From positions 806,001 to 870,000 of the forward strand of contig JAJNNQ010000078.1 in NCBI GenBank assembly GCA_027886175.1: a DNA stretch of 64,000 bases, given 5' to 3'. Origin of the DNA: Phylloscopus collybita. Its lineage: Eukaryota; Chordata; Aves; Passeriformes; Phylloscopidae. The number at the start of each line of letters is the position of its first letter. Positions within the stretch are counted from its first letter, which is position 1. The notes beneath the pieces are model-generated. The model was given only the letters and a program-made list of their open reading frames with translations. It did not search any database and was not told the origin of the DNA. The position numbers were made by a program, and so were the translations under genes. Positions 1-64,000 of the stretch are shown here, one piece after another.

Positions 1-157
1 GAAGCCCCTGGTGCATTGTGCACACTTTTTCCCCAGCAGTGTGAGTTTGCATTTCTAAAGCTCCTCTCCCAATTCCACTTTTTTTTTTGTTTTGTTTTTC
101 AAATGCTCCAAAGATGCTTTTTAGCCTGAAAACTGAGCCATTTCACAGAGGCTTCTT

Positions 158-1010
158 CTACCACTTCTTCTTGTCCTCCTGCCTGGAGCTGGAGTCACCC
201 ACATCCTGCATTAACCCAGTTCCTGGGGGTGAGGTAAATTCTTTTGATGATTTCTGCAAGGCTTGCCCCAATAAGGCCGGTGCTTCCCTGCATCCCTGCA
301 GCAGGACCGTCCATGTCCTTCCCATTTTCCCTTCTTCCTCTTGTTCCCACTCCAAGGCCAAACCCTGTTCACCATCCTGTGTGAGTGGGCATCCCCAGAA
401 AGCATCTTTTCCATCAAGGGCTGAATGGGAGCAGTGTGAGGAGGGAACCTGGTTCCAGATGGTGTCAGGATCTGAGACTGTGGGGTTCCTTGGTTCAATA
501 ATCTCGTTTATTGTTCTTAGGTCCTGCACCATTCCGTGGATTCCATCTGATTTCTTGTCTGGCAGCACAGGAGCATTACAGGGAGAGACCCCTGGCTCCA
601 AAAGCCCTGCCTTTCCCAGGGGCTCAATACCAGGCTGTGAGCCCTTCCTTCCCTCCCTTGGAATAGGGGATTGCTTTTAGACCCCACTTGTCCTGGTTGC
701 TTCAGAGGAATTTGGAGAGTCTGGGGATCTGATTTTCCCAATTTCCCTGGGGCTGCCCACACTTCTGGGTTCACTTCAGCCCAGGCCTTGTCCAACATTT
801 GTCACAAAGGCACAGGAGAACTAGCCTGTGTATCACCTTTGACAATATTAATTTGCATTCCCAATTTAGCCATCAAATCCCTTCCCAGTAAATGACAATC
901 ACAACTAGGAGCAAATGAAAATTCCTGCATTTCCAACCCATCCCCACATCTGCTAATAGTGGTTGAATGAAACACAGCTGCTCATCTTTCCCACTTCTCC
1001 CCTGAATAAT
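158..1010 (-). pseudogene. ERV protease/reverse transcriptase remnant (class I, gammaretrovirus-like)
   Basis: Read on the minus strand, 158-601 resembles the N-terminal part of a retroviral reverse transcriptase: VLPDKKSDG, MVQDLRTINEI, EPRNPTVSDP, then a damaged stretch where the fingers/palm would continue. Upstream in the element (about 850-950) a protease C-terminus is visible (LLGRDLMAKLG in one frame). Frames shift several times and the RT catalytic motif is not reached, so it is a decayed fragment. The order protease then RT from right to left agrees with the gag remnant at 1010-2450. The class call rests on the gammaretrovirus-like spacing of these motifs and is an inference. Confidence 0.75.
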
Positions 1011-2450
1011 CAAAGACATTTTTGGTAATTTCCCCTCTTAGGTCTGAGATTGAGAGTGGATGGAGAGGCCCCTGTGTCTGTGAGGAAAGGCCTCCTGTCG
1101 ATGCAGAGCCACCCTGAATGTTCTCCAGGGCTCCAGTGCGGTGGGTCCCTGGTGTGATGGGAGCTCTGCCACCCCTCCCAATCCATGTCCCTGCAGGGGT
1201 GGACTTGCTGCTGGTGAGGGTGCTGCTGTCTGTGCTTGCAGTGTCCTTGTGGCCTGCAGCTGGAAGCCTGATTCCTTGCCAGGGGCTGTTTGGGTCGGCT
1301 CTCCCCTGCCCAGGAGGGCAATGCCTCTGCCAGGTCCTTGTGGCCGAGCCGGTGCCCTGGGTGCTGGGGCCCCCTTGGGCTCTGGGCTTGATCCCTCAGG
1401 AGCTGTAGAAACTCTGTCATGGCCTTTGCCTTCCCCTTGGCCTTTTCCTCCTCCCTTCTTGCCTTCCCCTGCTGTGCCTTTGTGACCAAGTGCTGCAGGG
1501 GCTTCTCGTGCCCCTCCTGCAGCCCCCCTGAGTGCCTGTGGGTGCTCATCCTCTGACAGCTGCTGAGCTTTCTGCAAAACCATTCATTTCTGCAGGGACC
1601 CAGACCAAGTCAGATACAAGGATAATCTGGATCCTTGCAGGTGGAATCCCCATTTGCCAGCTGTTCCTTGCTGCTGGTCCTTGTGCTCCCCGTGCCCTCC
1701 CCAGCCCGTATCCCAGAGGCGGTGCCTGTCCTGCCGCAGTGTCCAAAGGCGGCTCCCCCGGCGGGCAGGGCCGGCAGCTCCACGGGGCCGGGCAGTGGCC
1801 GGGGCGTCCCGCAGCCTCCTGGGGGCCGGGGGCCACTGCCAGCCCTGCCCGGGGGGTGCTGGGCTCAGGCAGCGCCCGGCGCTGAGCCCCGGCTGCCCCA
1901 CAGCCCCGGCCCGGCCCCGCAGCTCCCCACAGGCCCCCAGCCCGTGCTCCCGGTGCCGCAGCTCTGCACCCGCTGCTGCCACTGCCAGCACAGAGAAACC
2001 CCCTGAAATCCTGACCTCCTTGTTTTCCTCTCCTGGAAACCGGGGATACAAGGGATCTGCATCACCTGGCAAATTTTGAGCATTGCCCTCTGCTGAAGAA
2101 CATCCCAGTCCTCAGTATTTTTCTCTTCCTCCTCTTTTCCATCATCCTTTTTCTTCCCACAGCGATTCCTGCTGCTGCTTCTCTCCTTAACCATATTCCT
2201 GCACCCTCCCCTTCATCCTTTCCCTTCCCAGCACACCAACACCATCCATCCCCTGTTGTCTAAATCCCTTCTTGACTTCCCTAATTGCCCCCTGGGTTTC
2301 CATGTCCTTAATCACCTCTGGGAGAATGTGCAAACTGCCTGGATAGTCTCCCAAGGGACCCTTATGAGATATTTTGGGATCATCATCCCTCTTGCCAGGA
2401 CCCCTTCCTGGCTTTCCCTTTTCCATCCTGCATGGGTGCCCTGTCATGTT
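1010..2450 (-). pseudogene. ERV gag remnant
   Basis: Minus-strand sequence next to the pol remnant is rich in Gly, Pro, Gln and Lys. It contains what looks like a decayed CCHC zinc knuckle (LARNQASSCRPQGHCKH; the first Cys and other ligands are altered) preceded by a charged segment (GEGKKGGGKGQGEGKGH) typical of the end of gag. A further gag-like frame lies at 2187-2447. No continuous gag ORF survives. A 92-bp piece (1238-1329) recurs at 49064-49155. Confidence 0.55.
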
Positions 2451-3163
2451 TACTCCCTGAAGATCCCAGTGCCCTCCCTTATGAGATTTTCAGTGCTCTC
2501 TCCCTGCTGACCCTTCCCAGCCCCCCCTGATCTGTCACTCATCTGTCTCCTGGACACTCTCGGGTCCCCAGTCAATCCTGGGTGCAGGATGAGAAGGGAA
2601 GGAGAAGCAGGGATGAAGAACAAAATGGTCAAAAGGATGCACGTGGGAGGAGAATGTGGGACTGTGCAGGAGAAGGAGGAACAGTAGGAGTAAGAGGAGT
2701 GTGAGGAAGAGTAGGGACACAGGAGGAGGAGGAGCAGGAAGAGGAGGCAGCACAAGGTTCCACCCCTCCCTGGATCTGCAGCCTCCCCCAGCCCCGGGAG
2801 CGTTGCCCTCCTACATGCAGCAGGTGACTGGGGAGGGGGATCCAGGATTTTCATGGGAGTGAATCTTGGTCTTTCTGATCTTTATTGGGCTAAATGTTAA
2901 TGGTTTGGGTTTTTGCAAGGGGCTGAATCTTTATGTTTTAGAAGAGGTTTTGGCTCACTGTTCATGTTTGGGGAGTTTCTGTTCTGTGTCTTGATGTTTG
3001 GAGGTCTTTTGGGCTGAATCTTGGTGTTTTGGAGGTTCTTATGGACACAAGGTGCCCAATGATTTCCTGAGAGGAACTTGGGCAAGGAGGAACCCCCAGC
3101 CTAATACGCTCTCCTCTTTTTTTCTTCCCAAACCAGGATTTTTCATTCCCTAGTAGTGTCTGG

Positions 3164-3904
3164 ATGGAGGAGGAGGAAAAGCCCCAGAGCTCCTGCAGGA
3201 CGAGGGGCTGCAAACCCAGCCCAGGGAGCTGCGAGGAGAGAAGAACCCCCCTGTGCCAGGAGGGCGGCCGGAGATCCAGCCAGAGGTCAGAGCTGAAGGA
3301 GAAGCCTGATGAAGGGGAGAAGCCCCACAAGTGCTTGGAATGTGGGAAGGGCTTTAGGTTCAGGTACGACCTGCTCCAGCACCAGAGGATCCACACTGGG
3401 GAACGGCCCTATGAGTGTGAGGAGTGTGGGATGAGCTTCACTCTGAAGCAAAGTCTTAGGCTACACCAGATGATCCACACAGGGGAAAAGCCCTATGAGT
3501 GTGGGGAATGTGGGAAGAGCTTCAGGGTAAGCTCAGAGCTGATCCAGCACCAGGTGATCCACACTGGGGACCGGCCCTACACCTGCTTGGAATGTGGGAA
3601 GGGCTTTGGATGGAGCTCCAGCCTGAGGAAACACCAGCGCATCCACACTGGCGAGAGGCCCTACAAGTGTCCCACGTGCTGGAGGAGTTTTAAGACCAGC
3701 TGCCATCTGCTCCTCCATCAGCGGATTCACACGGAGGAGAGGCCCTTCCGCTGCACCGACTGCGGGAAGGGCTTCAAGCGCAATTCACACCTCACTGTGC
3801 ACCGGCGCATCCACACCGGGGAGAGGCCCTACGAGTGTCCTGAGTGTGGGAAGAGCTTCTCCAGCAGCTCTCACTTGACCCAACACCAACGGAGCCACCA
3901 GTAA
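3164..3904 (+). CDS. C2H2 zinc-finger protein, 7 fingers (5' exons not identified)
   Basis: The last exon of a probable DNA-binding nuclear protein. The 246-codon frame opens with an acidic/basic leader (MEEEEKPQ), then a GEKPHKC entry into seven tandem C2H2 fingers joined by TGE[RK]P linkers, ending at TAA. Finger 5 departs from consensus (CPTCWRSF) but keeps its four ligands; the last finger ends HQRSHQ. No KRAB or SCAN segment is seen upstream, so the true start may be in an earlier exon; the ATG at 3164 is the first in frame. Just after the stop a further finger-like phrase continues in frame with its second Cys replaced (CPES). Targets unknown. Paralogue at 49887-51047. Confidence 0.8.
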
Positions 3905-4225
3905 GGGAAGCCCTGGGAGTGCCCTGAGAGCGGGAAGAGCTTCGTGCGCTGCTCCAGCTCCATCCCCCGTGGGAGGATCGGCGTTGGATGATCCCCAGTG
4001 ACCCCCATTGGGCAGAGCCCTGGTGATTTGTGTTGGGAAGACACCTGGCTGGGGGAGCTACACATCTTCCTGTCTCCCTGTGGGCACCTGGATAACCGCA
4101 GGGGCAGGAACATCTATCAGGACAGAGACTGACACTGGGAATTCCTTAGGGTGAGCAGATTTGTTGACTTCCAACCCCAGAAAATCTTTAGTGTTCAGTC
4201 CTATCTTCTGGTGGCCTCAATGAGT

Positions 4226-4275
4226 ACTGGATGGTCTTGGAGGTCTTTTCCAGCGTCAGGGATTGCATGATTTTT
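4226..4275 (+). mobile_element. CR1 LINE 3'-tail remnant
   Basis: The phrase GGTCTTGGAGGTCTTTTCCA followed by a CAGGGATT-like tail resembles the 3' end of avian CR1 elements in sense orientation. The same remnant is at 51368-51420 in duplicon B, so it predates the duplication. Confidence 0.5.
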
Positions 4276-5258
4276 ATTTCCGAATCACAAGGTCGTCTTC
4301 TGCAGCCAAATGGTGATGAACTGGAGCCAAGATCAAGGTTTTGGAGACAGTGGGGTGGAAGCCCCTCCAGAAAATGTTTTTCCGTCCCACATGAGCACAG
4401 GAGTCCTCAGCTGGCACAGACACAAAAATCTGTTTCTTTTGGCCTTGATTTGCTTTTCATTTTTCTTCTTCCCTTTAAAAAAATCTCACACTGCGATAAA
4501 AATAAGGACATTGAACTAAGACATGGGTGAGGACATGGGGGGACATAGACGTGGTGAGTGATGTGGGGACACATGACATGGAGGGGGACGTGACCATTCC
4601 TGGGAACACGGCGGGGCATGGGCTCGGATTGAGATGTAGGGAACAATGACAGAGATGGAAACCTGGTGGGGCGACAGCCATGGGTGAGGCCATGGTGGGA
4701 CATGGCCAATGCCATGTGGGGACAGGGCCATGGCCAGTGCCATGGGGGGAACTTGCAAGGACTGTGGGGGATGCTGGGTGTGAGGGAGCTGAGGGTTCCT
4801 GGGAGGGACTTGGGGCTTGCTGAGGGCTTTGGGGACGCCAGGCTGAGTGGCTGTGGCAGTGCTGGGAGACCCTGGAGGAGGTTCTGGGGCCGCTTCTCAA
4901 GGAGCCCCTGACCTGGAGCCCCAGCCAGGCATTGGGCTCCTGGAAGGGAATGAATGTCCTTGTCCCCAGGAGGGAAATCCCAGCAGCCCCAGGGTGTTGG
5001 GGGCAACTGAGAGGCCACAAGAGGGAGGGGAAAGCCAGACAGAGCTGTCCCTCTCCAGAAGTGCCCTCCAAAAATCCCAAACTGACGGATTCTTTGCAGG
5101 AAAAAGCTGCTAGCAGGTGCCTGAATTAAGGGAAAGGTGAAAGAGAGACCCCCAGACTGAGCAGGAGGGACCTGGAACCCCTAAATGCAAGCATGGGTGT
5201 CTTGGGTTATGGAACCAAAAATGTGTACTATTTCATCTGTTGAAAGCAGCTGGGGAGA

Positions 5259-6056
5259 TGTTTATCTGTTGTTAGGGTGTATTTTTATTGTGTTTCCAAT
5301 TGCAGCTCTGTTTTTGAGCTCAGTTTTAATGGTCAGTTTTATACATACCCTCCCTCCCATATTTTGCGTTGTTATTGTATATTTTATCCCTAATGGATTG
5401 TTCCTTTCCCCTGTATTGTTGGTTTTGCCCTGGTTGTCTTCCCTAGATCTGCCCTTCCCTCCTCCTACAGAATTGTCAATCCTTCCCTAACCCTGCCCCT
5501 TCTTCCAGACCCTTCCCTGTCAATCCCCCAATCTTCAACGCCCCAGTGGTTGGTTTAAACTGTTCCCTCCCCTTGTGTTCTTTCATTGCTCTGTGCATTG
5601 TACTCCCCGCCTTATGTTCCTCCCCCATGTCACCCTTATTGGTTGGAAATTGTATCCTCTCCCAAGACCTCCCCCACTTATAAGCCCCTGCAAGCCCAGG
5701 TTCTGTGCCTTTTTCTGTCCCTGACCCCCTGGGCGATAAACACCTTTGGAAATCACCCAGAAGGCCTCTCCCTGTCCCTTGTCCCTGTCCTGGACGTGTG
5801 CCACCTGTGCTATAGAGCAGCTGTGCCCTGCAGCTGCACCCTGGATTGCCTGGCTTTCTGGGGGCAGCCCACTCCTGGCGCCAGTGCCGGGAGCTGGCTG
5901 GGCTGAAGAACACCGGCATCGCGTCCTGTCCCCATATCTTTGCCTGAGGGCCCCTGAATTTTCTAAGTTATAATAATTCGGAGACAGGGAGTTTACATTC
6001 TCCATTGCAAGGGAGGCTCCAGCTTTCCCTGGCACAGACCTGTCTTTCAAACTAAC
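5259..6056 (+). mobile_element. LTR-like sequence (ERVL-type ending)
   Basis: Begins TGTTTATCTG at the edge of duplicon A and ends near CTGTCTTTCAAAC, matching the LTR-end phrase of the ERVL LTRs in this window (TTCCCTGGCAGA...CTGTCTTTCC). It holds promoter-like parts in order: an ATTGG box near 5640, CTTATAAG near 5678 and a polyadenylation-like GATAAAC near 5735. No internal retroviral sequence follows, so it is probably a solo or truncated LTR. The right boundary is approximate. Confidence 0.5.
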
Positions 6057-6700
6057 GCTATTCTCTGAATTAGTTACAACGTAAAAGTCAGTTATTATAT
6101 AAAAGTTTGCTATAACAGTTATACTATAAAAGCATTTCAGCATTGTGCAGTCTCTATTTTATTAGTTTTCTAAGGCCTATGACGTAAAATCAATTTATTA
6201 TGCTGCCATTTCTGTCAGCTATGCAGTGCACACACAAACTGATAGATTGTGTTATACCAACAAGCAGCTGGAAGGAATTATAAATTGCACTGTATCAAAA
6301 TAGTTGTGGTAAATGACAATGTGCAGAAGCCGATACATGAATCTGTAAGCCAATATGGTATTGTCATTGATATTGTCATTTATAACCCCCTCTGCTTCAG
6401 GCACTGAGGGGATCATTCACCCCCTGCCCCCACATCCCTGTGTGTCCTCAAGTGTCCCTGAGTGTCCCTGTATGCTCCCTGAGTATCCCCAAGTGCCCCT
6501 GAGTGTCCCCAGTGAGGTCACCCCAGGAATTCCCATCAGGATTTGAGACAGTTTCAATGAAAATCTCCAGAAAATTCCCCGATTTTGTCTCAAACACTGC
6601 AGAGGGAGAGGGGAGGGGACAAGTGACACCAGCGATGTTCCCAATGATGCCATCACCCCAATGACATCCCCAAGCTGCTAAGAATGGGGCCAGCAGAACA
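6057..6700. other. No gene; low-level repeat similarity to 48.3-48.6 kb
   Basis: No supported ORF. The stretch TTTTCTAAGGCCTA through AAATTGCACTGT is recognisably similar to 48335-48520, so this is an old dispersed repeat, possibly LTR. Nothing else seen. Confidence 0.35.
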
Positions 6701-7630
6701 GCTCCTTTGAAAAGGCCTTTATTGAAAAACAGCGCTGGGTGGGGGCCCGAGGGGTCGCGCACACGGCCACTGCTCCCGCTGGACGGCGCCGAGGAGGACA
6801 CGGCAGAGCTGGGGCTCCCGTCCCCACCAGAGTCCCTGGGAAGTCACTTGTAGGGTTGTGGTCCAGGGGTGTCACACTGGCCCGGTACTGTCCGGTCAGG
6901 GCAAGGAGTCGGAGGTCTTTAGTTGGTAGCCTGATGTTCACCACTGTTTTCCTCAGCTGAAGAAGTCACTTTCAGTCTTTGGTGTTGTAATGGCTCGTTG
7001 CCTTTGGGGTCTTTACCCTGAAATATTGTCCCATCGTTCCCTGGTGTCTCCTCATTTGCATGTGCGCCATCTTGGGGAGCAGTGGCAGTGGTTCCCGACG
7101 GGAAATGGATACCGGTGTACAATGGAAGGGGATCAATGGAGTGAAATCATCAATAACAGGTAAGTAATTAACGTCCTTTAACATGAGCAGGTGTTGCGGT
7201 GTGCCTTTAAGGTTTTCAAGGTGGGCTCCCTTTTGGAGATTCTTCCCCTTCCCCGGGGTTGGTTTTTCCCAGCCAACCCTGAGGAATGATTATAATGCAC
7301 CGGGTTTACCAAGCAACCTGAGATTCTGCAGGGGCTGCCCATCAAAGGAATTGGCCCCGGCAGAAAGGGCCCAGCCCTCCTCACAGGTGATTTGACCTTT
7401 AGGCTGCCCTTTAGCCCTCGGGTCACGCCCTGTCCCTCTCTGGTAGGTAGGCTGTGTGCCCTCCCCCATCCCTGTTTCCCAGGTAAAAACCCAGGACAAG
7501 CACATGGTCTGGGTTCTGCTCAGGGAAGTCACACGGTTCAGAACTGCTGCTGTAACTGGAATAAAATCTCTGGACAAGACTCCTGAAGCAGATCCGTTTC
7601 CTTTCTCCACTGAAAGTCCAACCTCTCTGA
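6700..7630 (-). mobile_element. Probable minus-strand LTR / ERV remnant
   Basis: On the minus strand a GC-rich stretch leads to AATAAA (6718-6723), as in the R region of an LTR, and the flanking 7.1-7.6 kb carries only short broken frames. No retroviral motif is clear enough to name the class. It could instead be a decayed host repeat. Confidence 0.35.
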
Positions 7631-7649
7631 AGGAGTCACGCTGGATTTC

Positions 7650-8700
7650 ATCTTGCTACATTTATCTCGCTGCTGCTCCTGGGTCCCAGGCTGCCTGAAA
7701 CAAGCCCAGACCTGTCCGAGGGGTCTGTGCCTGTGTTAGCAGTGCAGGGAGAGGATCCTTTTGGGACAAACCACGAGGCTGCTCTCCCAGCACAGCAACC
7801 ACACAGACTCCACAATACAGCAGTGATTAATTCGCTGTTCCACTGCCCTGTGCTGGAGCCTGCGGAGCAGCCCGGCTCCCTCCCGCTGTGCCCAGAGGGC
7901 TGCACACACTGCTCACCTTGGCCAGGAGTTGCAGGGCAGCCGGCACAAGAGCAGGAATGCTCAGCCAGGCCTGCAGCCCTGGGCTGTCCTTGGCCTTTCT
8001 CTCCTGCTGTGCAGACTGCACAGGGCCAATGCCCCCAGGCTGTGCTGTGCCCAGCAGGGCTGCGCTTCCCCTGGGCAGCGGCAGCTGCCAGCTGGGCTCT
8101 GAGAGCCCAGGATTCGCCCGGGGCCACCAAGAGGCACCCAGGGCCGGGCAGCTGCCTCTTGCAGCTCCAAGGGCCTCACTGCAGCCTCCTCTGCCCCGGC
8201 TCAGGCTGCTCCGGGCTCTGCCAGGGCTCTGCTGGGGCTGCAGCCTGGCCAAGGCGGGGCCTGCTCTCCCCTGGCCCTCGCTGACAGCTCTGCACCAGCT
8301 CTGCAGCTTTCCCTGCAGCCTCCCTGAGCTCTCTGCTCCCTCACTTGGGCAAAACTCTCCTCCAGCCACAGACATTGCACTTAGGGATACAAATCCAAGG
8401 GGGAGGAACCCCAGTGCTCTCCAGTCATAGCTCAAGGCCTGCGTGTGCACAGGATATTTGGGCTGCCCCACCCCTCCTTTGGTTCTGCCTGCAAATGCCA
8501 CTGCCCTTTCTGCCTCAAACACAAGTGCCACAGCTGGGAAAACCCAGCCAGTGGGTCATATTCCAAAGGCACTGTGGTCTGGAGAGGATGGATGAAGAGG
8601 AGCCTTCCCGACTTTCAAACCCTACCAAAGAAGCCATCAATGTCACTTTCCCCTTCTGAGAAAAAAAATGGACAGTTCAGAAGGAAATGTTGAGCTTTCT
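7650..8700. other. GC-rich spacer, no gene recognised
   Basis: Several overlapping open frames exist on both strands, but none shows splice-consistent structure, a domain or a start context. It lies downstream of the kinase gene's polyadenylation signal. I see nothing functional. Confidence 0.4.
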
Positions 8701-8751
8701 CACAGGCTCAGAAGGAGGGGAATCTTGGAAATGAGTTGAGATTTCACAAAC

Positions 8752-8757
8752 TTTATT
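8752..8757 (-). terminator. Polyadenylation signal AATAAA of the kinase gene
   Basis: AAATAAAG on the minus strand, about 300 nt past the TGA at 9058-9060 and directly after the tandem-repeat 3' UTR. Confidence 0.6.
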
Positions 8758-9057
8758 TACAATCCTATGCAACAATCCTACTCTACCAACTTAGCTACAA
8801 TCCTCCTCTATCAACCTAGCTACAATTCTACTCTACAATCATAACTACAGTCCTACTCTACAATTCTATCTACAATTCTACTCTACCAACCTAGCTATAA
8901 TCCTACTCTATAATCCTACTCTACCATCCTACCTACAAACCTACTCTACGAACCTATCTACAATCCTACTCTACCACCCTAGCTACAATTCTACTCTACA
9001 ATCCCAGCTACAGTCCTGCTCTACAATCCTATCCACAATCCTACTCTACAATCCTTC
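8758..9057 (-). repeat. Tandem repeat forming the kinase gene's 3' UTR
   Basis: About 300 bp of degenerate short units; on the plus strand the core is CTACAATCCTACTCTAC with variants (CCAACCTAG, ACAATTCTA). The array starts at the stop codon and ends at the AATAAA, so it would form nearly the whole 3' UTR. The function, if any, is unknown. Confidence 0.8.
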
Positions 9058-12000
9058 TCAGAGCTGTTCTCTGAGATGCCAGTTCAACAGTAATTCTTCT
9101 ATTCCAGTCTCCTCCTTCCACTTGTTCACGGAAAGGATCAGTGGAACCAGGCTGGATGCAGGCTTGGCAGATGTAACAAATGGATGCTGCACAAAGGAAA
9201 AGAAAAAAACAACCACAAAGCACCATTACTTTCCAAGCGAAGAGCCTCAAAGGCAGGGTAATATTTTTGAAATGAAATGGAGATTGAGTCAGATTAGGTC
9301 TAAGGAGCAACACTGGGGCAACAGGGGCACAGCTTGCTGCAAGAGCTGCTAAGTGCCCCAGCCCTGGAAATATTTCAGGTCTGAGCATCCTGATCTCTTT
9401 CAGGATGTCCCTGCTCATGGCAGGGCACTTGGAGCAGATGAGCTTTACAGGTCCCTGCCAGCCCAGCCCAGTCCAGGATTGCTGAGTGTTTTCCTTTGAA
9501 CAGCACAGAGAGCAGAGGTGAGGAGGAGGGGGGCTCATCTGATGCCTTGCACTCCAGTGGAGGAGGAGCTCATCCCTGGGACACTGTTCCACCTGCAGCC
9601 CCCGGGCATTTTACCTGCAGGAGCTCCTGGGCAGACCAGCGCCGCGCCTCGTCTGTCTGCAGGCAGCAGCTCAGGAAGTCACGCAGCAAAGGGGAGAGGA
9701 GCCTGGGCTGCCGCAGCTCTGGGATGCCTTTGGTGGCTATCAGGAGCTGAGCCTGGAGAAAAAGGAAACACCAGTCTCTCCCCTGCTTCTTTCACTGTGT
9801 CTCTAACTGCTCTCCCAGATCCCATTGTTCAATCTCCACTCTGCAGCGGCAGTTTGTTTCTGCCGTGGCACAGAGGCACAGATGACTTTCCTGTACCAAC
9901 AAAAAACCCAAACCCCAGTGCAGCCACAGCTTTCCCAACATCCAGCAGGTCTGGCCTTGGCAGTTGATTTCATTGACTGACCTCATGAGTGGAAACTACA
10001 TCAGCAAAAGCACCTTTGCTTCTCTGAGGATTCCCTTGACCAGCTTGACCGGCTATTTGGAAGAGGGACTTTGCTCTACTAACTCACTCTACTGTTTCCA
10101 AGGAGTATTACATGAAAAGCATCTCTGCAGTGCTTGCTGGTCCCTTAAGCCCAGCTGGCATCAAACAAAAGTCATCAAGCTTTTTGCTTGGTTCTTGAAA
10201 ACAATGGTAATTGAAAGGAAAGAAAGGAAATCCCTCAGTTATTCCTCAGGTAAGGAAACAAACATTTGGAATCTCATCTTCAACACAGACACATGAAGAT
10301 GCCTGCAGAAATGTATTGGGATGAAAATGCCTGTTTGGGCACACAGGAAACACCTGCAGCTCTGTCTCTCAGCAGACTGCAAATTTCAGCCTCCCTTATG
10401 CATCAAAAGGAAAATTTTGGTGGTGAAATCAGAAGAGGGAGAAATTCCATCCCTGTGATAGCCCTCTGCTCATTTGGATACTCAAGTCAATGCATTAATG
10501 GGATGCCCATCCTAGAAAGTGCCAGGAAACAAAGGGGAGGGTTTGGCAGGCTCTGCACATCACCAGGCTTCAGCTTGGTGACATGGAGAAAGTGCCTTGG
10601 CTTAGGAAGGAAATATGGTCCCTGAGTGTTCCAGCAGCACTGCACAAGAAGCACAAGAGCCTCTGTGGCCTTCACACCCTCATGTACATGTTCCAGGCAA
10701 GTTTCCCTGTGAGAAGAATGGGGGTGCACTTCTTCTCTCCAAACCACTGCTTTAGAAACTCTGTTGGGTTTGGGTTTGTTTCCTTCAATTCAGGAAAGAT
10801 GACACCAGTTCTAAGATGCTTGTTTCCTGTTGGCAGGGCCATCTCCACAGCCAAAAGAGCTGGAATGACTTCTAAGCCAAAGCAAAATGTTGCCTGAGCA
10901 TGGAGATTGTTTGCGTGGGGTGAGGCTGGAGTTCCCCCAGTGGTGCACCCAAACCTACAGCAGATGCTGATGAGCTGGAGGGACATTTTCCAAACGGGAC
11001 CGTGGTGGCAGCAGTTCCAGCAGATGGCAATGGGATTTTGTCCAAGGGCACCCAGAAGGTGGGAGAGGTGAGAAAGACAGCGGGACCAGAGAGCATTGAC
11101 ACCTTACCGAGACAGGACTTTCACTCTGGTAGGGAACTTCCTGCTCCACCATCTCAATGCCCACAATGCCAAATGACCAAATGTCCACTTTGGCGCCATA
11201 GGGTTGACCTCTGACCACCTCAGGCGCCATCCACCAAGCAGTCCCAATCACTGAGCTGCGTCTGCTCTGCTCAGGGGTGAGTTGAGCAGAGAGGCCAAAA
11301 TCAGCTGGGGAGAAAGCAAAAGACTGGTTTGAGTTGCAGACTGTGCAATTAGGAAAGCAAGCAAAGGAATTGCCCAGTGTAAGTTTGGGAAGGTGCTGTT
11401 GAATCTCCTGGACAACTGTCCCTGCTCTGTTTCCTCAGGACTTTAGCCAAGGCAATATGGCTTTGGCTACTTCAAAAATCCCCCCATTTTTGACACTGCC
11501 TCCAGCAGTGGCTTTTGTTCCCCTGAAGCTTTAGACTTGTAGCTCCCTCCCTTGGGAAGGGACACACACAGAGCACAGCCACTCTGGACTGCTTGTTCCT
11601 TGCCATACCTCTGTGCACGTGGGAACTGTGTGGTCAGCTCACAGCAGGGCTCCCTGCACTGCCACCAGCACCATTTTTGGGGGGCTGGCAGTCACTCCAA
11701 AGCAGCCCCACACCCCCCATGTCCCTGGAACGCTGCACCTGACCAAGAATATACTGACCCAGCTTGACAGAGCCATCGGTTCTGAGGAGGATGTTGAGGC
11801 TCTTCACATCCCGGTGCAGCACATGGTTGGAGTGGAGAAAAGCCAGTCCTTGCAGGCACTGAGACAGAAAAGAGAAACAGGAGGGCAAAAATCCCTGCTG
11901 TGATTTCATCACACCAGAAAGGAAACAGCTCTCAAAGATTCCCTCTCCAGGGGAATGGGCAGTAATGGCAGGACACAGTGCCATGGAGAGCAGGAGCTTG

Positions 12001-14738
12001 CTGCTCCTACACCAGCAGAGCAGCACCTTCCTAAAGAAAGGCAGGTCAGCTTTGCAAAGAGCAACAGCAACTGCTCTTGTAGACTCTCCCCTGCAGACCA
12101 GCCACAAGGATTGCTGCTGCAGTGCATGTGCTCAGAAGTCAAGAGCACTTTGGCTGCACTGCTGACCTTTCCAGCTGAGCACTGAGAGAAGTGAGTCTCT
12201 CTTTTTCCTTTGCTGTTTGTTTCAAATGCTGCCACCACCACCTTTGCTTTCACAGGCAAGGAATGCAGTGCAGACAGGCCAAAGTTGAGAGAGGCAAGAT
12301 GGAGAAGAGCAAATCCAAGAGACAGAGTGAGAATGCAACAGCAGCAGAGAAGAGCACAAGAACAGAGTGCAGTGGGTGCAGGGCACTGGCAGGCAGTTCA
12401 CTTGAGATGCTCCTGCTTGCCCAGAGCACGGCAGCAACACAGAAACAAAGGCTGGCACATGGAATTGCTCCTGTTCTGAGCCCTTTTCCCAGACAGTCCT
12501 GCCCAAGCCCTGGGAAGCACAGGTGGGATCCCTCACCTCCCTGCTGAGAGCTGCAATCTCCTCTTCAGTCATGTTGGTCTCTCTGATGACATCGTTCAGA
12601 GTGCCTCCATCCATGTATTCCATCACCAGCCAGAGTTCCTCATGCACAAGGTAGCTGAAAGAAGGAAACAAGGCCGTGCAGATGAACAGGCATGGCTACG
12701 TTGGCTTTGTGCTTGATTCTTCTTTCTGGGCCCCTTTGTGACAAGGACAGAATTAAAGGAACAGGCATTCCCTCTAGGTGTGCCTTGTTTGCAGTCTGTG
12801 CAGTCTCAAGGGGAATGGCACAGCTCTGACAAAGGAGATGTCTCTGATGGCCAGCAAGGGAAAAGTGCAATTTAGGAAGAGCCAAGCTGAGAAACCTGTC
12901 ACACATGGTATTTCTGGAAATAAGCACCTGGTGTTCCTGGCATGGACAGCCATGGAAAAGAGGGGCAACAACCCAAGGGAAATCCTCTCTAGGATGCTTC
13001 ATCAGCATTGAAGAAACTTTAAAAAATCAATCCTGAGACAACATGGAGGCAGTGAACTTACAGGGTATTGACTCACTGTGGTGGGGTTGATCCAGGTTTC
13101 TGAACCATTTTCCAACCATGTGTTGGAAAGCCAGGGAAGACACATGCAGACAAAATGCACTCTCTTCCCAGCCATTGGAGATGAATGGAGAAATAATCAT
13201 GAACCAAGAATTAACAGCTCTCTTTTCTGCCAGTGTCCAAAGTGGGTTTTTAACCTTGCATGCTTTCAGTATGGAAACAAACATTCATGGGATGAGACCA
13301 TGAGCACTCACCTGTCTAAATAATTCACAACACAGGGACTCCTGTTCCTCCTCATGACTGTGATTTCATTAAGGATTCCTTGCTTCCTCCTCAGTTTCTG
13401 AAGATCTATTTTCTTGATGGCCACCTGAAATGACATTGAAAATCAGTCACTTTAGCAGTTGGTGGCACGAGACCACAGCACACAGGGAGCGAGTGATTTT
13501 GCAATGACACAGGGGAGCCAAAGTGCCAAAGTGCCTTGTGCTCAGACAAAGGAGTAATTAGGAACTGACATTCCAACAGCCCATTTCTCTGCTCCCTTGG
13601 GGAATCCATGCCTTGCTACTCTGTGGATACACCTTGGGCTCTAAGCAGGGCTTAGGGCTTTCAGGGATGCCTTGCAGATCTCTCCCCACGTGCAGTTCCC
13701 AAGTGCAGCACTGCAGGTGGCTGAGGAACTCCCAGGAACATTCAGATGGATTTGCTGGCAGCCAGAAATGAGAATTCAGGACTCTGAAGCCGTAGCCCCA
13801 GAGAGCAGTGAGATGCTCTAAGGCACCACCTTTGGTGGAGCAATTGAGAGCCAGGGAGAGCGTCCTTCTCTGCAAGGAACCGCTGCCCTCCTTGCCTTCC
13901 TTCTGGCAGCTGGGAAGGACAAAGCCTGTCCCAAATGCACTTGGCAGGCTGGCAGCAGTCTGTGCTCCTGGTGCCTTTGCAGCACAGCTCTGCCCACAGC
14001 TCCAGCCACAGCTGAGACAAGAGAGGAAAGCCCTGGAGAGCAGCAGGACCTGCAGGGGCTGTTGACATTTACCTCTGCTCCTGTGGCAGTGTCGACCGCT
14101 CTGCTGACAACTCCAAAGCCCCTGGAAACAAAAGAGCAGCAAAGGAAGGAGAAGCCATTCAGATCTTGGAGGGAAAGCCAGCCCAGCCAGGAGATGTCTG
14201 CTGGAAATGCCTCAAAGCTGCAGCAGGCAGGAGGGCTCTGCCAGAAGGCAGATGATGCATTTTCCTCTCAAGTGCATGGGGCACTGGGCCTGTTCCTGAA
14301 GCACTGGGCTTTACTGCCTCAGCTCAAAAGGCCACTTGATTCTTTCATCAAGGATTTCAGTTTCTAAACTGGGCCCTTTTTATCCTGATCACAGACTATT
14401 TCCTGCAGCAAACTCTTGGGAAGAAATGTTCCTGAGAACCGTTATCTCACTGCTGTGATAGGGGGTAGGTTGCTGTTTCTGGCAATGCAATGGAAGTGTC
14501 TTGGACAATGCCTTCTGAGCACACTTACAAATTCTGGCTGGTACTGAGAGATGGGGCAGCCTAACCCCAGTGTCTGAGGATGTTTGCAGCTTGCCTGGCT
14601 TCACACTTGGCAGATATTCCAGCAGCAAATCACCTGCCCCATGATTGTGTAGGAGTAACTGTGCTTGGACTCACCCACTGCCAAGATTTTCCAGTTCAAT
14701 GTATTTCCTCAGGGGATTTCCCCTGCTCACCATTTGCC
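9058..14738 (-). CDS. Kinase-domain exons of the PAK3-like gene
   Basis: Residues about 347-642. Motifs in order: entry [16 protein letters not shown] (PAK: GDPKKKYTRFEKIGQG); glycine loop GSGGFG 360-365; VAIKK with Lys382; NEI with Glu398; [11 protein letters not shown] with Asp472 and Asn477; ADFG with Asp490; APE 515-517; C-terminal [17 protein letters not shown]. All catalytic residues are present, so activity is predicted. The activation loop reads [11 protein letters not shown] where PAKs have RSTMVGTPYW: the phosphorylated Thr is Ser506 and the following Pro-Tyr is Ala-Trp. The SDN of PAKs is SLN. Confidence 0.93.
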
Positions 14739-17700
14739 CTGAGGGAAACAAAATGCAAGATGCTCACTTGAAAGCAGAGATTCCACCATCCAAGAGACAC
14801 AAAAGGCAGCCCCACTGTCTGGGGCTCTGAGCCCTTTGTGGCCAGCTGGGTAACAACAACAACCACTGCAACCACAACCAGACAGGCAGCTCTGCAGGCC
14901 AAGCAGACCAGCACAGAGACTGATTTTCTACAGTGCTTGGAAGAGATCTTTGATAGAAAACAAAGCACAGGGAGATGCATTCCCAGGAGAGGAGGGCATC
15001 TTCTCCACCTGGCAGTGGAGAAGAATATTTTTCTGCAGTTTTAAGGTCTATCCTAGCCAAACCTAAAAACTCAAACTATTGTTTCAGGTCCTTGCTTGCT
15101 GTACTCTTGTAACTTCTCCTACTTTCAAGCTTTGCAGTTGCAGCTAATTCCAACTTTTTCTACTCTTTCTCCTTCTGGGGTCTGCTTTCACACCTTTCTG
15201 AAAGCCTTCTTACCTCAGACACATCCTTATAAGAACAAGCTAGGATATTAAATACAGATTGCTATAAAATATCTGGTTTTTCATTGGAGGAACAGAACAA
15301 CCACCTCTTTCTCTCTGTTCCTGCTGTCACCTGATGTTCGTTCAAAGGAGTTCTCACTGACAAAAATATAATATTCTCATAAAAAACCTATAGAGGTAGT
15401 AGTGGTAATAAGAGCAGTCATAAAAATGACACCAGTAAGACACATGGGGCAGAAGAGCTCCTTCAGGATGGAGAAAAAATCTCTACCCAAAAAAATCCAG
15501 AAAAAGCCCCAAACTGAAAACAAAACCACAACCAAAAGACAAAGCACCAAACCCAATCAATTTCTGTGAAGTCTTTTTACTCTGGTGCCTGGTGAGAAGT
15601 CAGGGGTCTAAGGAGAATTTAGGCAGCTAACCATTCTATCCAGTTTGGCCACTGGCACACAGGACTTGCCCAGATCATTTGCTGGGTCACAGCCTTGTGC
15701 TGGTGCCAGAACAATCCCTGCTTCTGCCTGGAGCAGATGGGGAAGCTCAGGCAAACCCAAGCACATCCAAGCTGCCCTCAGAGGCAGCAGGAACAGCCAG
15801 AGCACTCTCTTGCTGCCTTGGAGCACAGCATTTCCTGTGGGGACTCCTCAATGTCCCTGTGACACCAGGCTGAGGAGGATCATTGGGTGCAGCTCTGCTG
15901 ACACGAGCACACAATGCACTGTCCCTTAGAGAAGAAAGACACCAGACGTACTCAGGAGCTGCAGGGAGTCATCCTCCATCTGCTGGTGCTGAGCAGCAGC
16001 TCTGCCAGGGCTGGAGATGAACAAACTGCCCGGGCTCCACTTCCCACGTTGGGCAGCAAAGGCTCCTTTAGGTGACACTGCTGCTGCTGCTGCTGCAGGT
16101 TCAACAGAAGAGCCTGGGTAGATCTGAGACAACAAAGGAGTTTGTGTCAGAAAAGTGGCTGCAGAGATGAGCCCCAGATCCCATTGCAAATGCAAGCCCT
16201 TAGGAAGATGCTGCAGCCACATGCAGGGCTCTGCCAGGGGTTTTTCCTAATCTCCACTTCCCAGACTGGATGGGTCAAACCCAAAGGCTGGTTTTACTCG
16301 AGCTCATGGCCAGATTCATTTCCCACTTTCTCCAAACTTCATTGTCATGGATTTTCTGAAGGTTGACTGCCAAAATGACCCTTCCAGTTTCTCCCAAGGA
16401 CTCTTTTCCCCCTCCCAGGGCTGCAGACACACTTGCAGCTCCTTGTTCAAATGTTCTACCTCCTCCCATGGACTCCTCTTTTCCTCCACCATCCTCAGAA
16501 GGGGCTCAAGTGGCAGCACTTCTGCTTGGGACAGTTCCTGTGCCTCACAGGAATCTTGGGGCTCCTCGTTGCCAGTCCCTTGCTGGAAATCTTTGCAGGC
16601 TGCCAGGTAAGATGCCAACACTCCCACCTCAAGTCAAAGAGAGCAGAGCAGTCAGAGAGTACAGCTTGTCCCTGTCAGCCCAGAGTCACAGACTGTGAGC
16701 AAAGGGGGAGCTCCAGATTCCCAATGGATACAGACAGCTTGTTTCAAGATCCATCTGGGTCACCGTGTGCACCTGCCAGAACACCTCCAGAAACAAGGAG
16801 AGCAGGAGCAGGCCAGCAGGAATGCATTCAGATGGCTGCTGGCCAAAAGGCCAAAGCACCAGTCCCACTGCCCAGGGCAGCAGCTGAGACTCAGCAGAGC
16901 AGGAAGTGTCCTTGGGAGTGGCTGGGATGGACACTGGAGCAGGAGGGCACTCAGAGGCATCACCCCAGCCCCTGCTGCTCTGCAGGGCAAAGGCAAGAAG
17001 GGCAAAAGCACCACTCTGGGGACTGCAGTGGCTCTCGCTCTTTCACTCACTTGTTTTTCTAGAGCCTCTCGCTCCTCAAGGAGGAGATGGATTGTCAGTT
17101 GTCTTTGTCTTAGAATTTTCATTTCTTCCTCCAGCCTCTTGTCTATTGCCTTGATCCTAGCCTGAGTTTCCTGCAGCTCTGCTTGCAGCTTCTCACCAGG
17201 TCTCTGTAAAGAACAAGAGAGAGAAGGATTCATGTGTGGGGTGGCTGCCACTCCCCCACTCACCTGGTTTTGTTGGTTGCTCCTCTGCTGCTGGAGATTC
17301 CAGGGATCTTGAGTTCCTCTCATGTCTTCCCTGCTCCTCCTCTTCACTGCCACGGTGTCACTGGGAGCTTTGGGCAGCTCTGCTAGTGCCTCTGCCTCGA
17401 TGTTCTGGACACACAAATGCAGAGCAAGTGACTGGGAGCTGCCAGCAGGCTCAGCTTTTCCTCTTTCAGCCTCCAAATCACATTCATTCAGCCGCTTCTT
17501 TCTGCTTCCCTGCCCCCCTCTGCTTCCACTGGAGCCCTGCTGTCCCAGTGCTGATCTCTGGGGATTACAAGGCTCTGTGCTTCCAGTGCCTGTGGCACTC
17601 CTGGCCTTCTCAGTCCCACGAGCTCCATTTTATGGAGCCCCTCTTCCTGCCCTTCACTCTGTCACCTGCCCAGCCAGGCTCACCTGCCCATTCTCCTGTG

Positions 17701-19771
17701 GCTCTTCCACCTGCTGCCTGAGCTGCTTTCCCCCTTCTTGGGCTGGAAACAGCTCTCCCTGAACCTGGCACGGCTGCCCTGGCATCTCTGAGAAAGCAAG
17801 CTGCTCGTGCTCTCTCTCTAGAGGGACCTGCACAGGAAGCAGAGCAGATGGGTTTCAACTTCCCCCACAACATTTGTGGGCCAAGATTCCAAGGCTGCTG
17901 GGCTCACAGCAGATTCCCAAAGCTCTGGGCTGCTGCTGCTCTCCTGGGTCAGTCTCTGCCCTTGGGGAGGCACGGATTCCAAAGTGACCCTGGCAGGACA
18001 ATCAGGCTCCATCTGGGCCTGAAGCTCCAGCAGCCGCTTAGGAAGCTGACAGGGAACGAGTCTTTTGCCCCACAAGAGAAGAGTGGCCCCCCACGGATTC
18101 ATGGACAGCACAATCACCCCTCAGCAGCTTCTTAAAAGCCCAAAGACAGGTGGGCTCTGAGCGCCTGTCAGCTCTGCTACTGACTGCTCTGCCTGCAGAG
18201 GCAAAAGAACAACCTGGCAACAGAGGCACCAAAATCTCTGACTTCAACAGCAACTCCACGTCCCCAGGGTGTCTCTGAAATGCTCCCAGGTAAGCACAGC
18301 CAAGGAGCTCAGGGGGACAAACCACCCCAAAGAGCTGCTGCTGTCAGATCAATACTTTCTGTGCCTGGAGCTGCTTGGCCAGTCTGTGCAGGGGGACAGG
18401 TGTCTCCAGCCCACAGTGTCCCCTCCGTGTCCCACCAGGCTGAGTGCAGGGTCTTTGAGATGCTCCCTCCTCTGCAGACAGGGAGCCTTCCTGCTCCAGG
18501 CTGGCCCCTCTCAGCATCCCAGCCAGCTGGGGCCTGAACATGACAGGTCCAAGCCCATGGTCCAGGTGTCCCTGGCTGAGGGGAATGGCTGGGTCCTAGC
18601 AGGACTGCAGCACTCAGCATCCTCAGCCACCAACAGCAAGTGCTGGCTGCTCAGAAACTTGCAGCTCTGCCTTGCAGTGCAGACAGCCCCCTCCAGAAGT
18701 GGCACTTACTGTCCTGGAAAGGTCTGGCTGTGGTGTGACCACAGCTGGAGGGTTGGGGTCATTTGGCTCCTCTTGGGCCTCTTCTGCAGGAGCAGAGGGA
18801 GCCAGAGGAGAGTCTGCCCTTGGTTCTGTGCTCTGTGGAGAGACAGGAGCCTGAGGCACAGGCCAGGACCTATCATTTATAACCTTATTTCTGTGCAGCT
18901 CTAGAACCAGCTCTACTAAGCACAAACCATCAGCTTTGACAGCAATGGGGTTCTGAGTCACTCAGAGTCAATTCAAATGGGCTGATTCAAGTGTACTGCT
19001 GATTGCTCTGAATTGGATATTCCCCCCAGCTCCTACCAGGAAGCAACATTCTCTCTGCAGAACTGGGCTTTTAGTTCTTTTACAGCTCTGAAATGGAAAA
19101 TTAGGAAATAGCCAGTGATGCCTTTTCTCTTGCTAGTGCAGACATGGAAATGGATTTTCTTTCAGCCTACTCAGCTCGCCCTCTACACGCTACTGCCACA
19201 GGCCAAGCTCACAGCTCTTAATTCCACAATTCTTAAACAGCAGGAATGTCAAATGTTCCTTTCTCACTCACCTCAGGATTGGCTTCTCTGAACACACGGC
19301 TCAGGTGACCTGCAGTGGGCAAGGGAAAATGAACCAGATTCCTTGAGAAAACTGGAGACAACCACAGCATTTTTAGAAGGTCTCCCAAGGAGGTCTCCCA
19401 GTCTACATTTTCCAAATTGTCCTGCTTGTCTCAGTAAACAGAGGAAATGACAGACTCTGCTGCCACAGACCCTCCCATGGAGGGAACACAACCCCTGCAG
19501 GTTCCCTTGCAAATGCTGCCCACAGAGCCCTGGCTACAGACACCCCCTTTTTAGCTGAAAGCTAAAACAGGAGCTTTACCCAAGTGCCATCCAAATGGCC
19601 TTTCTGTTTCCAAATCCACTCAGTCACTAAGAAAGAGCAGGAAGACATACAAAAGCCAGGTGAGGTTCTGCCCAGGGAAAAGCTCTACTTACGTGTCAGG
19701 TGAGCCAGGAAATAACTGGAGTAGGCAACTCCATACACAGAGCAAACTGCAGCAGCCAGTGGCCCAATCAT
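9058..19771 (-). CDS. PAK3-like STE20-group Ser/Thr kinase with N-terminal anchor and coiled coil (17 exons)
   Basis: Assembled from canonical AG/GT junctions. Exons 5' to 3': 19771-19693, 19309-19272, 18832-18710, 18274-18214, 17787-17684, 17404-17264, 17203-17051, 16582-16433, 16123-15952, 14738-14675, 14121-14073, 13424-13312, 12654-12537, 11858-11759, 11304-11108, 9752-9615, 9186-9058. Lengths sum to 1929 nt, every phase chains and no internal stop appears: 642 aa. Predicted role: phosphorylation of Ser/Thr, probably at a membrane. The best family match is PAK1-3, whose songbird PAK3-like expansion is published. The first-exon assignment and the N-terminal exons are inference from splice signals and phase; the kinase exons are certain. 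Confidence 0.85.
15952..19771 (-). CDS. N-terminal (regulatory) exons of the PAK3-like kinase
   Basis: Residues 1-26 (ATG at 19771) are hydrophobic ([20 protein letters not shown]), like a signal anchor. Residues 27-39 are basic. Residues 40-80 are acidic/proline-rich and end [15 protein letters not shown], which lines up with the PAK linker TPPPVIAPRPEHTKS. Exons for 101-182 are Gln/Glu-rich. Residues 183-233 form a heptad-like coiled coil ([20 protein letters not shown]), and 234-283 end in another helical Leu/Glu run. Residues 284-341 contain a six-Ala run. No CRIB motif (the Rac/Cdc42-binding site of PAKs) is seen. A further exon-like frame at about 17905-18044 does not fit the phase chain and may be an alternative or dead exon. 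Confidence 0.65.
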
Positions 19772-19794
19772 TGTGGCAACTGCTGTGCAGGTTT

Positions 19795-19975
19795 GCAGAC
19801 TGTGCTCCAAGACTATGCTCTAAAACTAGGTTCTAACACTATGCTCTAAGACTATGCTCTAACACTATGCTCTAACACTATCCTCTAACACTAACACTAT
19901 CTCTAACACTGTTCTCTAACACTATGATCAAACACTATGCTCTAACACTATGATCTATCACTATGCTCTAAGAAT
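19795..19975. repeat. Tandem repeat upstream of the kinase start codon
   Basis: About 180 bp of a 13-bp unit, ACTATGCTCTAAC, with variants (ACTATGATCTATC, ACTGTTCTCTAAC). It lies immediately 5' of the predicted first coding exon, in the 5' UTR or promoter. The unit differs from the 3' UTR array but has a similar A/C/T bias on the plus strand. Confidence 0.85.
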
Positions 19976-20101
19976 AAACAAGATTCCTGTCAGTGTGCTG
20001 CTGCCCACTGACAAAAACCTCCAGCAGGCGGGTGAGCTCCTGCCCTGAGCAAACCCAAGAGCTGCTCTGACACCACTGAGGCCGGGCGAGCAGCAAGGCA
20101 A

Positions 20102-20153
20102 CCTTGTGATGTCAGCACGAGGACGTGGCAACCGTGCCCTGACATCACAAAGG
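20102..20153. promoter_or_regulatory. Inverted repeat carrying two CRE-like half-sites
   Basis: CCTTGTGATGTCAGCACG at 20102-20119 and CGTGCCCTGACATCACAAAG starting 20133 are near-perfect inverted arms around 13 bp that include GGACGTGG. Each arm holds TGATGTCA/TGACATCA, a CREB/ATF-type site. The position 330 bp upstream of the kinase ATG fits a promoter element. Confidence 0.55.
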
Positions 20154-20159
20154 AAACGT

Positions 20160-21240
20160 TCTGCCCTGCTCTGTGAATTCATGCCGATGGATAAATTGAT
20201 GTTTGTGTAGGCCTAGGCTGCATTTTGTCCTCTTTCCCCCCTGGGCTGCCTTTTTCACCCCTTGTTTTTCCCCCTGTGCCCCTGTGTCCCCTGTGCCTGT
20301 GCTGGGTCCGAGCTGGCGGCCGGGCCGGGCGGAGCAGCAGTTCCAGCCCCGGGTGTCCCTGGAGCGCTGGGAGCTGCCGGTGGCCCCAGGCCCTGTCCCC
20401 TGAGGAGCTGCTGAAGGACCCTGGGACAGAGGGGGCTGAGGGGGCTGAGGAGGCGCTGACGCTGCAGGGACAGTGACCTTGAGGTGCTGGGGGCACTGAG
20501 GGCTGTGGGGGAGCAGAGGGCCAGGGTGGCACGGAGGTGACAGGGCAGTGGCACGGGCTGAGGGGGTGGGATGGGTCAGAAGGGATTGAATGGGGTGAGA
20601 AGACTGTGGGAGTCTGAAGAAACTAAAGGGGGCTGGGCGTTTGCTGAGGGGACGGTGAGGATGAGGGGATGGAGGAAGGCAGCAGGGAGCACAGAGGGCT
20701 CCGGGACTGCAGCTCTGCCAGGCCTTGGAAGCAATTCCAGAGCCTCCACTTGTGCCACAGCTGCCCTGCAGAGCCTGAGGACAGGTGGAGACTGACAGGA
20801 GGCAGCAGGGAGAAGCTGAGGGCCAGCAGCTCCAGCAGTGAGCAGGGAGCTGCTGCTGCCGCTGCTGCTGGCAGGCGAGAGGCCGGGTGAGGCCGCAGGG
20901 CCGGGGGGGCAGGCTGGGGCTGAGGGTGGCGTGGGCTTTGGCCGTGGGCAGTGCCCGGCTGGGCAGGAGCGGGCCCTGCCCGTGCTGGGGCTGCTCAGCG
21001 CAGCTGCCCCGGCCGGCACAGGGGCTGTCCTTGGGCAAGGCAGCTGTGCCGGCCGTGCCGGGCTGCCGGCGCCTGCGGGACAGTCCCGCCGCCGCTGCGC
21101 TCCCCACAGCCCGGCCCGCTCGGCCTGCTTGTTCTTTCCAACATCTAACATTTGTATTTCTAGGCTTTGCTGAGATTTGCCCTGCCCTGACTGAAGGGCA
21201 GCTGCTGCCAGGGAAAACGTCCCGTTCCTGACTCAGTGTT
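20160..21240. other. GC-rich region upstream of kinase gene, no gene supported
   Basis: CpG-containing, Gln/Pro/Ser-coding low-complexity DNA. The long minus frame here is compositional. It could be the divergent side of the kinase promoter, or 5' sequence of a plus-strand transcript with a donor-like CGG|GTGAGG near 20884. Confidence 0.35.
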
Positions 21241-21419
21241 CCCTTGGCTTCCCACGTGTCCCATCCGCTGTCCCTGTCCAGGAGAGCTGCTCTGCATGGC
21301 AGGAAGAGAGCCAGGGGGAGCCGGGCAACTTGGGCAGCTGCAAGCCCTGCTGATGGAGTTGTACTTAGAGATGGTCACAGCTGGACTGAGAGAGTTAGAA
21401 CTTGGTGCTTATTTCCCTC

Positions 21420-22090
21420 TCTAGACTGGGATTTGTACAGGTATAGATGGATGTATATTGTTCTATTGATGCATGTCTATTGATGCATTTCCTTCTGTAT
21501 TTATATTGACATGCTTGTTCAGTTGTATAGCTGTATAGTTGTGTTGATGGGGTTGTAAGGATTCTTATATTAGTACATTGATACTTGTATATTTAGAGAT
21601 AGGTTTGTGATATATTTCTAGATGTCCTGCTTTGTGTCATATGAAATATGAATTCTATATTTCCATTTGTATATTGTATGGTTATGTATTTACAAAGATT
21701 GAAATATGTCTTGAGCTGTATGGTTTGAGAATTCTATTTCTTTAGTACTGGGTCTGGGATTCTTTAGAGAGGGATACAGATATTTTTGTATTTGTGTATG
21801 GGTTGTACGGTTGTAGTAATATGTAATGAATGAAACTGTTACATTTCAATTCATATTTGTGTATAAGGAGTGGTTGTAGAGGGTTTCAAGAAATTAATTT
21901 TTAACAAGTTATTATTTGTATATATTTACATAGCACAATTGTAACAATAAAGTAGTTTATAAGCTTTAATTGATATTTGTATGTTTCTCTACTGGCAGTG
22001 CGGGTGTAGCCATTTAAAATAAATTTCATTTTTAAACCAAAGTAGACTTTTTGTGTATTTGTACATTAGTATTAGAGATGTAACAATCTG
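21420..22090 (+). other. AT-rich tract with AATAAA
   Basis: TGTAT- and GATGCAT-rich DNA without ORFs, with AATAAA at 21946-21951. It could be the 3' UTR of a plus-strand transcript starting in the GC-rich block, but no coding exon is seen. Confidence 0.3.
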
Positions 22091-22095
22091 CAATC

Positions 22096-23262
22096 AATTC
22101 AATGTTTCCACTACAAGAAGTGTAGATTTGTGCTCTCGGGAGCCATGAGCAGACGTAAATGTGATGATGGGGGAGGTTTGGTCAGTGGAATTCTCCATCC
22201 CTACCCAGCACATCATCCACTTGCACTCCGGCTGGGCAAGGAAAGCCCTGCAGGTTTGGGATGGCAGCAGAGCCACCCGTTGGCTGAGAACTCGCTGCCA
22301 AGGCCTGCTGAGAAACCTCCAGGACCCCACGGAGCACACAACTCCAAGCAGAGCCCCCCAGGGAGGACAAATCCACCCCCCATGCCAGGGGCAGCTCTTT
22401 GGGAAGCGCTCCAAGTGTCCCTCTGAAGGTCACCCTGGAGCCCAGAAGCCACCAGGGATCCTGAGCCAGAAAGGCTGCAAGCACGGACATAAAGAGAAAA
22501 ATAAACGGAGTGAGAGAAACACCCCCTGGTGTGGCTGGGACGGGGTCCCAGGGAAGGGGTTGGACCCCTTAGAGGAAGGGAGCAAAGGTTTTCCTGGCAG
22601 AAACCACTGGGAAAAATGCGATAAAAGAGGGGATGCCCAAAACGTTGCCAGTCTGAGGGTCAGCTGAGACCCAAGAGCACCTGGACTTGGCCAAACATCT
22701 GAGATTTTACAACATCCATGGGTGGATCTTAACAAGTGACTTGAAAGAAAAAAGTACCTTATTTTTGTGCTGTCCTGTTGTGAAAAAGTGAGTAAGAAAG
22801 GCATCTTGAAGAAATAAAAATGAGTGAGTGTGGATGAATGTATATGTTATTGAATTTTTCATTTAAGGAGAGGAAAGAGTTTTTCTGTGTCTTTAGGGGG
22901 AAAGGGAGAAGGTGGTGTTCAGGTGTTAAGTGCCAGGAGAGGAGCACCTGTTGGACCTTGTCACTGTTTGTCAAAACCTGTACCTCTGTCTACTGGCAGT
23001 TTTCCAACAGATCCATCCTCGATCATTAAGTAGAAAAGGGGACAGAACAAAGGGGCTCCTCGCATTCTCGGGGTGTTGTAACAGGTGTGGGATGGGTCCC
23101 TACACTGTGTTCGGCTTTAATCTTTGTTGTTTTGTATTATTTTCTTTATTTTATTAAACCTTTTTGATTTATCAAGACACATCTGACCTTGCCGTCCAGC
23201 TAATTATTTTCAAGCCAGCTTCCGCAGGGCTGGGCCCTCAGAGGTATTGGAGAAATCCAATC
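22096..23262. other. No gene recognised
   Basis: Short frames only. A T-rich end with TATTAAACC near 23150 just before ERVL sequence begins suggests an old LTR or flank, not resolved. Confidence 0.3.
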
Positions 23263-23709
23263 ACCCTTTCCCTTTGGATGAGTGTGAGAGAGAGATTTGT
23301 CCACAGAAGAAGAATGCAGGAGCACCACCATAGAATGTGCTGGAAGACCCTTGAGGAAGGAATCCAACAGCTGAGGGAAGTGGGAGTATTGGAGGTACTT
23401 TTTGGGAGGAGCGGCCCGCAGGATAATGACCCTGACAAGGTGAGATGCACAGGGCAGATGTGGAATCTGGCAAATCTGGAGCCATCTCAATACGCCACCT
23501 TCATTGCAGCAGTTAATGCTGAGGACAATCGAGAGACAGTGGGGTCTGTTGCCAATAAGCTTAGGAATCATGAGAGTGTGATCAATGGCCCAATGCAGGC
23601 TCATATCTCTGCTGTGGTTAAGGAACTCAAAGAGGAAATGAGTGAGGAGATGAGGAAGATGAGTGCAGCATCTGTGCGAGTTACAGGCCCTGAAGTCAGA
23701 GCCCAATGA
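23263..23709 (+). pseudogene. ERVL gag fragment
   Basis: Homologous to the C-terminal third of the gag at 34479-36239 (shared MSVRERF, EHHHRM, MQAHISAVVKELKEE), ending in a premature stop. The upstream two thirds are missing, so the copy is truncated at its left end. Confidence 0.85.
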
Positions 23710-23994
23710 CCCCCAGCTAGAGAGAGAGGGTACACCCCAAGAGCTGACCTGTGGTTTTATCTGTGTGACCATAGGGAAGACATGGGAATGTGGCATGGAA
23801 AACCCACTTCTGTCCTGGCAGCACAGGTGTGTGAACTCAAGGAGAGAAACACTCACCGAGGGGGTTCCACTAAAATGAAGGTGGCCTCAGCCTCCCATGT
23901 CCAAGTTGTCAGGTATTACAGAAATGAAGATGATGTTGAATCCCCTTGAAGGAACCTCTACCATGTATGTCCAGGAAGGGAATGATAACCATTG

Positions 23995-25683
23995 CTAGAG
24001 GGGCCCTGCCTCTAGCCAGGAAGAGGCACAGGAGAACCGGGTCTATTGGACGGTGTGGTTCCAATGGCCTGGCACATCAGAGCCACAGAAATATGAAGCT
24101 TTGGTTGACACTGGTGTGCAGTGCACCCTGATGCCATCGGGACATGTGGGGGCAGAACCTGTTTCCATTGCCAGGGTGACAGGGGGATCACAGCAGTTGA
24201 CTCTGTTGGAAGCCAAGGTGAGCCTGACCAGGAAGGAGTGACAGAAACATCCGAGTGTGACCGGCCCAGAGGCCCCCTGTGCTCTGGGCATAGACTTCCT
24301 CAGGAATGGCTATTACAGAGACCCTGAGGGACTCAGATGGGCTTTTGGGATAGCTGCTGTGGAAGCAGAGAGCATTAAGCAATTGAACACCTTGCCTGGA
24401 CTGTCAGAGAACCCATCTGCAGTAGGACTCCTGAAGGTAGAAGAGCAACAAGTACCAGCTGCGACCTCAACGGTGCACCACCGGCAGTATCGGACAAATC
24501 GAGATGCCATGATCCCCATCCACAAGATGATCTGAGAACTGGAGAGCCAAGGGGTGGTCAGCAAAACCCACTCACCCTTCAACAGCCCCATTTAGCCTTT
24601 GCACAAGTCTGACAGAGAATGGAGATTGACTGTGGGCTATCGTGGCCTGAATGAAGTGACTCCACCACTGAGCACTGCCGTGCTGGACATGCTGGAACTC
24701 CAGTTTGACCTGGAGTCCAAGGCAGCAAAGTGGTATGCCACGATTGACATTGCTAAAGTGTTTTTCTCCATTCCTCTGGTTGCAGAATGCAGGCCTCAGT
24801 TTGCTTTCACCTGGAGGGGCGTGCAGTACACCTGGAACCAACTGCCCCAGGGGTGGAAGCAGACCACCTGCAGAACAATCTGCCATGGACTGATCCAGGT
24901 GCACTGGAAAAAGGTGAGGCTCAGGGACATCTGCAATACATTGATTGTGTGGGGGATACATGGCAATGGAAGTCTTTGAGAAAGGAGAGATTGTCCAGAT
25001 TATCCTGGAAGCCAGCTTTGCCATCAAGAAAAGCAAAGTCAGGGGACCTGCCCAAGAGATCCAGTTCCTGGGGGTAAAATGGCAAGATGGATGGCATCAG
25101 ATTCCCACTGCTAGAGGGAGGCAGGGCCCCTCTAGCACTGGTTATCATTCCCTTCCTGGGCATAAAACCCACTTATTGAGGTCATTAATAAGATAACAGC
25201 GATGTCTCCACTGAGCAGCAAGCAGGAAACGCAAGCTTTTCTAGGTGCCAGAGGTTTTTGGAGAATCCACATTCCCAAGTACAGCCAGATACTGGGCCCT
25301 TTCTACCTGGTCACCTGCAAGAAGAACAATTTTCACTTTGTAACAACGCCTTTGCACAGATCAAGCAGGAGATCTCTCATGCAATAGCCCTTGGCCCAGT
25401 CAAGATGAGACCTGAAGTGAGGAATGTGCTCTACTCTGCAGCCAGGAGCCATGGTCTGTCCTGGAGCCTTTGGCAGAAGGTGCCAGGTGAGACTCGAGGC
25501 CGGCCCCTGGGATTCTGGAGCCAAAGCTACAGAGGGTCTGAAGCCAATTACACTCCCATGGAGAAGGAAATTTTGGCTGTCTATGAAGCAGTTCAAGCCA
25601 CCTCAGAGGTGATTGGCATGGAAGCACAACTCCTCCTGGCACCCCGACTACCGGTGCTGGAGTGGATGTTTAAAGGAAAGGTT
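23995..25683 (+). pseudogene. ERVL pol fragment, truncated and mutated
   Basis: Starts at the same CTAGAGG-N7-CCTCTAG junction as the intact copy and runs through protease (DTGVQ), RT and the start of RNase H. It has frameshifts and stops (for example TGG to TAG near 24595), and the RT catalytic YIDD is damaged (YIDC then a shift). It ends abruptly at 25683 at the edge of duplicon A of the ITPRIP-like locus, so RNase H, integrase and 3' LTR are missing. Confidence 0.85.
25110..25177 (-). repeat. Inverted copy of the gag/pol junction inserted in the pol fragment
   Basis: About 68 nt interrupt RT sequence between ATTCCCACT and GAGGTCATTA. They are the reverse complement, with few differences, of 23966-24018 of the same element (junction hairpin plus ATAACC and GAAGGGAAT phrases). 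Confidence 0.8.
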
Positions 25684-25849
25684 GAGTGAATGAATCTTCT
25701 TCAAAGATCTCCCACTCTTATTTCTTTTGCATTTCTTTTCTTCTGCCCCTCACTGGCAATCTCCTGTTGGTAGCCATGTTGGAAAGCACCCTTGAGGGTC
25801 ATTGAGAGCAAGTTTTGATTCCTCACTGCTTGAGCTGCACTTCAATCTT

Positions 25850-26120
25850 GGAGTCAGTGAGGTGGAAAAAGTCCCTGAAGATCACACAGCCCAAAGGGCA
25901 AACTTAACACTGCCTACTGCAGCTATCAGCCAGGTCCCCAAACGCCACATGCACATGACTTTTCAACCTTTCTGAGGGTGGTGACTCAGCCTTTTCCCCA
26001 GGCAGCCTGTTCCCAAACTTGATATCGTTTTTGTTGCAGGAATATTTCCTCGAGATCCCATCAAAAGCTCATGCGGTGCAACCTGAGGTCATTTTCCTCT
26101 GGGCATGTTGTTTGTTCCTC
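25850..26120 (-). mobile_element. CR1 LINE 3' fragment
   Basis: Contains GGTGGTGACTCAG, GGCAGCCTGTTCC and GCAACCTGAGGTCATTTTCC in the order expected of a reverse-oriented avian CR1 3' region. Diverged and truncated. Confidence 0.7.
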
Positions 26121-26963
26121 TGGCTAATAGAATGACCCCCACCAAGCTACAACCTCCCTTCTGGGACCACCTGCATGGTATCAGGAGGTTGGGCTGTGAA
26201 GCCAGCTCCTCGCAGAGGAGAGAAAGGTGCTGCCTTTTGCACTGTGCTTCCATGATCCAGTGGGACAAAAGGGGTTGTCAGTTGGGCACAAGAGCTTCAG
26301 GTTGCCTGGAAGCATTTCCGTGCGAGGAGAAGTTTTGTGCCAAAACATTTCATCAGCCAAGGGAATCCATCCCATTCCAAGCAGAAGGAAAAATCAGAAT
26401 ATTTCTTGTAGGAAATGGAAAGGTTTGGAGTGAAAGTCAGTGCTGGAATGTCCCCAGCACTGTCCGTGGGGATTTTGCTAACCTGCAAGGCGTGACAGTG
26501 AAGAGGGGACCTCTGGCCAAATCCAGCTCAGGCTACAGCTTTCTGCCCTTGCACTTTTGGAGCCTTGGAGGGGAAGGCTGCGTTGGGGTGCGGTGACTTT
26601 CACCAGCTCTGCTGCTCACAGCCCTGGGCACCCCAAGGCTCTTTGGTCTCAGCACAGGCAAGAGCAGGAAGAAACCCTCAGGTGGCTTTGTGGAGCCCTG
26701 AGATGAGCAAAGACAAGGAGTGTGCAGACAAGAGACCATCAGCACTGCCCAGCAGCTGCTCTCAGCCATCAATCACAGAAAATTCAAACATTACTGCTTG
26801 GATTTGGGGTTACTGTTTGTGTTTTGTTTGGATATTTTAGCACCAGGAAGAGCTGCGGCATTTTCAATGCTGGAGACATGGATTTGAATGGTCCCCTCCC
26901 AGTGCTGGGTAGATCAATCAAAAAACTGTTCCTTTGCCCCTCTCTTTATATTTTTTATAGTAG

Positions 26964-26977
26964 TTTATTGTTTTATT
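26964..26977 (-). terminator. Candidate polyadenylation signals of the ITPRIP-like gene
   Basis: Two AATAAA hexamers on the minus strand (26964-26969 and 26972-26977), about 660 nt beyond the stop codon. Their duplicates are near 31078-31090. Confidence 0.45.
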
Positions 26978-27631
26978 GAATTTTACTATTCTATACAATA
27001 ATTGATAAAGCCTACAGTGTATAATTTCTATATACGAGACATATATATCTATGAAATAAAAACCTAGATACTTATATGTACAAAATTTCAAGTCAGCTCC
27101 AACACAGCTGGTCCAATGCTGTCCTAAAGGTGTCTGTTCTGGAGACAAGGAGAGAATCCATCCATTGACTGCTCCCGGGCAAGCAGCGCTGATTTATCCT
27201 CTTGCTCCTTTTTGCCCAGTTTCTTCTGTCCCACATTCCTGCTACTTTAATTCTCCAATATCTGGCCCTTCTCAAAGGCCGGGAACAACTGCATGTTGCA
27301 CGTGGCATTTGGCCCTGCATGTGTGTGACGTGTGCTCTCTTCATGTGCTTTTTCAGGAGCTGCCGAGTTCATCCATGAGCAGGGCCTTATGCAGATCTGG
27401 GTGCCTTCTTTTGGAGAATGAAATGATACAAGAAGGTAAAATAAATCCTCCCATGACCCTCCACTGGCTGAGGTGTCAGGAGAGGCTGTGGGACCTTGGC
27501 TGGAGCCTTTGCACGCATCCTCTTCTCCTTCCAGCACCAAATTTGTGCTGGGAGGTGGATCTCTGCTGCCAGATGGGAGCAGCCCAAGCACAGCTCTGTG
27601 CTCCTGGCCGTGACTCCTGGCCTTCACTGAT

Positions 27632-29311
27632 TCAGTGTTCAGCCAGAAGGATTCTTTGGAACCACTGTCGCAGAGCCTGGTACTCACTCATCGCCTGCCT
27701 GTGGGCGGCCGATTGCTGCGCCAGGTGCTGGAGGAGATTGCAGGTCTCACCCATTTTAACATCTCGGGGTAAACGGATGTCCCGAGGCAGCCTCTGGTTA
27801 CCCACAATGAAGTGGTTGAGGCTTTTGGCTCGCACACACAAGCCCAGGGTATCGATGATATCCACCAGTCGCGGCAGGAAATCTCTCCTGCGCCACTGTG
27901 ACACGGGCACGACATTGAGCAGGTGCATGACGATGGTCTTCATGGTGTAGGTGGAAAAGCCAAAGCCCAGCTGGAGACGGGTGAAGAACTGCAGGCATCT
28001 GAGGTGCAAACTGTCAGCGGGGGCCTGCCTGGCGATGTGCTTGAAGAACTCCATCTCTGCCACCGCATAAGTCTCGGGCCAGGTTGTGCTTGGCGTGTAG
28101 GCCTCTCTAGTCTGGCTGCTGACAAAGATGTCGGAGCCATCTCTCCGCACCCCAAACAGCATCTCGATCCTGAAGCTTTCTGTGCCATTGGTCACCTTGA
28201 ATTGGCAGGAGCGTCTGGAGGGCAGCAGCGTTAAATGCCAGCTGTGTGACTGAGGCAGAGCCGGCCAGATTGCTCTCACCAGCTGGCAGAACCAGCGGGC
28301 AGTTTTGTGCACATCCAGGTAGGTGTCGGTGCACAGGGTGTCCAGGAGGCTGGGATCCTGATTGCTCCTCAGCTCCTCCTCGGGGTGGTGCAGGAAGCAC
28401 AGCATGTTCTGCCCCTGCTGCTCCCTCCTGCAGGTGCACTCCAGCTGCACGCGGACACGGAAGTTCCTCACCAGCCGCTGCCCTGCAGAGTCCAGCTCCA
28501 GGTGGAAGCTGTGGCCTGGGGGAGGAGTCATGGGGATGAGCACACGATAGACAACATCCTGCTCACGGGGACTCCAGCCTTCAAAGGCACTGCCCACCCC
28601 AATGGCTCTTTGCAGGACTGGGTAGAAGCTGTTGGACAAGACATGTTCAAAGTAAGTTGTATAATTGTCCATGAGGGCAGCTGTCCACTTGCAGCCTTTC
28701 TGCAGGTCCTGTACAGGCCACTCAATGCGCTCCATTATAATTCTTCCAACGTTATCATCAAAGTCATTTCCTTCTTCTTGGACTTCATTTCCCACCTCGT
28801 TGTTTCCCGCATTTGCCCCCTCAGTGACCACTTCTTTTTCGATATCATCTTCTTCATTAAGAGCAATGTTGCCACCTTCCTCTTCATTTCCACTGTCACC
28901 CTCTGCAGCTGCAGCATTGCCATCCTCATTGTTGTCTTCCTCCCCATTTGCGTTGTCTTCTTCCTTTCCGACATCTTCTCCTCCATTTGCAGCCACATTT
29001 CTGACTTCTTCTCCATTTGCACCCTTGTTTTCTTCTTCCATCTCCTCTCTCCTCAGGCTGTTTTTGCACCCAATAAACCAGAGCACCAAGGCAAGGGCCA
29101 GGAGCACAGCAACAGCCGAGAGCTGCCAGAGCTGCACCTGCTTCAGGTTGAGCTGCTCCACCTCCCGCTCCAGCCGAATCCTCTCCCATTCCAGGTACTT
29201 TGCACGCACTTCCATGCGCAGACGTGTTTCCTCATCCCAAACATCACCCACGGGCTGTGGGTACTGGATGAGGCTTCTCAAGAGCACGAAAAGAAATGCA
29301 ATGGAATTCAT
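27632..29311 (-). CDS. ITPRIPL1: ITPRIP-like protein (Mab-21 fold), 559 aa
   Basis: Family known to modulate IP3 receptors and related signalling; the role of this copy is unknown. From ATG 29309-29311: hydrophobic N-terminus (1-16), charged helix 25-60 (EVRAKYLEWERIRLEREVEQ), membrane segment 63-81 (QLSAVAVLLALALVLWFIG), Glu/Asn-rich acidic linker 88-185, then the Mab-21-type domain with WPVQDLQKGC, SNSFYPVLQRAIGVGSAFEG and RVLIPM, ending RILLAEH. This start is chosen because CTGCAG|ACCATG is an acceptor three bases upstream; the frame stays open 100 codons further, but that stretch is intron-like. The ORF is intact. The symbol is by resemblance; the gene could be a lineage-specific paralogue. 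Confidence 0.88.
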   Translation of the reverse strand: MNSIAFLFVLLRSLIQYPQPVGDVWDEETRLRMEVRAKYLEWERIRLEREVEQLNLKQVQLWQLSAVAVLLALALVLWFIGCKNSLRREEMEEENKGANGEEVRNVAANGGEDVGKEEDNANGEEDNNEDGNAAAAEGDSGNEEEGGNIALNEEDDIEKEVVTEGANAGNNEVGNEVQEEGNDFDDNVGRIIMERIEWPVQDLQKGCKWTAALMDNYTTYFEHVLSNSFYPVLQRAIGVGSAFEGWSPREQDVVYRVLIPMTPPPGHSFHLELDSAGQRLVRNFRVRVQLECTCRREQQGQNMLCFLHHPEEELRSNQDPSLLDTLCTDTYLDVHKTARWFCQLVRAIWPALPQSHSWHLTLLPSRRSCQFKVTNGTESFRIEMLFGVRRDGSDIFVSSQTREAYTPSTTWPETYAVAEMEFFKHIARQAPADSLHLRCLQFFTRLQLGFGFSTYTMKTIVMHLLNVVPVSQWRRRDFLPRLVDIIDTLGLCVRAKSLNHFIVGNQRLPRDIRLPRDVKMGETCNLLQHLAQQSAAHRQAMSEYQALRQWFQRILLAEH

Positions 29312-29611
29312 GGTCTGCAGGAGGATGGAGAGAAGGCCTTGAGTGGGGCTGTGAGGGAGGGAACTACTGCTTGCTGGAGGGAGGGCAGGATGCTCAGGGA
29401 TGTGGGGGCAGGAAGGGCAGGGCCCCAGAGAGCTGGCAGGCAGCAAGGCCTGTCCTGCTGCCCCAGCAGCAGCAGCAGCAGCAGCACTGTGGACTGCCCA
29501 AGGCTCTCCCATGGGGGGCTGTCCCTGCACACAGGGGCAGCACCCAGCCCCGGGTGCAGCGTTTCTGTCCCGGCCCTTGTCCCCAGCCCAGCCTCCCCAG
29601 CACGGGCACAC

Positions 29612-29735
29612 TCACCGCTTGCCGAAGCAATCCTGGGCCAGCATTACCTGCGGGGGCCTTTTAGAGCTGCCCCCTTTGTGACATGTCCCCCGTGATGTCA
29701 CAGCTGTCACAGCACATCACAACCCGGCCAACCCC
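29612..29735 (-). promoter_or_regulatory. Promoter and first noncoding exon of the ITPRIP-like gene
   Basis: On the minus strand: palindromic CRE-like GTGATGTCAC with flanking GTGACAT and ACATCAC (29683-29730), a TATA-like CTCTAAAAGG (near 29660), then a short exon ending AAGCG|GTGAGT (exon end 29616). A small ATG frame in that exon would end at once after splicing. Site layout resembles the element at 20102-20153. Confidence 0.5.
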
Positions 29736-29964
29736 ACCCTTTGTCCCCACCCTGCCTCAGCCACTCAGAGCAGCCCTGGTGGAGTGCCCAAGGCTGCCTT
29801 TGAGTGAATCTTCTTCAAAGAACTCCCACTGCTTTTTCTTTTACATTTCTTTTCATCTGCCCCCCACTGGCAATCTCCTGTTGGTAGCCATGTTGGAAGA
29901 CACCCTTGAGGGTCATTGAGAGCAAGTTTTGATTCCTCACTGCTTGAGCTGTACTTCAATCTTG

Positions 29965-30235
29965 GAGTCAGGGGTGTTGAAAGAGTCCCTGAAGATCATA
30001 AAGCCCAAGGACGAACTCAACACTGCCTACTGCACCAATTAATCAGGTCCCCAAATGCCATATTCACATGACTTTTCAACCTTTCTGAGGGTGGTGACTC
30101 AGCCTTTTCCCCAGGCAGCCTTTTCCAAACTTGATATCTTTTTTGTTGCAGGAATATTTCCTCGAGATCCCATCAAAAGCTCATGTGGTGCAACCTGAGA
30201 TCATTTTCCTCTGGGCATGTTGTTTGTTCCCTGGG
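29965..30235 (-). mobile_element. CR1 LINE 3' fragment (duplicate)
   Basis: Same fragment as 25850-26120, carried by duplicon B. Confidence 0.7.
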
Positions 30236-31743
30236 CTAATAGAATGACCCCCACCAATCTACAACCTCCCCTCTGGGACCATCTGCATGGTGTCAGGAGG
30301 TTGGGCTGTGAAGCCAGCTCCTCGCAGAGGAGAGAAAGGTGCTGCCTTTTGCACTGTGCTTCCATGATCCAGTGGGACAAAAGGGGTTGTCAGTTGGGCA
30401 CAAGAGTTTCAGGTTGCCTGGAAGTGTTTCCATGTGAGGAGAAGTTTTGAGCCAAAACATTTCATCAGCCAAGGGAATCCATCCCATTCCAAGCAGAAGG
30501 AAAAATCAGAATATTTCTTGTAGGAAATGGAAAGGTTTGGAGTGAAAGTCAGTGCTGGAATGTCCCCAGCACTGTCTGTGGGGATTTTGCTAACCTGCAA
30601 GGCGTGACAGTGAAGAGGGGACCTCTGGCCAAATCCAGCTCAGGCTACAGCTTTCTGCCCTTGCACTTTTGGAGCCTTGGAGGGGAAGGCTGCGTTGGGG
30701 TGCGGTGACTTTCACCAGCTCTGCTGCTTCCAGCACTGGACACCCCAAGGCTCTTTGGTCTCAGCACAGGCAAGAGCAGGAAGAAACCCTCAGGTGGCTT
30801 TGTGGAGCCCTGAGATGAGCAAAGACAAGGAGTGTGCAGACAAAAGACCATCACCACTGCCCAGCAGCTTCTCTCAGCCATCAATCACAGAAAATTCAAA
30901 CATTACTGCTTGGGTTTGGGGTTACTGTTTGTGTTTTGTTTGGAGTTTTTTAGCACCAGGATGAGCTGTGGCATTTTCAATGCTGGAGACCTGGATTTGA
31001 ATGGTCCCCTCCCAGTGCTGCGTAGATCAATCACAAAAATGTTCCTTTGCCCCTCTCTTGATATTTTTTATATTAGTTTAATGTTTTATTGAATTTTACG
31101 ATTCTATACAATAATTAATAAGGCCTACAGTATATAATTTCTATATACAAGACATATATATCTATGAAATAAAAACCTAGACTCTTATATGTACAAATTT
31201 CAAGTCAGCTCCAACACAGTTGGTTCAATGCTGTCCTAAAGGTGTCCGTTCTGGAGACAAGGAGAGTCCATCCATTGACTGGTCCCGGGCAAGCAGCGCT
31301 GATTTATCCTCTTGGTCCTTTTTGCCCAGTTTCTTTCTTCTGTCCCACCTTCCCGCTTCTTTCATTCTCCAATATTTGGCTCTTCTCAAAGGCTGGGAAC
31401 AACTGCATGTTGCACGTGGCGTTTGGCCCTGCATGTGTGGCATGTGCTCTCTTCATGTGCTTTTTCAGGAGCTGGCGAGTTCATCCATGGACAGGGCCTT
31501 ATGCAGATCTGGGTGCCTTCTTTTGGAGAATGAAATGGTACAAGGAGGTAGAATAAATCCTCCCATGACCCTCCACCAACTGAGGTGTCAGGAGAGGCTG
31601 TGGGACCTTGGCCAGAGCCTTTGCACGCATCCTCTTCTCCTTCAAGCACCGAATTTGTGCTGGGAGGTGGATCTCTGCTGCCAGGTGGAAGCAGCCCAAG
31701 CACAGCTCTGTGCTCCTGGCCGTGACTCCTGGCCTTCACTGAT

Positions 31744-32047
31744 TCAGTGTTCAGCCAGAAGGATTCTTTGGAACCACTGTCGCAGAGCCTGGTACTCACT
31801 CATCGCCTGCCTGTGGGCGGCCGATTGCTGCGCCAGGTGCTGGAGGAGATTGCAGGTCTCACCCATTTGAACATCTCGGGGCAAACGGATGTCCCGAGGG
31901 AGCCTCCGGTTACCCACAATGAAGTGGTTGAGGCTTTTGGCTCGCACACAGAAGCCCAGGGTACCGATGATATCCACCAGTCGCGGCAGGAAATCTCTCC
32001 TGCGCCACTGTGACACGGGCAGGACATTGAGCAGGTGCATGACGATG
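31744..32047 (-). pseudogene. Truncated ITPRIP-like C-terminus
   Basis: The last ~100 codons (VMHLLNVLPVSQWRRRDF to ILLAEH) are open and differ from the parent by few residues. Everything upstream of VTIVM is missing and replaced by unrelated sequence. There is no promoter or N-terminal domain, so it is a fragment, though an accidental longer frame (to 32187) exists. Confidence 0.85.
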
Positions 32048-32399
32048 GTAACCAGCAGGAGCCCAGGCAGGAGCAGGGGATGCTGAAGAGAGGCCAAAAC
32101 CTGCACTTCCCTCCTCACCCTGGGCGGGAACAGAACACATAAGGAAAGGCTCGAGGGTCTGGATAAGGGTGGGGAGAATTCAGTCACTGGTCACAGGCAC
32201 AACACACTTGACTCAGGGACATCAACTGAATTTATTATCGAACAAATCAGAGCAAGAGAATGAGAAGGAAAATAATTCCCATGAAAACATCTTCCCTCCA
32301 CCTCTCCCCGCTTCCTCGGCTTCCCTTTATTCTCCATTCCCTCCCCCTCCCCACCCCAAGGCACAGAGGATGGGGGTCACAGCCAGGTCATGTCACTGC

Positions 32400-33300
32400 T
32401 TCCCCCTGGCAGACAGGAATCCTTGTCCTGCTCCAGCCCGGGGCCCCTCTCACGGGACACGGTCCCTCAGGAACAGGCAGCTCCAGCGGGGATCCCCATG
32501 GGCTCACAGGGTCCCACCTGCGCCGGGGCCGCCTCCGAGCTCCGCCGCCGCCTCACGGGGCTCCGGCCGCTGCCGCCGCTCCCGGGCCTGCACAGGCGAT
32601 CCGAAAATGGCGCCTCTGCCGCGCCAGGACCGCCGGCGGGCCGGCACTGGGGCCGTGTTTCTGCCCGCTCTACCCAATCAGCGCGCAGTCAGACCCAGGA
32701 GTGACTGCACCGTCATCCAATGGCAGCGAGGAAGGGGCGGGCTCTGCACCCGGCACAGTTTACCCACCCCCACTGTCACCCCTCTGTGGGCGTGGCTACG
32801 AGACCGATCTCCGTTGATTGACAGGCTCCGCAGAGCGGCGGCCCCGGGGGGTGGAGCCAGCCCGGCCCCGGCGGGGCCGAGCGCGAGCTGGGGGCCCCCG
32901 GGGGGCGGAACCAGGGCTGTGCTTGTCCCCGCTCTGCCCAATCAGCGCACGAGATCGAAGAGTGACGGCAGAACCAGCCAATCCTGACCAGTGGCGGGCT
33001 CTGCCCACGGCAGGAACTCGCCTCCCTTCCGCTGAATTCCGGCATTGCTCGGAAACCTCGGCTGAGGAGCGGCCCCGGCGCAGGTGGGAGCCGCGCTGGG
33101 TTGTGCCGGGGCTCGGGGCTGGCTGCGGGCGGAGGGGGCGGCAGGGGGCTCTGGCTGTGGCTCGGTTGTGCCGTGTCCGCGCCGTGTTCCCCGTGCCCTG
33201 AGGGCGCTGCGGGAGCGGCTGCCCGCGGTCTCCTTCCCGCGGGTGCCTGGGCAGGAGCCGGGGCCGGAGCAGCGCTGGCTCGTCCCGGTTCCTGTGGGTA
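32400..33300. promoter_or_regulatory. CpG-rich promoter-like region with repeated CCAAT boxes
   Basis: Dense CpG, GGCGGG boxes and AAAATGGCG (YY1-like, 32604-32612). Two tandem promoter-like modules each read CCCGCTCT[AG]CCCAATCAGCG with a second CCAAT 40 bp on: CCAAT at 32674, 32717, 32938, 32978. A plus-strand first exon may end at 33083 (CGGCGCAG|GTGGGAG). The transcript is unknown; the nearest plus-strand gene is the zinc-finger ORF at 49.9 kb. Confidence 0.5.
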
Positions 33301-33502
33301 GGACGGAGGTGGCTGCGCTGTCCCCGGGCCTGTGCGGGAAAATTGGCATGGCCAGAGGTTTCTGTCCCCGAAGGAGGCAGAGGAGTCCTGTAAAAGTGAC
33401 TTTATTGATGAACAAAGGGAGAGGCCATGCGGCATTTGCCATGCGGTCTCTCCAATTGTTGTAGTACGCAGCCTCCTTTTTATCTTGATTTTCCCTTCTG
33501 CA
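33290..33502 (-). mobile_element. Left part of an interrupted LTR-like repeat
   Basis: Minus-strand AATAAA at 33401-33406 followed by GTCACTTTTACAGGACTCC. The sequence continues at 47509 after the class I provirus; an uninterrupted relative is at 49180-49740. Confidence 0.65.
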
Positions 33503-33631
33503 TGTGAAAAACGATGTTTCACCTCTTTATATTAATTTATAAGTTTAATAAAAATAAAATAAAATAGAATAAATTAAGGAGACAAATAAGGCAGCAACTC
33601 AGCTGAGGGTGTAGAGCAACACACCGCCCAT
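33503..33631 (-). mobile_element. 3' LTR of class I provirus, distal piece
   Basis: Starts TGTGAAAAACGATG (LTR 3' end on the minus strand) and is cut by the ERVL at 33632. It resumes at 40263. Confidence 0.8.
33627..33631. repeat. Target-site duplication CCCAT, left copy
   Basis: CCCAT precedes the ERVL 5' LTR and recurs at 40258-40262. The related LTR at 47124-47133 has a single GCCCATTCTAAA, i.e. the empty site. Confidence 0.9.
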
Positions 33632-34388
33632 TGTTCTGGGTTGTGGAGCCGGGTTTTGTATATTCTATTTACATCTGTTTTGAGGCCTGATGACCCACCT
33701 TGATAGGCCATTGTTACCTTCCCCAGCCTGTGCGGTGCATTTGCATTTCTATACATCTCATGCCCTGGCGGTGGGGGTGGGGGGGAGGGGGGGGGTGGCC
33801 GGGGGTTGGCGGTTCGGCCCTGCTGCAGGAGTGGTTCTGCCCTGCTGCAGGAGTGGTTCGGCCCTGCTGCAGGAGTGGTTCGGCCCTGCTGCAGGAGTGG
33901 TTCGGCCCTGCTGCAGGAGCGGGGGGCTCGGCGCTTCCTTCGCGGCGGTGTGGGAAGAGCTTCTTCGTCTCCTGTGCTCGTGATCCTGTCTCCCTCCTGG
34001 CCGTCCCTGAACCGGTTTCTTCGCAGAATCATCTCTGCTCCAACAGGATCACGTCTGCCACTCCAGAAGCGTTTGGACTGTTTACGTTCGGACTGTTATC
34101 AACATCCTGAATCACAGGGTCAGATTGAAACTCTGACTTTGTCAGGGTTTTCTTCTAAAATTATTGTTTATTTGTTTATTTGTTTGGTTAGTTGGGTGGT
34201 TTTGTTTCCTATCATATTTGTATTGTTAATACCTCCTAGTAAAGAACTGTTATTCCTATTCCCAACATTTTTGCCTGAGAGCCCTTGATTGCAAAATTAT
34301 AATTCGTCGGGGTGCGAGGGGTTGGTATTCTCCATCCTAGGGGAACCTCAGTTTCCCTGGCAGATACCTGTCTTTCCAAACCAAGACA
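33632..34388 (+). mobile_element. ERVL 5' LTR (757 bp)
   Basis: TGTTCTGG ... AAGACA, TG/CA termini. Contains a G-run near 33773-33800 and five 22-bp repeats (GGTTCGGCCCTGCTGCAGGAGT type, 33822-33920). Appears identical to 39501-40257 at a constant offset of 5869. Confidence 0.93.
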
Positions 34389-34393
34389 AATTT

Positions 34394-34412
34394 TGGCGCC
34401 CAAGGGTGGGGC
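34394..34412 (+). other. ERVL primer-binding site
   Basis: TGGCGCCCAAGGGTGGGGC resembles the complement of a lysine tRNA 3' end, a few bases after the LTR. Equivalent sites: 53076-53093 and 54377-54394. Confidence 0.7.
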
Positions 34413-34478
34413 ACGAGGGCATTGAGAGAGAGGAATAACAGTTCTTGGGTATTAGATAAAAGCCCACTGGCCAGAATA

Positions 34479-36239
34479 ATGTGGTCTAGCTTTCCCTGGT
34501 TTGGGTGGCACGTGGTGGTGGCTGTATTTCTGCCATTTGCTACTCCTTATGTTAATATGGGTCCTATGACTAAGGCTACTGTGGCGGGCATTCAGTTTGT
34601 TTTGTGGATTAATAAGGTGAGAAATTCATGGATTTTTAACTTCCTCTGGAAAGCAAGCACATGGATTCATAGCTATCATAGGCTAACTCTGTGCTTCTGG
34701 GGTTACTTTAACAATGGTACCTATTGTAAGGAAATGGCACCGGGGGAAATTTTCTCCCAGCCCTTCACACAGTTTTTTGGGTCCACCCCACCAGTTTTTG
34801 AAGGGTTGAAATCTCTGAGTGCTAATGATATCATACAGTGGCTGGTGTTGCTGGTATGCCTGTTCTGTTTGGCATTCAGAGATAAGGGGAAATTGGCCTG
34901 GGTAAGCACCTTAATAAGTACCCCAGAGAATAAGAATGCAGCCCAAGAGTCCGCTCCTGCCCCACAGCCTGCCTCAGAGATAAACCACCCGGTTTGGGTG
35001 GGGGCTCTGATTAAGGAGATGCAAGAAAAGATGAGCCAGATGCTGAGGGAGTACATCTCCCCAGTTAGTGGGAAATCCTTCCCCTGCCCTGACAAAAGAG
35101 AGCCTGATGGTGCAGCAATGAAACCCACAGAGATTACAACTGCTCAGGTCCCAGCTGAACCACAGGGGCAGTCACAGCCAGCGGCAGTTGCCCCTGTGGA
35201 AACAAAGAAATCTAAGGTGAAAACAGCAAACCCAGACAATAAGAAAGGAGGGCCCTCACAACCTGCAGGGGAATCACATGTTCAGATCATCACCGAGTCC
35301 CTGTCGTATGAAAGTCTCCGTAACCTGCAAAAAGATATCGTACGGCGGGGGCGTGAGGCTTACACAGCCTGGCTACTTCGGGTTTGGGACCTCATGGGTA
35401 CTGGTGTGCAATTGGACAGTGGTGAGGCAAGGAATTTGGGACCCTTGACCCAGGACTCAGGTATAAATCAGGTATTTGTAAGAGAGCCAGGACCCCTTTC
35501 CCTTTGGGAGCGGCTTTTAATGAGTGTGAGAGAGAGATTTATCCACAAAGAAAGAATGCAGGAGCACCACCATAGAATGCGCTGGAAAACTCTGGAGGAA
35601 GGGATCCAACAGCTGAGGGAAGTGGCGGTGCTGGAGGTACTTTTTGGGAGGAGTGGACAGCATGATAATGACCCTGACAAGGTTAAATGCACAGGGCAGA
35701 TGTTGTGGAATCTGGCAAATCTAGGGCCATCTCAGTACACCACCTTTATTGCAACAATTAATGCTGAGGACAATCGAGAGACAGTGGGGTCTGTTGCCAA
35801 TAAGCTTAGGAATTATGAAAGTATGATCAATGGCCCGATGCAGGCTCATATCTCTGCCGTGGTTAAAGAACTCAAAGAAGAGATAAGGGGGGTGAGGGAG
35901 GAGATGAGGACAAACAGTTCCAGTGTGGCACCAGTGCGAGTCACAGGCCCCAGAGTTAGAGCCCAACGACCCCCAGCTCGAGAGAGAGGGTACACCCCAA
36001 GAGCTGACCTGTGGTTTTATCTGCGTGACCATGGGGAAGACATGGGAATGTGGGATGGGAAACCCACTTCTGTCCTGGCAGCACGGGTGCGTGAGCTCAA
36101 GGAGAGGAACAATCACCAAGGGGGATCTACGAAAATGAAAGTAGCCTCAGCCTCCTATAACCAAGCTGCCAATGCTGTGTTGAATCCCCTTGAAGGAACC
36201 TCTAGTATGTATGCTCAGGAAGGGGATAACCAGTGCTAG
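34479..36239 (+). CDS. gag: ERVL gag, intact (586 aa)
   Basis: Structural polyprotein of the ERVL. ATG at 34479 is preferred over an upstream non-ATG opening because the copy at 53184 starts at the same codon. The N-terminal ~150 residues are strongly hydrophobic in places (WHVVVAVFLPFATPYV; IIQWLVLLVCLFCLAF), followed by a Pro/Lys-rich linker, a charged helical region with RERF..EHHHRM, and a basic C-terminus. No CCHC knuckle was seen. The frame ends in TAG at 36237-36239, inside a hairpin; pol continues in the same frame. Confidence 0.85.
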   Translation: MWSSFPWFGWHVVVAVFLPFATPYVNMGPMTKATVAGIQFVLWINKVRNSWIFNFLWKASTWIHSYHRLTLCFWGYFNNGTYCKEMAPGEIFSQPFTQFFGSTPPVFEGLKSLSANDIIQWLVLLVCLFCLAFRDKGKLAWVSTLISTPENKNAAQESAPAPQPASEINHPVWVGALIKEMQEKMSQMLREYISPVSGKSFPCPDKREPDGAAMKPTEITTAQVPAEPQGQSQPAAVAPVETKKSKVKTANPDNKKGGPSQPAGESHVQIITESLSYESLRNLQKDIVRRGREAYTAWLLRVWDLMGTGVQLDSGEARNLGPLTQDSGINQVFVREPGPLSLWERLLMSVRERFIHKERMQEHHHRMRWKTLEEGIQQLREVAVLEVLFGRSGQHDNDPDKVKCTGQMLWNLANLGPSQYTTFIATINAEDNRETVGSVANKLRNYESMINGPMQAHISAVVKELKEEIRGVREEMRTNSSSVAPVRVTGPRVRAQRPPARERGYTPRADLWFYLRDHGEDMGMWDGKPTSVLAARVRELKERNNHQGGSTKMKVASASYNQAANAVLNPLEGTSSMYAQEGDNQC

Positions 36240-36256
36240 AGGGGCCCTGCCTCTAG
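36236..36256 (+). promoter_or_regulatory. Hairpin over the gag stop codon (candidate readthrough element)
   Basis: CTAGAGG-GGCCCTG-CCTCTAG: a perfect 7-bp stem with a 7-nt loop; the TAG of gag is bases 2-4. The same element is kept at 23995-24015 and, with outer pairs changed, at 56497-56514. Confidence 0.6.
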
Positions 36257-39200
36257 CCAGGTAGAGGAAAGGGATAATCGGATCTATTGGACTGTGTGGA
36301 TCCGATGGCCTGGCACATCTGACCCACAAAAATACACGGCTTTGGTTGACACTGGTGCCCAATGTACCCTGATGCCATCAGGGTATGTAGGAACAGAACC
36401 CATTTCTATTTCTGGGGTGACAGGAGGGTCCCAGCAGCTGACTGTAGTGGAAGCCGAAGTGAGTTTAACTGGGAATGGGTGGCAGAAACACCCCATTGTG
36501 ACTGGCCCAGAGGCCCCGTGCATCCTCGGCATAGACTATCTCAGAAATGGATATTTCAAAGACCCAAAGGGATATCGTTGGGCTTTTGGAGTAGCTGCTG
36601 TAGAGACGGAAGAGATCAAACAACTGAATACCTTGCCTGGTCTCTCAGATGACCCTTCTGCTGTGGGACTGCTAAGAGTTGAAGAACAACAGGTACCAAT
36701 TGCCACAGCAACAGTGCACCGTCGGCAATACCGCACTGACAGAGACTCTGTGACCCCGATCCATGAGATGATTCGTAAACTGGAGAGCCAAGGGGTGGTC
36801 AGTAAGGCTCATTCGCCTTTTAACAGCCCCATCTGGCCTGTGCGTAAGCCCAGTGGGGAATGGAGACTGACAGTGGATTACCGGGGTCTGAATGAGGTCA
36901 CACCACCACTGAGCGCTGCTGTGCCAGACATGTTGGAGTTGCAGTATGAGCTGGAGTCCAAGGCAGCAAAGTGGTACGCGACCATTGACATTGCCAATGC
37001 CTTCTTCTCCATTCCTGTGGCAGCAGAGTGCAGACCCCAGTTTGCTTTCACCTGGAGGGGTGTGCAGTACACCTGGAATCGGCTGCCCCAGGGGTGGAAG
37101 CACAGTCCCACCATCTGCCATGGACTGATCCAGGATGCACTGGAAAAGGGTGAGGCTCCGGACCATCTACAGTACATAGATGACATCATTGTGTGGGGGA
37201 ACACGGCAATGGAAGTCTTTGAGAAAGGAGAGAAGATCATCCAAATTCTCCTGGAAGCCGGTTTTGCCATCAAGAAGAGCAAAGTCAAGGGACCTGCCCA
37301 AGAGATCCAGTTCCTGGGAGTGAAGTGGCAAGATGGACGGCGTCAGATTCCCACTGAGGTCATCAATAAGATCACTGCCATGTCCCCACCAACCAACAAG
37401 AAGGAAACACAAGCTTTCCTAGGGGCCATTGGCTTTTGGAGGATGCACATCCCTGAGTACAGTCAGATTGTGAGCCCTCTCTACCTGGTTACCCGCAAGA
37501 AGAACGATTTCCACTGGGGCCCTGAACAGCAACACGCCTTTGCCCAGATCAAGCAGGAGATCGCTCATGCGGTAGCCCTTGGCCCAGTCAGGACGGGACC
37601 AGAGGTAAAGAACGTGCTCTACTCTGCAGCTGGGAGCCATGGTCTGTCCTGGAGCCTGTGGCAGAAGGTGCCAGGTGAGACTCGAGGCCGGCCACTGGGA
37701 TTCTGGAGCCGAAGCTACAGAGGGTCTGAAGCCAACTACACTCCCACAGAGAAGGAGATCTTGGCCGCCTACGAAGGAGTTCAAGCTGCCTCAGAGGTGA
37801 TTGGCACTGAAGCACAACTCCTCCTGGCACCCCGACTACCGGTGCTGGGGTGGATGTTTAAAGGAAAGGTTCCCTCCACCCACCATGCCACCGATGCTAC
37901 ATGGAGCAAATGGATCGCCCTCATCACTCAGCGCGCCCGTATTGGTAACCCGAATCGCCCTGGGATTTTGGAAGTAATCACCAACTGGCCAGAAGCTGAG
38001 AACTTCAGTCTCACTGACGAAGAAGAACAAGTAACCCGGGCTGAAGAAGCTCCACCATACAACCAACTGCCAGCAGAAGAAACACGCTACGCTCTTTTCA
38101 CTGATGGTTCCTGTCGCATCGTAGGGATGAACCGGAAGTGGAAAGCAGCCGTATGGAGCCCCACAAGACAAGTTGCACACGCCACTGAAGGAGAAGGTGG
38201 GTCAAGCCAGCTTGCTGAACTCAAAGCTGTTCAATTGGCCCTGGACATTGCTGAAAGAGAGAAGTGGCCGAAGCTCTACCTCTACACTGATTCGTGGATG
38301 GTGGCTAATGCTCTGTGGGGCTGGCTGGAAAGGTGGAAAAAAGCCAACTGGCAGCGTAGGGGAAAACCAATCTGGGCTGCTGATGAGTGGAAGGACATTG
38401 CCATCAGGGTAGGGAAACTACCTGTGAAAGTCCGTCATGTGGATGCCCATGTCCCCAAGAGTCGGGCTAATGAGGAGCACCGGAACAACGAGCAAGTAGA
38501 TCAAGCTGCGAGGATAAAGGTATCCAAGGTAGACTTGGATTGGCAACACAAGGGAGAGTTGTTCCTAGCTCGGTGGGCCCATGATGCTTCAGGTCATCAG
38601 GGCAGAGATGCCACCTATAAGTGGGCACGAGACCGAGGGGTGGATCTAACCATGAACAGTATTTCACAGGTTATCCACGACTGTGAGACGTGTGCTGCCA
38701 TCAAGCAGGCCAAGCGGGTGAAGCCCCTCTGGTACGGTGGACGGTGGTCCAAGTACAAGTATGGGGAGGCCTGGCAGATTGATTACATCACACTGCCCCA
38801 AACCCGCCAAGGCAAGCGCTACGTGCTGACCATGGTGGAAGCCACCACTGGGTGGCTGGAGACCTATCCTGTGCCTCATGCCACCGCCCGGAACACCATC
38901 CTGGGCCTGGAAAAACAAGTCCTGTGGAGACATGGCACCCCTGAGAGAATTGAGTCAGACAACGGGACTCATTTCAAGAACAGCCTCATAAACACCTGGG
39001 CTAAGGAACACGGCATTGAATGGATATATCACATCCCTTATCATGCACCAGCTGCCGGGAAAGTTGAACGGTGCAATGGACTGCTTAAGACCACCCTGAA
39101 AGCACTTGGCGGGGGGACCTTCAGAAATTGGGAAGTGAACTTAGCAAAGGCCACCTGGATGGTCAACACCCGAGGGTCTATTAATCGAGCTGGTCCTGCC

Positions 39201-39422
39201 CAGTCTACCCCTTTGCACACAGTGGATGGAGACAAAGTCCCTGTAGTACATATGAGAGGTATCTTAGGAAAGACTGTTTGGGTAAACCCCACCTTGGGCA
39301 AAGGTGAACCCACCCGTGGGATTGTTTTTGCTCAAGGACCTGGTAACACTTGGTGGGTAATGCAGAAAGATGGGAAAACCAGTTGTGTACCACAGGAAAA
39401 CCTAATCCTAAGTGAGAACTGA
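36240..39422 (+). CDS. pol: ERVL pol, intact (protease, RT, RNase H, integrase)
   Basis: Open without interruption from the codon after the gag TAG to TGA at 39420-39422. Order: protease (VDTGAQC, ~36347), RT with QYIDDIIVW (~37171), RNase H (FTDGSC ~38098; YTDSW ~38284), integrase with HHCC zinc region (HDASGH ... CETC, 38580-38695), then the three acidic core residues (WQIDY, ESDNGTH, KVERCNG). All catalytic motifs are present. There is no own ATG at the start, so translation would need readthrough or another mechanism. No env follows, as usual for ERVL. Confidence 0.92.
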   Translation, partial: RGPASSQVEERDNRIYWTVWIRWPGTSDPQKYTALVDTGAQCTLMPSGYVGTEPISISGVTGGSQQLTVVEAEVSLTGNGWQKHPIVTGPEAPCILGIDYLRNGYFKDPKGYRWAFGVAAVETEEIKQLNTLPGLSDDPSAVGLLRVEEQQVPIATATVHRRQYRTDRDSVTPIHEMIRKLESQGVVSKAHSPFNSPIWPVRKPSGEWRLTVDYRGLNEVTPPLSAAVPDMLELQYELESKAAKWYATIDIANAFFSIPVAAECRPQFAFTWRGVQYTWNRLPQGWKHSPTICHGLIQDALEKGEAPDHLQYIDDIIVWGNTAMEVFEKGEKIIQILLEAGFAIKKSKVKGPAQEIQFLGVKWQDGRRQIPTEVINKITAMSPPTNKKETQAFLGAIGFWRMHIPEYSQIVSPLYLVTRKKNDFHWGPEQQHAFAQIKQEIAHAVALGPVRTGPEVKNVLYSAAGSHGLSWSLWQKVPGETRGRPLGFWSRSYRGSEANYTPTEKEILAAYEGVQAASEVIGTEAQLLLAPRLPVLGWMFKGKVPSTHHATDATWSKWIALITQRARIGNPNRPGILEVITNWPEAENFSLTDEEEQVTRAEEAPPYNQLPAEETRYALFTDGSCRIVGMNRKWKAAVWSPTRQVAHATEGEGGSSQLAELKAVQLALDIAEREKWPKLYLYTDSWMVANALWGWLERWKKANWQRRGKPIWAADEWKDIAIRVGKLPVKVRHVDAHVPKSRANEEHRNNEQVDQAARIKVSKVDLDWQHKGELFLARWAHDASGHQGRDATYKWARDRGVDLTMNSISQVIHDCETCAAIKQAKRVKPLWYGGRWSKYKYGEAWQIDYITLPQTRQGKRYVLTMVEATTGWLETYPVPHATARNTILGLEKQVLWRHGTPERIESDNGTHFKNSLINTWAKEHGIEWIYHIPYHAPAAGKVERCNGLLKTTLKALGGGTFRNWEVNLAKATWMVNTRGSINRAGPAQSTPLHTVDGDKVPVVHMRGILGKTVWVNPTLGKGEPTRGIVFAQGPGNTWWVMQKDGKTSCVPQENLILSEN

Positions 39423-39484
39423 GTGTGAGGGTTCATTCTGTATAGTGGAGTTTATTAATTTAGGTATGATACAGATGGTAATAG

Positions 39485-39500
39485 AATAAGGGGTGGATAA
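39485..39500 (+). other. ERVL polypurine-tract candidate
   Basis: AATAAGGGGTGGATAA directly before the 3' LTR. Purine-rich but imperfect. Confidence 0.45.
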
Positions 39501-40257
39501 TGTTCTGGGTTGTGGAGCCGGGTTTTGTATATTCTATTTACATCTGTTTTGAGGCCTGATGACCCACCTTGATAGGCCATTGTTACCTTCCCCAGCCTGT
39601 GCGGTGCATTTGCATTTCTATACATCTCATGCCCTGGCGGTGGGGGTGGGGGGGAGGGGGGGGGTGGCCGGGGGTTGGCGGTTCGGCCCTGCTGCAGGAG
39701 TGGTTCTGCCCTGCTGCAGGAGTGGTTCGGCCCTGCTGCAGGAGTGGTTCGGCCCTGCTGCAGGAGTGGTTCGGCCCTGCTGCAGGAGCGGGGGGCTCGG
39801 CGCTTCCTTCGCGGCGGTGTGGGAAGAGCTTCTTCGTCTCCTGTGCTCGTGATCCTGTCTCCCTCCTGGCCGTCCCTGAACCGGTTTCTTCGCAGAATCA
39901 TCTCTGCTCCAACAGGATCACGTCTGCCACTCCAGAAGCGTTTGGACTGTTTACGTTCGGACTGTTATCAACATCCTGAATCACAGGGTCAGATTGAAAC
40001 TCTGACTTTGTCAGGGTTTTCTTCTAAAATTATTGTTTATTTGTTTATTTGTTTGGTTAGTTGGGTGGTTTTGTTTCCTATCATATTTGTATTGTTAATA
40101 CCTCCTAGTAAAGAACTGTTATTCCTATTCCCAACATTTTTGCCTGAGAGCCCTTGATTGCAAAATTATAATTCGTCGGGGTGCGAGGGGTTGGTATTCT
40201 CCATCCTAGGGGAACCTCAGTTTCCCTGGCAGATACCTGTCTTTCCAAACCAAGACA
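39501..40257 (+). mobile_element. ERVL 3' LTR (757 bp)
   Basis: Same length and, as far as read, the same sequence as the 5' LTR, including the five 22-bp repeats and the G-run. It is followed by the CCCAT duplication. Confidence 0.93.
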
Positions 40258-40262
40258 CCCAT

Positions 40263-40633
40263 TCTAAATTCTTTGGTGTTTAAAAGTCTTGGTGTTACAT
40301 ATTTACATAAGCTAATGCATGATTCACATATTCATTTTGGTTTCAAGTCCCCCCTAAGCATAAAAGTTAACTTTGAGGCTCCACAAAGTCCAGATGTAAT
40401 GTTGTAAATCTGTCTTCTGGAGATTTAGATCTCAAAGGCTTAATTGTTTCTTATCAGAAATCTTTAGTTCAGGAATTTCAGACATCTCTTCTGTCTTCTA
40501 TCTGAAAATATACCTCCATTACATTTTAAATTCTACAAATAAAAGAAAATACAGTGCAGCCTTCTTACATTATATGCATAACATTCATTTCAATATTTGC
40601 GAAAAGCCAACTCTAAAATATGCATTTATAACA
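40263..40633 (-). mobile_element. 3' LTR of class I provirus, proximal piece
   Basis: Resumes at TCTAAATTCTTTGG after the ERVL and ends ...GCATTTATAACA (LTR start TGTTATAAATGC on the minus strand). Matches 47129-47508. Confidence 0.8.
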
Positions 40634-40660
40634 AATTTCCTCCTCTTCCTTTTTATCAGT
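40634..40660 (-). other. Polypurine tract of class I provirus
   Basis: Minus strand AAAAAGGAAGAGGAGGAAAT directly before the LTR start. Confidence 0.6.
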
Positions 40661-43580
40661 TATTTGGCTTGAGCAATACTCTATTAACTTTGTTTCTTTG
40701 GTACTGTTTTAGATGCAGTTATTTCAAGATTTATAGATATTCGTAATATTTGCTCAATTTGGGTTATAACAACAATTAGCCAAAAAAATTAGTTTGGATA
40801 ATACTTAGGTTATCATTTTGCCAATATTTTGAAATACAAAAGAGTGAGTGATAAATAGAGGTTTAAGTCTTAACTTATATCCCCACCTGACCAGGTCTTA
40901 TAGGATTGCAGCCTATAAACCGGTGTTATGATTCTTCTCGGTGGCAGACAGAGGTTTTTGACCTTGCCCTCTTAGTTTCTTATCACCTTCTTTTGTTAAT
41001 TTCTAGGCAAATCATAACTGTAGTTTTTTGGGTTTGTTTTGTTTTGGTGTTTTTTTGTGGTTTTTTTTTTTGGGGGGGGGGGTTGGGTTGTTTTTTTTTT
41101 ATTATTTACTGTTTTCCAATTTTTTTTTGCTCAATAGGCACTAGTAGTTTTTATCTACAAGAATACTTATCTTTTAAAGTTTTAAAGATCAGTTACAAAG
41201 CTTAAAATTAAAATAGCTGCATCTTCAACTTGATCAGTCAATGTACTGACTTTTTGTATAATCATGTAAATTAGGGTATTATTATTTTCTTTAGGAAATT
41301 CCTTTTAATACCATTTACACTTTTTAATGTAACAACGCCTTTTTACCCTTTTTGAGTTACAATTTGGATTGAGGGTTAGGTTTACAAGAAATCTAAAAAG
41401 AAATTTACTTAGTGACAAAGATAGCTTAACTACAAAATATATGACAGTTGCAGGCTGTGTTAATACAAGTGGGGGAAAATAGAGAACTTCAGAGGCTGCC
41501 AACCACTGGGGTATCCCTGAGCATGTCTGAAAGCAGATCAGGATGGAGCTGACTTTGCTGTGATTAATCTCAGGAATATTGACAGACTGCAAGAGGGTGA
41601 AGTATAGGGAAAAACTTAGAATCAGCTTCAATTCTACTAGAGAGGATGGTGTCCATTACATTTTAGGGTCTTCTTGTTTTTGTCTCATATCAGCTATTCT
41701 GCTAAATTAGGTAACGCCCTGGGCTTCTCTCCCATGGAGGTTTTACTCGTCTGTTCAGCGTGAGCCCCCCCAGAAACAGAAGTCTCCTTCTCTGGGTCAG
41801 AGGGGCTGAGTCGCTGCCCTTCTCTCTGTCACAAGTGACCCCAAATGCCCAGGCCAAGCAAGGACATTCAGTGCCTTGTGATGGGATGGGGAGCAGGTGG
41901 AAAGGACTGAGTGAGGAGGTGACAGCCAGAGAAAAATCTGTGGGCTGTGAGCCTGAAACCTGTGTCCTTTTGCTCAGGGAAAGGTACAGAGAGGAATCTG
42001 GTGACAAGAAAACATAAAACTTTGAAATATGAGGAGGACAAACTGATGTCTGATTTTGCTCCCCTTGCTTAGTAGGGGATGTAACACCAGCATCATCAGC
42101 CTGCCAAACCCAAGAGGCTGGGTCGCTCTCGAGGTGACGGTCGGGCTGGGGCTGCCCACGACCAAGGCACCTTATCCTCAGCATGAGCACACAGTGCCAC
42201 AGACCAAGCTACGCCCAGGCTACATCTTTTTCTCATGCAGAAAATCTACCTTCTAGGAGGATTTGGCTTTTGCAGAGCACCAGAAGCATCATTAGCCAAC
42301 CTTGGGGCAACTTCTGCCAAACTTGGTCACCTTTCAGTCTCGTCAGAAAGCACCATACTCAGCACTGGACAGATACCAACAGTGTAGCTGTGAATTTAGT
42401 GTGATGGACGTGTCCTGAGTGCACCTGGACATGTTGGATGTAAGGATCCTTTACAAAGTGATATAGATGACATCAACAAATTTAGATTCATTATCTTACT
42501 GAATTTCTAGCTGTAAAAAGAGAAGCTGGGCTGTGATATTTTCTTAAAAATAAATTGTAGCAGCTTCATCACAAAGACATTTAGGAAATAATCCAATTGT
42601 TGAAGATATTCTATAGAAATGTAAGTTACTTAAATGTAAGTTCTTTTCCCCCACTCATAGCAAAGCCTGAATTGGGAGGTGGAGGAACAAGTAACTTTCT
42701 GAGCTTTTGTACAAAACTGCCTGGCTCGCCATGCTCTACGTTTTAACTTCACCATTTGCAATAGTCATTCACATTGTTGTAAAAGAAGCAACATGCTACA
42801 AAACCAGACTTAGAATATCTTACACATAACCTGCATCAGAACTAACGACCTTAAAGCGGACAGAATGGAAGAGACCTGGATCTGTGAGTGCAATAAGGAA
42901 TTCTTGGCACAGCCCCTCCGCTCTGTTTTCCTTTCTGCAGATCTGCTGTGCTGCACCTCCCAGAGGTGTGGCAGCACCGTGCCAATGTGTGAGTGCAGGA
43001 CCAGGAAACAGCCTCACACGAGCTTTGGGGTGATGCTAAAGGGAACAGCAGTTCAGTGAGGACAGAGAGCTTGAGCTTGGAGCTGTTGCGTGTCCACAGC
43101 CCCTTCCCCTCACTGCTGCCCGTGTGCTCAGGGAGTTCTCCACTGTGCAGGGGAAGCTGCTGCTGAGCTCCAGGATGGGCAAGTGCACGGTCCATCCTCA
43201 GAAACAATTCCTCTGGCAGTTCAGCTTGGTTTAATTTCTTTAATCCTTTCCTCAGCTTGCCTGGGAGTGGGATCTGTTCCAAAGGTCAGGAGGTGGAGGA
43301 CGGCTTGCAGGCAGATGAAGGTCTCTGCCATGACCTGAGTCAGGTCCTCTTGAGCCCCTGAGGCAGGATCAGGTTTGCAGTTTCAGTTGTCCGTCATAAC
43401 GTGGCTTCAGTTGTTTGTGATACCTGAAAAAATATTCTCCTTGTTGTGGTTAAAGAACTGTTCTTTCTATTTTTACAATTGTGATATCCTACTTCTTTAA
43501 CACTAGTTTCCCTTTACTTCATAAACAGCAGTTTCATAATTTAAACATTGTCTGATAGGGTGTCACTTTTAACTTGGACT
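40661..43580 (-). other. Interior of class I provirus, env/pol side, not resolved
   Basis: Only short broken frames on the minus strand (41305-41631, 41702-42190, 42851-43282) that I cannot assign to a known protein. Includes a G/T homopolymer stretch at 41030-41105. Possibly decayed env, or host sequence captured or inserted. Confidence 0.35.
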
Positions 43581-44339
43581 CAAAGTAAACAAAAAACAAA
43601 AACCTCATATCTTACTTGTGGCTTTTTGGGTATAAATTTTGCAAAAATCCACATTCCCTTTTTTTCTCTTTTATTATTACACCTCTTAAATACTCAACTC
43701 CTTTTTATCAATCACTGAAATCACTACAACTCTCTTCACTTCAATTTTGCTTCTCGAAACTATTAAGCTACTTCTCTTCCATTTTTCTTTTTCTTCCAAT
43801 AGTTTCCTCTTGGCATTTCATAGTCACTTCTAATGCCCTCAAAACCTCTGAAGCTTCCTAAGACTTCTAAAATTCAACACCAGCCTGCAAAAAACCTTAA
43901 AAAGCCTTTGAAAATTCTCAGAAATAAACTCTCTTTAGTGTATAAAATTGCCTTAATTATTTCTAAAGTTATGCACATTTCAACATATACCACACTTCAA
44001 CACTACCTTTTTTTTTTTGCAAAACTTTCTCACAAACCATCAACACGTCTTTTCCTTCCTTAAAAGAATTTTAACTGTTAGAAACTTTTACAACTCTTAT
44101 TAACATTCTTAAATTCTTCTTCAATAAACTTCTAAAGCATAAAACAAATTCCAGCATTCTCCTCTCTGCAAAACCTTCAGACCAACCACCAATATATACT
44201 TCTTCTAGAAAACCTCTGAACTACCTTTCTGATACAATCTATGTTTTTTAGCAATGCTTCCAAAAAAAACTTCCTTTTTTTTTTTAACAAAAACTTTAAA
44301 CTTGACACTTTTTACTATTTTAAAAATATTTTACTTATT
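43581..44339 (-). other. Provirus interior with low G on the plus strand
   Basis: AT-rich, no ORF, expected to hold the start of pol but no RT motif could be read. GA dinucleotides remain, so it lacks the editing signature of 54-61 kb. Confidence 0.35.
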
Positions 44340-44783
44340 TCACATTCTTGTGATTTCTTTGTAATACCAGATTTTTGTTTGCTTAAAAATTAAAATATCT
44401 TTTCCTAGCAGGTTAACGCTTATCTCCGAAATCAATAACACATCTCCTATCCAAATTCTAGTTTTGTTTTCAATTATTACATTTTTAATGACAGGAATTG
44501 TAAAACTTTTTCCTTTTTCTCCTGATAATTTTACAGTGTCTTTGCCTACACTATAACCTGTGGGAACATTCGATAGGCGTGTCTTATTAGCATCTGTATC
44601 TATAAAAAATCTTCGTTTTTCTTTTTGGGGACCTATTTTTAAAATGATTTCAGATTTTAAATGGCATTCGCCCTTGTTTAAAAGAAAGCCTTTTGCGGCT
44701 GCAGAAGGCGTCGTTACCAAGGGAGCGCTTGCCGGGGCTGATGCAGCCGGAGGGGTCCGGGCAGCGGGGGATGGATCCTCCAA
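44340..44783 (-). pseudogene. Retroviral protease fragment of class I provirus
   Basis: Minus frame with ILKIGPQKEKRRFFIDTDANK, where the catalytic DTG reads DTD, then VLLISEISVNLLGKDIL, the typical LLG-D end of a retroviral protease. Inactive as read. Confidence 0.75.
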
Positions 44784-45353
44784 GGGAGCGGGCGTGCGGG
44801 ATCTTTTGCCGGAACCGCTGCCGGGACAGCGCTTTCCGGCGGGAATTCGATGGGGGCGTGGATCACAGGAGCCGCAGCCGTGAAGGGCTGAACAGCCCGA
44901 GGCACAGCAGCGGGGGCGGGCGGAACGAGTGCAGATGGGGGCGGCCGCCGGCAGGCGGGCCGGAGCGGGCGGGAAGGTTTAACAGGAGCGGGGCAGAAAA
45001 CCGCGGGGGTGCTGGGGCGGCAGGAACCGACACGGGCCGAGGCTGCGATGTTACAGGGGCTGGGGCGGACCGGGCTCTGGCAAGCGGCAGCGTGGCCAGC
45101 GCCGTGGCAGCGCCGGCGGGGCCGCCAGCAGAGGCTGTGGGGGGGGCAGGGACAGGCAGCCCCGTGAGAAGGGACAGCAGCGCCGGGCAGCGGGACCGCC
45201 CCCCCGGGCACAAAGGGCGCGGGCTGCAGGGGCCAGCGGGGGTCCCTGCGACCAAACTCCAGCCTCCCTCCCCCCCTCCCCCTGCTTGCTCCATCCTCAT
45301 TGTCTTTGTTATGCCCGACTTTTTCCGTCCTTTGCTTTACTTGCTTAGAATCC
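44784..45353 (-). pseudogene. gag C-terminal part of class I provirus
   Basis: Pro/Ala/Arg-rich, GC-rich minus frames immediately upstream of protease, as in gag. It continues beyond the solo LTR at 45973. Confidence 0.5.
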
Positions 45354-45967
45354 TGTGAAAAACGACGTTTCACCTTTTGATATTAATTTATAAGTTTAGT
45401 AAAAATAAAATAAAATAGAATAAAAATAGACAATAAAGAAGAAAAAAAAAAAAAAAACAAAAAAAAAAAAAAAAAAAAACAAAAAAAAAAAAAAAAAAAA
45501 AAAACAAAAAAAAAGCTCTTTTCGGCCGAGGTGCTGATTCCAACAACATCAGCACACCGTCTTTTTTCAGATCCTTTGTTTTTAAAGACTTCTGTGTTAC
45601 ATATTCGAATGAGCTAATACATGATTCAAATATTCATTTTTGGTTTCAAAACTTCCCTTAATTATACAGTTTTTCTATGTGGCCTTGCTAAGTCTAGATA
45701 GAGGTAGTAAATCTTTCTTCTTCAACAAGGCTCAGTTGTTCCTTATCTTTAGGAATTCCAGATGGCCCTCCTGTCTTCTATTTCTTTAAGGAATTAAAAA
45801 AACAACAATCCCATCTCTACTTTGTTACAATCTAAGAATATTTATCTATCACAATTTTAAAAATTCTATTAATAAAAAAACCATGCAGTATAACTTTCCC
45901 ATGTTATACATAAAGCAATCTGCTTGTTATATGCAAAAAGCCAACTCCAAAATATGCATTTATAACA
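45354..45967 (-). mobile_element. Solo LTR in class I gag
   Basis: Same LTR family (TGTGAAAAACGACG ... TTATAACA) flanked by AATCC at 45349-45353 and 45968-45972. Longer than its relatives because of an A-rich expansion. Confidence 0.85.
45438..45515. repeat. Poly-A / (A)nC simple repeat
   Basis: Runs of A split by single C inside the solo LTR; absent from the LTRs at 33503 and 46992. Confidence 0.9.
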
Positions 45968-45972
45968 AATCC

Positions 45973-46969
45973 CATTCTGTCTTGTTAGCTTCAGTCTCCC
46001 TCTTTTCTGCCTAAACATTTTTCACCCCTCTTTTTTTTTTAACACTTTAACAATCTACTTTTTAACACAACTAAACCTCAGAACACAAACACTTTTTACT
46101 CTCACACACACACACTTCATTTACAAAAAGACAGTAACAAAACTAAACTTCACAACACACTTCAGTTACAAAAAGACAGTACAACAAGAAAAATAACACA
46201 AAAAAAACCCCAAAAAGACAACACACACAGAAAAAAAAAAGGTACCTTTTTCTTTTAATTTATCTTTCAATATTTACTCATGGGTGTTCTTAGGATTTTA
46301 AATGTTATTGGCCGAATTTTATAATTTTATAAGATCTGTCACCTAAAAACAAGCTTCGGTGTCTTAGATCTCTCAGATCTGCAACCTAACAGCAAGTCTT
46401 GGTGCTTTCAGATCTTTTATGACCAGCAATTCTAGGGCCCTTTATTTCCCGTTTTTCTAGTGGATTGTCCTAGAAAAACCCCGGCTCCATTTCCCGAGAG
46501 ATTCAATCTCTCACCCTGAGACCCGGTCTCAGAATTTTCCCCGGGGGGCTTCTCTCACTCCTTTTAAACTTTCACACCGCCTCTGCATTGGATACTTTTC
46601 TCGGGAAAAAAAGTAACCCCAGCTTAAGAGGCTACCGCAATCACTTGGTAGATCTGGGGTACCCAATCTACGTCTCACACACACACCTCACGTCCCCCCC
46701 TTTCCCCTCCAACCAAGGCTTACTTGTCAATCCGCTTTTCTTCCTTAGATCTTCTGCACTCAAAGTTTTTACGGAGCAAAAACCACGGCAGCTTCCCAGG
46801 AGCCTTTTTTCCCTTTTCCTTGCTTGCTTTTTTTGTCTCCTTTTTGTCTCTTCGGGATTTTTTTCCTGCTATTCCCTAGTTCTCCCAAGAACCAAGGCTG
46901 GGGCCACCAAAAAGAAATTGGTGGGGCGCCCCCCCATCACCTTCTCTAGAGTTTCAGGAATGAGGTGTA
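45973..46969 (-). other. Class I provirus leader and gag 5' part
   Basis: Between PBS and the solo LTR. Decayed with CA-rich simple sequence near 46100; no ORF worth calling. Confidence 0.4.
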
Positions 46970-47508
46970 TCCCGGGACGAAAATCCCAATTGTGAAAAAC
47001 GATGTTTCACCTCTTTATATTAATTTATAAGTTTAATAAAATAAAAATAGAATAGAATAAAAAATAGACAATTAAGGAGACAAATAAGGCAGCAACTCAG
47101 CTGAGGGTGTAGACTAACACACCGCCCATTCTAAATTCTTTGGTATTTATGTCGTGGTATTACATATTTCAATAAGCTAATGCATGATTCAAATATTCAT
47201 TTTGGTTTCAAGTCCCCCCTAAGCATACAAGTTATCTGTGAGGCTCCACAAAGTCCAGATGTATGTTGTAAATCTGTTGTAAATCTGTCTTCTGGAGATT
47301 TAGACCTCAAAGGCTTAATTCTTTCTTATCAGAAATCTTTAATTCAGGAATTTCAGACGTCTCTTCTGTCTTCTATCTGAAAATATACCTCCATTACATT
47401 TTAAATTCTACAAATAAAAGAAAATACAGTACAACCTTCTTACATTATATGCATAACATTCATTTCAATATTTGTGAAAAGCCAACTCTAAAATCTGCAT
47501 TTATAACA
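46970..47508 (-). mobile_element. 5' LTR and PBS-like site of class I provirus
   Basis: LTR 46992-47508 with TG/CA ends (TGTTATAAATGC ... GTTTTTCACA on the minus strand). The adjoining minus sequence TTGGGATTTTCGTCCCGGGA has the form of a retroviral PBS. The LTR keeps the intact site into which the ERVL inserted in the sister LTR. Confidence 0.75.
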
Positions 47509-47940
47509 TGCATCTCCCTCTCCCTTTGCCCAGTGGCAAAAGTCCTTGGAAAGTTCAGATTTCCCGATCCGCCTGCTGCATGTCCTCGTTAATATGCACC
47601 CCCCTTTTGTATAGCATCCGATATTCATGGGTCTCTTCAGTCTTTGTTCTTCCTCTCCATGTTGAGGAATTACGCAGGATCTCGGCAGAGCAGCAGTCTG
47701 TGTCAATGAGTAACATTTCTGGAACTGATGGCTTCTTCTGTCCCTTCCTTATATCCAAGTCCCTGGCCTTATCTCCAAGCAGATTCCCAGCATTTGTTTG
47801 TAAAGACACTTTCTTCTTCTTCCTTTCATGTCCCCATTTGCAGAACATCCTTATGATTTAAAAGAGGTTTTGACTGAGTCTGGATATTTGGTGAGTTTTT
47901 GATCTGTGTCTTGATATTTGGAGGACTTTTGGGCCATCAG
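47509..47940 (-). mobile_element. Right part of the interrupted LTR-like repeat, then truncated zinc-finger leader
   Basis: TGCATCTCCCTCTCC continues the repeat left at 33502; compare TGCATCTACCCCTCCC at 49371. From 47855 it matches the T/G-rich leader of the zinc-finger duplicons and stops near 47940 without a finger exon. Confidence 0.65.
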
Positions 47941-49063
47941 TCAAGGAACACCTGCACATTGAGGCAGCGTTATCTCTGTGCTGTTCCTTTACTGAGGTCC
48001 ATACATATTCATGAGTTTCATGCGCTGTTCAAACATTCTTGGCAGCTTTTGATGTTACAGAAACTTTTTTTTGTTTTGGTTTTCTGCTCTGGCTTACCTA
48101 CATCACATCCTGCAGATCAGGCCAATCTATTTTATTTCTTCTTGTGGCCTCATCCTGATGTTTCATACTTCCCTGATAGGGAACAGTTCACAAACTCTTC
48201 TCTCATTCTTCTCTGCTGCTCTGGTTTGTGTGGCCCTTATCTCATCCCTTGGAGAGCTCAGTCAGCAGCTGTGGGAAACAACCTGATTGCTTTATACAGT
48301 TCTCTGGGTTACACACAAGTATTTGACCATTTTCTATTTTGCTAAGGCCTACAATACAATGCATTCATCCCATTATTAGTTCTAGAAGCAGTAAGGTGTC
48401 TACATCAACATCAAATACTCATCACACTGCTGCTTCCATGAGTTACACAGTGCAGACTTCAAATGAGCAATGAGGTTAAATTAGCAAGCAGCTCAAAGTG
48501 ATTCTAAACTGCACTGTGCTTACAATCAATAACCACAGAGAAAGACCAAGACACAAATGTGAAAGCCAATATTCTCGGGTCATTTTGAACAATTCCCTGT
48601 CCTTTTATAGCCCTTTGTGGCTCAGGAGGCCTGGCTGCCACCTGCATCCCCTTGCTCAGCTGCTGAATGAGCTGCACTCAGCAAGGTGTCCTGCATGGCC
48701 CAAAGATGAGAGTTGCTGTAGCACAGAAGAGGAGGAAGAGCATTTGTTTAACCCCTGGTGTTCCAGGGAACCCCGAAACCGTGTCCCATTCCCATCCTTT
48801 CCAGGTTTGGGCTGGAACATGAGCTGCTTTCTTATTTCCTTTGTTCTCTGTTTCACCATTTTTCCATTGTCGTCTCTTTGCCAAGAGCATCTTGAGTCAT
48901 TTAATTTTCCACACTGTGCTCCTCCTTCTGCTCATGGATAATCTGATCCCATCCCATGGTGAAATGTTGTGTTCTTGGTTTGAGTGGATTGGTGGGCCAG
49001 ACTCAAGAGCTGGATCTGTCTGCTTGGTCCTTATTTCGAGGACAGCTTGTAATGTAATTATTT
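47941..49063. other. No gene recognised; old repeat similarity
   Basis: Contains the repeat related to 6.1-6.3 kb (48335-48520). Frames at 48498-48941 show no domain. Confidence 0.35.
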
Positions 49064-49155
49064 CTTGCAGTGTCCTTGTGGCCTGCAGCTGGAAGCCTGA
49101 TTCCTTGCCAGGGGCTGTTTGGGTCGGCTCTCCCCTGCCCAGGAGGGCAATGCCT
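49064..49155 (-). mobile_element. 92-bp ERV gag fragment identical to 1238-1329
   Basis: Base-for-base match from CTTGCAGTG to AATGCCTCT, with flanks that differ at once. Minus-strand class I gag sequence. Confidence 0.75.
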
Positions 49156-49179
49156 CTTCCAGGCCATGGGCGCTGGAAG

Positions 49180-49720
49180 GAATTCCAGACAAGCCCCAAG
49201 GTGTGTGGAAAAATTCCCATCACCACAGGTTTATGTCCACAGAGAAGAGAGAGGAGTCCTGTACAAGTCATTTCATTCATAAGAAAAGGGAGAGGCCATG
49301 GGACATTTCCTACGGGGTCTCTCCTGTTGTTGGAGGACGCAGCCTCCTTTTCATTCTAATTTTCCTGGCTGCATCTACCCCTCCCTTTCCCCACTGGCTG
49401 AAGTACTTGAGAGGTACAGAGTTCCCAATGCACCTACCACATACCCCCCTTAATATGCCCCCCACTTCTGTCTGCGTAGGGATATTCACAGCTCTGTTCA
49501 ATCTTTGTTCTTCTTCTCCAAGTTTATGAATTGAGCAGGACCTTGGCTGATCAGCAGTCTGTGTGGTCAGTGAATAACATTTTCTGGATCTGATGGCTTC
49601 TTCTGTCCCTTCCTTATGTCCAAGTGCCTGGTTCTATCTCCAAGCGATTCCCATCAACTTTTCGTAAAGACACTTTTCTCTTCTTCCTTTCATGTCTCTA
49701 TTTGTGGGACATCCTTATGA
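49180..49720 (-). mobile_element. Uninterrupted copy of the LTR-like repeat
   Basis: Relative of 33290-33502 plus 47509-47855, reading through the class I insertion point (GGCTGCATCTACCCC). Confidence 0.65.
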
Positions 49721-49886
49721 TTTAGAAGAAATTTTATCTGAGTCTTGATGTTTGGGGAGTTTTTGTTCTGTCTCTTGATGTTTGGAGGACTTTGGGGCTT
49801 TGTATTTAGGAGGAACCCCCAGCCTAAGGCGCTCTCCTCTTGTTTTTTCCCCAAACTGGGATTTGTCATTCCCAAGGAGTGTCTGG

Positions 49887-51047
49887 ATGGAGGAGGAGGA
49901 AAAGCCCCAGAGATCCCGTGGGAGGACGGACTGCAAACCCAGCCCAGGGAGCTGTGAGGAGGAAAGACCCTCCCTGTGCCAGGAGGTTGGCCAGAGATCC
50001 AGCCAGAGCTCAGAGCTGGAAGAGAAGCCTGATGGAGGGGAGAAGCCCCACAAGTGCTTGGAATGTGGGAAGGGCTTCAGCCGGAGATCCCATCTGATCC
50101 AGCACCAGGTGATCCACACTGGGGAACGGCCCTATAAGTGTGGGGAATGTGGGATGAGCTTCAGCCGGAGCTCCCACCTGGTGGAACACCAGAGGATCCA
50201 CACAGGGGAAAAGCCCTATGAGTGTGGGGAATGTGGGAAGAGCTTCAGGGTAAGCTCGGCCCTGATCCAGCATCAGGTGATCCACACTGGGGAACGGCCC
50301 TATGAATGTGGGGAATGTGGGAAGAGCTTCAGACAGAAGGTCTGCCTAATCCAGCACCAGGTGATCCACACTGGGGAACGGCCCCACAGGTGTGGGGAAT
50401 GTGGGATGACCTTCAGCCGGAAGGCCAATCTTAGGCAACACCAGATGATCCACACTGGGGAAAAGCCGTATGACTGTGGGGAATGTGGGAAGAGCTTCAG
50501 AGAAAGCTCAGCCCTGATCCAGCACCAGGTGATCCACTCTGGAGAAAGGCCCTACACCTGCTTGGAGTGTGGGAAGGGCTTTGCATGCAGCTCCAGCCTG
50601 AAATACCACCAGCGCACCCACACTGGGGAGAGGCCCTATGAGTGTCCCGAGTGTGGGAAGAGCTTTTATACCAGCTCTGATCTCCTTGTCCATCGGCGAA
50701 TTCACACGGATGAGAGGCCCTTCCGCTGCCCCGACTGCGGGAAGGGCTTCAAGCAGAACTCCACTGTCACTGTGCACCGGCGCATCCACACCGGGGAGAG
50801 GCCCTACGAGTGTCCTGAGTGTGGGAAGAGGTTTCCAACCAGCACCACTCTCCTCATCCATCAGCGGATTCACACGGATGAGAGGCCCTTCCGCTGCCCC
50901 GACTGTGGGAAGGGCTTCAAGCACAACTCCAACCTCATCAGGCACCGGCGCATCCACACCGGGGAGAGGCCCTACGAGTGTCCTGAGTGTGGGAAGAGCT
51001 TCTCTCAGAGCTCTGACTTGACCAAACACCAATGGAGGCGACATTAA
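49887..51047 (+). CDS. C2H2 zinc-finger protein, 12 fingers
   Basis: A probable nuclear DNA-binding protein, 386 aa from the ATG that matches the start of copy A (MEEEEKPQ); the frame is open 35 codons further upstream. Leader, GEKPHKC entry, then twelve C2H2 fingers with TGE[RK]P or TDERP linkers. Fingers 8-11 alternate YECPECGK and [11 protein letters not shown] types, a sign of pairwise finger duplication. The last finger ends HQWRRH (His spacing of four). After the TAA a decayed finger (CPES) follows, as in copy A. No KRAB exon seen; first exon unknown. Confidence 0.85.
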
Positions 51048-51367
51048 GGGAAGCCCTGGGAGTGCCCTGAGAGTAGGAAGAGCTTCGTGTGCTGCTCAAG
51101 CTCCATCCCCCGTGGGAGGATCGGCATTGGATGATCCCCAGTGACCCCTGTTGGGCAGAGCCCTGGTGATCCCTGTTGGGAAGACACCTGGCTGGGGGGC
51201 TCCACATCTTCCTGTCTCCTTGTGGGCATCTGGAGGAATGCAGGGGCAGGAACATCCATCGAGACACAGACTGACACTGGGAATTCCTTAGGGAGAGTGG
51301 ATTTGTTGACTTTCAACCCCAGAAAATCTTTTGTGTTCAATCCTTTCTTCTGCAGATTCAAGGAATA

Positions 51368-51420
51368 CTGGATGGTCTTGGAGGTCTTTTCCAACCTCAG
51401 GGATTCCACAACTTTGATTT
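51368..51420 (+). mobile_element. CR1 LINE 3'-tail remnant (duplicate)
   Basis: GGTCTTGGAGGTCTTTTCCA plus ACCTCAGGGATTCCA; the same position in duplicon B as 4226-4275 in A, and closer to the CR1 consensus. Confidence 0.55.
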
Positions 51421-52406
51421 CCTATTGCCCGAAGGCGTCTTCTGCAGCCAAATGGTGATAAACAGGAGCCAAGATCAAGGTTTTGGAGACAGTGGGGTGG
51501 TAATCTGTCCAAAAAAGGTTCTTCCTTCCCACCCAAGCAGGTGGATCCTCAGCTGGCACAGACACAGAAATCCTTTTCTTTTGGCCTTGATTTGCTTTTC
51601 ATTTCATTTCATTCCCTTTAACAAAATCCGACACTGGGGTAAAAATGAGGAAATTGAACTAAGACCTGGGTGAGGACATGGGGAGACACAGACATGGTGA
51701 GTGACATGGGGACACATGGACATGGATGGGGATGTGGCCATTCATGGGGACACAGGGGGACAAGGGCTCAGATGGAGATGTGGGGGACAATGACAGGGAT
51801 GGAAACCTGGTGGGGAGACAGCCATGGGTGAGGCCATGGTGGGACATGGCCAGTGACATGTGGGGACATGGCCATGGCCAGTGCCACGGGGGGAACTTGC
51901 AGGGGCTGTGGGCGATGCTGGGTGTGAGGGAGTTGAGGGTTCCTGGGAGGGACTTGGGGCTTGCTGAGGGCTTTGGGGACCCCAGGCCGAGCGGCTCCAG
52001 CAGCGCTGGGAGACCCTGGTGGAGGTTCTGGGGCAGCTGCTCAAGGAGCCCCTGACCTGGAGCCCCAGCCAGGCATTGGGCTCCTGGAAGGGAATGAACG
52101 TCCTTGTCCCCAGGAGGGAAATCCCAGCAGCCCCAGGGTGTTTGGGGCAGCTGAGAGGCCACAAGAGGGAGGGGAAAGCCAGACGGAGCTCTCCCTCTCC
52201 AAAACTGCCCCCCAAAAATCCCAAACTCATGGATTCTTTGCAGAAAAAAAGCTGCCAGGAGGTGCCTGAATTAAGGGAAAGGAGGGAGGGAGATCCCCAG
52301 ACTGAGCAGGAGGAGATTGGAACCCCCAGACCCGAGCATGGGTTTCTTAGGTTATGGAAGGAAAAAATGTGTATTGTATTTCATCTGTTGAAAGCAGTTG
52401 GGGAGA

Positions 52407-53070
52407 TGTTTTTCTTTATCTCTTGTAACTCCAGGGGGGAGGGGGGCTGATGCTTTCTGATAATGGGCCAGCTGCTCAAACCAGGTGGGGCAGTGTTTCT
52501 TATCTATTTCATCACCTCTCCACCCTCTGGGGGATATCTATTGCTCATGGGCCATGAAGGCTCACCAATGACAGGACACATTCCATCATCCCACTGTGAG
52601 ATGCTGCACCCAGTGTTGGAGGAGCCAACCATCCCTACCTGGATAAAAACTGAGACCTAGGAACACGAGGGATCTGGTTCCACTGGATCCCCAGATGAAG
52701 ACTGGACACTTCTCACCATCACTGGACCCTTTTCTCTCAGGATCATCTCTACCCCAACAGCACCACATCTGCCTCTCCCGGAGGACTTACTGTGGATTGC
52801 TTCCAACAGCCTGACCAACACAGTGTCAGGTTGTATTTCTGACTCAGTCAGGGTTTCTAGCATTTTTCTTTGTTTGCTTGGTTTTTTTGTACTACTGCAT
52901 TTGTATTGTAAATATTTCTAGTAATGAACTGTTATTCTTTTTGCCAAATCTTTGTCTGAAAGCCCCAAATTGCAAAATTATACTTTGGAGCGGGTGAGGC
53001 GTTTACATTCTCCATTCCAAGGGAAACTGCAGCTTTCCCTGGCAGATTCCTGTCTTTCCAACCCAAGACA
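52407..53070 (+). mobile_element. ERVL LTR (second element)
   Basis: TGTTTTTCTT ... CCAAGACA, about 664 bp, with the shared 3' end (AAATTGCAAAATTATA, TTTCCCTGGCAGATTCCTGT) of the 33632 LTR and a PBS after it (53076-53093, TGGCGCCCAATGTAGGGC). Confidence 0.8.
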
Positions 53071-53183
53071 GCTTTTGGCGCCCAATGTAGGGCACAAGGG
53101 CATTGAGAGAAAAAGGAATAACAGTTCTGGAGCGACTTAAGTTCTTGTGTACTGGATATAGAAACCTTCTTAAGTAGAATCAT

Positions 53184-53692
53184 GTGGTCTCACCCTGGTT
53201 TGGGTGGCATGTGGTTGTGGCTGTATTTCTCCCATTTGCAGGCCCTTATCTAAACATGGGCCCTATAACTAAGGCTACTGTGGCTGTTATCCAGTTTCCT
53301 TTATGGGTTAATAAGGTGAGGAATTCATGGATCTTTAACTTCCTCTGGAAGGCAGGCACATGGGTTCCGAGGTATCACACACTAACTGTGTGTTTTTGGG
53401 GTTACTTTAACAGTGGTATCTACTGTGAGGAAATGACACTGGGGGAGATTTTTTCCCAACCCTTCACCCAGCTCTTTGGGTCCCACCAGTTTTTGAAGGG
53501 TTCAAGTCTCCTCTGAATGCCAATGATATCATACAGTGGCTGATGTTGCTGATAGGCCTGTTCTATTTAGCATCCAGAGATAAGGGGAGATTGACCTGGG
53601 TAACCACCCTGACACCTACCCCACAAAATAGAGATGGTGCCCCAGAGCCTGACCCTGCCCCACAGCCTGCCTCAGAGATAAACCAACCAGAT
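53184..53692 (+). pseudogene. ERVL gag N-terminal fragment
   Basis: Starts at an ATG equivalent to 34479 and keeps the hydrophobic N-terminus (WHVVVAVFLPFAGPYLNMG). A deletion shifts the frame near 53490. Sequence homology continues to 53692 and then stops at the next element. Confidence 0.85.
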
Positions 53693-54365
53693 TGCTGAAG
53701 GAGTTAGGTGACTGTTTTAGGGTGACTATGATTTTTTACAATTTTTAATTGTCTGTTTTGTTTGTGTTATATATTAAGTTTTGTACTTTTAAAATTAGTT
53801 TTGGGAGCAAAGGAGAAAAAAGAAGTAGCACACAGTTTGTTTTGAGAAAACTGTTTGACTTTTAAATGTTTTTGTTGTGGTGGTTTGTTTGATATACGGA
53901 GAGTAATAGGACAGAGATTTTTTTGTGGTTTTAGTTAGTTTTAGCTAGCTGAAGTGAAAAAGGGTTTTGTACTTCTTTTTTTCGGTTTTTTTTTGAGATT
54001 GTTTGAATTTGTTCTAGACGGAAAAATTTAGAAGAGCAGTGAGGGCTTGCACTTGCAGCCCACTGGGGCCTGGAGTTTTAGAGGGAGTGGGACTGGTGAG
54101 AGACTGAGTGAGCTGAGCTGTATTTACAGCAAAGATTTTTTTAGTTCATGTTTTTTTTTTTCAGAGTAGCCAAAAGTTTTATTGTTTTATATTATTCATT
54201 CTTTGTGCTTGTTGGCATCTTGTTTGTTAAATAAATAGTTTTTCTACTTTTCTCTGAAGAAGTTCTTTATTTTTTGGACTGGCTGAGAGAAGGAGCCGTT
54301 TAAGATTGCTTTCCAGAAGAACCCCCTTTGGAGGTTTCCTCCCAAATTTGCCCTAAACCAAGACA
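53693..54365 (+). mobile_element. 5' LTR of hypermutated ERVL (U3 start missing)
   Basis: Aligns with 61300-61975 (GGGAGCAAAGG, TATTATTCATTCTTTGTGCTTG, GTTAAATAAATAG with AATAAA) but lacks about 100 bp at the U3 end and carries many C-to-T and G-to-A differences. Ends AGACA at 54365. Confidence 0.75.
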
Positions 54366-54376
54366 TATATTGGTAT

Positions 54377-54394
54377 TGGCACCCAACATGGGGC
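54377..54394 (+). other. PBS of hypermutated ERVL
   Basis: TGGCACCCAACATGGGGC: the lysine-type PBS with two G-to-A changes at CG positions. Confidence 0.65.
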
Positions 54395-54396
54395 TC

Positions 54397-56496
54397 AAAA
54401 AATATATTAATGACATTTTAGTTATACTTTATATAAAAATAAAATAGTAGCCATGTGGCTGCTTAAATCCCTAATGTCTCTTAAAATAAAATCCTTTCTG
54501 TGTTTTTGTTCCCTAAGCTTTTTTTAAAATTTTAATACCTTTCTAGTCCCTAAATTTGTTTTCTTATCCAAAAATAGCTCCAATGTTTTCCCTAACACAT
54601 AACTTTTACACTAAAAATACACAAATTAAAATATCTATTCTTCTAAGCTCAGTAATTATAATTTATAAAAGGCTTATACAAGTACTGGAGTTGGTGCCAA
54701 GTATATTTAGTTGTAACTTCTTCGTCCTACCCTGCATCCTAGTTCCAGTAACAAATTTTAAAAACTTGTTAATTATTGCACGCGGTTTGTTAAAAAAAGT
54801 TAAAAATAAAGCTTTTTAGTCTTTTCTTTCCTTCTTCTCTTTTAAATCAATTACATCACTTTTAAAAACGTTCAGTATCCCCCAAATATTAAAAACCCCA
54901 CTCTCCTAATATTTAATCTAGTGAGCTTCCTCTATACAGTTTACAGCTTGTCTAAAATAAAGTCTGAGCTTTCCTGAAAGGCTGATAAAACTGCTAACCT
55001 AAAAGTAAACCCAAAAATAAACCCAAGTGTAAAAAATCCCGAATAGTGTAAAAAATAAAAAAACATAAACTGAACCTTAAAAAAATTTTCTGATCCCCCA
55101 ACTTAAAAATTTTCATGTAAACAAATTCAAAACCTAAATAAAATTATGTCTAAAAAAAATCCACCATAATAATTAAAAAAAAGAATCATTGCAATAAACT
55201 AAGCCTTAACATAAGCTTATTGCACACTGCTAAATACTGTAAAACAGCAAATAAAAACAGGGGGGCAGGGAGATAAATCAGCAACGACCCCAGTCACTCA
55301 AACTGCAACCAACACCCCAACTACTCAAACAACAGCTAAACCAAACAATAAACCTAAATCAACAGCTATACCAAATAAAAAACTTAAATCAGCAGTTAAA
55401 CTCAATAATAAACCCAAAACAGCAGCTAAGCCAGACAGGGAGCCTAAAACACCAACAGTTGCCACAGCAAAAAAGCGCACACACAAAACTCATCAACCAG
55501 GAAACAATAATCCAAACAAAACCCCCTCAATACCTCCCAACACCCAATCACAAACCCAACTGACCAACAGCAGATCACAAACCCAACCAACCAGCAAAAG
55601 ACCAAAAGCTGCTGTTAAATCCTTTTCCCTAAAAAAACCTTGGAAACCTAAAAAAAAATTAAACTCAACAACCTAATAAATCTATAATTAATTAATTAAA
55701 CCGTCTTTAAAATGTTGCAAGCAAAGCTACAACTCTAAACAACACTGAAGGAAAGCATTTAAAATCCCTATCACAAAATCCAATTATCAACCAAAAAATA
55801 TAAAAAACCCCCTAACCCTTGCAGTCTCTGGGAACAGGTCCTAGGAGATGTAGCACAAAAATATCTGCATATAAACAATCTCTATATACAGCAAACCCAA
55901 TAAAAAACCATAAAACAAAAAATTCAACGCTTAAAAAAAAGGGCAGTAACAAAAATTGTCTTCTCAAATAACCTAAACACTAAAAACCCAAACTTAATAC
56001 AATATACACTCGTGATGTGGCAAAAACTTATACAACTTAAACCACAAAAATACTCTTCTGCTTTAGTGATAATAAAGCAAAATAACACAAAACCCCCTGT
56101 ACTAAATACAGCAAAAAACCTCCGAACATATACACATACCATGCAAGATCCAACACATACAAAAATTGCAGCTCTAAAAACACTGATGTAAACATTAAAA
56201 AACAAAATTAAAAAACCCCACAACAACAAAAAACATTTTCTCCAAATCTCTTCAGTACAAATCAGAAGTTCTAACACCAAACACAAATATTCCCCTGATA
56301 GGGAGAGAAGGAACACCCTACAAACTAAACTATAGTCCTTCCTACGTAATTGTAAAAAAACATGAAAAAATAAAAAACCTACTACTGCTCTAACACAACA
56401 AGTATCTAAATTAAAAGCCAGCAAAACTCAGAGAGGAAGTTCCACCAGAAAAAACCCAACAAACTTGTTACCCAAAAAACCCCAAATAAACAAGCT
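54397..56496 (+). pseudogene. gag region of hypermutated ERVL
   Basis: No ORF; A-rich, G-poor DNA between the PBS and the conserved gag/pol hairpin. Lysine/asparagine/stop codons replace Gly, Glu, Asp and Trp codons. Confidence 0.7.
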
Positions 56497-56607
56497 TAGA
56501 GGGGCCCTGCCTCTACCCAAATAAAAGGTAAAAAAAGTGTTTTTTAAACTGCATAAGTTCATTAGCCTAGCATTAAAACCACAAAAATATAAAACCTTAG
56601 TTAACAC

Positions 56608-57357
56608 TGTTATAAATATGATGCCCAATGATCCAAAAAAACCACAAACAAAATTTAAATGTAACAGCAATTTTAATTGAGTATATTAATGAATACAAAA
56701 TTGGATTATAATCACATAATAATTGAATAGTAAATCATTGGTTCGGTTAATAATGCATAAGCAAAGATACAAACCACGGGGTACGGAGCAGGACCATGGG
56801 ATCCCGCCTCACGTACAAACGAGATAACCCCGAGCTGGCCCCTTTATAGTGTGAGCCAATACGTGCTACCACCCATCCCCTCCTATTTTCGATATGTAAG
56901 TTTTACATCACTGTTTTCATCACCACCTCTATCACGCATGCCCCGTCATCTCTTTTCGGGGGTCTCGCCACCTTTTAGGGGGTCGTGTGATGAAGGCTCA
57001 TCCTCTTCATCACGTGTCCTTTGAATAACCTTTTTTACTGCTCATGCGTATTAGGCTACCTTCTTGGTTACACATGCGTATTAAGCTTGTATTATGTGAG
57101 TAAATACCAAGCTTGAACATTTCCACCATAAATCTCAAATAATTAGCAGGTTCCTTGGAGCTTCCCCAACTTTTCCCTTTCTATGAGTAAATTTAGCTAC
57201 CCTTATCTAGGTTTCTTCCTGTATTTCATGAACATCTGCAGGAGAAGGGGGGGACCCCCTCCCTTCCCTCTTTGGCAGTACTTGTTAGTTCTTTATGATT
57301 CTAAAGTATTGATTACTGTTTCAATTTTATCAGCACGAATCATACCTATTTATCACA
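56608..57357 (+). mobile_element. Solo LTR inserted in the hypermutated pol
   Basis: TGTTATAAATATG ... TTTATCACA, 750 bp, with 4-bp duplications ACAC at 56604-56607 and 57358-57361. Its start resembles the class I LTR start (TGTTATAAATGC). GG and GA are normal, so it arrived after the editing. CCCTTTATAG near 56850 is TATA-like. Confidence 0.8.
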
Positions 57358-57979
57358 ACACTAGTACACAGTGCACATTAATCCCATCAATATATATATA
57401 TATTTAAAAATCTATTTCTCTTGCTAGTGTAACAAAAAACCCACAAATTTTACTTTAGTGAAAGCTAATGTAAACCTGACTAAAAATAAGTTAAAAAACC
57501 ACCCTATTGTAACCAACCCAAAAGCCCCATGCATTTTAAACATAAACTTCCTCCAAAATAAATCTTTCAAAAACCCAAAAAAATTCAAATAAGCCTTCCA
57601 AATAACAGCTATAAAAACCAAAAAAGTTAGGCAATTAAACACCTTGCCTAAATTATCAAAAACCCATCTGCAATAAAACATCTAAAAAAGCCCAAACAAG
57701 TACCAATTGCCACTTCAAGAGTACATCGTCAACAGTGCAAAGCAACTCAAAATACCTTAATTCCCATCCACAAAATAATCCCTGAGCTAAAAAACCAAAA
57801 AATAGTCAGCAAAACCCATTCAGCCTTCAACAACCCCATTTAACCTAGATGCAAATCGAAAAAAAAATAAAAATTAACTGTAAACTCTCATAGCTTAAAT
57901 AAAGTAACTCCACCGCTGAGCGCTGCTGTACCAAATACACGGAAACTCCAGGACGAGCTGAAGTCCAACACAACAAAGT

Positions 57980-58667
57980 CTTCAGTTTGGCTGGTTTCCC
58001 GAGATTTCAGTGGTTAAGTGTCCTTTGCCCTCTCAAAGCCAGATGCAGGAACAACAGAGAGTCTTGAGATGTTCTTTTTTCAAGGTTTGTCTCGTTGTTT
58101 ATTATTTCTTACCTTTTCCCTTTTTCCCTGTGCCTGACCAAGGTCTGTCCAGCTTGAGCACCAGGCAAAGCCTCCGCCCCTGACAGAGGCTCGTCATCTC
58201 TTATACAGATTATTATGTATCAATTATTTACAATTTCACACCAATATCTACATTCTATACTGAACAGGTTATCTCTACACTGACCCAATCACCTTGAACT
58301 ACTTTGTGCCACTGTCACAGCAGAAGATGGAGATGAAGAAGAAGAAGAACCCAGGGCACCGCCCAGAATTCCCCATCTTGTCCCCATTCACCCCTATTCT
58401 AGAAACCCCAATTGTGACAAACTACACTATTCTTTATCACTCTTTTGTGTGATAAAGAATAGTGTAAGGCTTGTAATTCCTCTCTCAGTGTTGGAAGTTT
58501 TTCCCATGGACTAAAGTCAAAGCCAGTGCCCTCCTGGGCTCTGTGCCAGGGTCTACAACCCTCCTGTACAGATCCCAGACCCCCCTGTACAGGTCTCAAA
58601 CCTTGTTGTTCAGGTTCCTGTCTGTCCAGGGTATCCAGAGGAATGCCATGGATTCCCACAACAAAGT
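57980..58667 (-). mobile_element. Unclassified insertion in the hypermutated pol
   Basis: 677 bp between 11-bp repeats CACAACAAAGT (57969-57979, 58657-58667). Minus strand carries a short frame with LREELQALHYSL, then TGTCACAATTGGGG and, further on, AATAATAAACAACG. It looks like the 3' end plus LTR of another ERV, but no TG/CA pair fits both ends. Not hypermutated. Confidence 0.55.
58424..58465. repeat. Perfect 17-bp inverted repeat (hairpin)
   Basis: ACACTATTCTTTATCAC and GTGATAAAGAATAGTGT around an 8-nt loop, inside the 57980-58667 insertion. Confidence 0.95.
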
Positions 58668-61205
58668 AGCGCCACTGTGAACATCGCTGAGGCATTTTTC
58701 TCCATTACTTGAACAGCAAAATACAAACCTCAATTGACCTTCACCTGGAGGGGCGTACAGGGCACCTCAAACCAACTGCCCCAAAAGTAAAAACACAGTC
58801 CCACCATCTGCCATAAACTAATTCAGCCTGCACTAAGAAAGGGTGAGGCTCCAAAACATCTGCAATACATTAATAACATCAGTGTATAAAAAAATTGCCT
58901 CTAAAATATTTTAAAAAATCATCCAAATTCTCCTAAAAACCAATTTCACTAAAAAAACCCCCAAAGTTAAAAAACCTGCTCAAAAAATCCAATTCCTAAA
59001 AATAAAATAAAAAAACCAGCATCAAATTCCCACCAATATCATCAACAAAACCACAACCATGTGTCCAGCAACCAACAAAAAAACCCCACAAACTTTCCTA
59101 AACACCATAGGCTTTTGGAGAACACATATTCCTAAGTACAGCCAAATTGGAAACCCTCTCTACCTGGTCACCTGCAAGAAAAGCACTTTCCAGTAAAACC
59201 CTAAACAACTGCACACCTTTACCCAAATCAAACAAAAAATTATTCATACAGCAACCCTTAACCCAGTCACAATTAAACCAAATATAAAAACGTACTCTAT
59301 GCCAGAATGCCAAAAAATTAGCCCAAAATCAGCCCAAAAATCAGCTCAAAGTCACCCCCAAAATCACCCTAAAAATCAGCCAAAAATCAGCCAAAAATCA
59401 GCCAGGAGCCATAGTCTGTCCTAAAACCTTTAACAAAAAGTACCTAAGAAAACTCAAAACCAACCACTAAAATTCTAAAATCAAAGCTACCAAAAATCCA
59501 ATACCAACTACACTCCAACAACAACAACAAAAATTTAACAGCCTATAAAAAAGTCCAAACTACCTCAAAAACAATAAACACTAAAACACAACTGCTCCTG
59601 GCACCCCGAATACCAGTGCTAAAATAAATGTTTAAAACAAAGGTTCCCGCTACCCACCACGCCACCAATAGCACATAAAATAAGGAAATTGCTCTTATCA
59701 CACAACACGCCCATATTTAAAAACTAAATCACCCTAAAATTTTAAAAATAATCACAAACTAGCCTAAAAGTAAGAACTTCAGTCTCATTAATAAAAAAAC
59801 CCAAAAACAAGTAACACGTACTAAAAAAGCTCCACCATACAACCAATTAAAAAACCACATTATAATCTTTTTACAAATAATTCTTATCGCATTACAAAAA
59901 TAAAACAAAAATAAAAACCAACCGTATAAAACCCCACACAACAAATCGCACAAGCTGCTAAAAAAAATAAATCAAGCCAACTTCCTAAACTTAAAACCGT
60001 TCAATTAACCCTAAGCATTGCCAAAAGAAAAAGTAACCAAAACTCTACCTCTACACTAATTCATAAATAATAACCAAAGCTCTATAAAAATAACTAAAAA
60101 AATAACAAACCTAAAAAAATAAAAAACCTAATTAACAACATAAAAAACCCAATCTAAACTTCTAAAAAGTGAAAAACCATCACTGCCAAAATAAAAAAAT
60201 TACCTGTAAAAATCCTCCATGTAAATACCCATATCCCCAAAAATCAAACTAATAAAAACCACCAAAACAACAAATAAATAAATCAAGCACAAAAATAAAA
60301 ACATTATTTACAACACAAAAAAAAAGTTATTCCTAACTCAATTAGGTCATAATGACTCAAGTCATCAAAACAAAAACATCACCTCTAAGTAAACACAAAC
60401 CAAAAAACGAATTTTACCATAAACAATATTTCACAAATCATCCATAACTTTAAAACGTGTACTGCCATCAAACAAGCCAAACAAATAAAGCCCCTATAAT
60501 ATAACAAACAATAATCCAAATATAAATATTAAAAAGCCTAGCAAATTAATGACATCACACTGCCCCAAACCCACCAAGCAAGCACTAGATGCTAACCATA
60601 ATAAAAGGCACCACTAAATAACTAAAAACCTATCCTATACCTCACGCCACTGCCCAGAACACCATCCTAAACCTTCAAAAACAAATTCTCTGAAAGTACA
60701 ATACCCCTAAAAAAATTAAATCAAACAATAAAACTCATTTCCAAAATAACCTTACCAACACCTAAACTAAAAAACATAGCATTAAGTAAGTCTACCATAT
60801 CCCCTACCATACACCAACTGCAAACAAAATAAAAAAATACAACAAACTATTAAAAAAACCCTTAAAACATGAAACAAAAAATCTTTCAAAAATTAAAAAC
60901 AGCACTTAACAAAACCCACCTAATTAACACCCAGATTTCCACCAACAAAACAAACCATACCCAATCTAAACTCCTACCAACAGTAAACAAAAATAAAATC
61001 CCAATAATACATATAAAAAGTTGGTTAAAAAAAAGTGTAAATCAAATCTACCTCAAATACAAACAACCCCATCCGTAAAATTATTTTTACTCAAAAACCA
61101 AGTTACACATAGTAAATAATACAAAAAAATAAAACTCACAATATATACGTCAAAAAAATCGAATTGTTAAATAAAATCTATAAGTAAATATCATTATTTG
61201 CTAAA

Positions 61206-61975
61206 TGTTACTGCCATTTTCTGTCTATAGCTGTATGCTGTATATATATGCGTGTATAAGGTATGTGTGTGTAGAGTTAGAATTTATTTAGTTCTGGTAG
61301 TAAGTTGACGATATGGGGATAAGGGGTAGAATGGTGTGGGGTGACTTCATGATGCTTGTATCCCCAATCCTCTGCTCTGGCTGTGCTGGATATTCAGTTC
61401 TGTACCTTTCAAATGGTTCTGGGAGCAAAGGGGGAGAAAGAAGCAGCAGCAGTTTGTGTTGAGAACAAACTGCCTGACTGCCACACGTCCTTGCTGCGGC
61501 GTTGGTCTGAGGCACGGACAGTGCTGGGACAGAGATCTCCTGTGCTCTGAGTCAGTTTGAGCTGCCTGAGGCAGAGAAGTTCCCTGGAATTTTTTTTTTT
61601 TCTTTTTCTTGGGACTGTTTAAATCTGCTCTGGACTGACAAACCCAGAGGAGCAGCGAGGGCTGGCACCTGCAGCCACCAGGGCCTGGAGCTCTGGAGGG
61701 AGCGGGGCTGGTGAGAGATGAGTGAGCTGAGCTGCACCCAGGGCAAGGACTGCCTCAGTTTGCCATCTCCCTTGAGCGGCCAGAGGTTTTATTGTTGCAT
61801 ATTATTCATTCTTTGTGCTTGTGGGCATCTTGTTTGTTAAATAAATAGTTTTTTCCACTTTTCTCCGAGGAGGTTCTTTTTTCCAAGACTGGCTTGGGGG
61901 GAGGGGCCATTTGGGTTTGCTTTCCAGAGGAACCCCATTGGAGGTTTCCTCCCAAATTTGCTCTGAACCAGGACA
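61206..61975 (+). mobile_element. 3' LTR of the hypermutated ERVL element
   Basis: TGTTACTGCC ... CAGGACA, about 770 bp, AATAAA near 61845. Same family as 53693-54365 but with normal C and G content. It follows edited pol without a break. Confidence 0.75.
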
Positions 61976-62006
61976 CTCCCCAAGGCCCAATCCTTTGCTC
62001 AGCAAG

Positions 62007-62646
62007 TGTAGCCACTCCACCTCTTGCCTCGGCTGTCTGTGCCCTTGCCTTCTCCGGCTAGCCCTGGCGTTGGTTACGGGCAGTTGGTACAGCTCGGCAG
62101 GCTGACCAACCGAGCCGATCTGGTGGGCTCTTTACAGCCCAGCTTACGCGTTGGAAGTTGTGATGATGGTGAGGAGAAAAAGGAGGACTCTGCTGAGGAG
62201 TGGCTACTGAAGTTTATTGAGGGTCCCAGGGAAGCAACCTCACTCCAGGGAAACTGCCTCAGCAGGGTGAGGATTTTCCTGGGCTGGCTACTTTTACCAG
62301 GGGGAGGAGTGGAGGGAAGGATCAGGGAAGAGACCAACCAGGGAGGGCCAGGGAGTGGCCGTGGGGATGAGAGACTCCTCCAGGAGCCAATCCCTGGGGG
62401 GAAGGAGGGACTTCCTCAGATCCTGGCCTACCACATGACGCTTTCCCAGGAACTTTCTAGACCCAGAGAGGCCTCAATAAGATGGACAGGTCCTTGGGGG
62501 TAGGGAGCAGGAGATTGACATTTAACTGAAACTGGGTAAACAACTGTGGTATGAAACAAATGGGGGTTAACTGGGGGTACATGGAATGAACCAAACAAAC
62601 AGTACAAACAAACATTTAACAGAGAAAAAACAAACACACCGCTACA
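62007..62646 (-). mobile_element. Class II ERV LTR
   Basis: Minus orientation, TGTAGCGG ... GGCTACA (inverted ends TGTAGC/GCTACA), AATAAA at 62213-62218. It is the 3' LTR, because a polypurine tract and coding sequence lie on its upstream (right) side. Confidence 0.8.
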
Positions 62647-62662
62647 TCTTCCCCTTTTCTTT
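62647..62662 (-). other. Polypurine tract of class II ERV
   Basis: AAAGAAAAGGGGAAGA on the minus strand, abutting the LTR. Confidence 0.85.
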
Positions 62663-62749
62663 TCTTTAAAATGAGGTAGATTGTGTTTGTGGTGCAAAAT
62701 ACTCTGACAAGGGGTAAGTCTCCCCAAGCCAAGTTTGATGTGTTGACCA

Positions 62750-63303
62750 CATATAATACCCTTCTTCTTGAGGTCCGGTGACTTTCTCAAGGTCTTCTTC
62801 TTCTTCAGGAGCACTAGGCACAATGACATCATCTCTTCAGTGTTACCTTTCTTGAGCTGCTCTTCCACGAGCTCACTGAGCATCTTAAATTTCTGTTTAG
62901 AAAGTGACCACTGTTCCACCCAAACTGGTACATCTGTCTTCCAATTCAGTTTTTGGGTGGGGTGTTCCTCAGTGACCGCCGCCCAGAAATCCTGTGAGGG
63001 GTCTGGGATGTCAGTGGTGGCCTGCCACTGGGCCATCAGGTCTCTCCCTAGCAAGGGCTCTGTATAGTCCAAAACGAATGGGCAGAGGTTCGCCAATTGC
63101 CCATTCGGCCCCTGAATTTGTACAATGCTCTGTGATCGTTTTGTCAGTGGCAAGCCCCCTGCTCCGTGGATGTGACCAGCCACGTTTTGCAAGGCCCAAT
63201 GCAACAGCCAATCCTGTGTGGGTATGATCATCACATATGGCTCCGTGTCCAGGAGACCCTTGATGTTCAGTGTCTCCCCACCCACCCGAACCTCACAGTT
63301 CAC
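62750..63303 (-). pseudogene. Class II ERV protease and RT start, rest of pol deleted
   Basis: Minus frame: protease whose DTG reads DTE (GLLDTEPYVM), then PLLGRDLMAQWQA, then the RT N-terminus (QKLNWKTDVPVWVEQWSLSK). A few codons into RT the frame passes straight to the polypurine tract, so most of pol and env are deleted. An alpha/beta-like class is inferred from these motifs. Confidence 0.8.
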
Positions 63304-63313
63304 CTTAAGTTTT

Positions 63314-64000
63314 TGTCTTGGTTTAGAAAGACAGGTATCTGCCAGGGAAACTGGGGTTCCCCTAGGATGGAGAATACCAACCCCTCACACCCCAACGAAT
63401 TATAATTTTGCAATCAAGGGCTCTCAGGCAAAGATGTTGGGGATAGGAATAACAGTTCTTTACTACGAAATATTAACAATACAAATGTGATAGGAAACAA
63501 AACCACCCAACCAAACAAACAAATAAACAAATAAACAATAATTTTGGAAGAAAACCCTGACAGAGTCAGAGCCTCAATCTGACCCTGTGATTCAGGATGT
63601 TGAAACCAGTCCAAAGTAAAGTCCTTCTGAAGTGGCAGACGTGATTCTGTTGGAGCAGAGATGATTCTGTGAAAAAGCAGGTCCAGGAGTGGTAAGGAGG
63701 GGGCTCTGGGACTGGTGAGATGGAGTCTGGTGAGACGAAATCCGGTCTTCCTCCCGACAGAAAATCGGGTGGAAAAACTGGCTGCTCTCCTGTCTTGTCA
63801 GGGAGGGATGAAGAGGACAATCCTCCTGAGAAGCCTTGGCTCTGGATTAGGGTAGAGAAGGGAAGCAGGACGGCTAGCACAGGAGGCGAAGAAATTCTTG
63901 CCACACCGCAGGGGAGGAAACGCAGAGCACTGAGCTCTTGCAGCAGCGCAGCACCGGCGCGGCCGAGCCTTCCCCACCCCCCACCGCCAGGGCATGAGAT
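63314..64000 (-). mobile_element. ERVL LTR, inverted, incomplete at window end
   Basis: Reverse complement of the 33632-34388 LTR family, starting TGTCTTGGTTTAGAAAGACA and reaching the GC-rich U3 at 64000. Inserted in or joined to the class II ERV just upstream of its protease. Whether a provirus or solo LTR cannot be told. Confidence 0.85.

What the first reader, a model, noticed from the sequence alone, without database searches (positions are those of the whole stretch)
54366..61205. An ERVL provirus almost emptied of G on one strand: deaminase hypermutation
The interior of this copy aligns with the intact ERVL at 34.4-39.4 kb, but GG and GA are nearly always AA while C is kept. Remaining G are mostly before C or T. 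In 59881-59940 there are 2 G and 15 C. On the minus strand the targets are therefore CC and TC, as expected of an APOBEC-family enzyme acting on retroviral minus-strand cDNA. Birds lack APOBEC3; hyperediting of bird LTR elements has been reported and attributed to APOBEC1-type enzymes. The extent here (nearly 7 kb, close to saturation) is unusual and marks a strong antiviral event that still yielded a germline insertion.
Basis: partly seen in the sequence, partly recalled or inferred. Interest (0 to 1): 0.9.

Follow-up and report, generated by a model that had tools for sequence, protein, structure and literature searches.

The report
Bird retrovirus fossil shredded by deaminase
An old retrovirus copy in a bird genome has lost most of its G letters, and one end has instead lost its C letters, in the pattern expected if a host antiviral enzyme attacked the viral DNA while it was being copied; the kind of event is known in songbirds, but this copy is unusually extreme and shows which DNA strand was exposed where.

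Summary
Against the intact relative at 33.6-40.3 kb, 779 of 1091 aligned G are A, with 41 A-to-G and 130 C-to-T in 3859 columns. In pol, 425 of 462 GG/GA and 195 of 316 GC/GT sites are edited, about equally at the three codon positions; 38 of 45 aligned Trp codons became stops. This is the geometry of reverse transcription: minus-strand cDNA edited inside, plus-strand strong-stop DNA edited in the 5' U3. Best explanation: one APOBEC-family attack during a single reverse transcription, then germline integration. Such editing of songbird ERVs is known; the density here (about 200 G-to-A per kb, against a relative, not the parent) exceeds every entry of one published table. The enzyme is unidentified, the host genome could not be searched, no target-site duplication was found, and 35 G-to-A and 16 G-to-T in the 5' LTR are unexplained.

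The parts
53713..54365 (+). 5' LTR of the edited provirus; deaminated on the plus strand (C-to-T) in its U3 part, not in its last 90 bp
   Evidence: C-to-T 69 of 139 against LTR3, T-to-C 3; 64 of 103 in 53710-54179, 5 of 15 in 54180-54275, 0 of 21 in 54276-54365
54377..54394 (+). primer binding site, tRNA-Lys-like (type recalled), GG runs kept; G loss starts just after it
   Evidence: read
54395..56607 (+). leader and gag-like region, G-depleted, with clusters of retained GG/GA (55260, 55434, 55830, 56297, 56431, 56499 and others)
   Evidence: alignable only from about 55736
56608..57355 (.). later insertion, probably a solo LTR (TG...CA ends, flanks TAACAC and CAACAC); unedited
   Evidence: ends read; G/(G+A) 0.37
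57356..57979 (+). pol, edited (GR 83 of 86 in 57358-57904), then the start of a spared patch at 57905
57980..58656 (.). later insertion between two identical 11-bp repeats that both carry A where the reference has G; unedited
   Evidence: G/(G+A) 0.42
58657..58860 (+). rest of the spared patch in pol (GR 21 of 36 over aligned sites of 57905-58860 against 404 of 426 in the rest of pol)
   Evidence: Fisher p 3e-9; patch limits chosen from the data
58861..61180 (+). pol to its end, near-saturated G-to-A; G is 136 of 2319 bases (5.9%)
61200..61334 (+). stretch with normal G ending in the polypurine tract; poor in C, as is the same place in the intact relative
61335..61975 (+). 3' LTR, no sign of editing
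33632..40257 (+). reference: intact neighbour provirus (identical 757-bp LTRs, CCCAT on both sides, open gag-like and pol frames)

Best explanation
An ERVL-like element was reverse transcribed once in a bird germ cell or its precursor with an APOBEC-family deaminase present. While the minus-strand cDNA was single-stranded between the primer site and the 3' polypurine tract, C was deaminated to U, mostly after C or T, and plus-strand synthesis fixed this as G-to-A (pattern shown; enzyme inferred). [quoted passage not shown] step inferred). The 3' LTR stayed unedited, probably because it was quickly double-stranded (inferred). The DNA integrated, was inherited and did not retrotranspose again to give this copy (inferred from the unequal LTRs). 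Two other elements inserted later.
For: Directional G-to-A 779 to 41 with mostly balanced controls. Near-equal editing at codon positions (73, 75, 75%), while non-G sites in pol still show selection (10, 9, 30% changed): the parent was a working element, hit once and blindly. Strand switch at the 5' LTR, also visible without alignment: C/(C+T) 0.09-0.16 with G/(G+A) 0.47-0.51 in 53700-53999, against 0.27-0.40 and 0.11-0.31 in 54400-54999. Both strands share a C preference by the 5' base: interior CC 0.90, TC 0.94, GC 0.66, AC 0.57; 5' LTR to 54275 CC 0.85, TC 0.69, GC 0.55, AC 0.33. Rising gradient along pol (logit slope 0.51 per kb, p 6.5e-6; without the spared patch 0.33, p 0.009). Primer site and polypurine tract keep their G. 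The repeat around the second insertion carries A for G in both copies, so editing is older.
Against: No target-site duplication (GTGAC against CTCCC), and the right flank does not continue the ERVL fragment of the left flank, so the locus is rearranged or the LTRs could come from two elements. The 5' LTR also has 35 G-to-A against 5 A-to-G, GG-biased, and 16 G-to-T against 4 T-to-G, which the simple scheme does not predict. PMC12548423 argues that late in reverse transcription the strand displaced is the minus strand of the 3' LTR, which would put extra G-to-A there, not seen here; [quoted passage not shown] The spared 61200-61334 stretch is longer than a polypurine tract. The 5' LTR is polarised by the 3' LTR and by composition, not by an outgroup. 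The gag reference is far (54% identity).
Confidence: 0.85

Rival explanations
1. Both LTRs were alike at integration, and the 3' LTR with about 130 bp upstream was later replaced by gene conversion from an unedited copy; the C-to-T in U3 could then come from APOBEC1 editing of the genomic RNA, which would reach both LTRs.
For: The sharp edge near 61200 and the missing target-site duplication. A passage of PMC2564838 says that plus-strand C-to-T in retroviruses has rarely been reported, from APOBEC1 acting on genomic RNA.
Against: The C-to-T fades towards the primer site, as strong-stop exposure predicts, and its 5'-base order (C, T over G, A) is that of the interior cDNA editing. No donor copy was seen in the window.
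Confidence: 0.12
2. The family is naturally A-rich and G-poor, and evolved so by slow mutation bias.
For: Some retroviruses are A-rich (recalled).
Against: 45 in-frame stops in 1005 aligned pol codons and near-equal change at codon positions; normal LTR3 and flanks.
Confidence: 0.02
3. Ordinary decay: CpG methylation loss and age after integration.
For: LTRs differ at 19 of 313 A/T sites, so the copy is not young.
Against: Decay hits both strands alike; here the bias is strand-specific and switches strand. Non-CpG C-to-T in the 5' LTR up to 54275 is 62 of 110.
Confidence: 0.01
4. AID rather than an APOBEC1-like enzyme did the editing.
For: Birds have AID (recalled); AID is held to mutate MMTV proviruses in mice (PMC7760323 passages).
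Against: AID prefers WRC (same passages), which is GY on the plus strand; GY is the less edited class, 195 of 316 against 425 of 462.
Confidence: 0.1

Closest known systems
Ultra-edited zebra finch LTR elements TguERVL1_I-int and TguLTRK1_1 (Knisbacher and Levanon 2016, not held; figures seen in Table 3 of PMC12548423, which cites it)
   Same: Songbird ERVs, an ERVL included, with clustered G-to-A put down to APOBEC enzymes
   Different: 71.5 and 57.2 G-to-A per kb there; about 202 per kb here (191 after subtracting A-to-G), though measured against a relative, not the parent: G-to-A is 55% of mismatches here and 80-83% there
Endogenous MMTV Mtv21 (PMC12548423, sections 5 and 6 read whole, other passages by search)
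   Same: Near-saturated germline provirus; LTRs that differ because of editing
   Different: Mtv21 has 120.8 G-to-A per kb and 10.8% G, and its LTR difference is G-to-A in the 3' LTR; here it is C-to-T in the 5' LTR and the 3' LTR looks clean. G is 8.2% in the interior here but 12.0% with both LTRs
HIV-1 edited by APOBEC3G: minus-strand gradients and C-to-T in the 5' U3 (Yu et al. 2004 for the latter, recalled and not held; gradients in PMC4488724 passages)
   Same: Gradient rising towards the polypurine tract, and plus-strand C-to-T in the 5' U3
   Different: Plus-strand changes are rare in HIV (recalled); here 64 of 103 aligned C in 53710-54179 became T. Host, virus and enzyme differ

Membership tests
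APOBEC-hypermutated provirus | G-to-A far above A-to-G and C-to-T | tested here: met
   779 against 41 and 130 in 3859 columns
APOBEC-hypermutated provirus | dinucleotide context bias (GG or GA) | tested here: met
   540 of 666 against 239 of 425, p 2e-18
APOBEC-hypermutated provirus | editing confined to the element | tested here: met
   flanks 0.48 and 0.54, 3' LTR 0.60, later insertions 0.37 and 0.42 for G/(G+A)
APOBEC-hypermutated provirus | gradient towards the 3' polypurine tract, tract spared | tested here: met
   slope p 6.5e-6 in pol, 0.009 without the spared patch; tract keeps its G
APOBEC-hypermutated provirus | not shared by descent with other copies | not testable with these tools
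   The genome search gave no answer in 12 tries; unequal LTRs argue for a single round
AID editing | WRC hotspot preference | tested here: not met
   GY less edited than GR
APOBEC1-type editing in birds | enzyme present in this host and able to act on cDNA | not testable with these tools
ERVL (class III) | RT, RNase H and integrase; no env | tested here: met
   intact neighbour: Pfam RVT_1, RNase_H, rve; pol ends 79 bp before the LTR
ERVL (class III) | 5-bp target-site duplication | tested here: inconclusive
   CCCAT in the intact neighbour; none at the edited copy
ERVL (class III) | dUTPase near the end of pol, as in mammalian ERVL (recalled) | tested here: not met
   no dUTPase family in the intact pol; hence called ERVL-like

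The most novel reading that the evidence does not exclude
The copy is a germline recording of one reverse transcription seen through a deaminase: minus strand exposed from primer site to polypurine tract, plus-strand strong-stop exposed at U3, and an internal spared patch in pol (57905-58860) that marks a second plus-strand start, as the central polypurine tract does in HIV. It would be an endogenous retrovirus with heavy plus-strand 5'-U3 editing, evidence that a bird deaminase works on both strands to near saturation.
Probability: 0.45. Interest if true: 0.75.

Novelty: new member of a known kind. Interest (0 to 1): 0.6.

Why it matters
APOBEC3 genes are specific to eutherian mammals (abstract of PMC5399452, seen in the listing), yet this bird provirus is edited more densely than the entries of a published table that includes HIV-1 and mouse proviruses. 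Its strand map could let the order of reverse transcription in an old element, and the motif of an unnamed bird deaminase, be read from one fossil. LTR-based dating would mislead here: the LTRs were probably unequal from the start.

Tried and rejected
Polypurine footprints: retained GG/GA sites of pol cluster (36 unedited pairs within 30 bp against 15.7 expected, 0 of 2000 shuffles), and over gag and pol they lie in longer purine runs (mean 6.5 for 53 retained against 4.6 for 510 edited, p 3e-5). In pol alone the run effect is marginal (5.2 against 4.5, p 0.049) and local purine or G content has no effect (p 0.99 and 0.34). Neighbouring sites are not independent, so protection by RNA primers stays a suggestion.

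Relatives elsewhere: an LTR pattern in viral contigs gave 0 matches; an RNase H piece gave 3 stretches, none confirmed as a relative. An empty site could not be shown: no target-site duplication, and the right flank aligns with the intact interior no better than chance allows (26 and 31 on the two strands, five shuffles 23-27). Slow A-rich evolution and CpG decay were rejected on codon and strand data.

Papers: Yu 2004, Suspene 2006 and Knisbacher and Levanon 2016 are not held; the first is recalled for its content, the other two seen only as cited by others. I saw no report of 5'-U3 C-to-T in an ERV in the listings or in the passages read, but no search was aimed at exactly that in ERVs, so this is weak.
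Full report
What is there. The reference is a complete neighbour at 33632-40257 with identical 757-bp LTRs, CCCAT on both sides and open gag-like and pol frames. Its pol has reverse transcriptase, RNase H and integrase families and no dUTPase. The host is a bird: of the 120 listed homologs (299 found) of an RNase H piece of this pol, the 115 with an organism name are all birds, barn swallow up to 95% identical.

Test of the observation. Three pieces were aligned with a scoring that treats all transitions alike; five shuffled or reversed controls score 34 to 47 against 209 to 2444. Of 1091 G, 779 are A; the reverse is 41 of 1061, C-to-T 130 of 936, T-to-C 115 of 771. Five other pairs of related stretches in the window are balanced, except one with 14 G-to-A to 7 A-to-G and 20 C-to-T to 5 T-to-C. 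Among sites where two relatives agree, G-to-A is 344 of 536 and A-to-G 22 of 514. By the next base, GA is edited 0.83, GG 0.79, GC 0.59 and GT 0.53, so even disfavoured sites are more than half edited.

One blind hit on a working element. In pol, G-to-A is 251 of 344, 161 of 214 and 218 of 292 at codon positions 1, 2 and 3, while other sites differ by 10, 9 and 30%. The lineage was under protein selection until the event, which ignored codons. Of 45 aligned Trp codons of pol, 38 read as stops; 45 stops lie in 1005 aligned codons.

The strand switch. LTR5 against LTR3 shows C-to-T 69 of 139 and T-to-C 3: 64 of 103 in 53710-54179, 5 of 15 in 54180-54275 and 0 of 21 in 54276-54365; the split at 54275 has p 1.6e-7, but the cut point was chosen from the data. 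U3, R and U5 limits were not determined; U3 here means the first part of the LTR. Composition alone shows the same switch. Pyrimidine-C is edited 43 of 56 and purine-C 26 of 53, the same direction as on the minus strand of the interior. The 3' LTR, the tract before it, the flanks and both later insertions look normal in G; the tract region is C-poor (0.18), but so is the same place in the intact relative (0.10). In reverse transcription, plus-strand strong-stop DNA becomes the plus strand of the 5' LTR, and its U3 end is copied last (textbook knowledge, recalled), which fits. A retrotransposed copy of an edited parent would carry equal LTRs, so this is most simply the product of one round.

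Gradient and spared patches. GG/GA editing in pol is 83 of 86 in 57358-57904, drops to 21 of 36 in 57905-58860, and ends at 87 of 90 in 60601-61180, with lesser dips at 59101-59300 (22 of 28) and 59390-59650 (42 of 47). The overall rise has slope 0.51 per kb (p 6.5e-6), 0.33 (p 0.009) without the patch and 0.49 (p 0.013) after it. In gag it is 0.77-0.88, on a poor alignment. The sawtooth resembles the twin gradients of HIV described in PMC4488724 (passages). An internal plus-strand start in pol is therefore possible, not shown.

Order of events. Insertion 1 has TG...CA ends and near-matching 6-bp flanks, as a solo LTR would. Insertion 2 is bordered by an identical 11-bp repeat in which both copies carry A where the reference has G. 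Both are unedited. LTR A/T sites differ at 19 of 313, so the event is old; no date is claimed.

What does not fit. There is no target-site duplication. LTR5 also has 35 G-to-A to 5 A-to-G, most at GG (23 of 57) and relatively frequent in the last 90 bp (9 of 28), so its minus strand was also exposed at some point. It has 16 G-to-T to 4 T-to-G, 11 of them after T, where 67 of 189 G lie after T (p 0.008). The spared 61200-61334 stretch is longer than a primer tract. [quoted passage not shown] neither predicts the pattern here, whereas the C-to-T in the HIV 5' U3 that I recall from Yu et al. 2004 does.

Comparison. Table 3 of PMC12548423 lists 120.8 G-to-A per kb for mouse Mtv21, 72.8 for an HIV-1 isolate and 71.5 for zebra finch TguERVL1. 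Here it is 202 per kb, or 191 less A-to-G, helped by a G-rich parent and a distant reference: G-to-A is 55% of all mismatches, against 82.6% in Mtv21. G is 437 of 5337 (8.2%) in the interior and 12.0% with LTRs, against 10.8% in Mtv21. The same paper reports 3'-LTR-specific G-to-A and says such LTR differences had not been reported before; the pattern here is the other LTR and the other strand. PMC6497032 (passage) relates that birds, oscine passerines above all, have the strongest such signals; PMC6523648 (passage) says it is especially strong in zebra finch and much weaker in medium ground finch. The kind is thus known; the extent and the strand map are what is new.

Noticed in passing
window 33632-40257: A complete ERVL-like provirus with identical LTRs, CCCAT on both sides and open gag-like (605 aa) and pol (1042 aa) frames; recent by its LTRs.
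   Followed up: partly
window 43501-44500 and 45501-46500: AT-rich stretches with G well below C (skew to -0.52) but no A excess, unlike the edited provirus. Parts of 45.5-46 kb match 40.3 and 47.2 kb.
   Followed up: partly
window 53713-54213: 16 G-to-T differences of LTR5 from LTR3, 11 after T; possibly slippage in T runs made by editing.
   Followed up: partly
window 59309-59403: Short tandem array of an 11- to 12-bp unit inside the edited pol, where the relative has no counterpart (alignment gaps).
   Followed up: no
window 52716-53704 and 62431-63701: Fragments of other ERVs beside the edited copy: LTR end with gag start on +, and an LTR piece with a protease-like frame on -.
   Followed up: partly
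window 3164-3901 and 49782-51044: Two C2H2 zinc-finger arrays (7 and 11 Pfam zf-C2H2 stretches) about 46 kb apart; 50457-52415 and 3314-5267 are 84% alike.
   Followed up: no
window 25687-27937 and 29801-32049: A 2.25-kb direct duplication at 94.6% identity.
   Followed up: no
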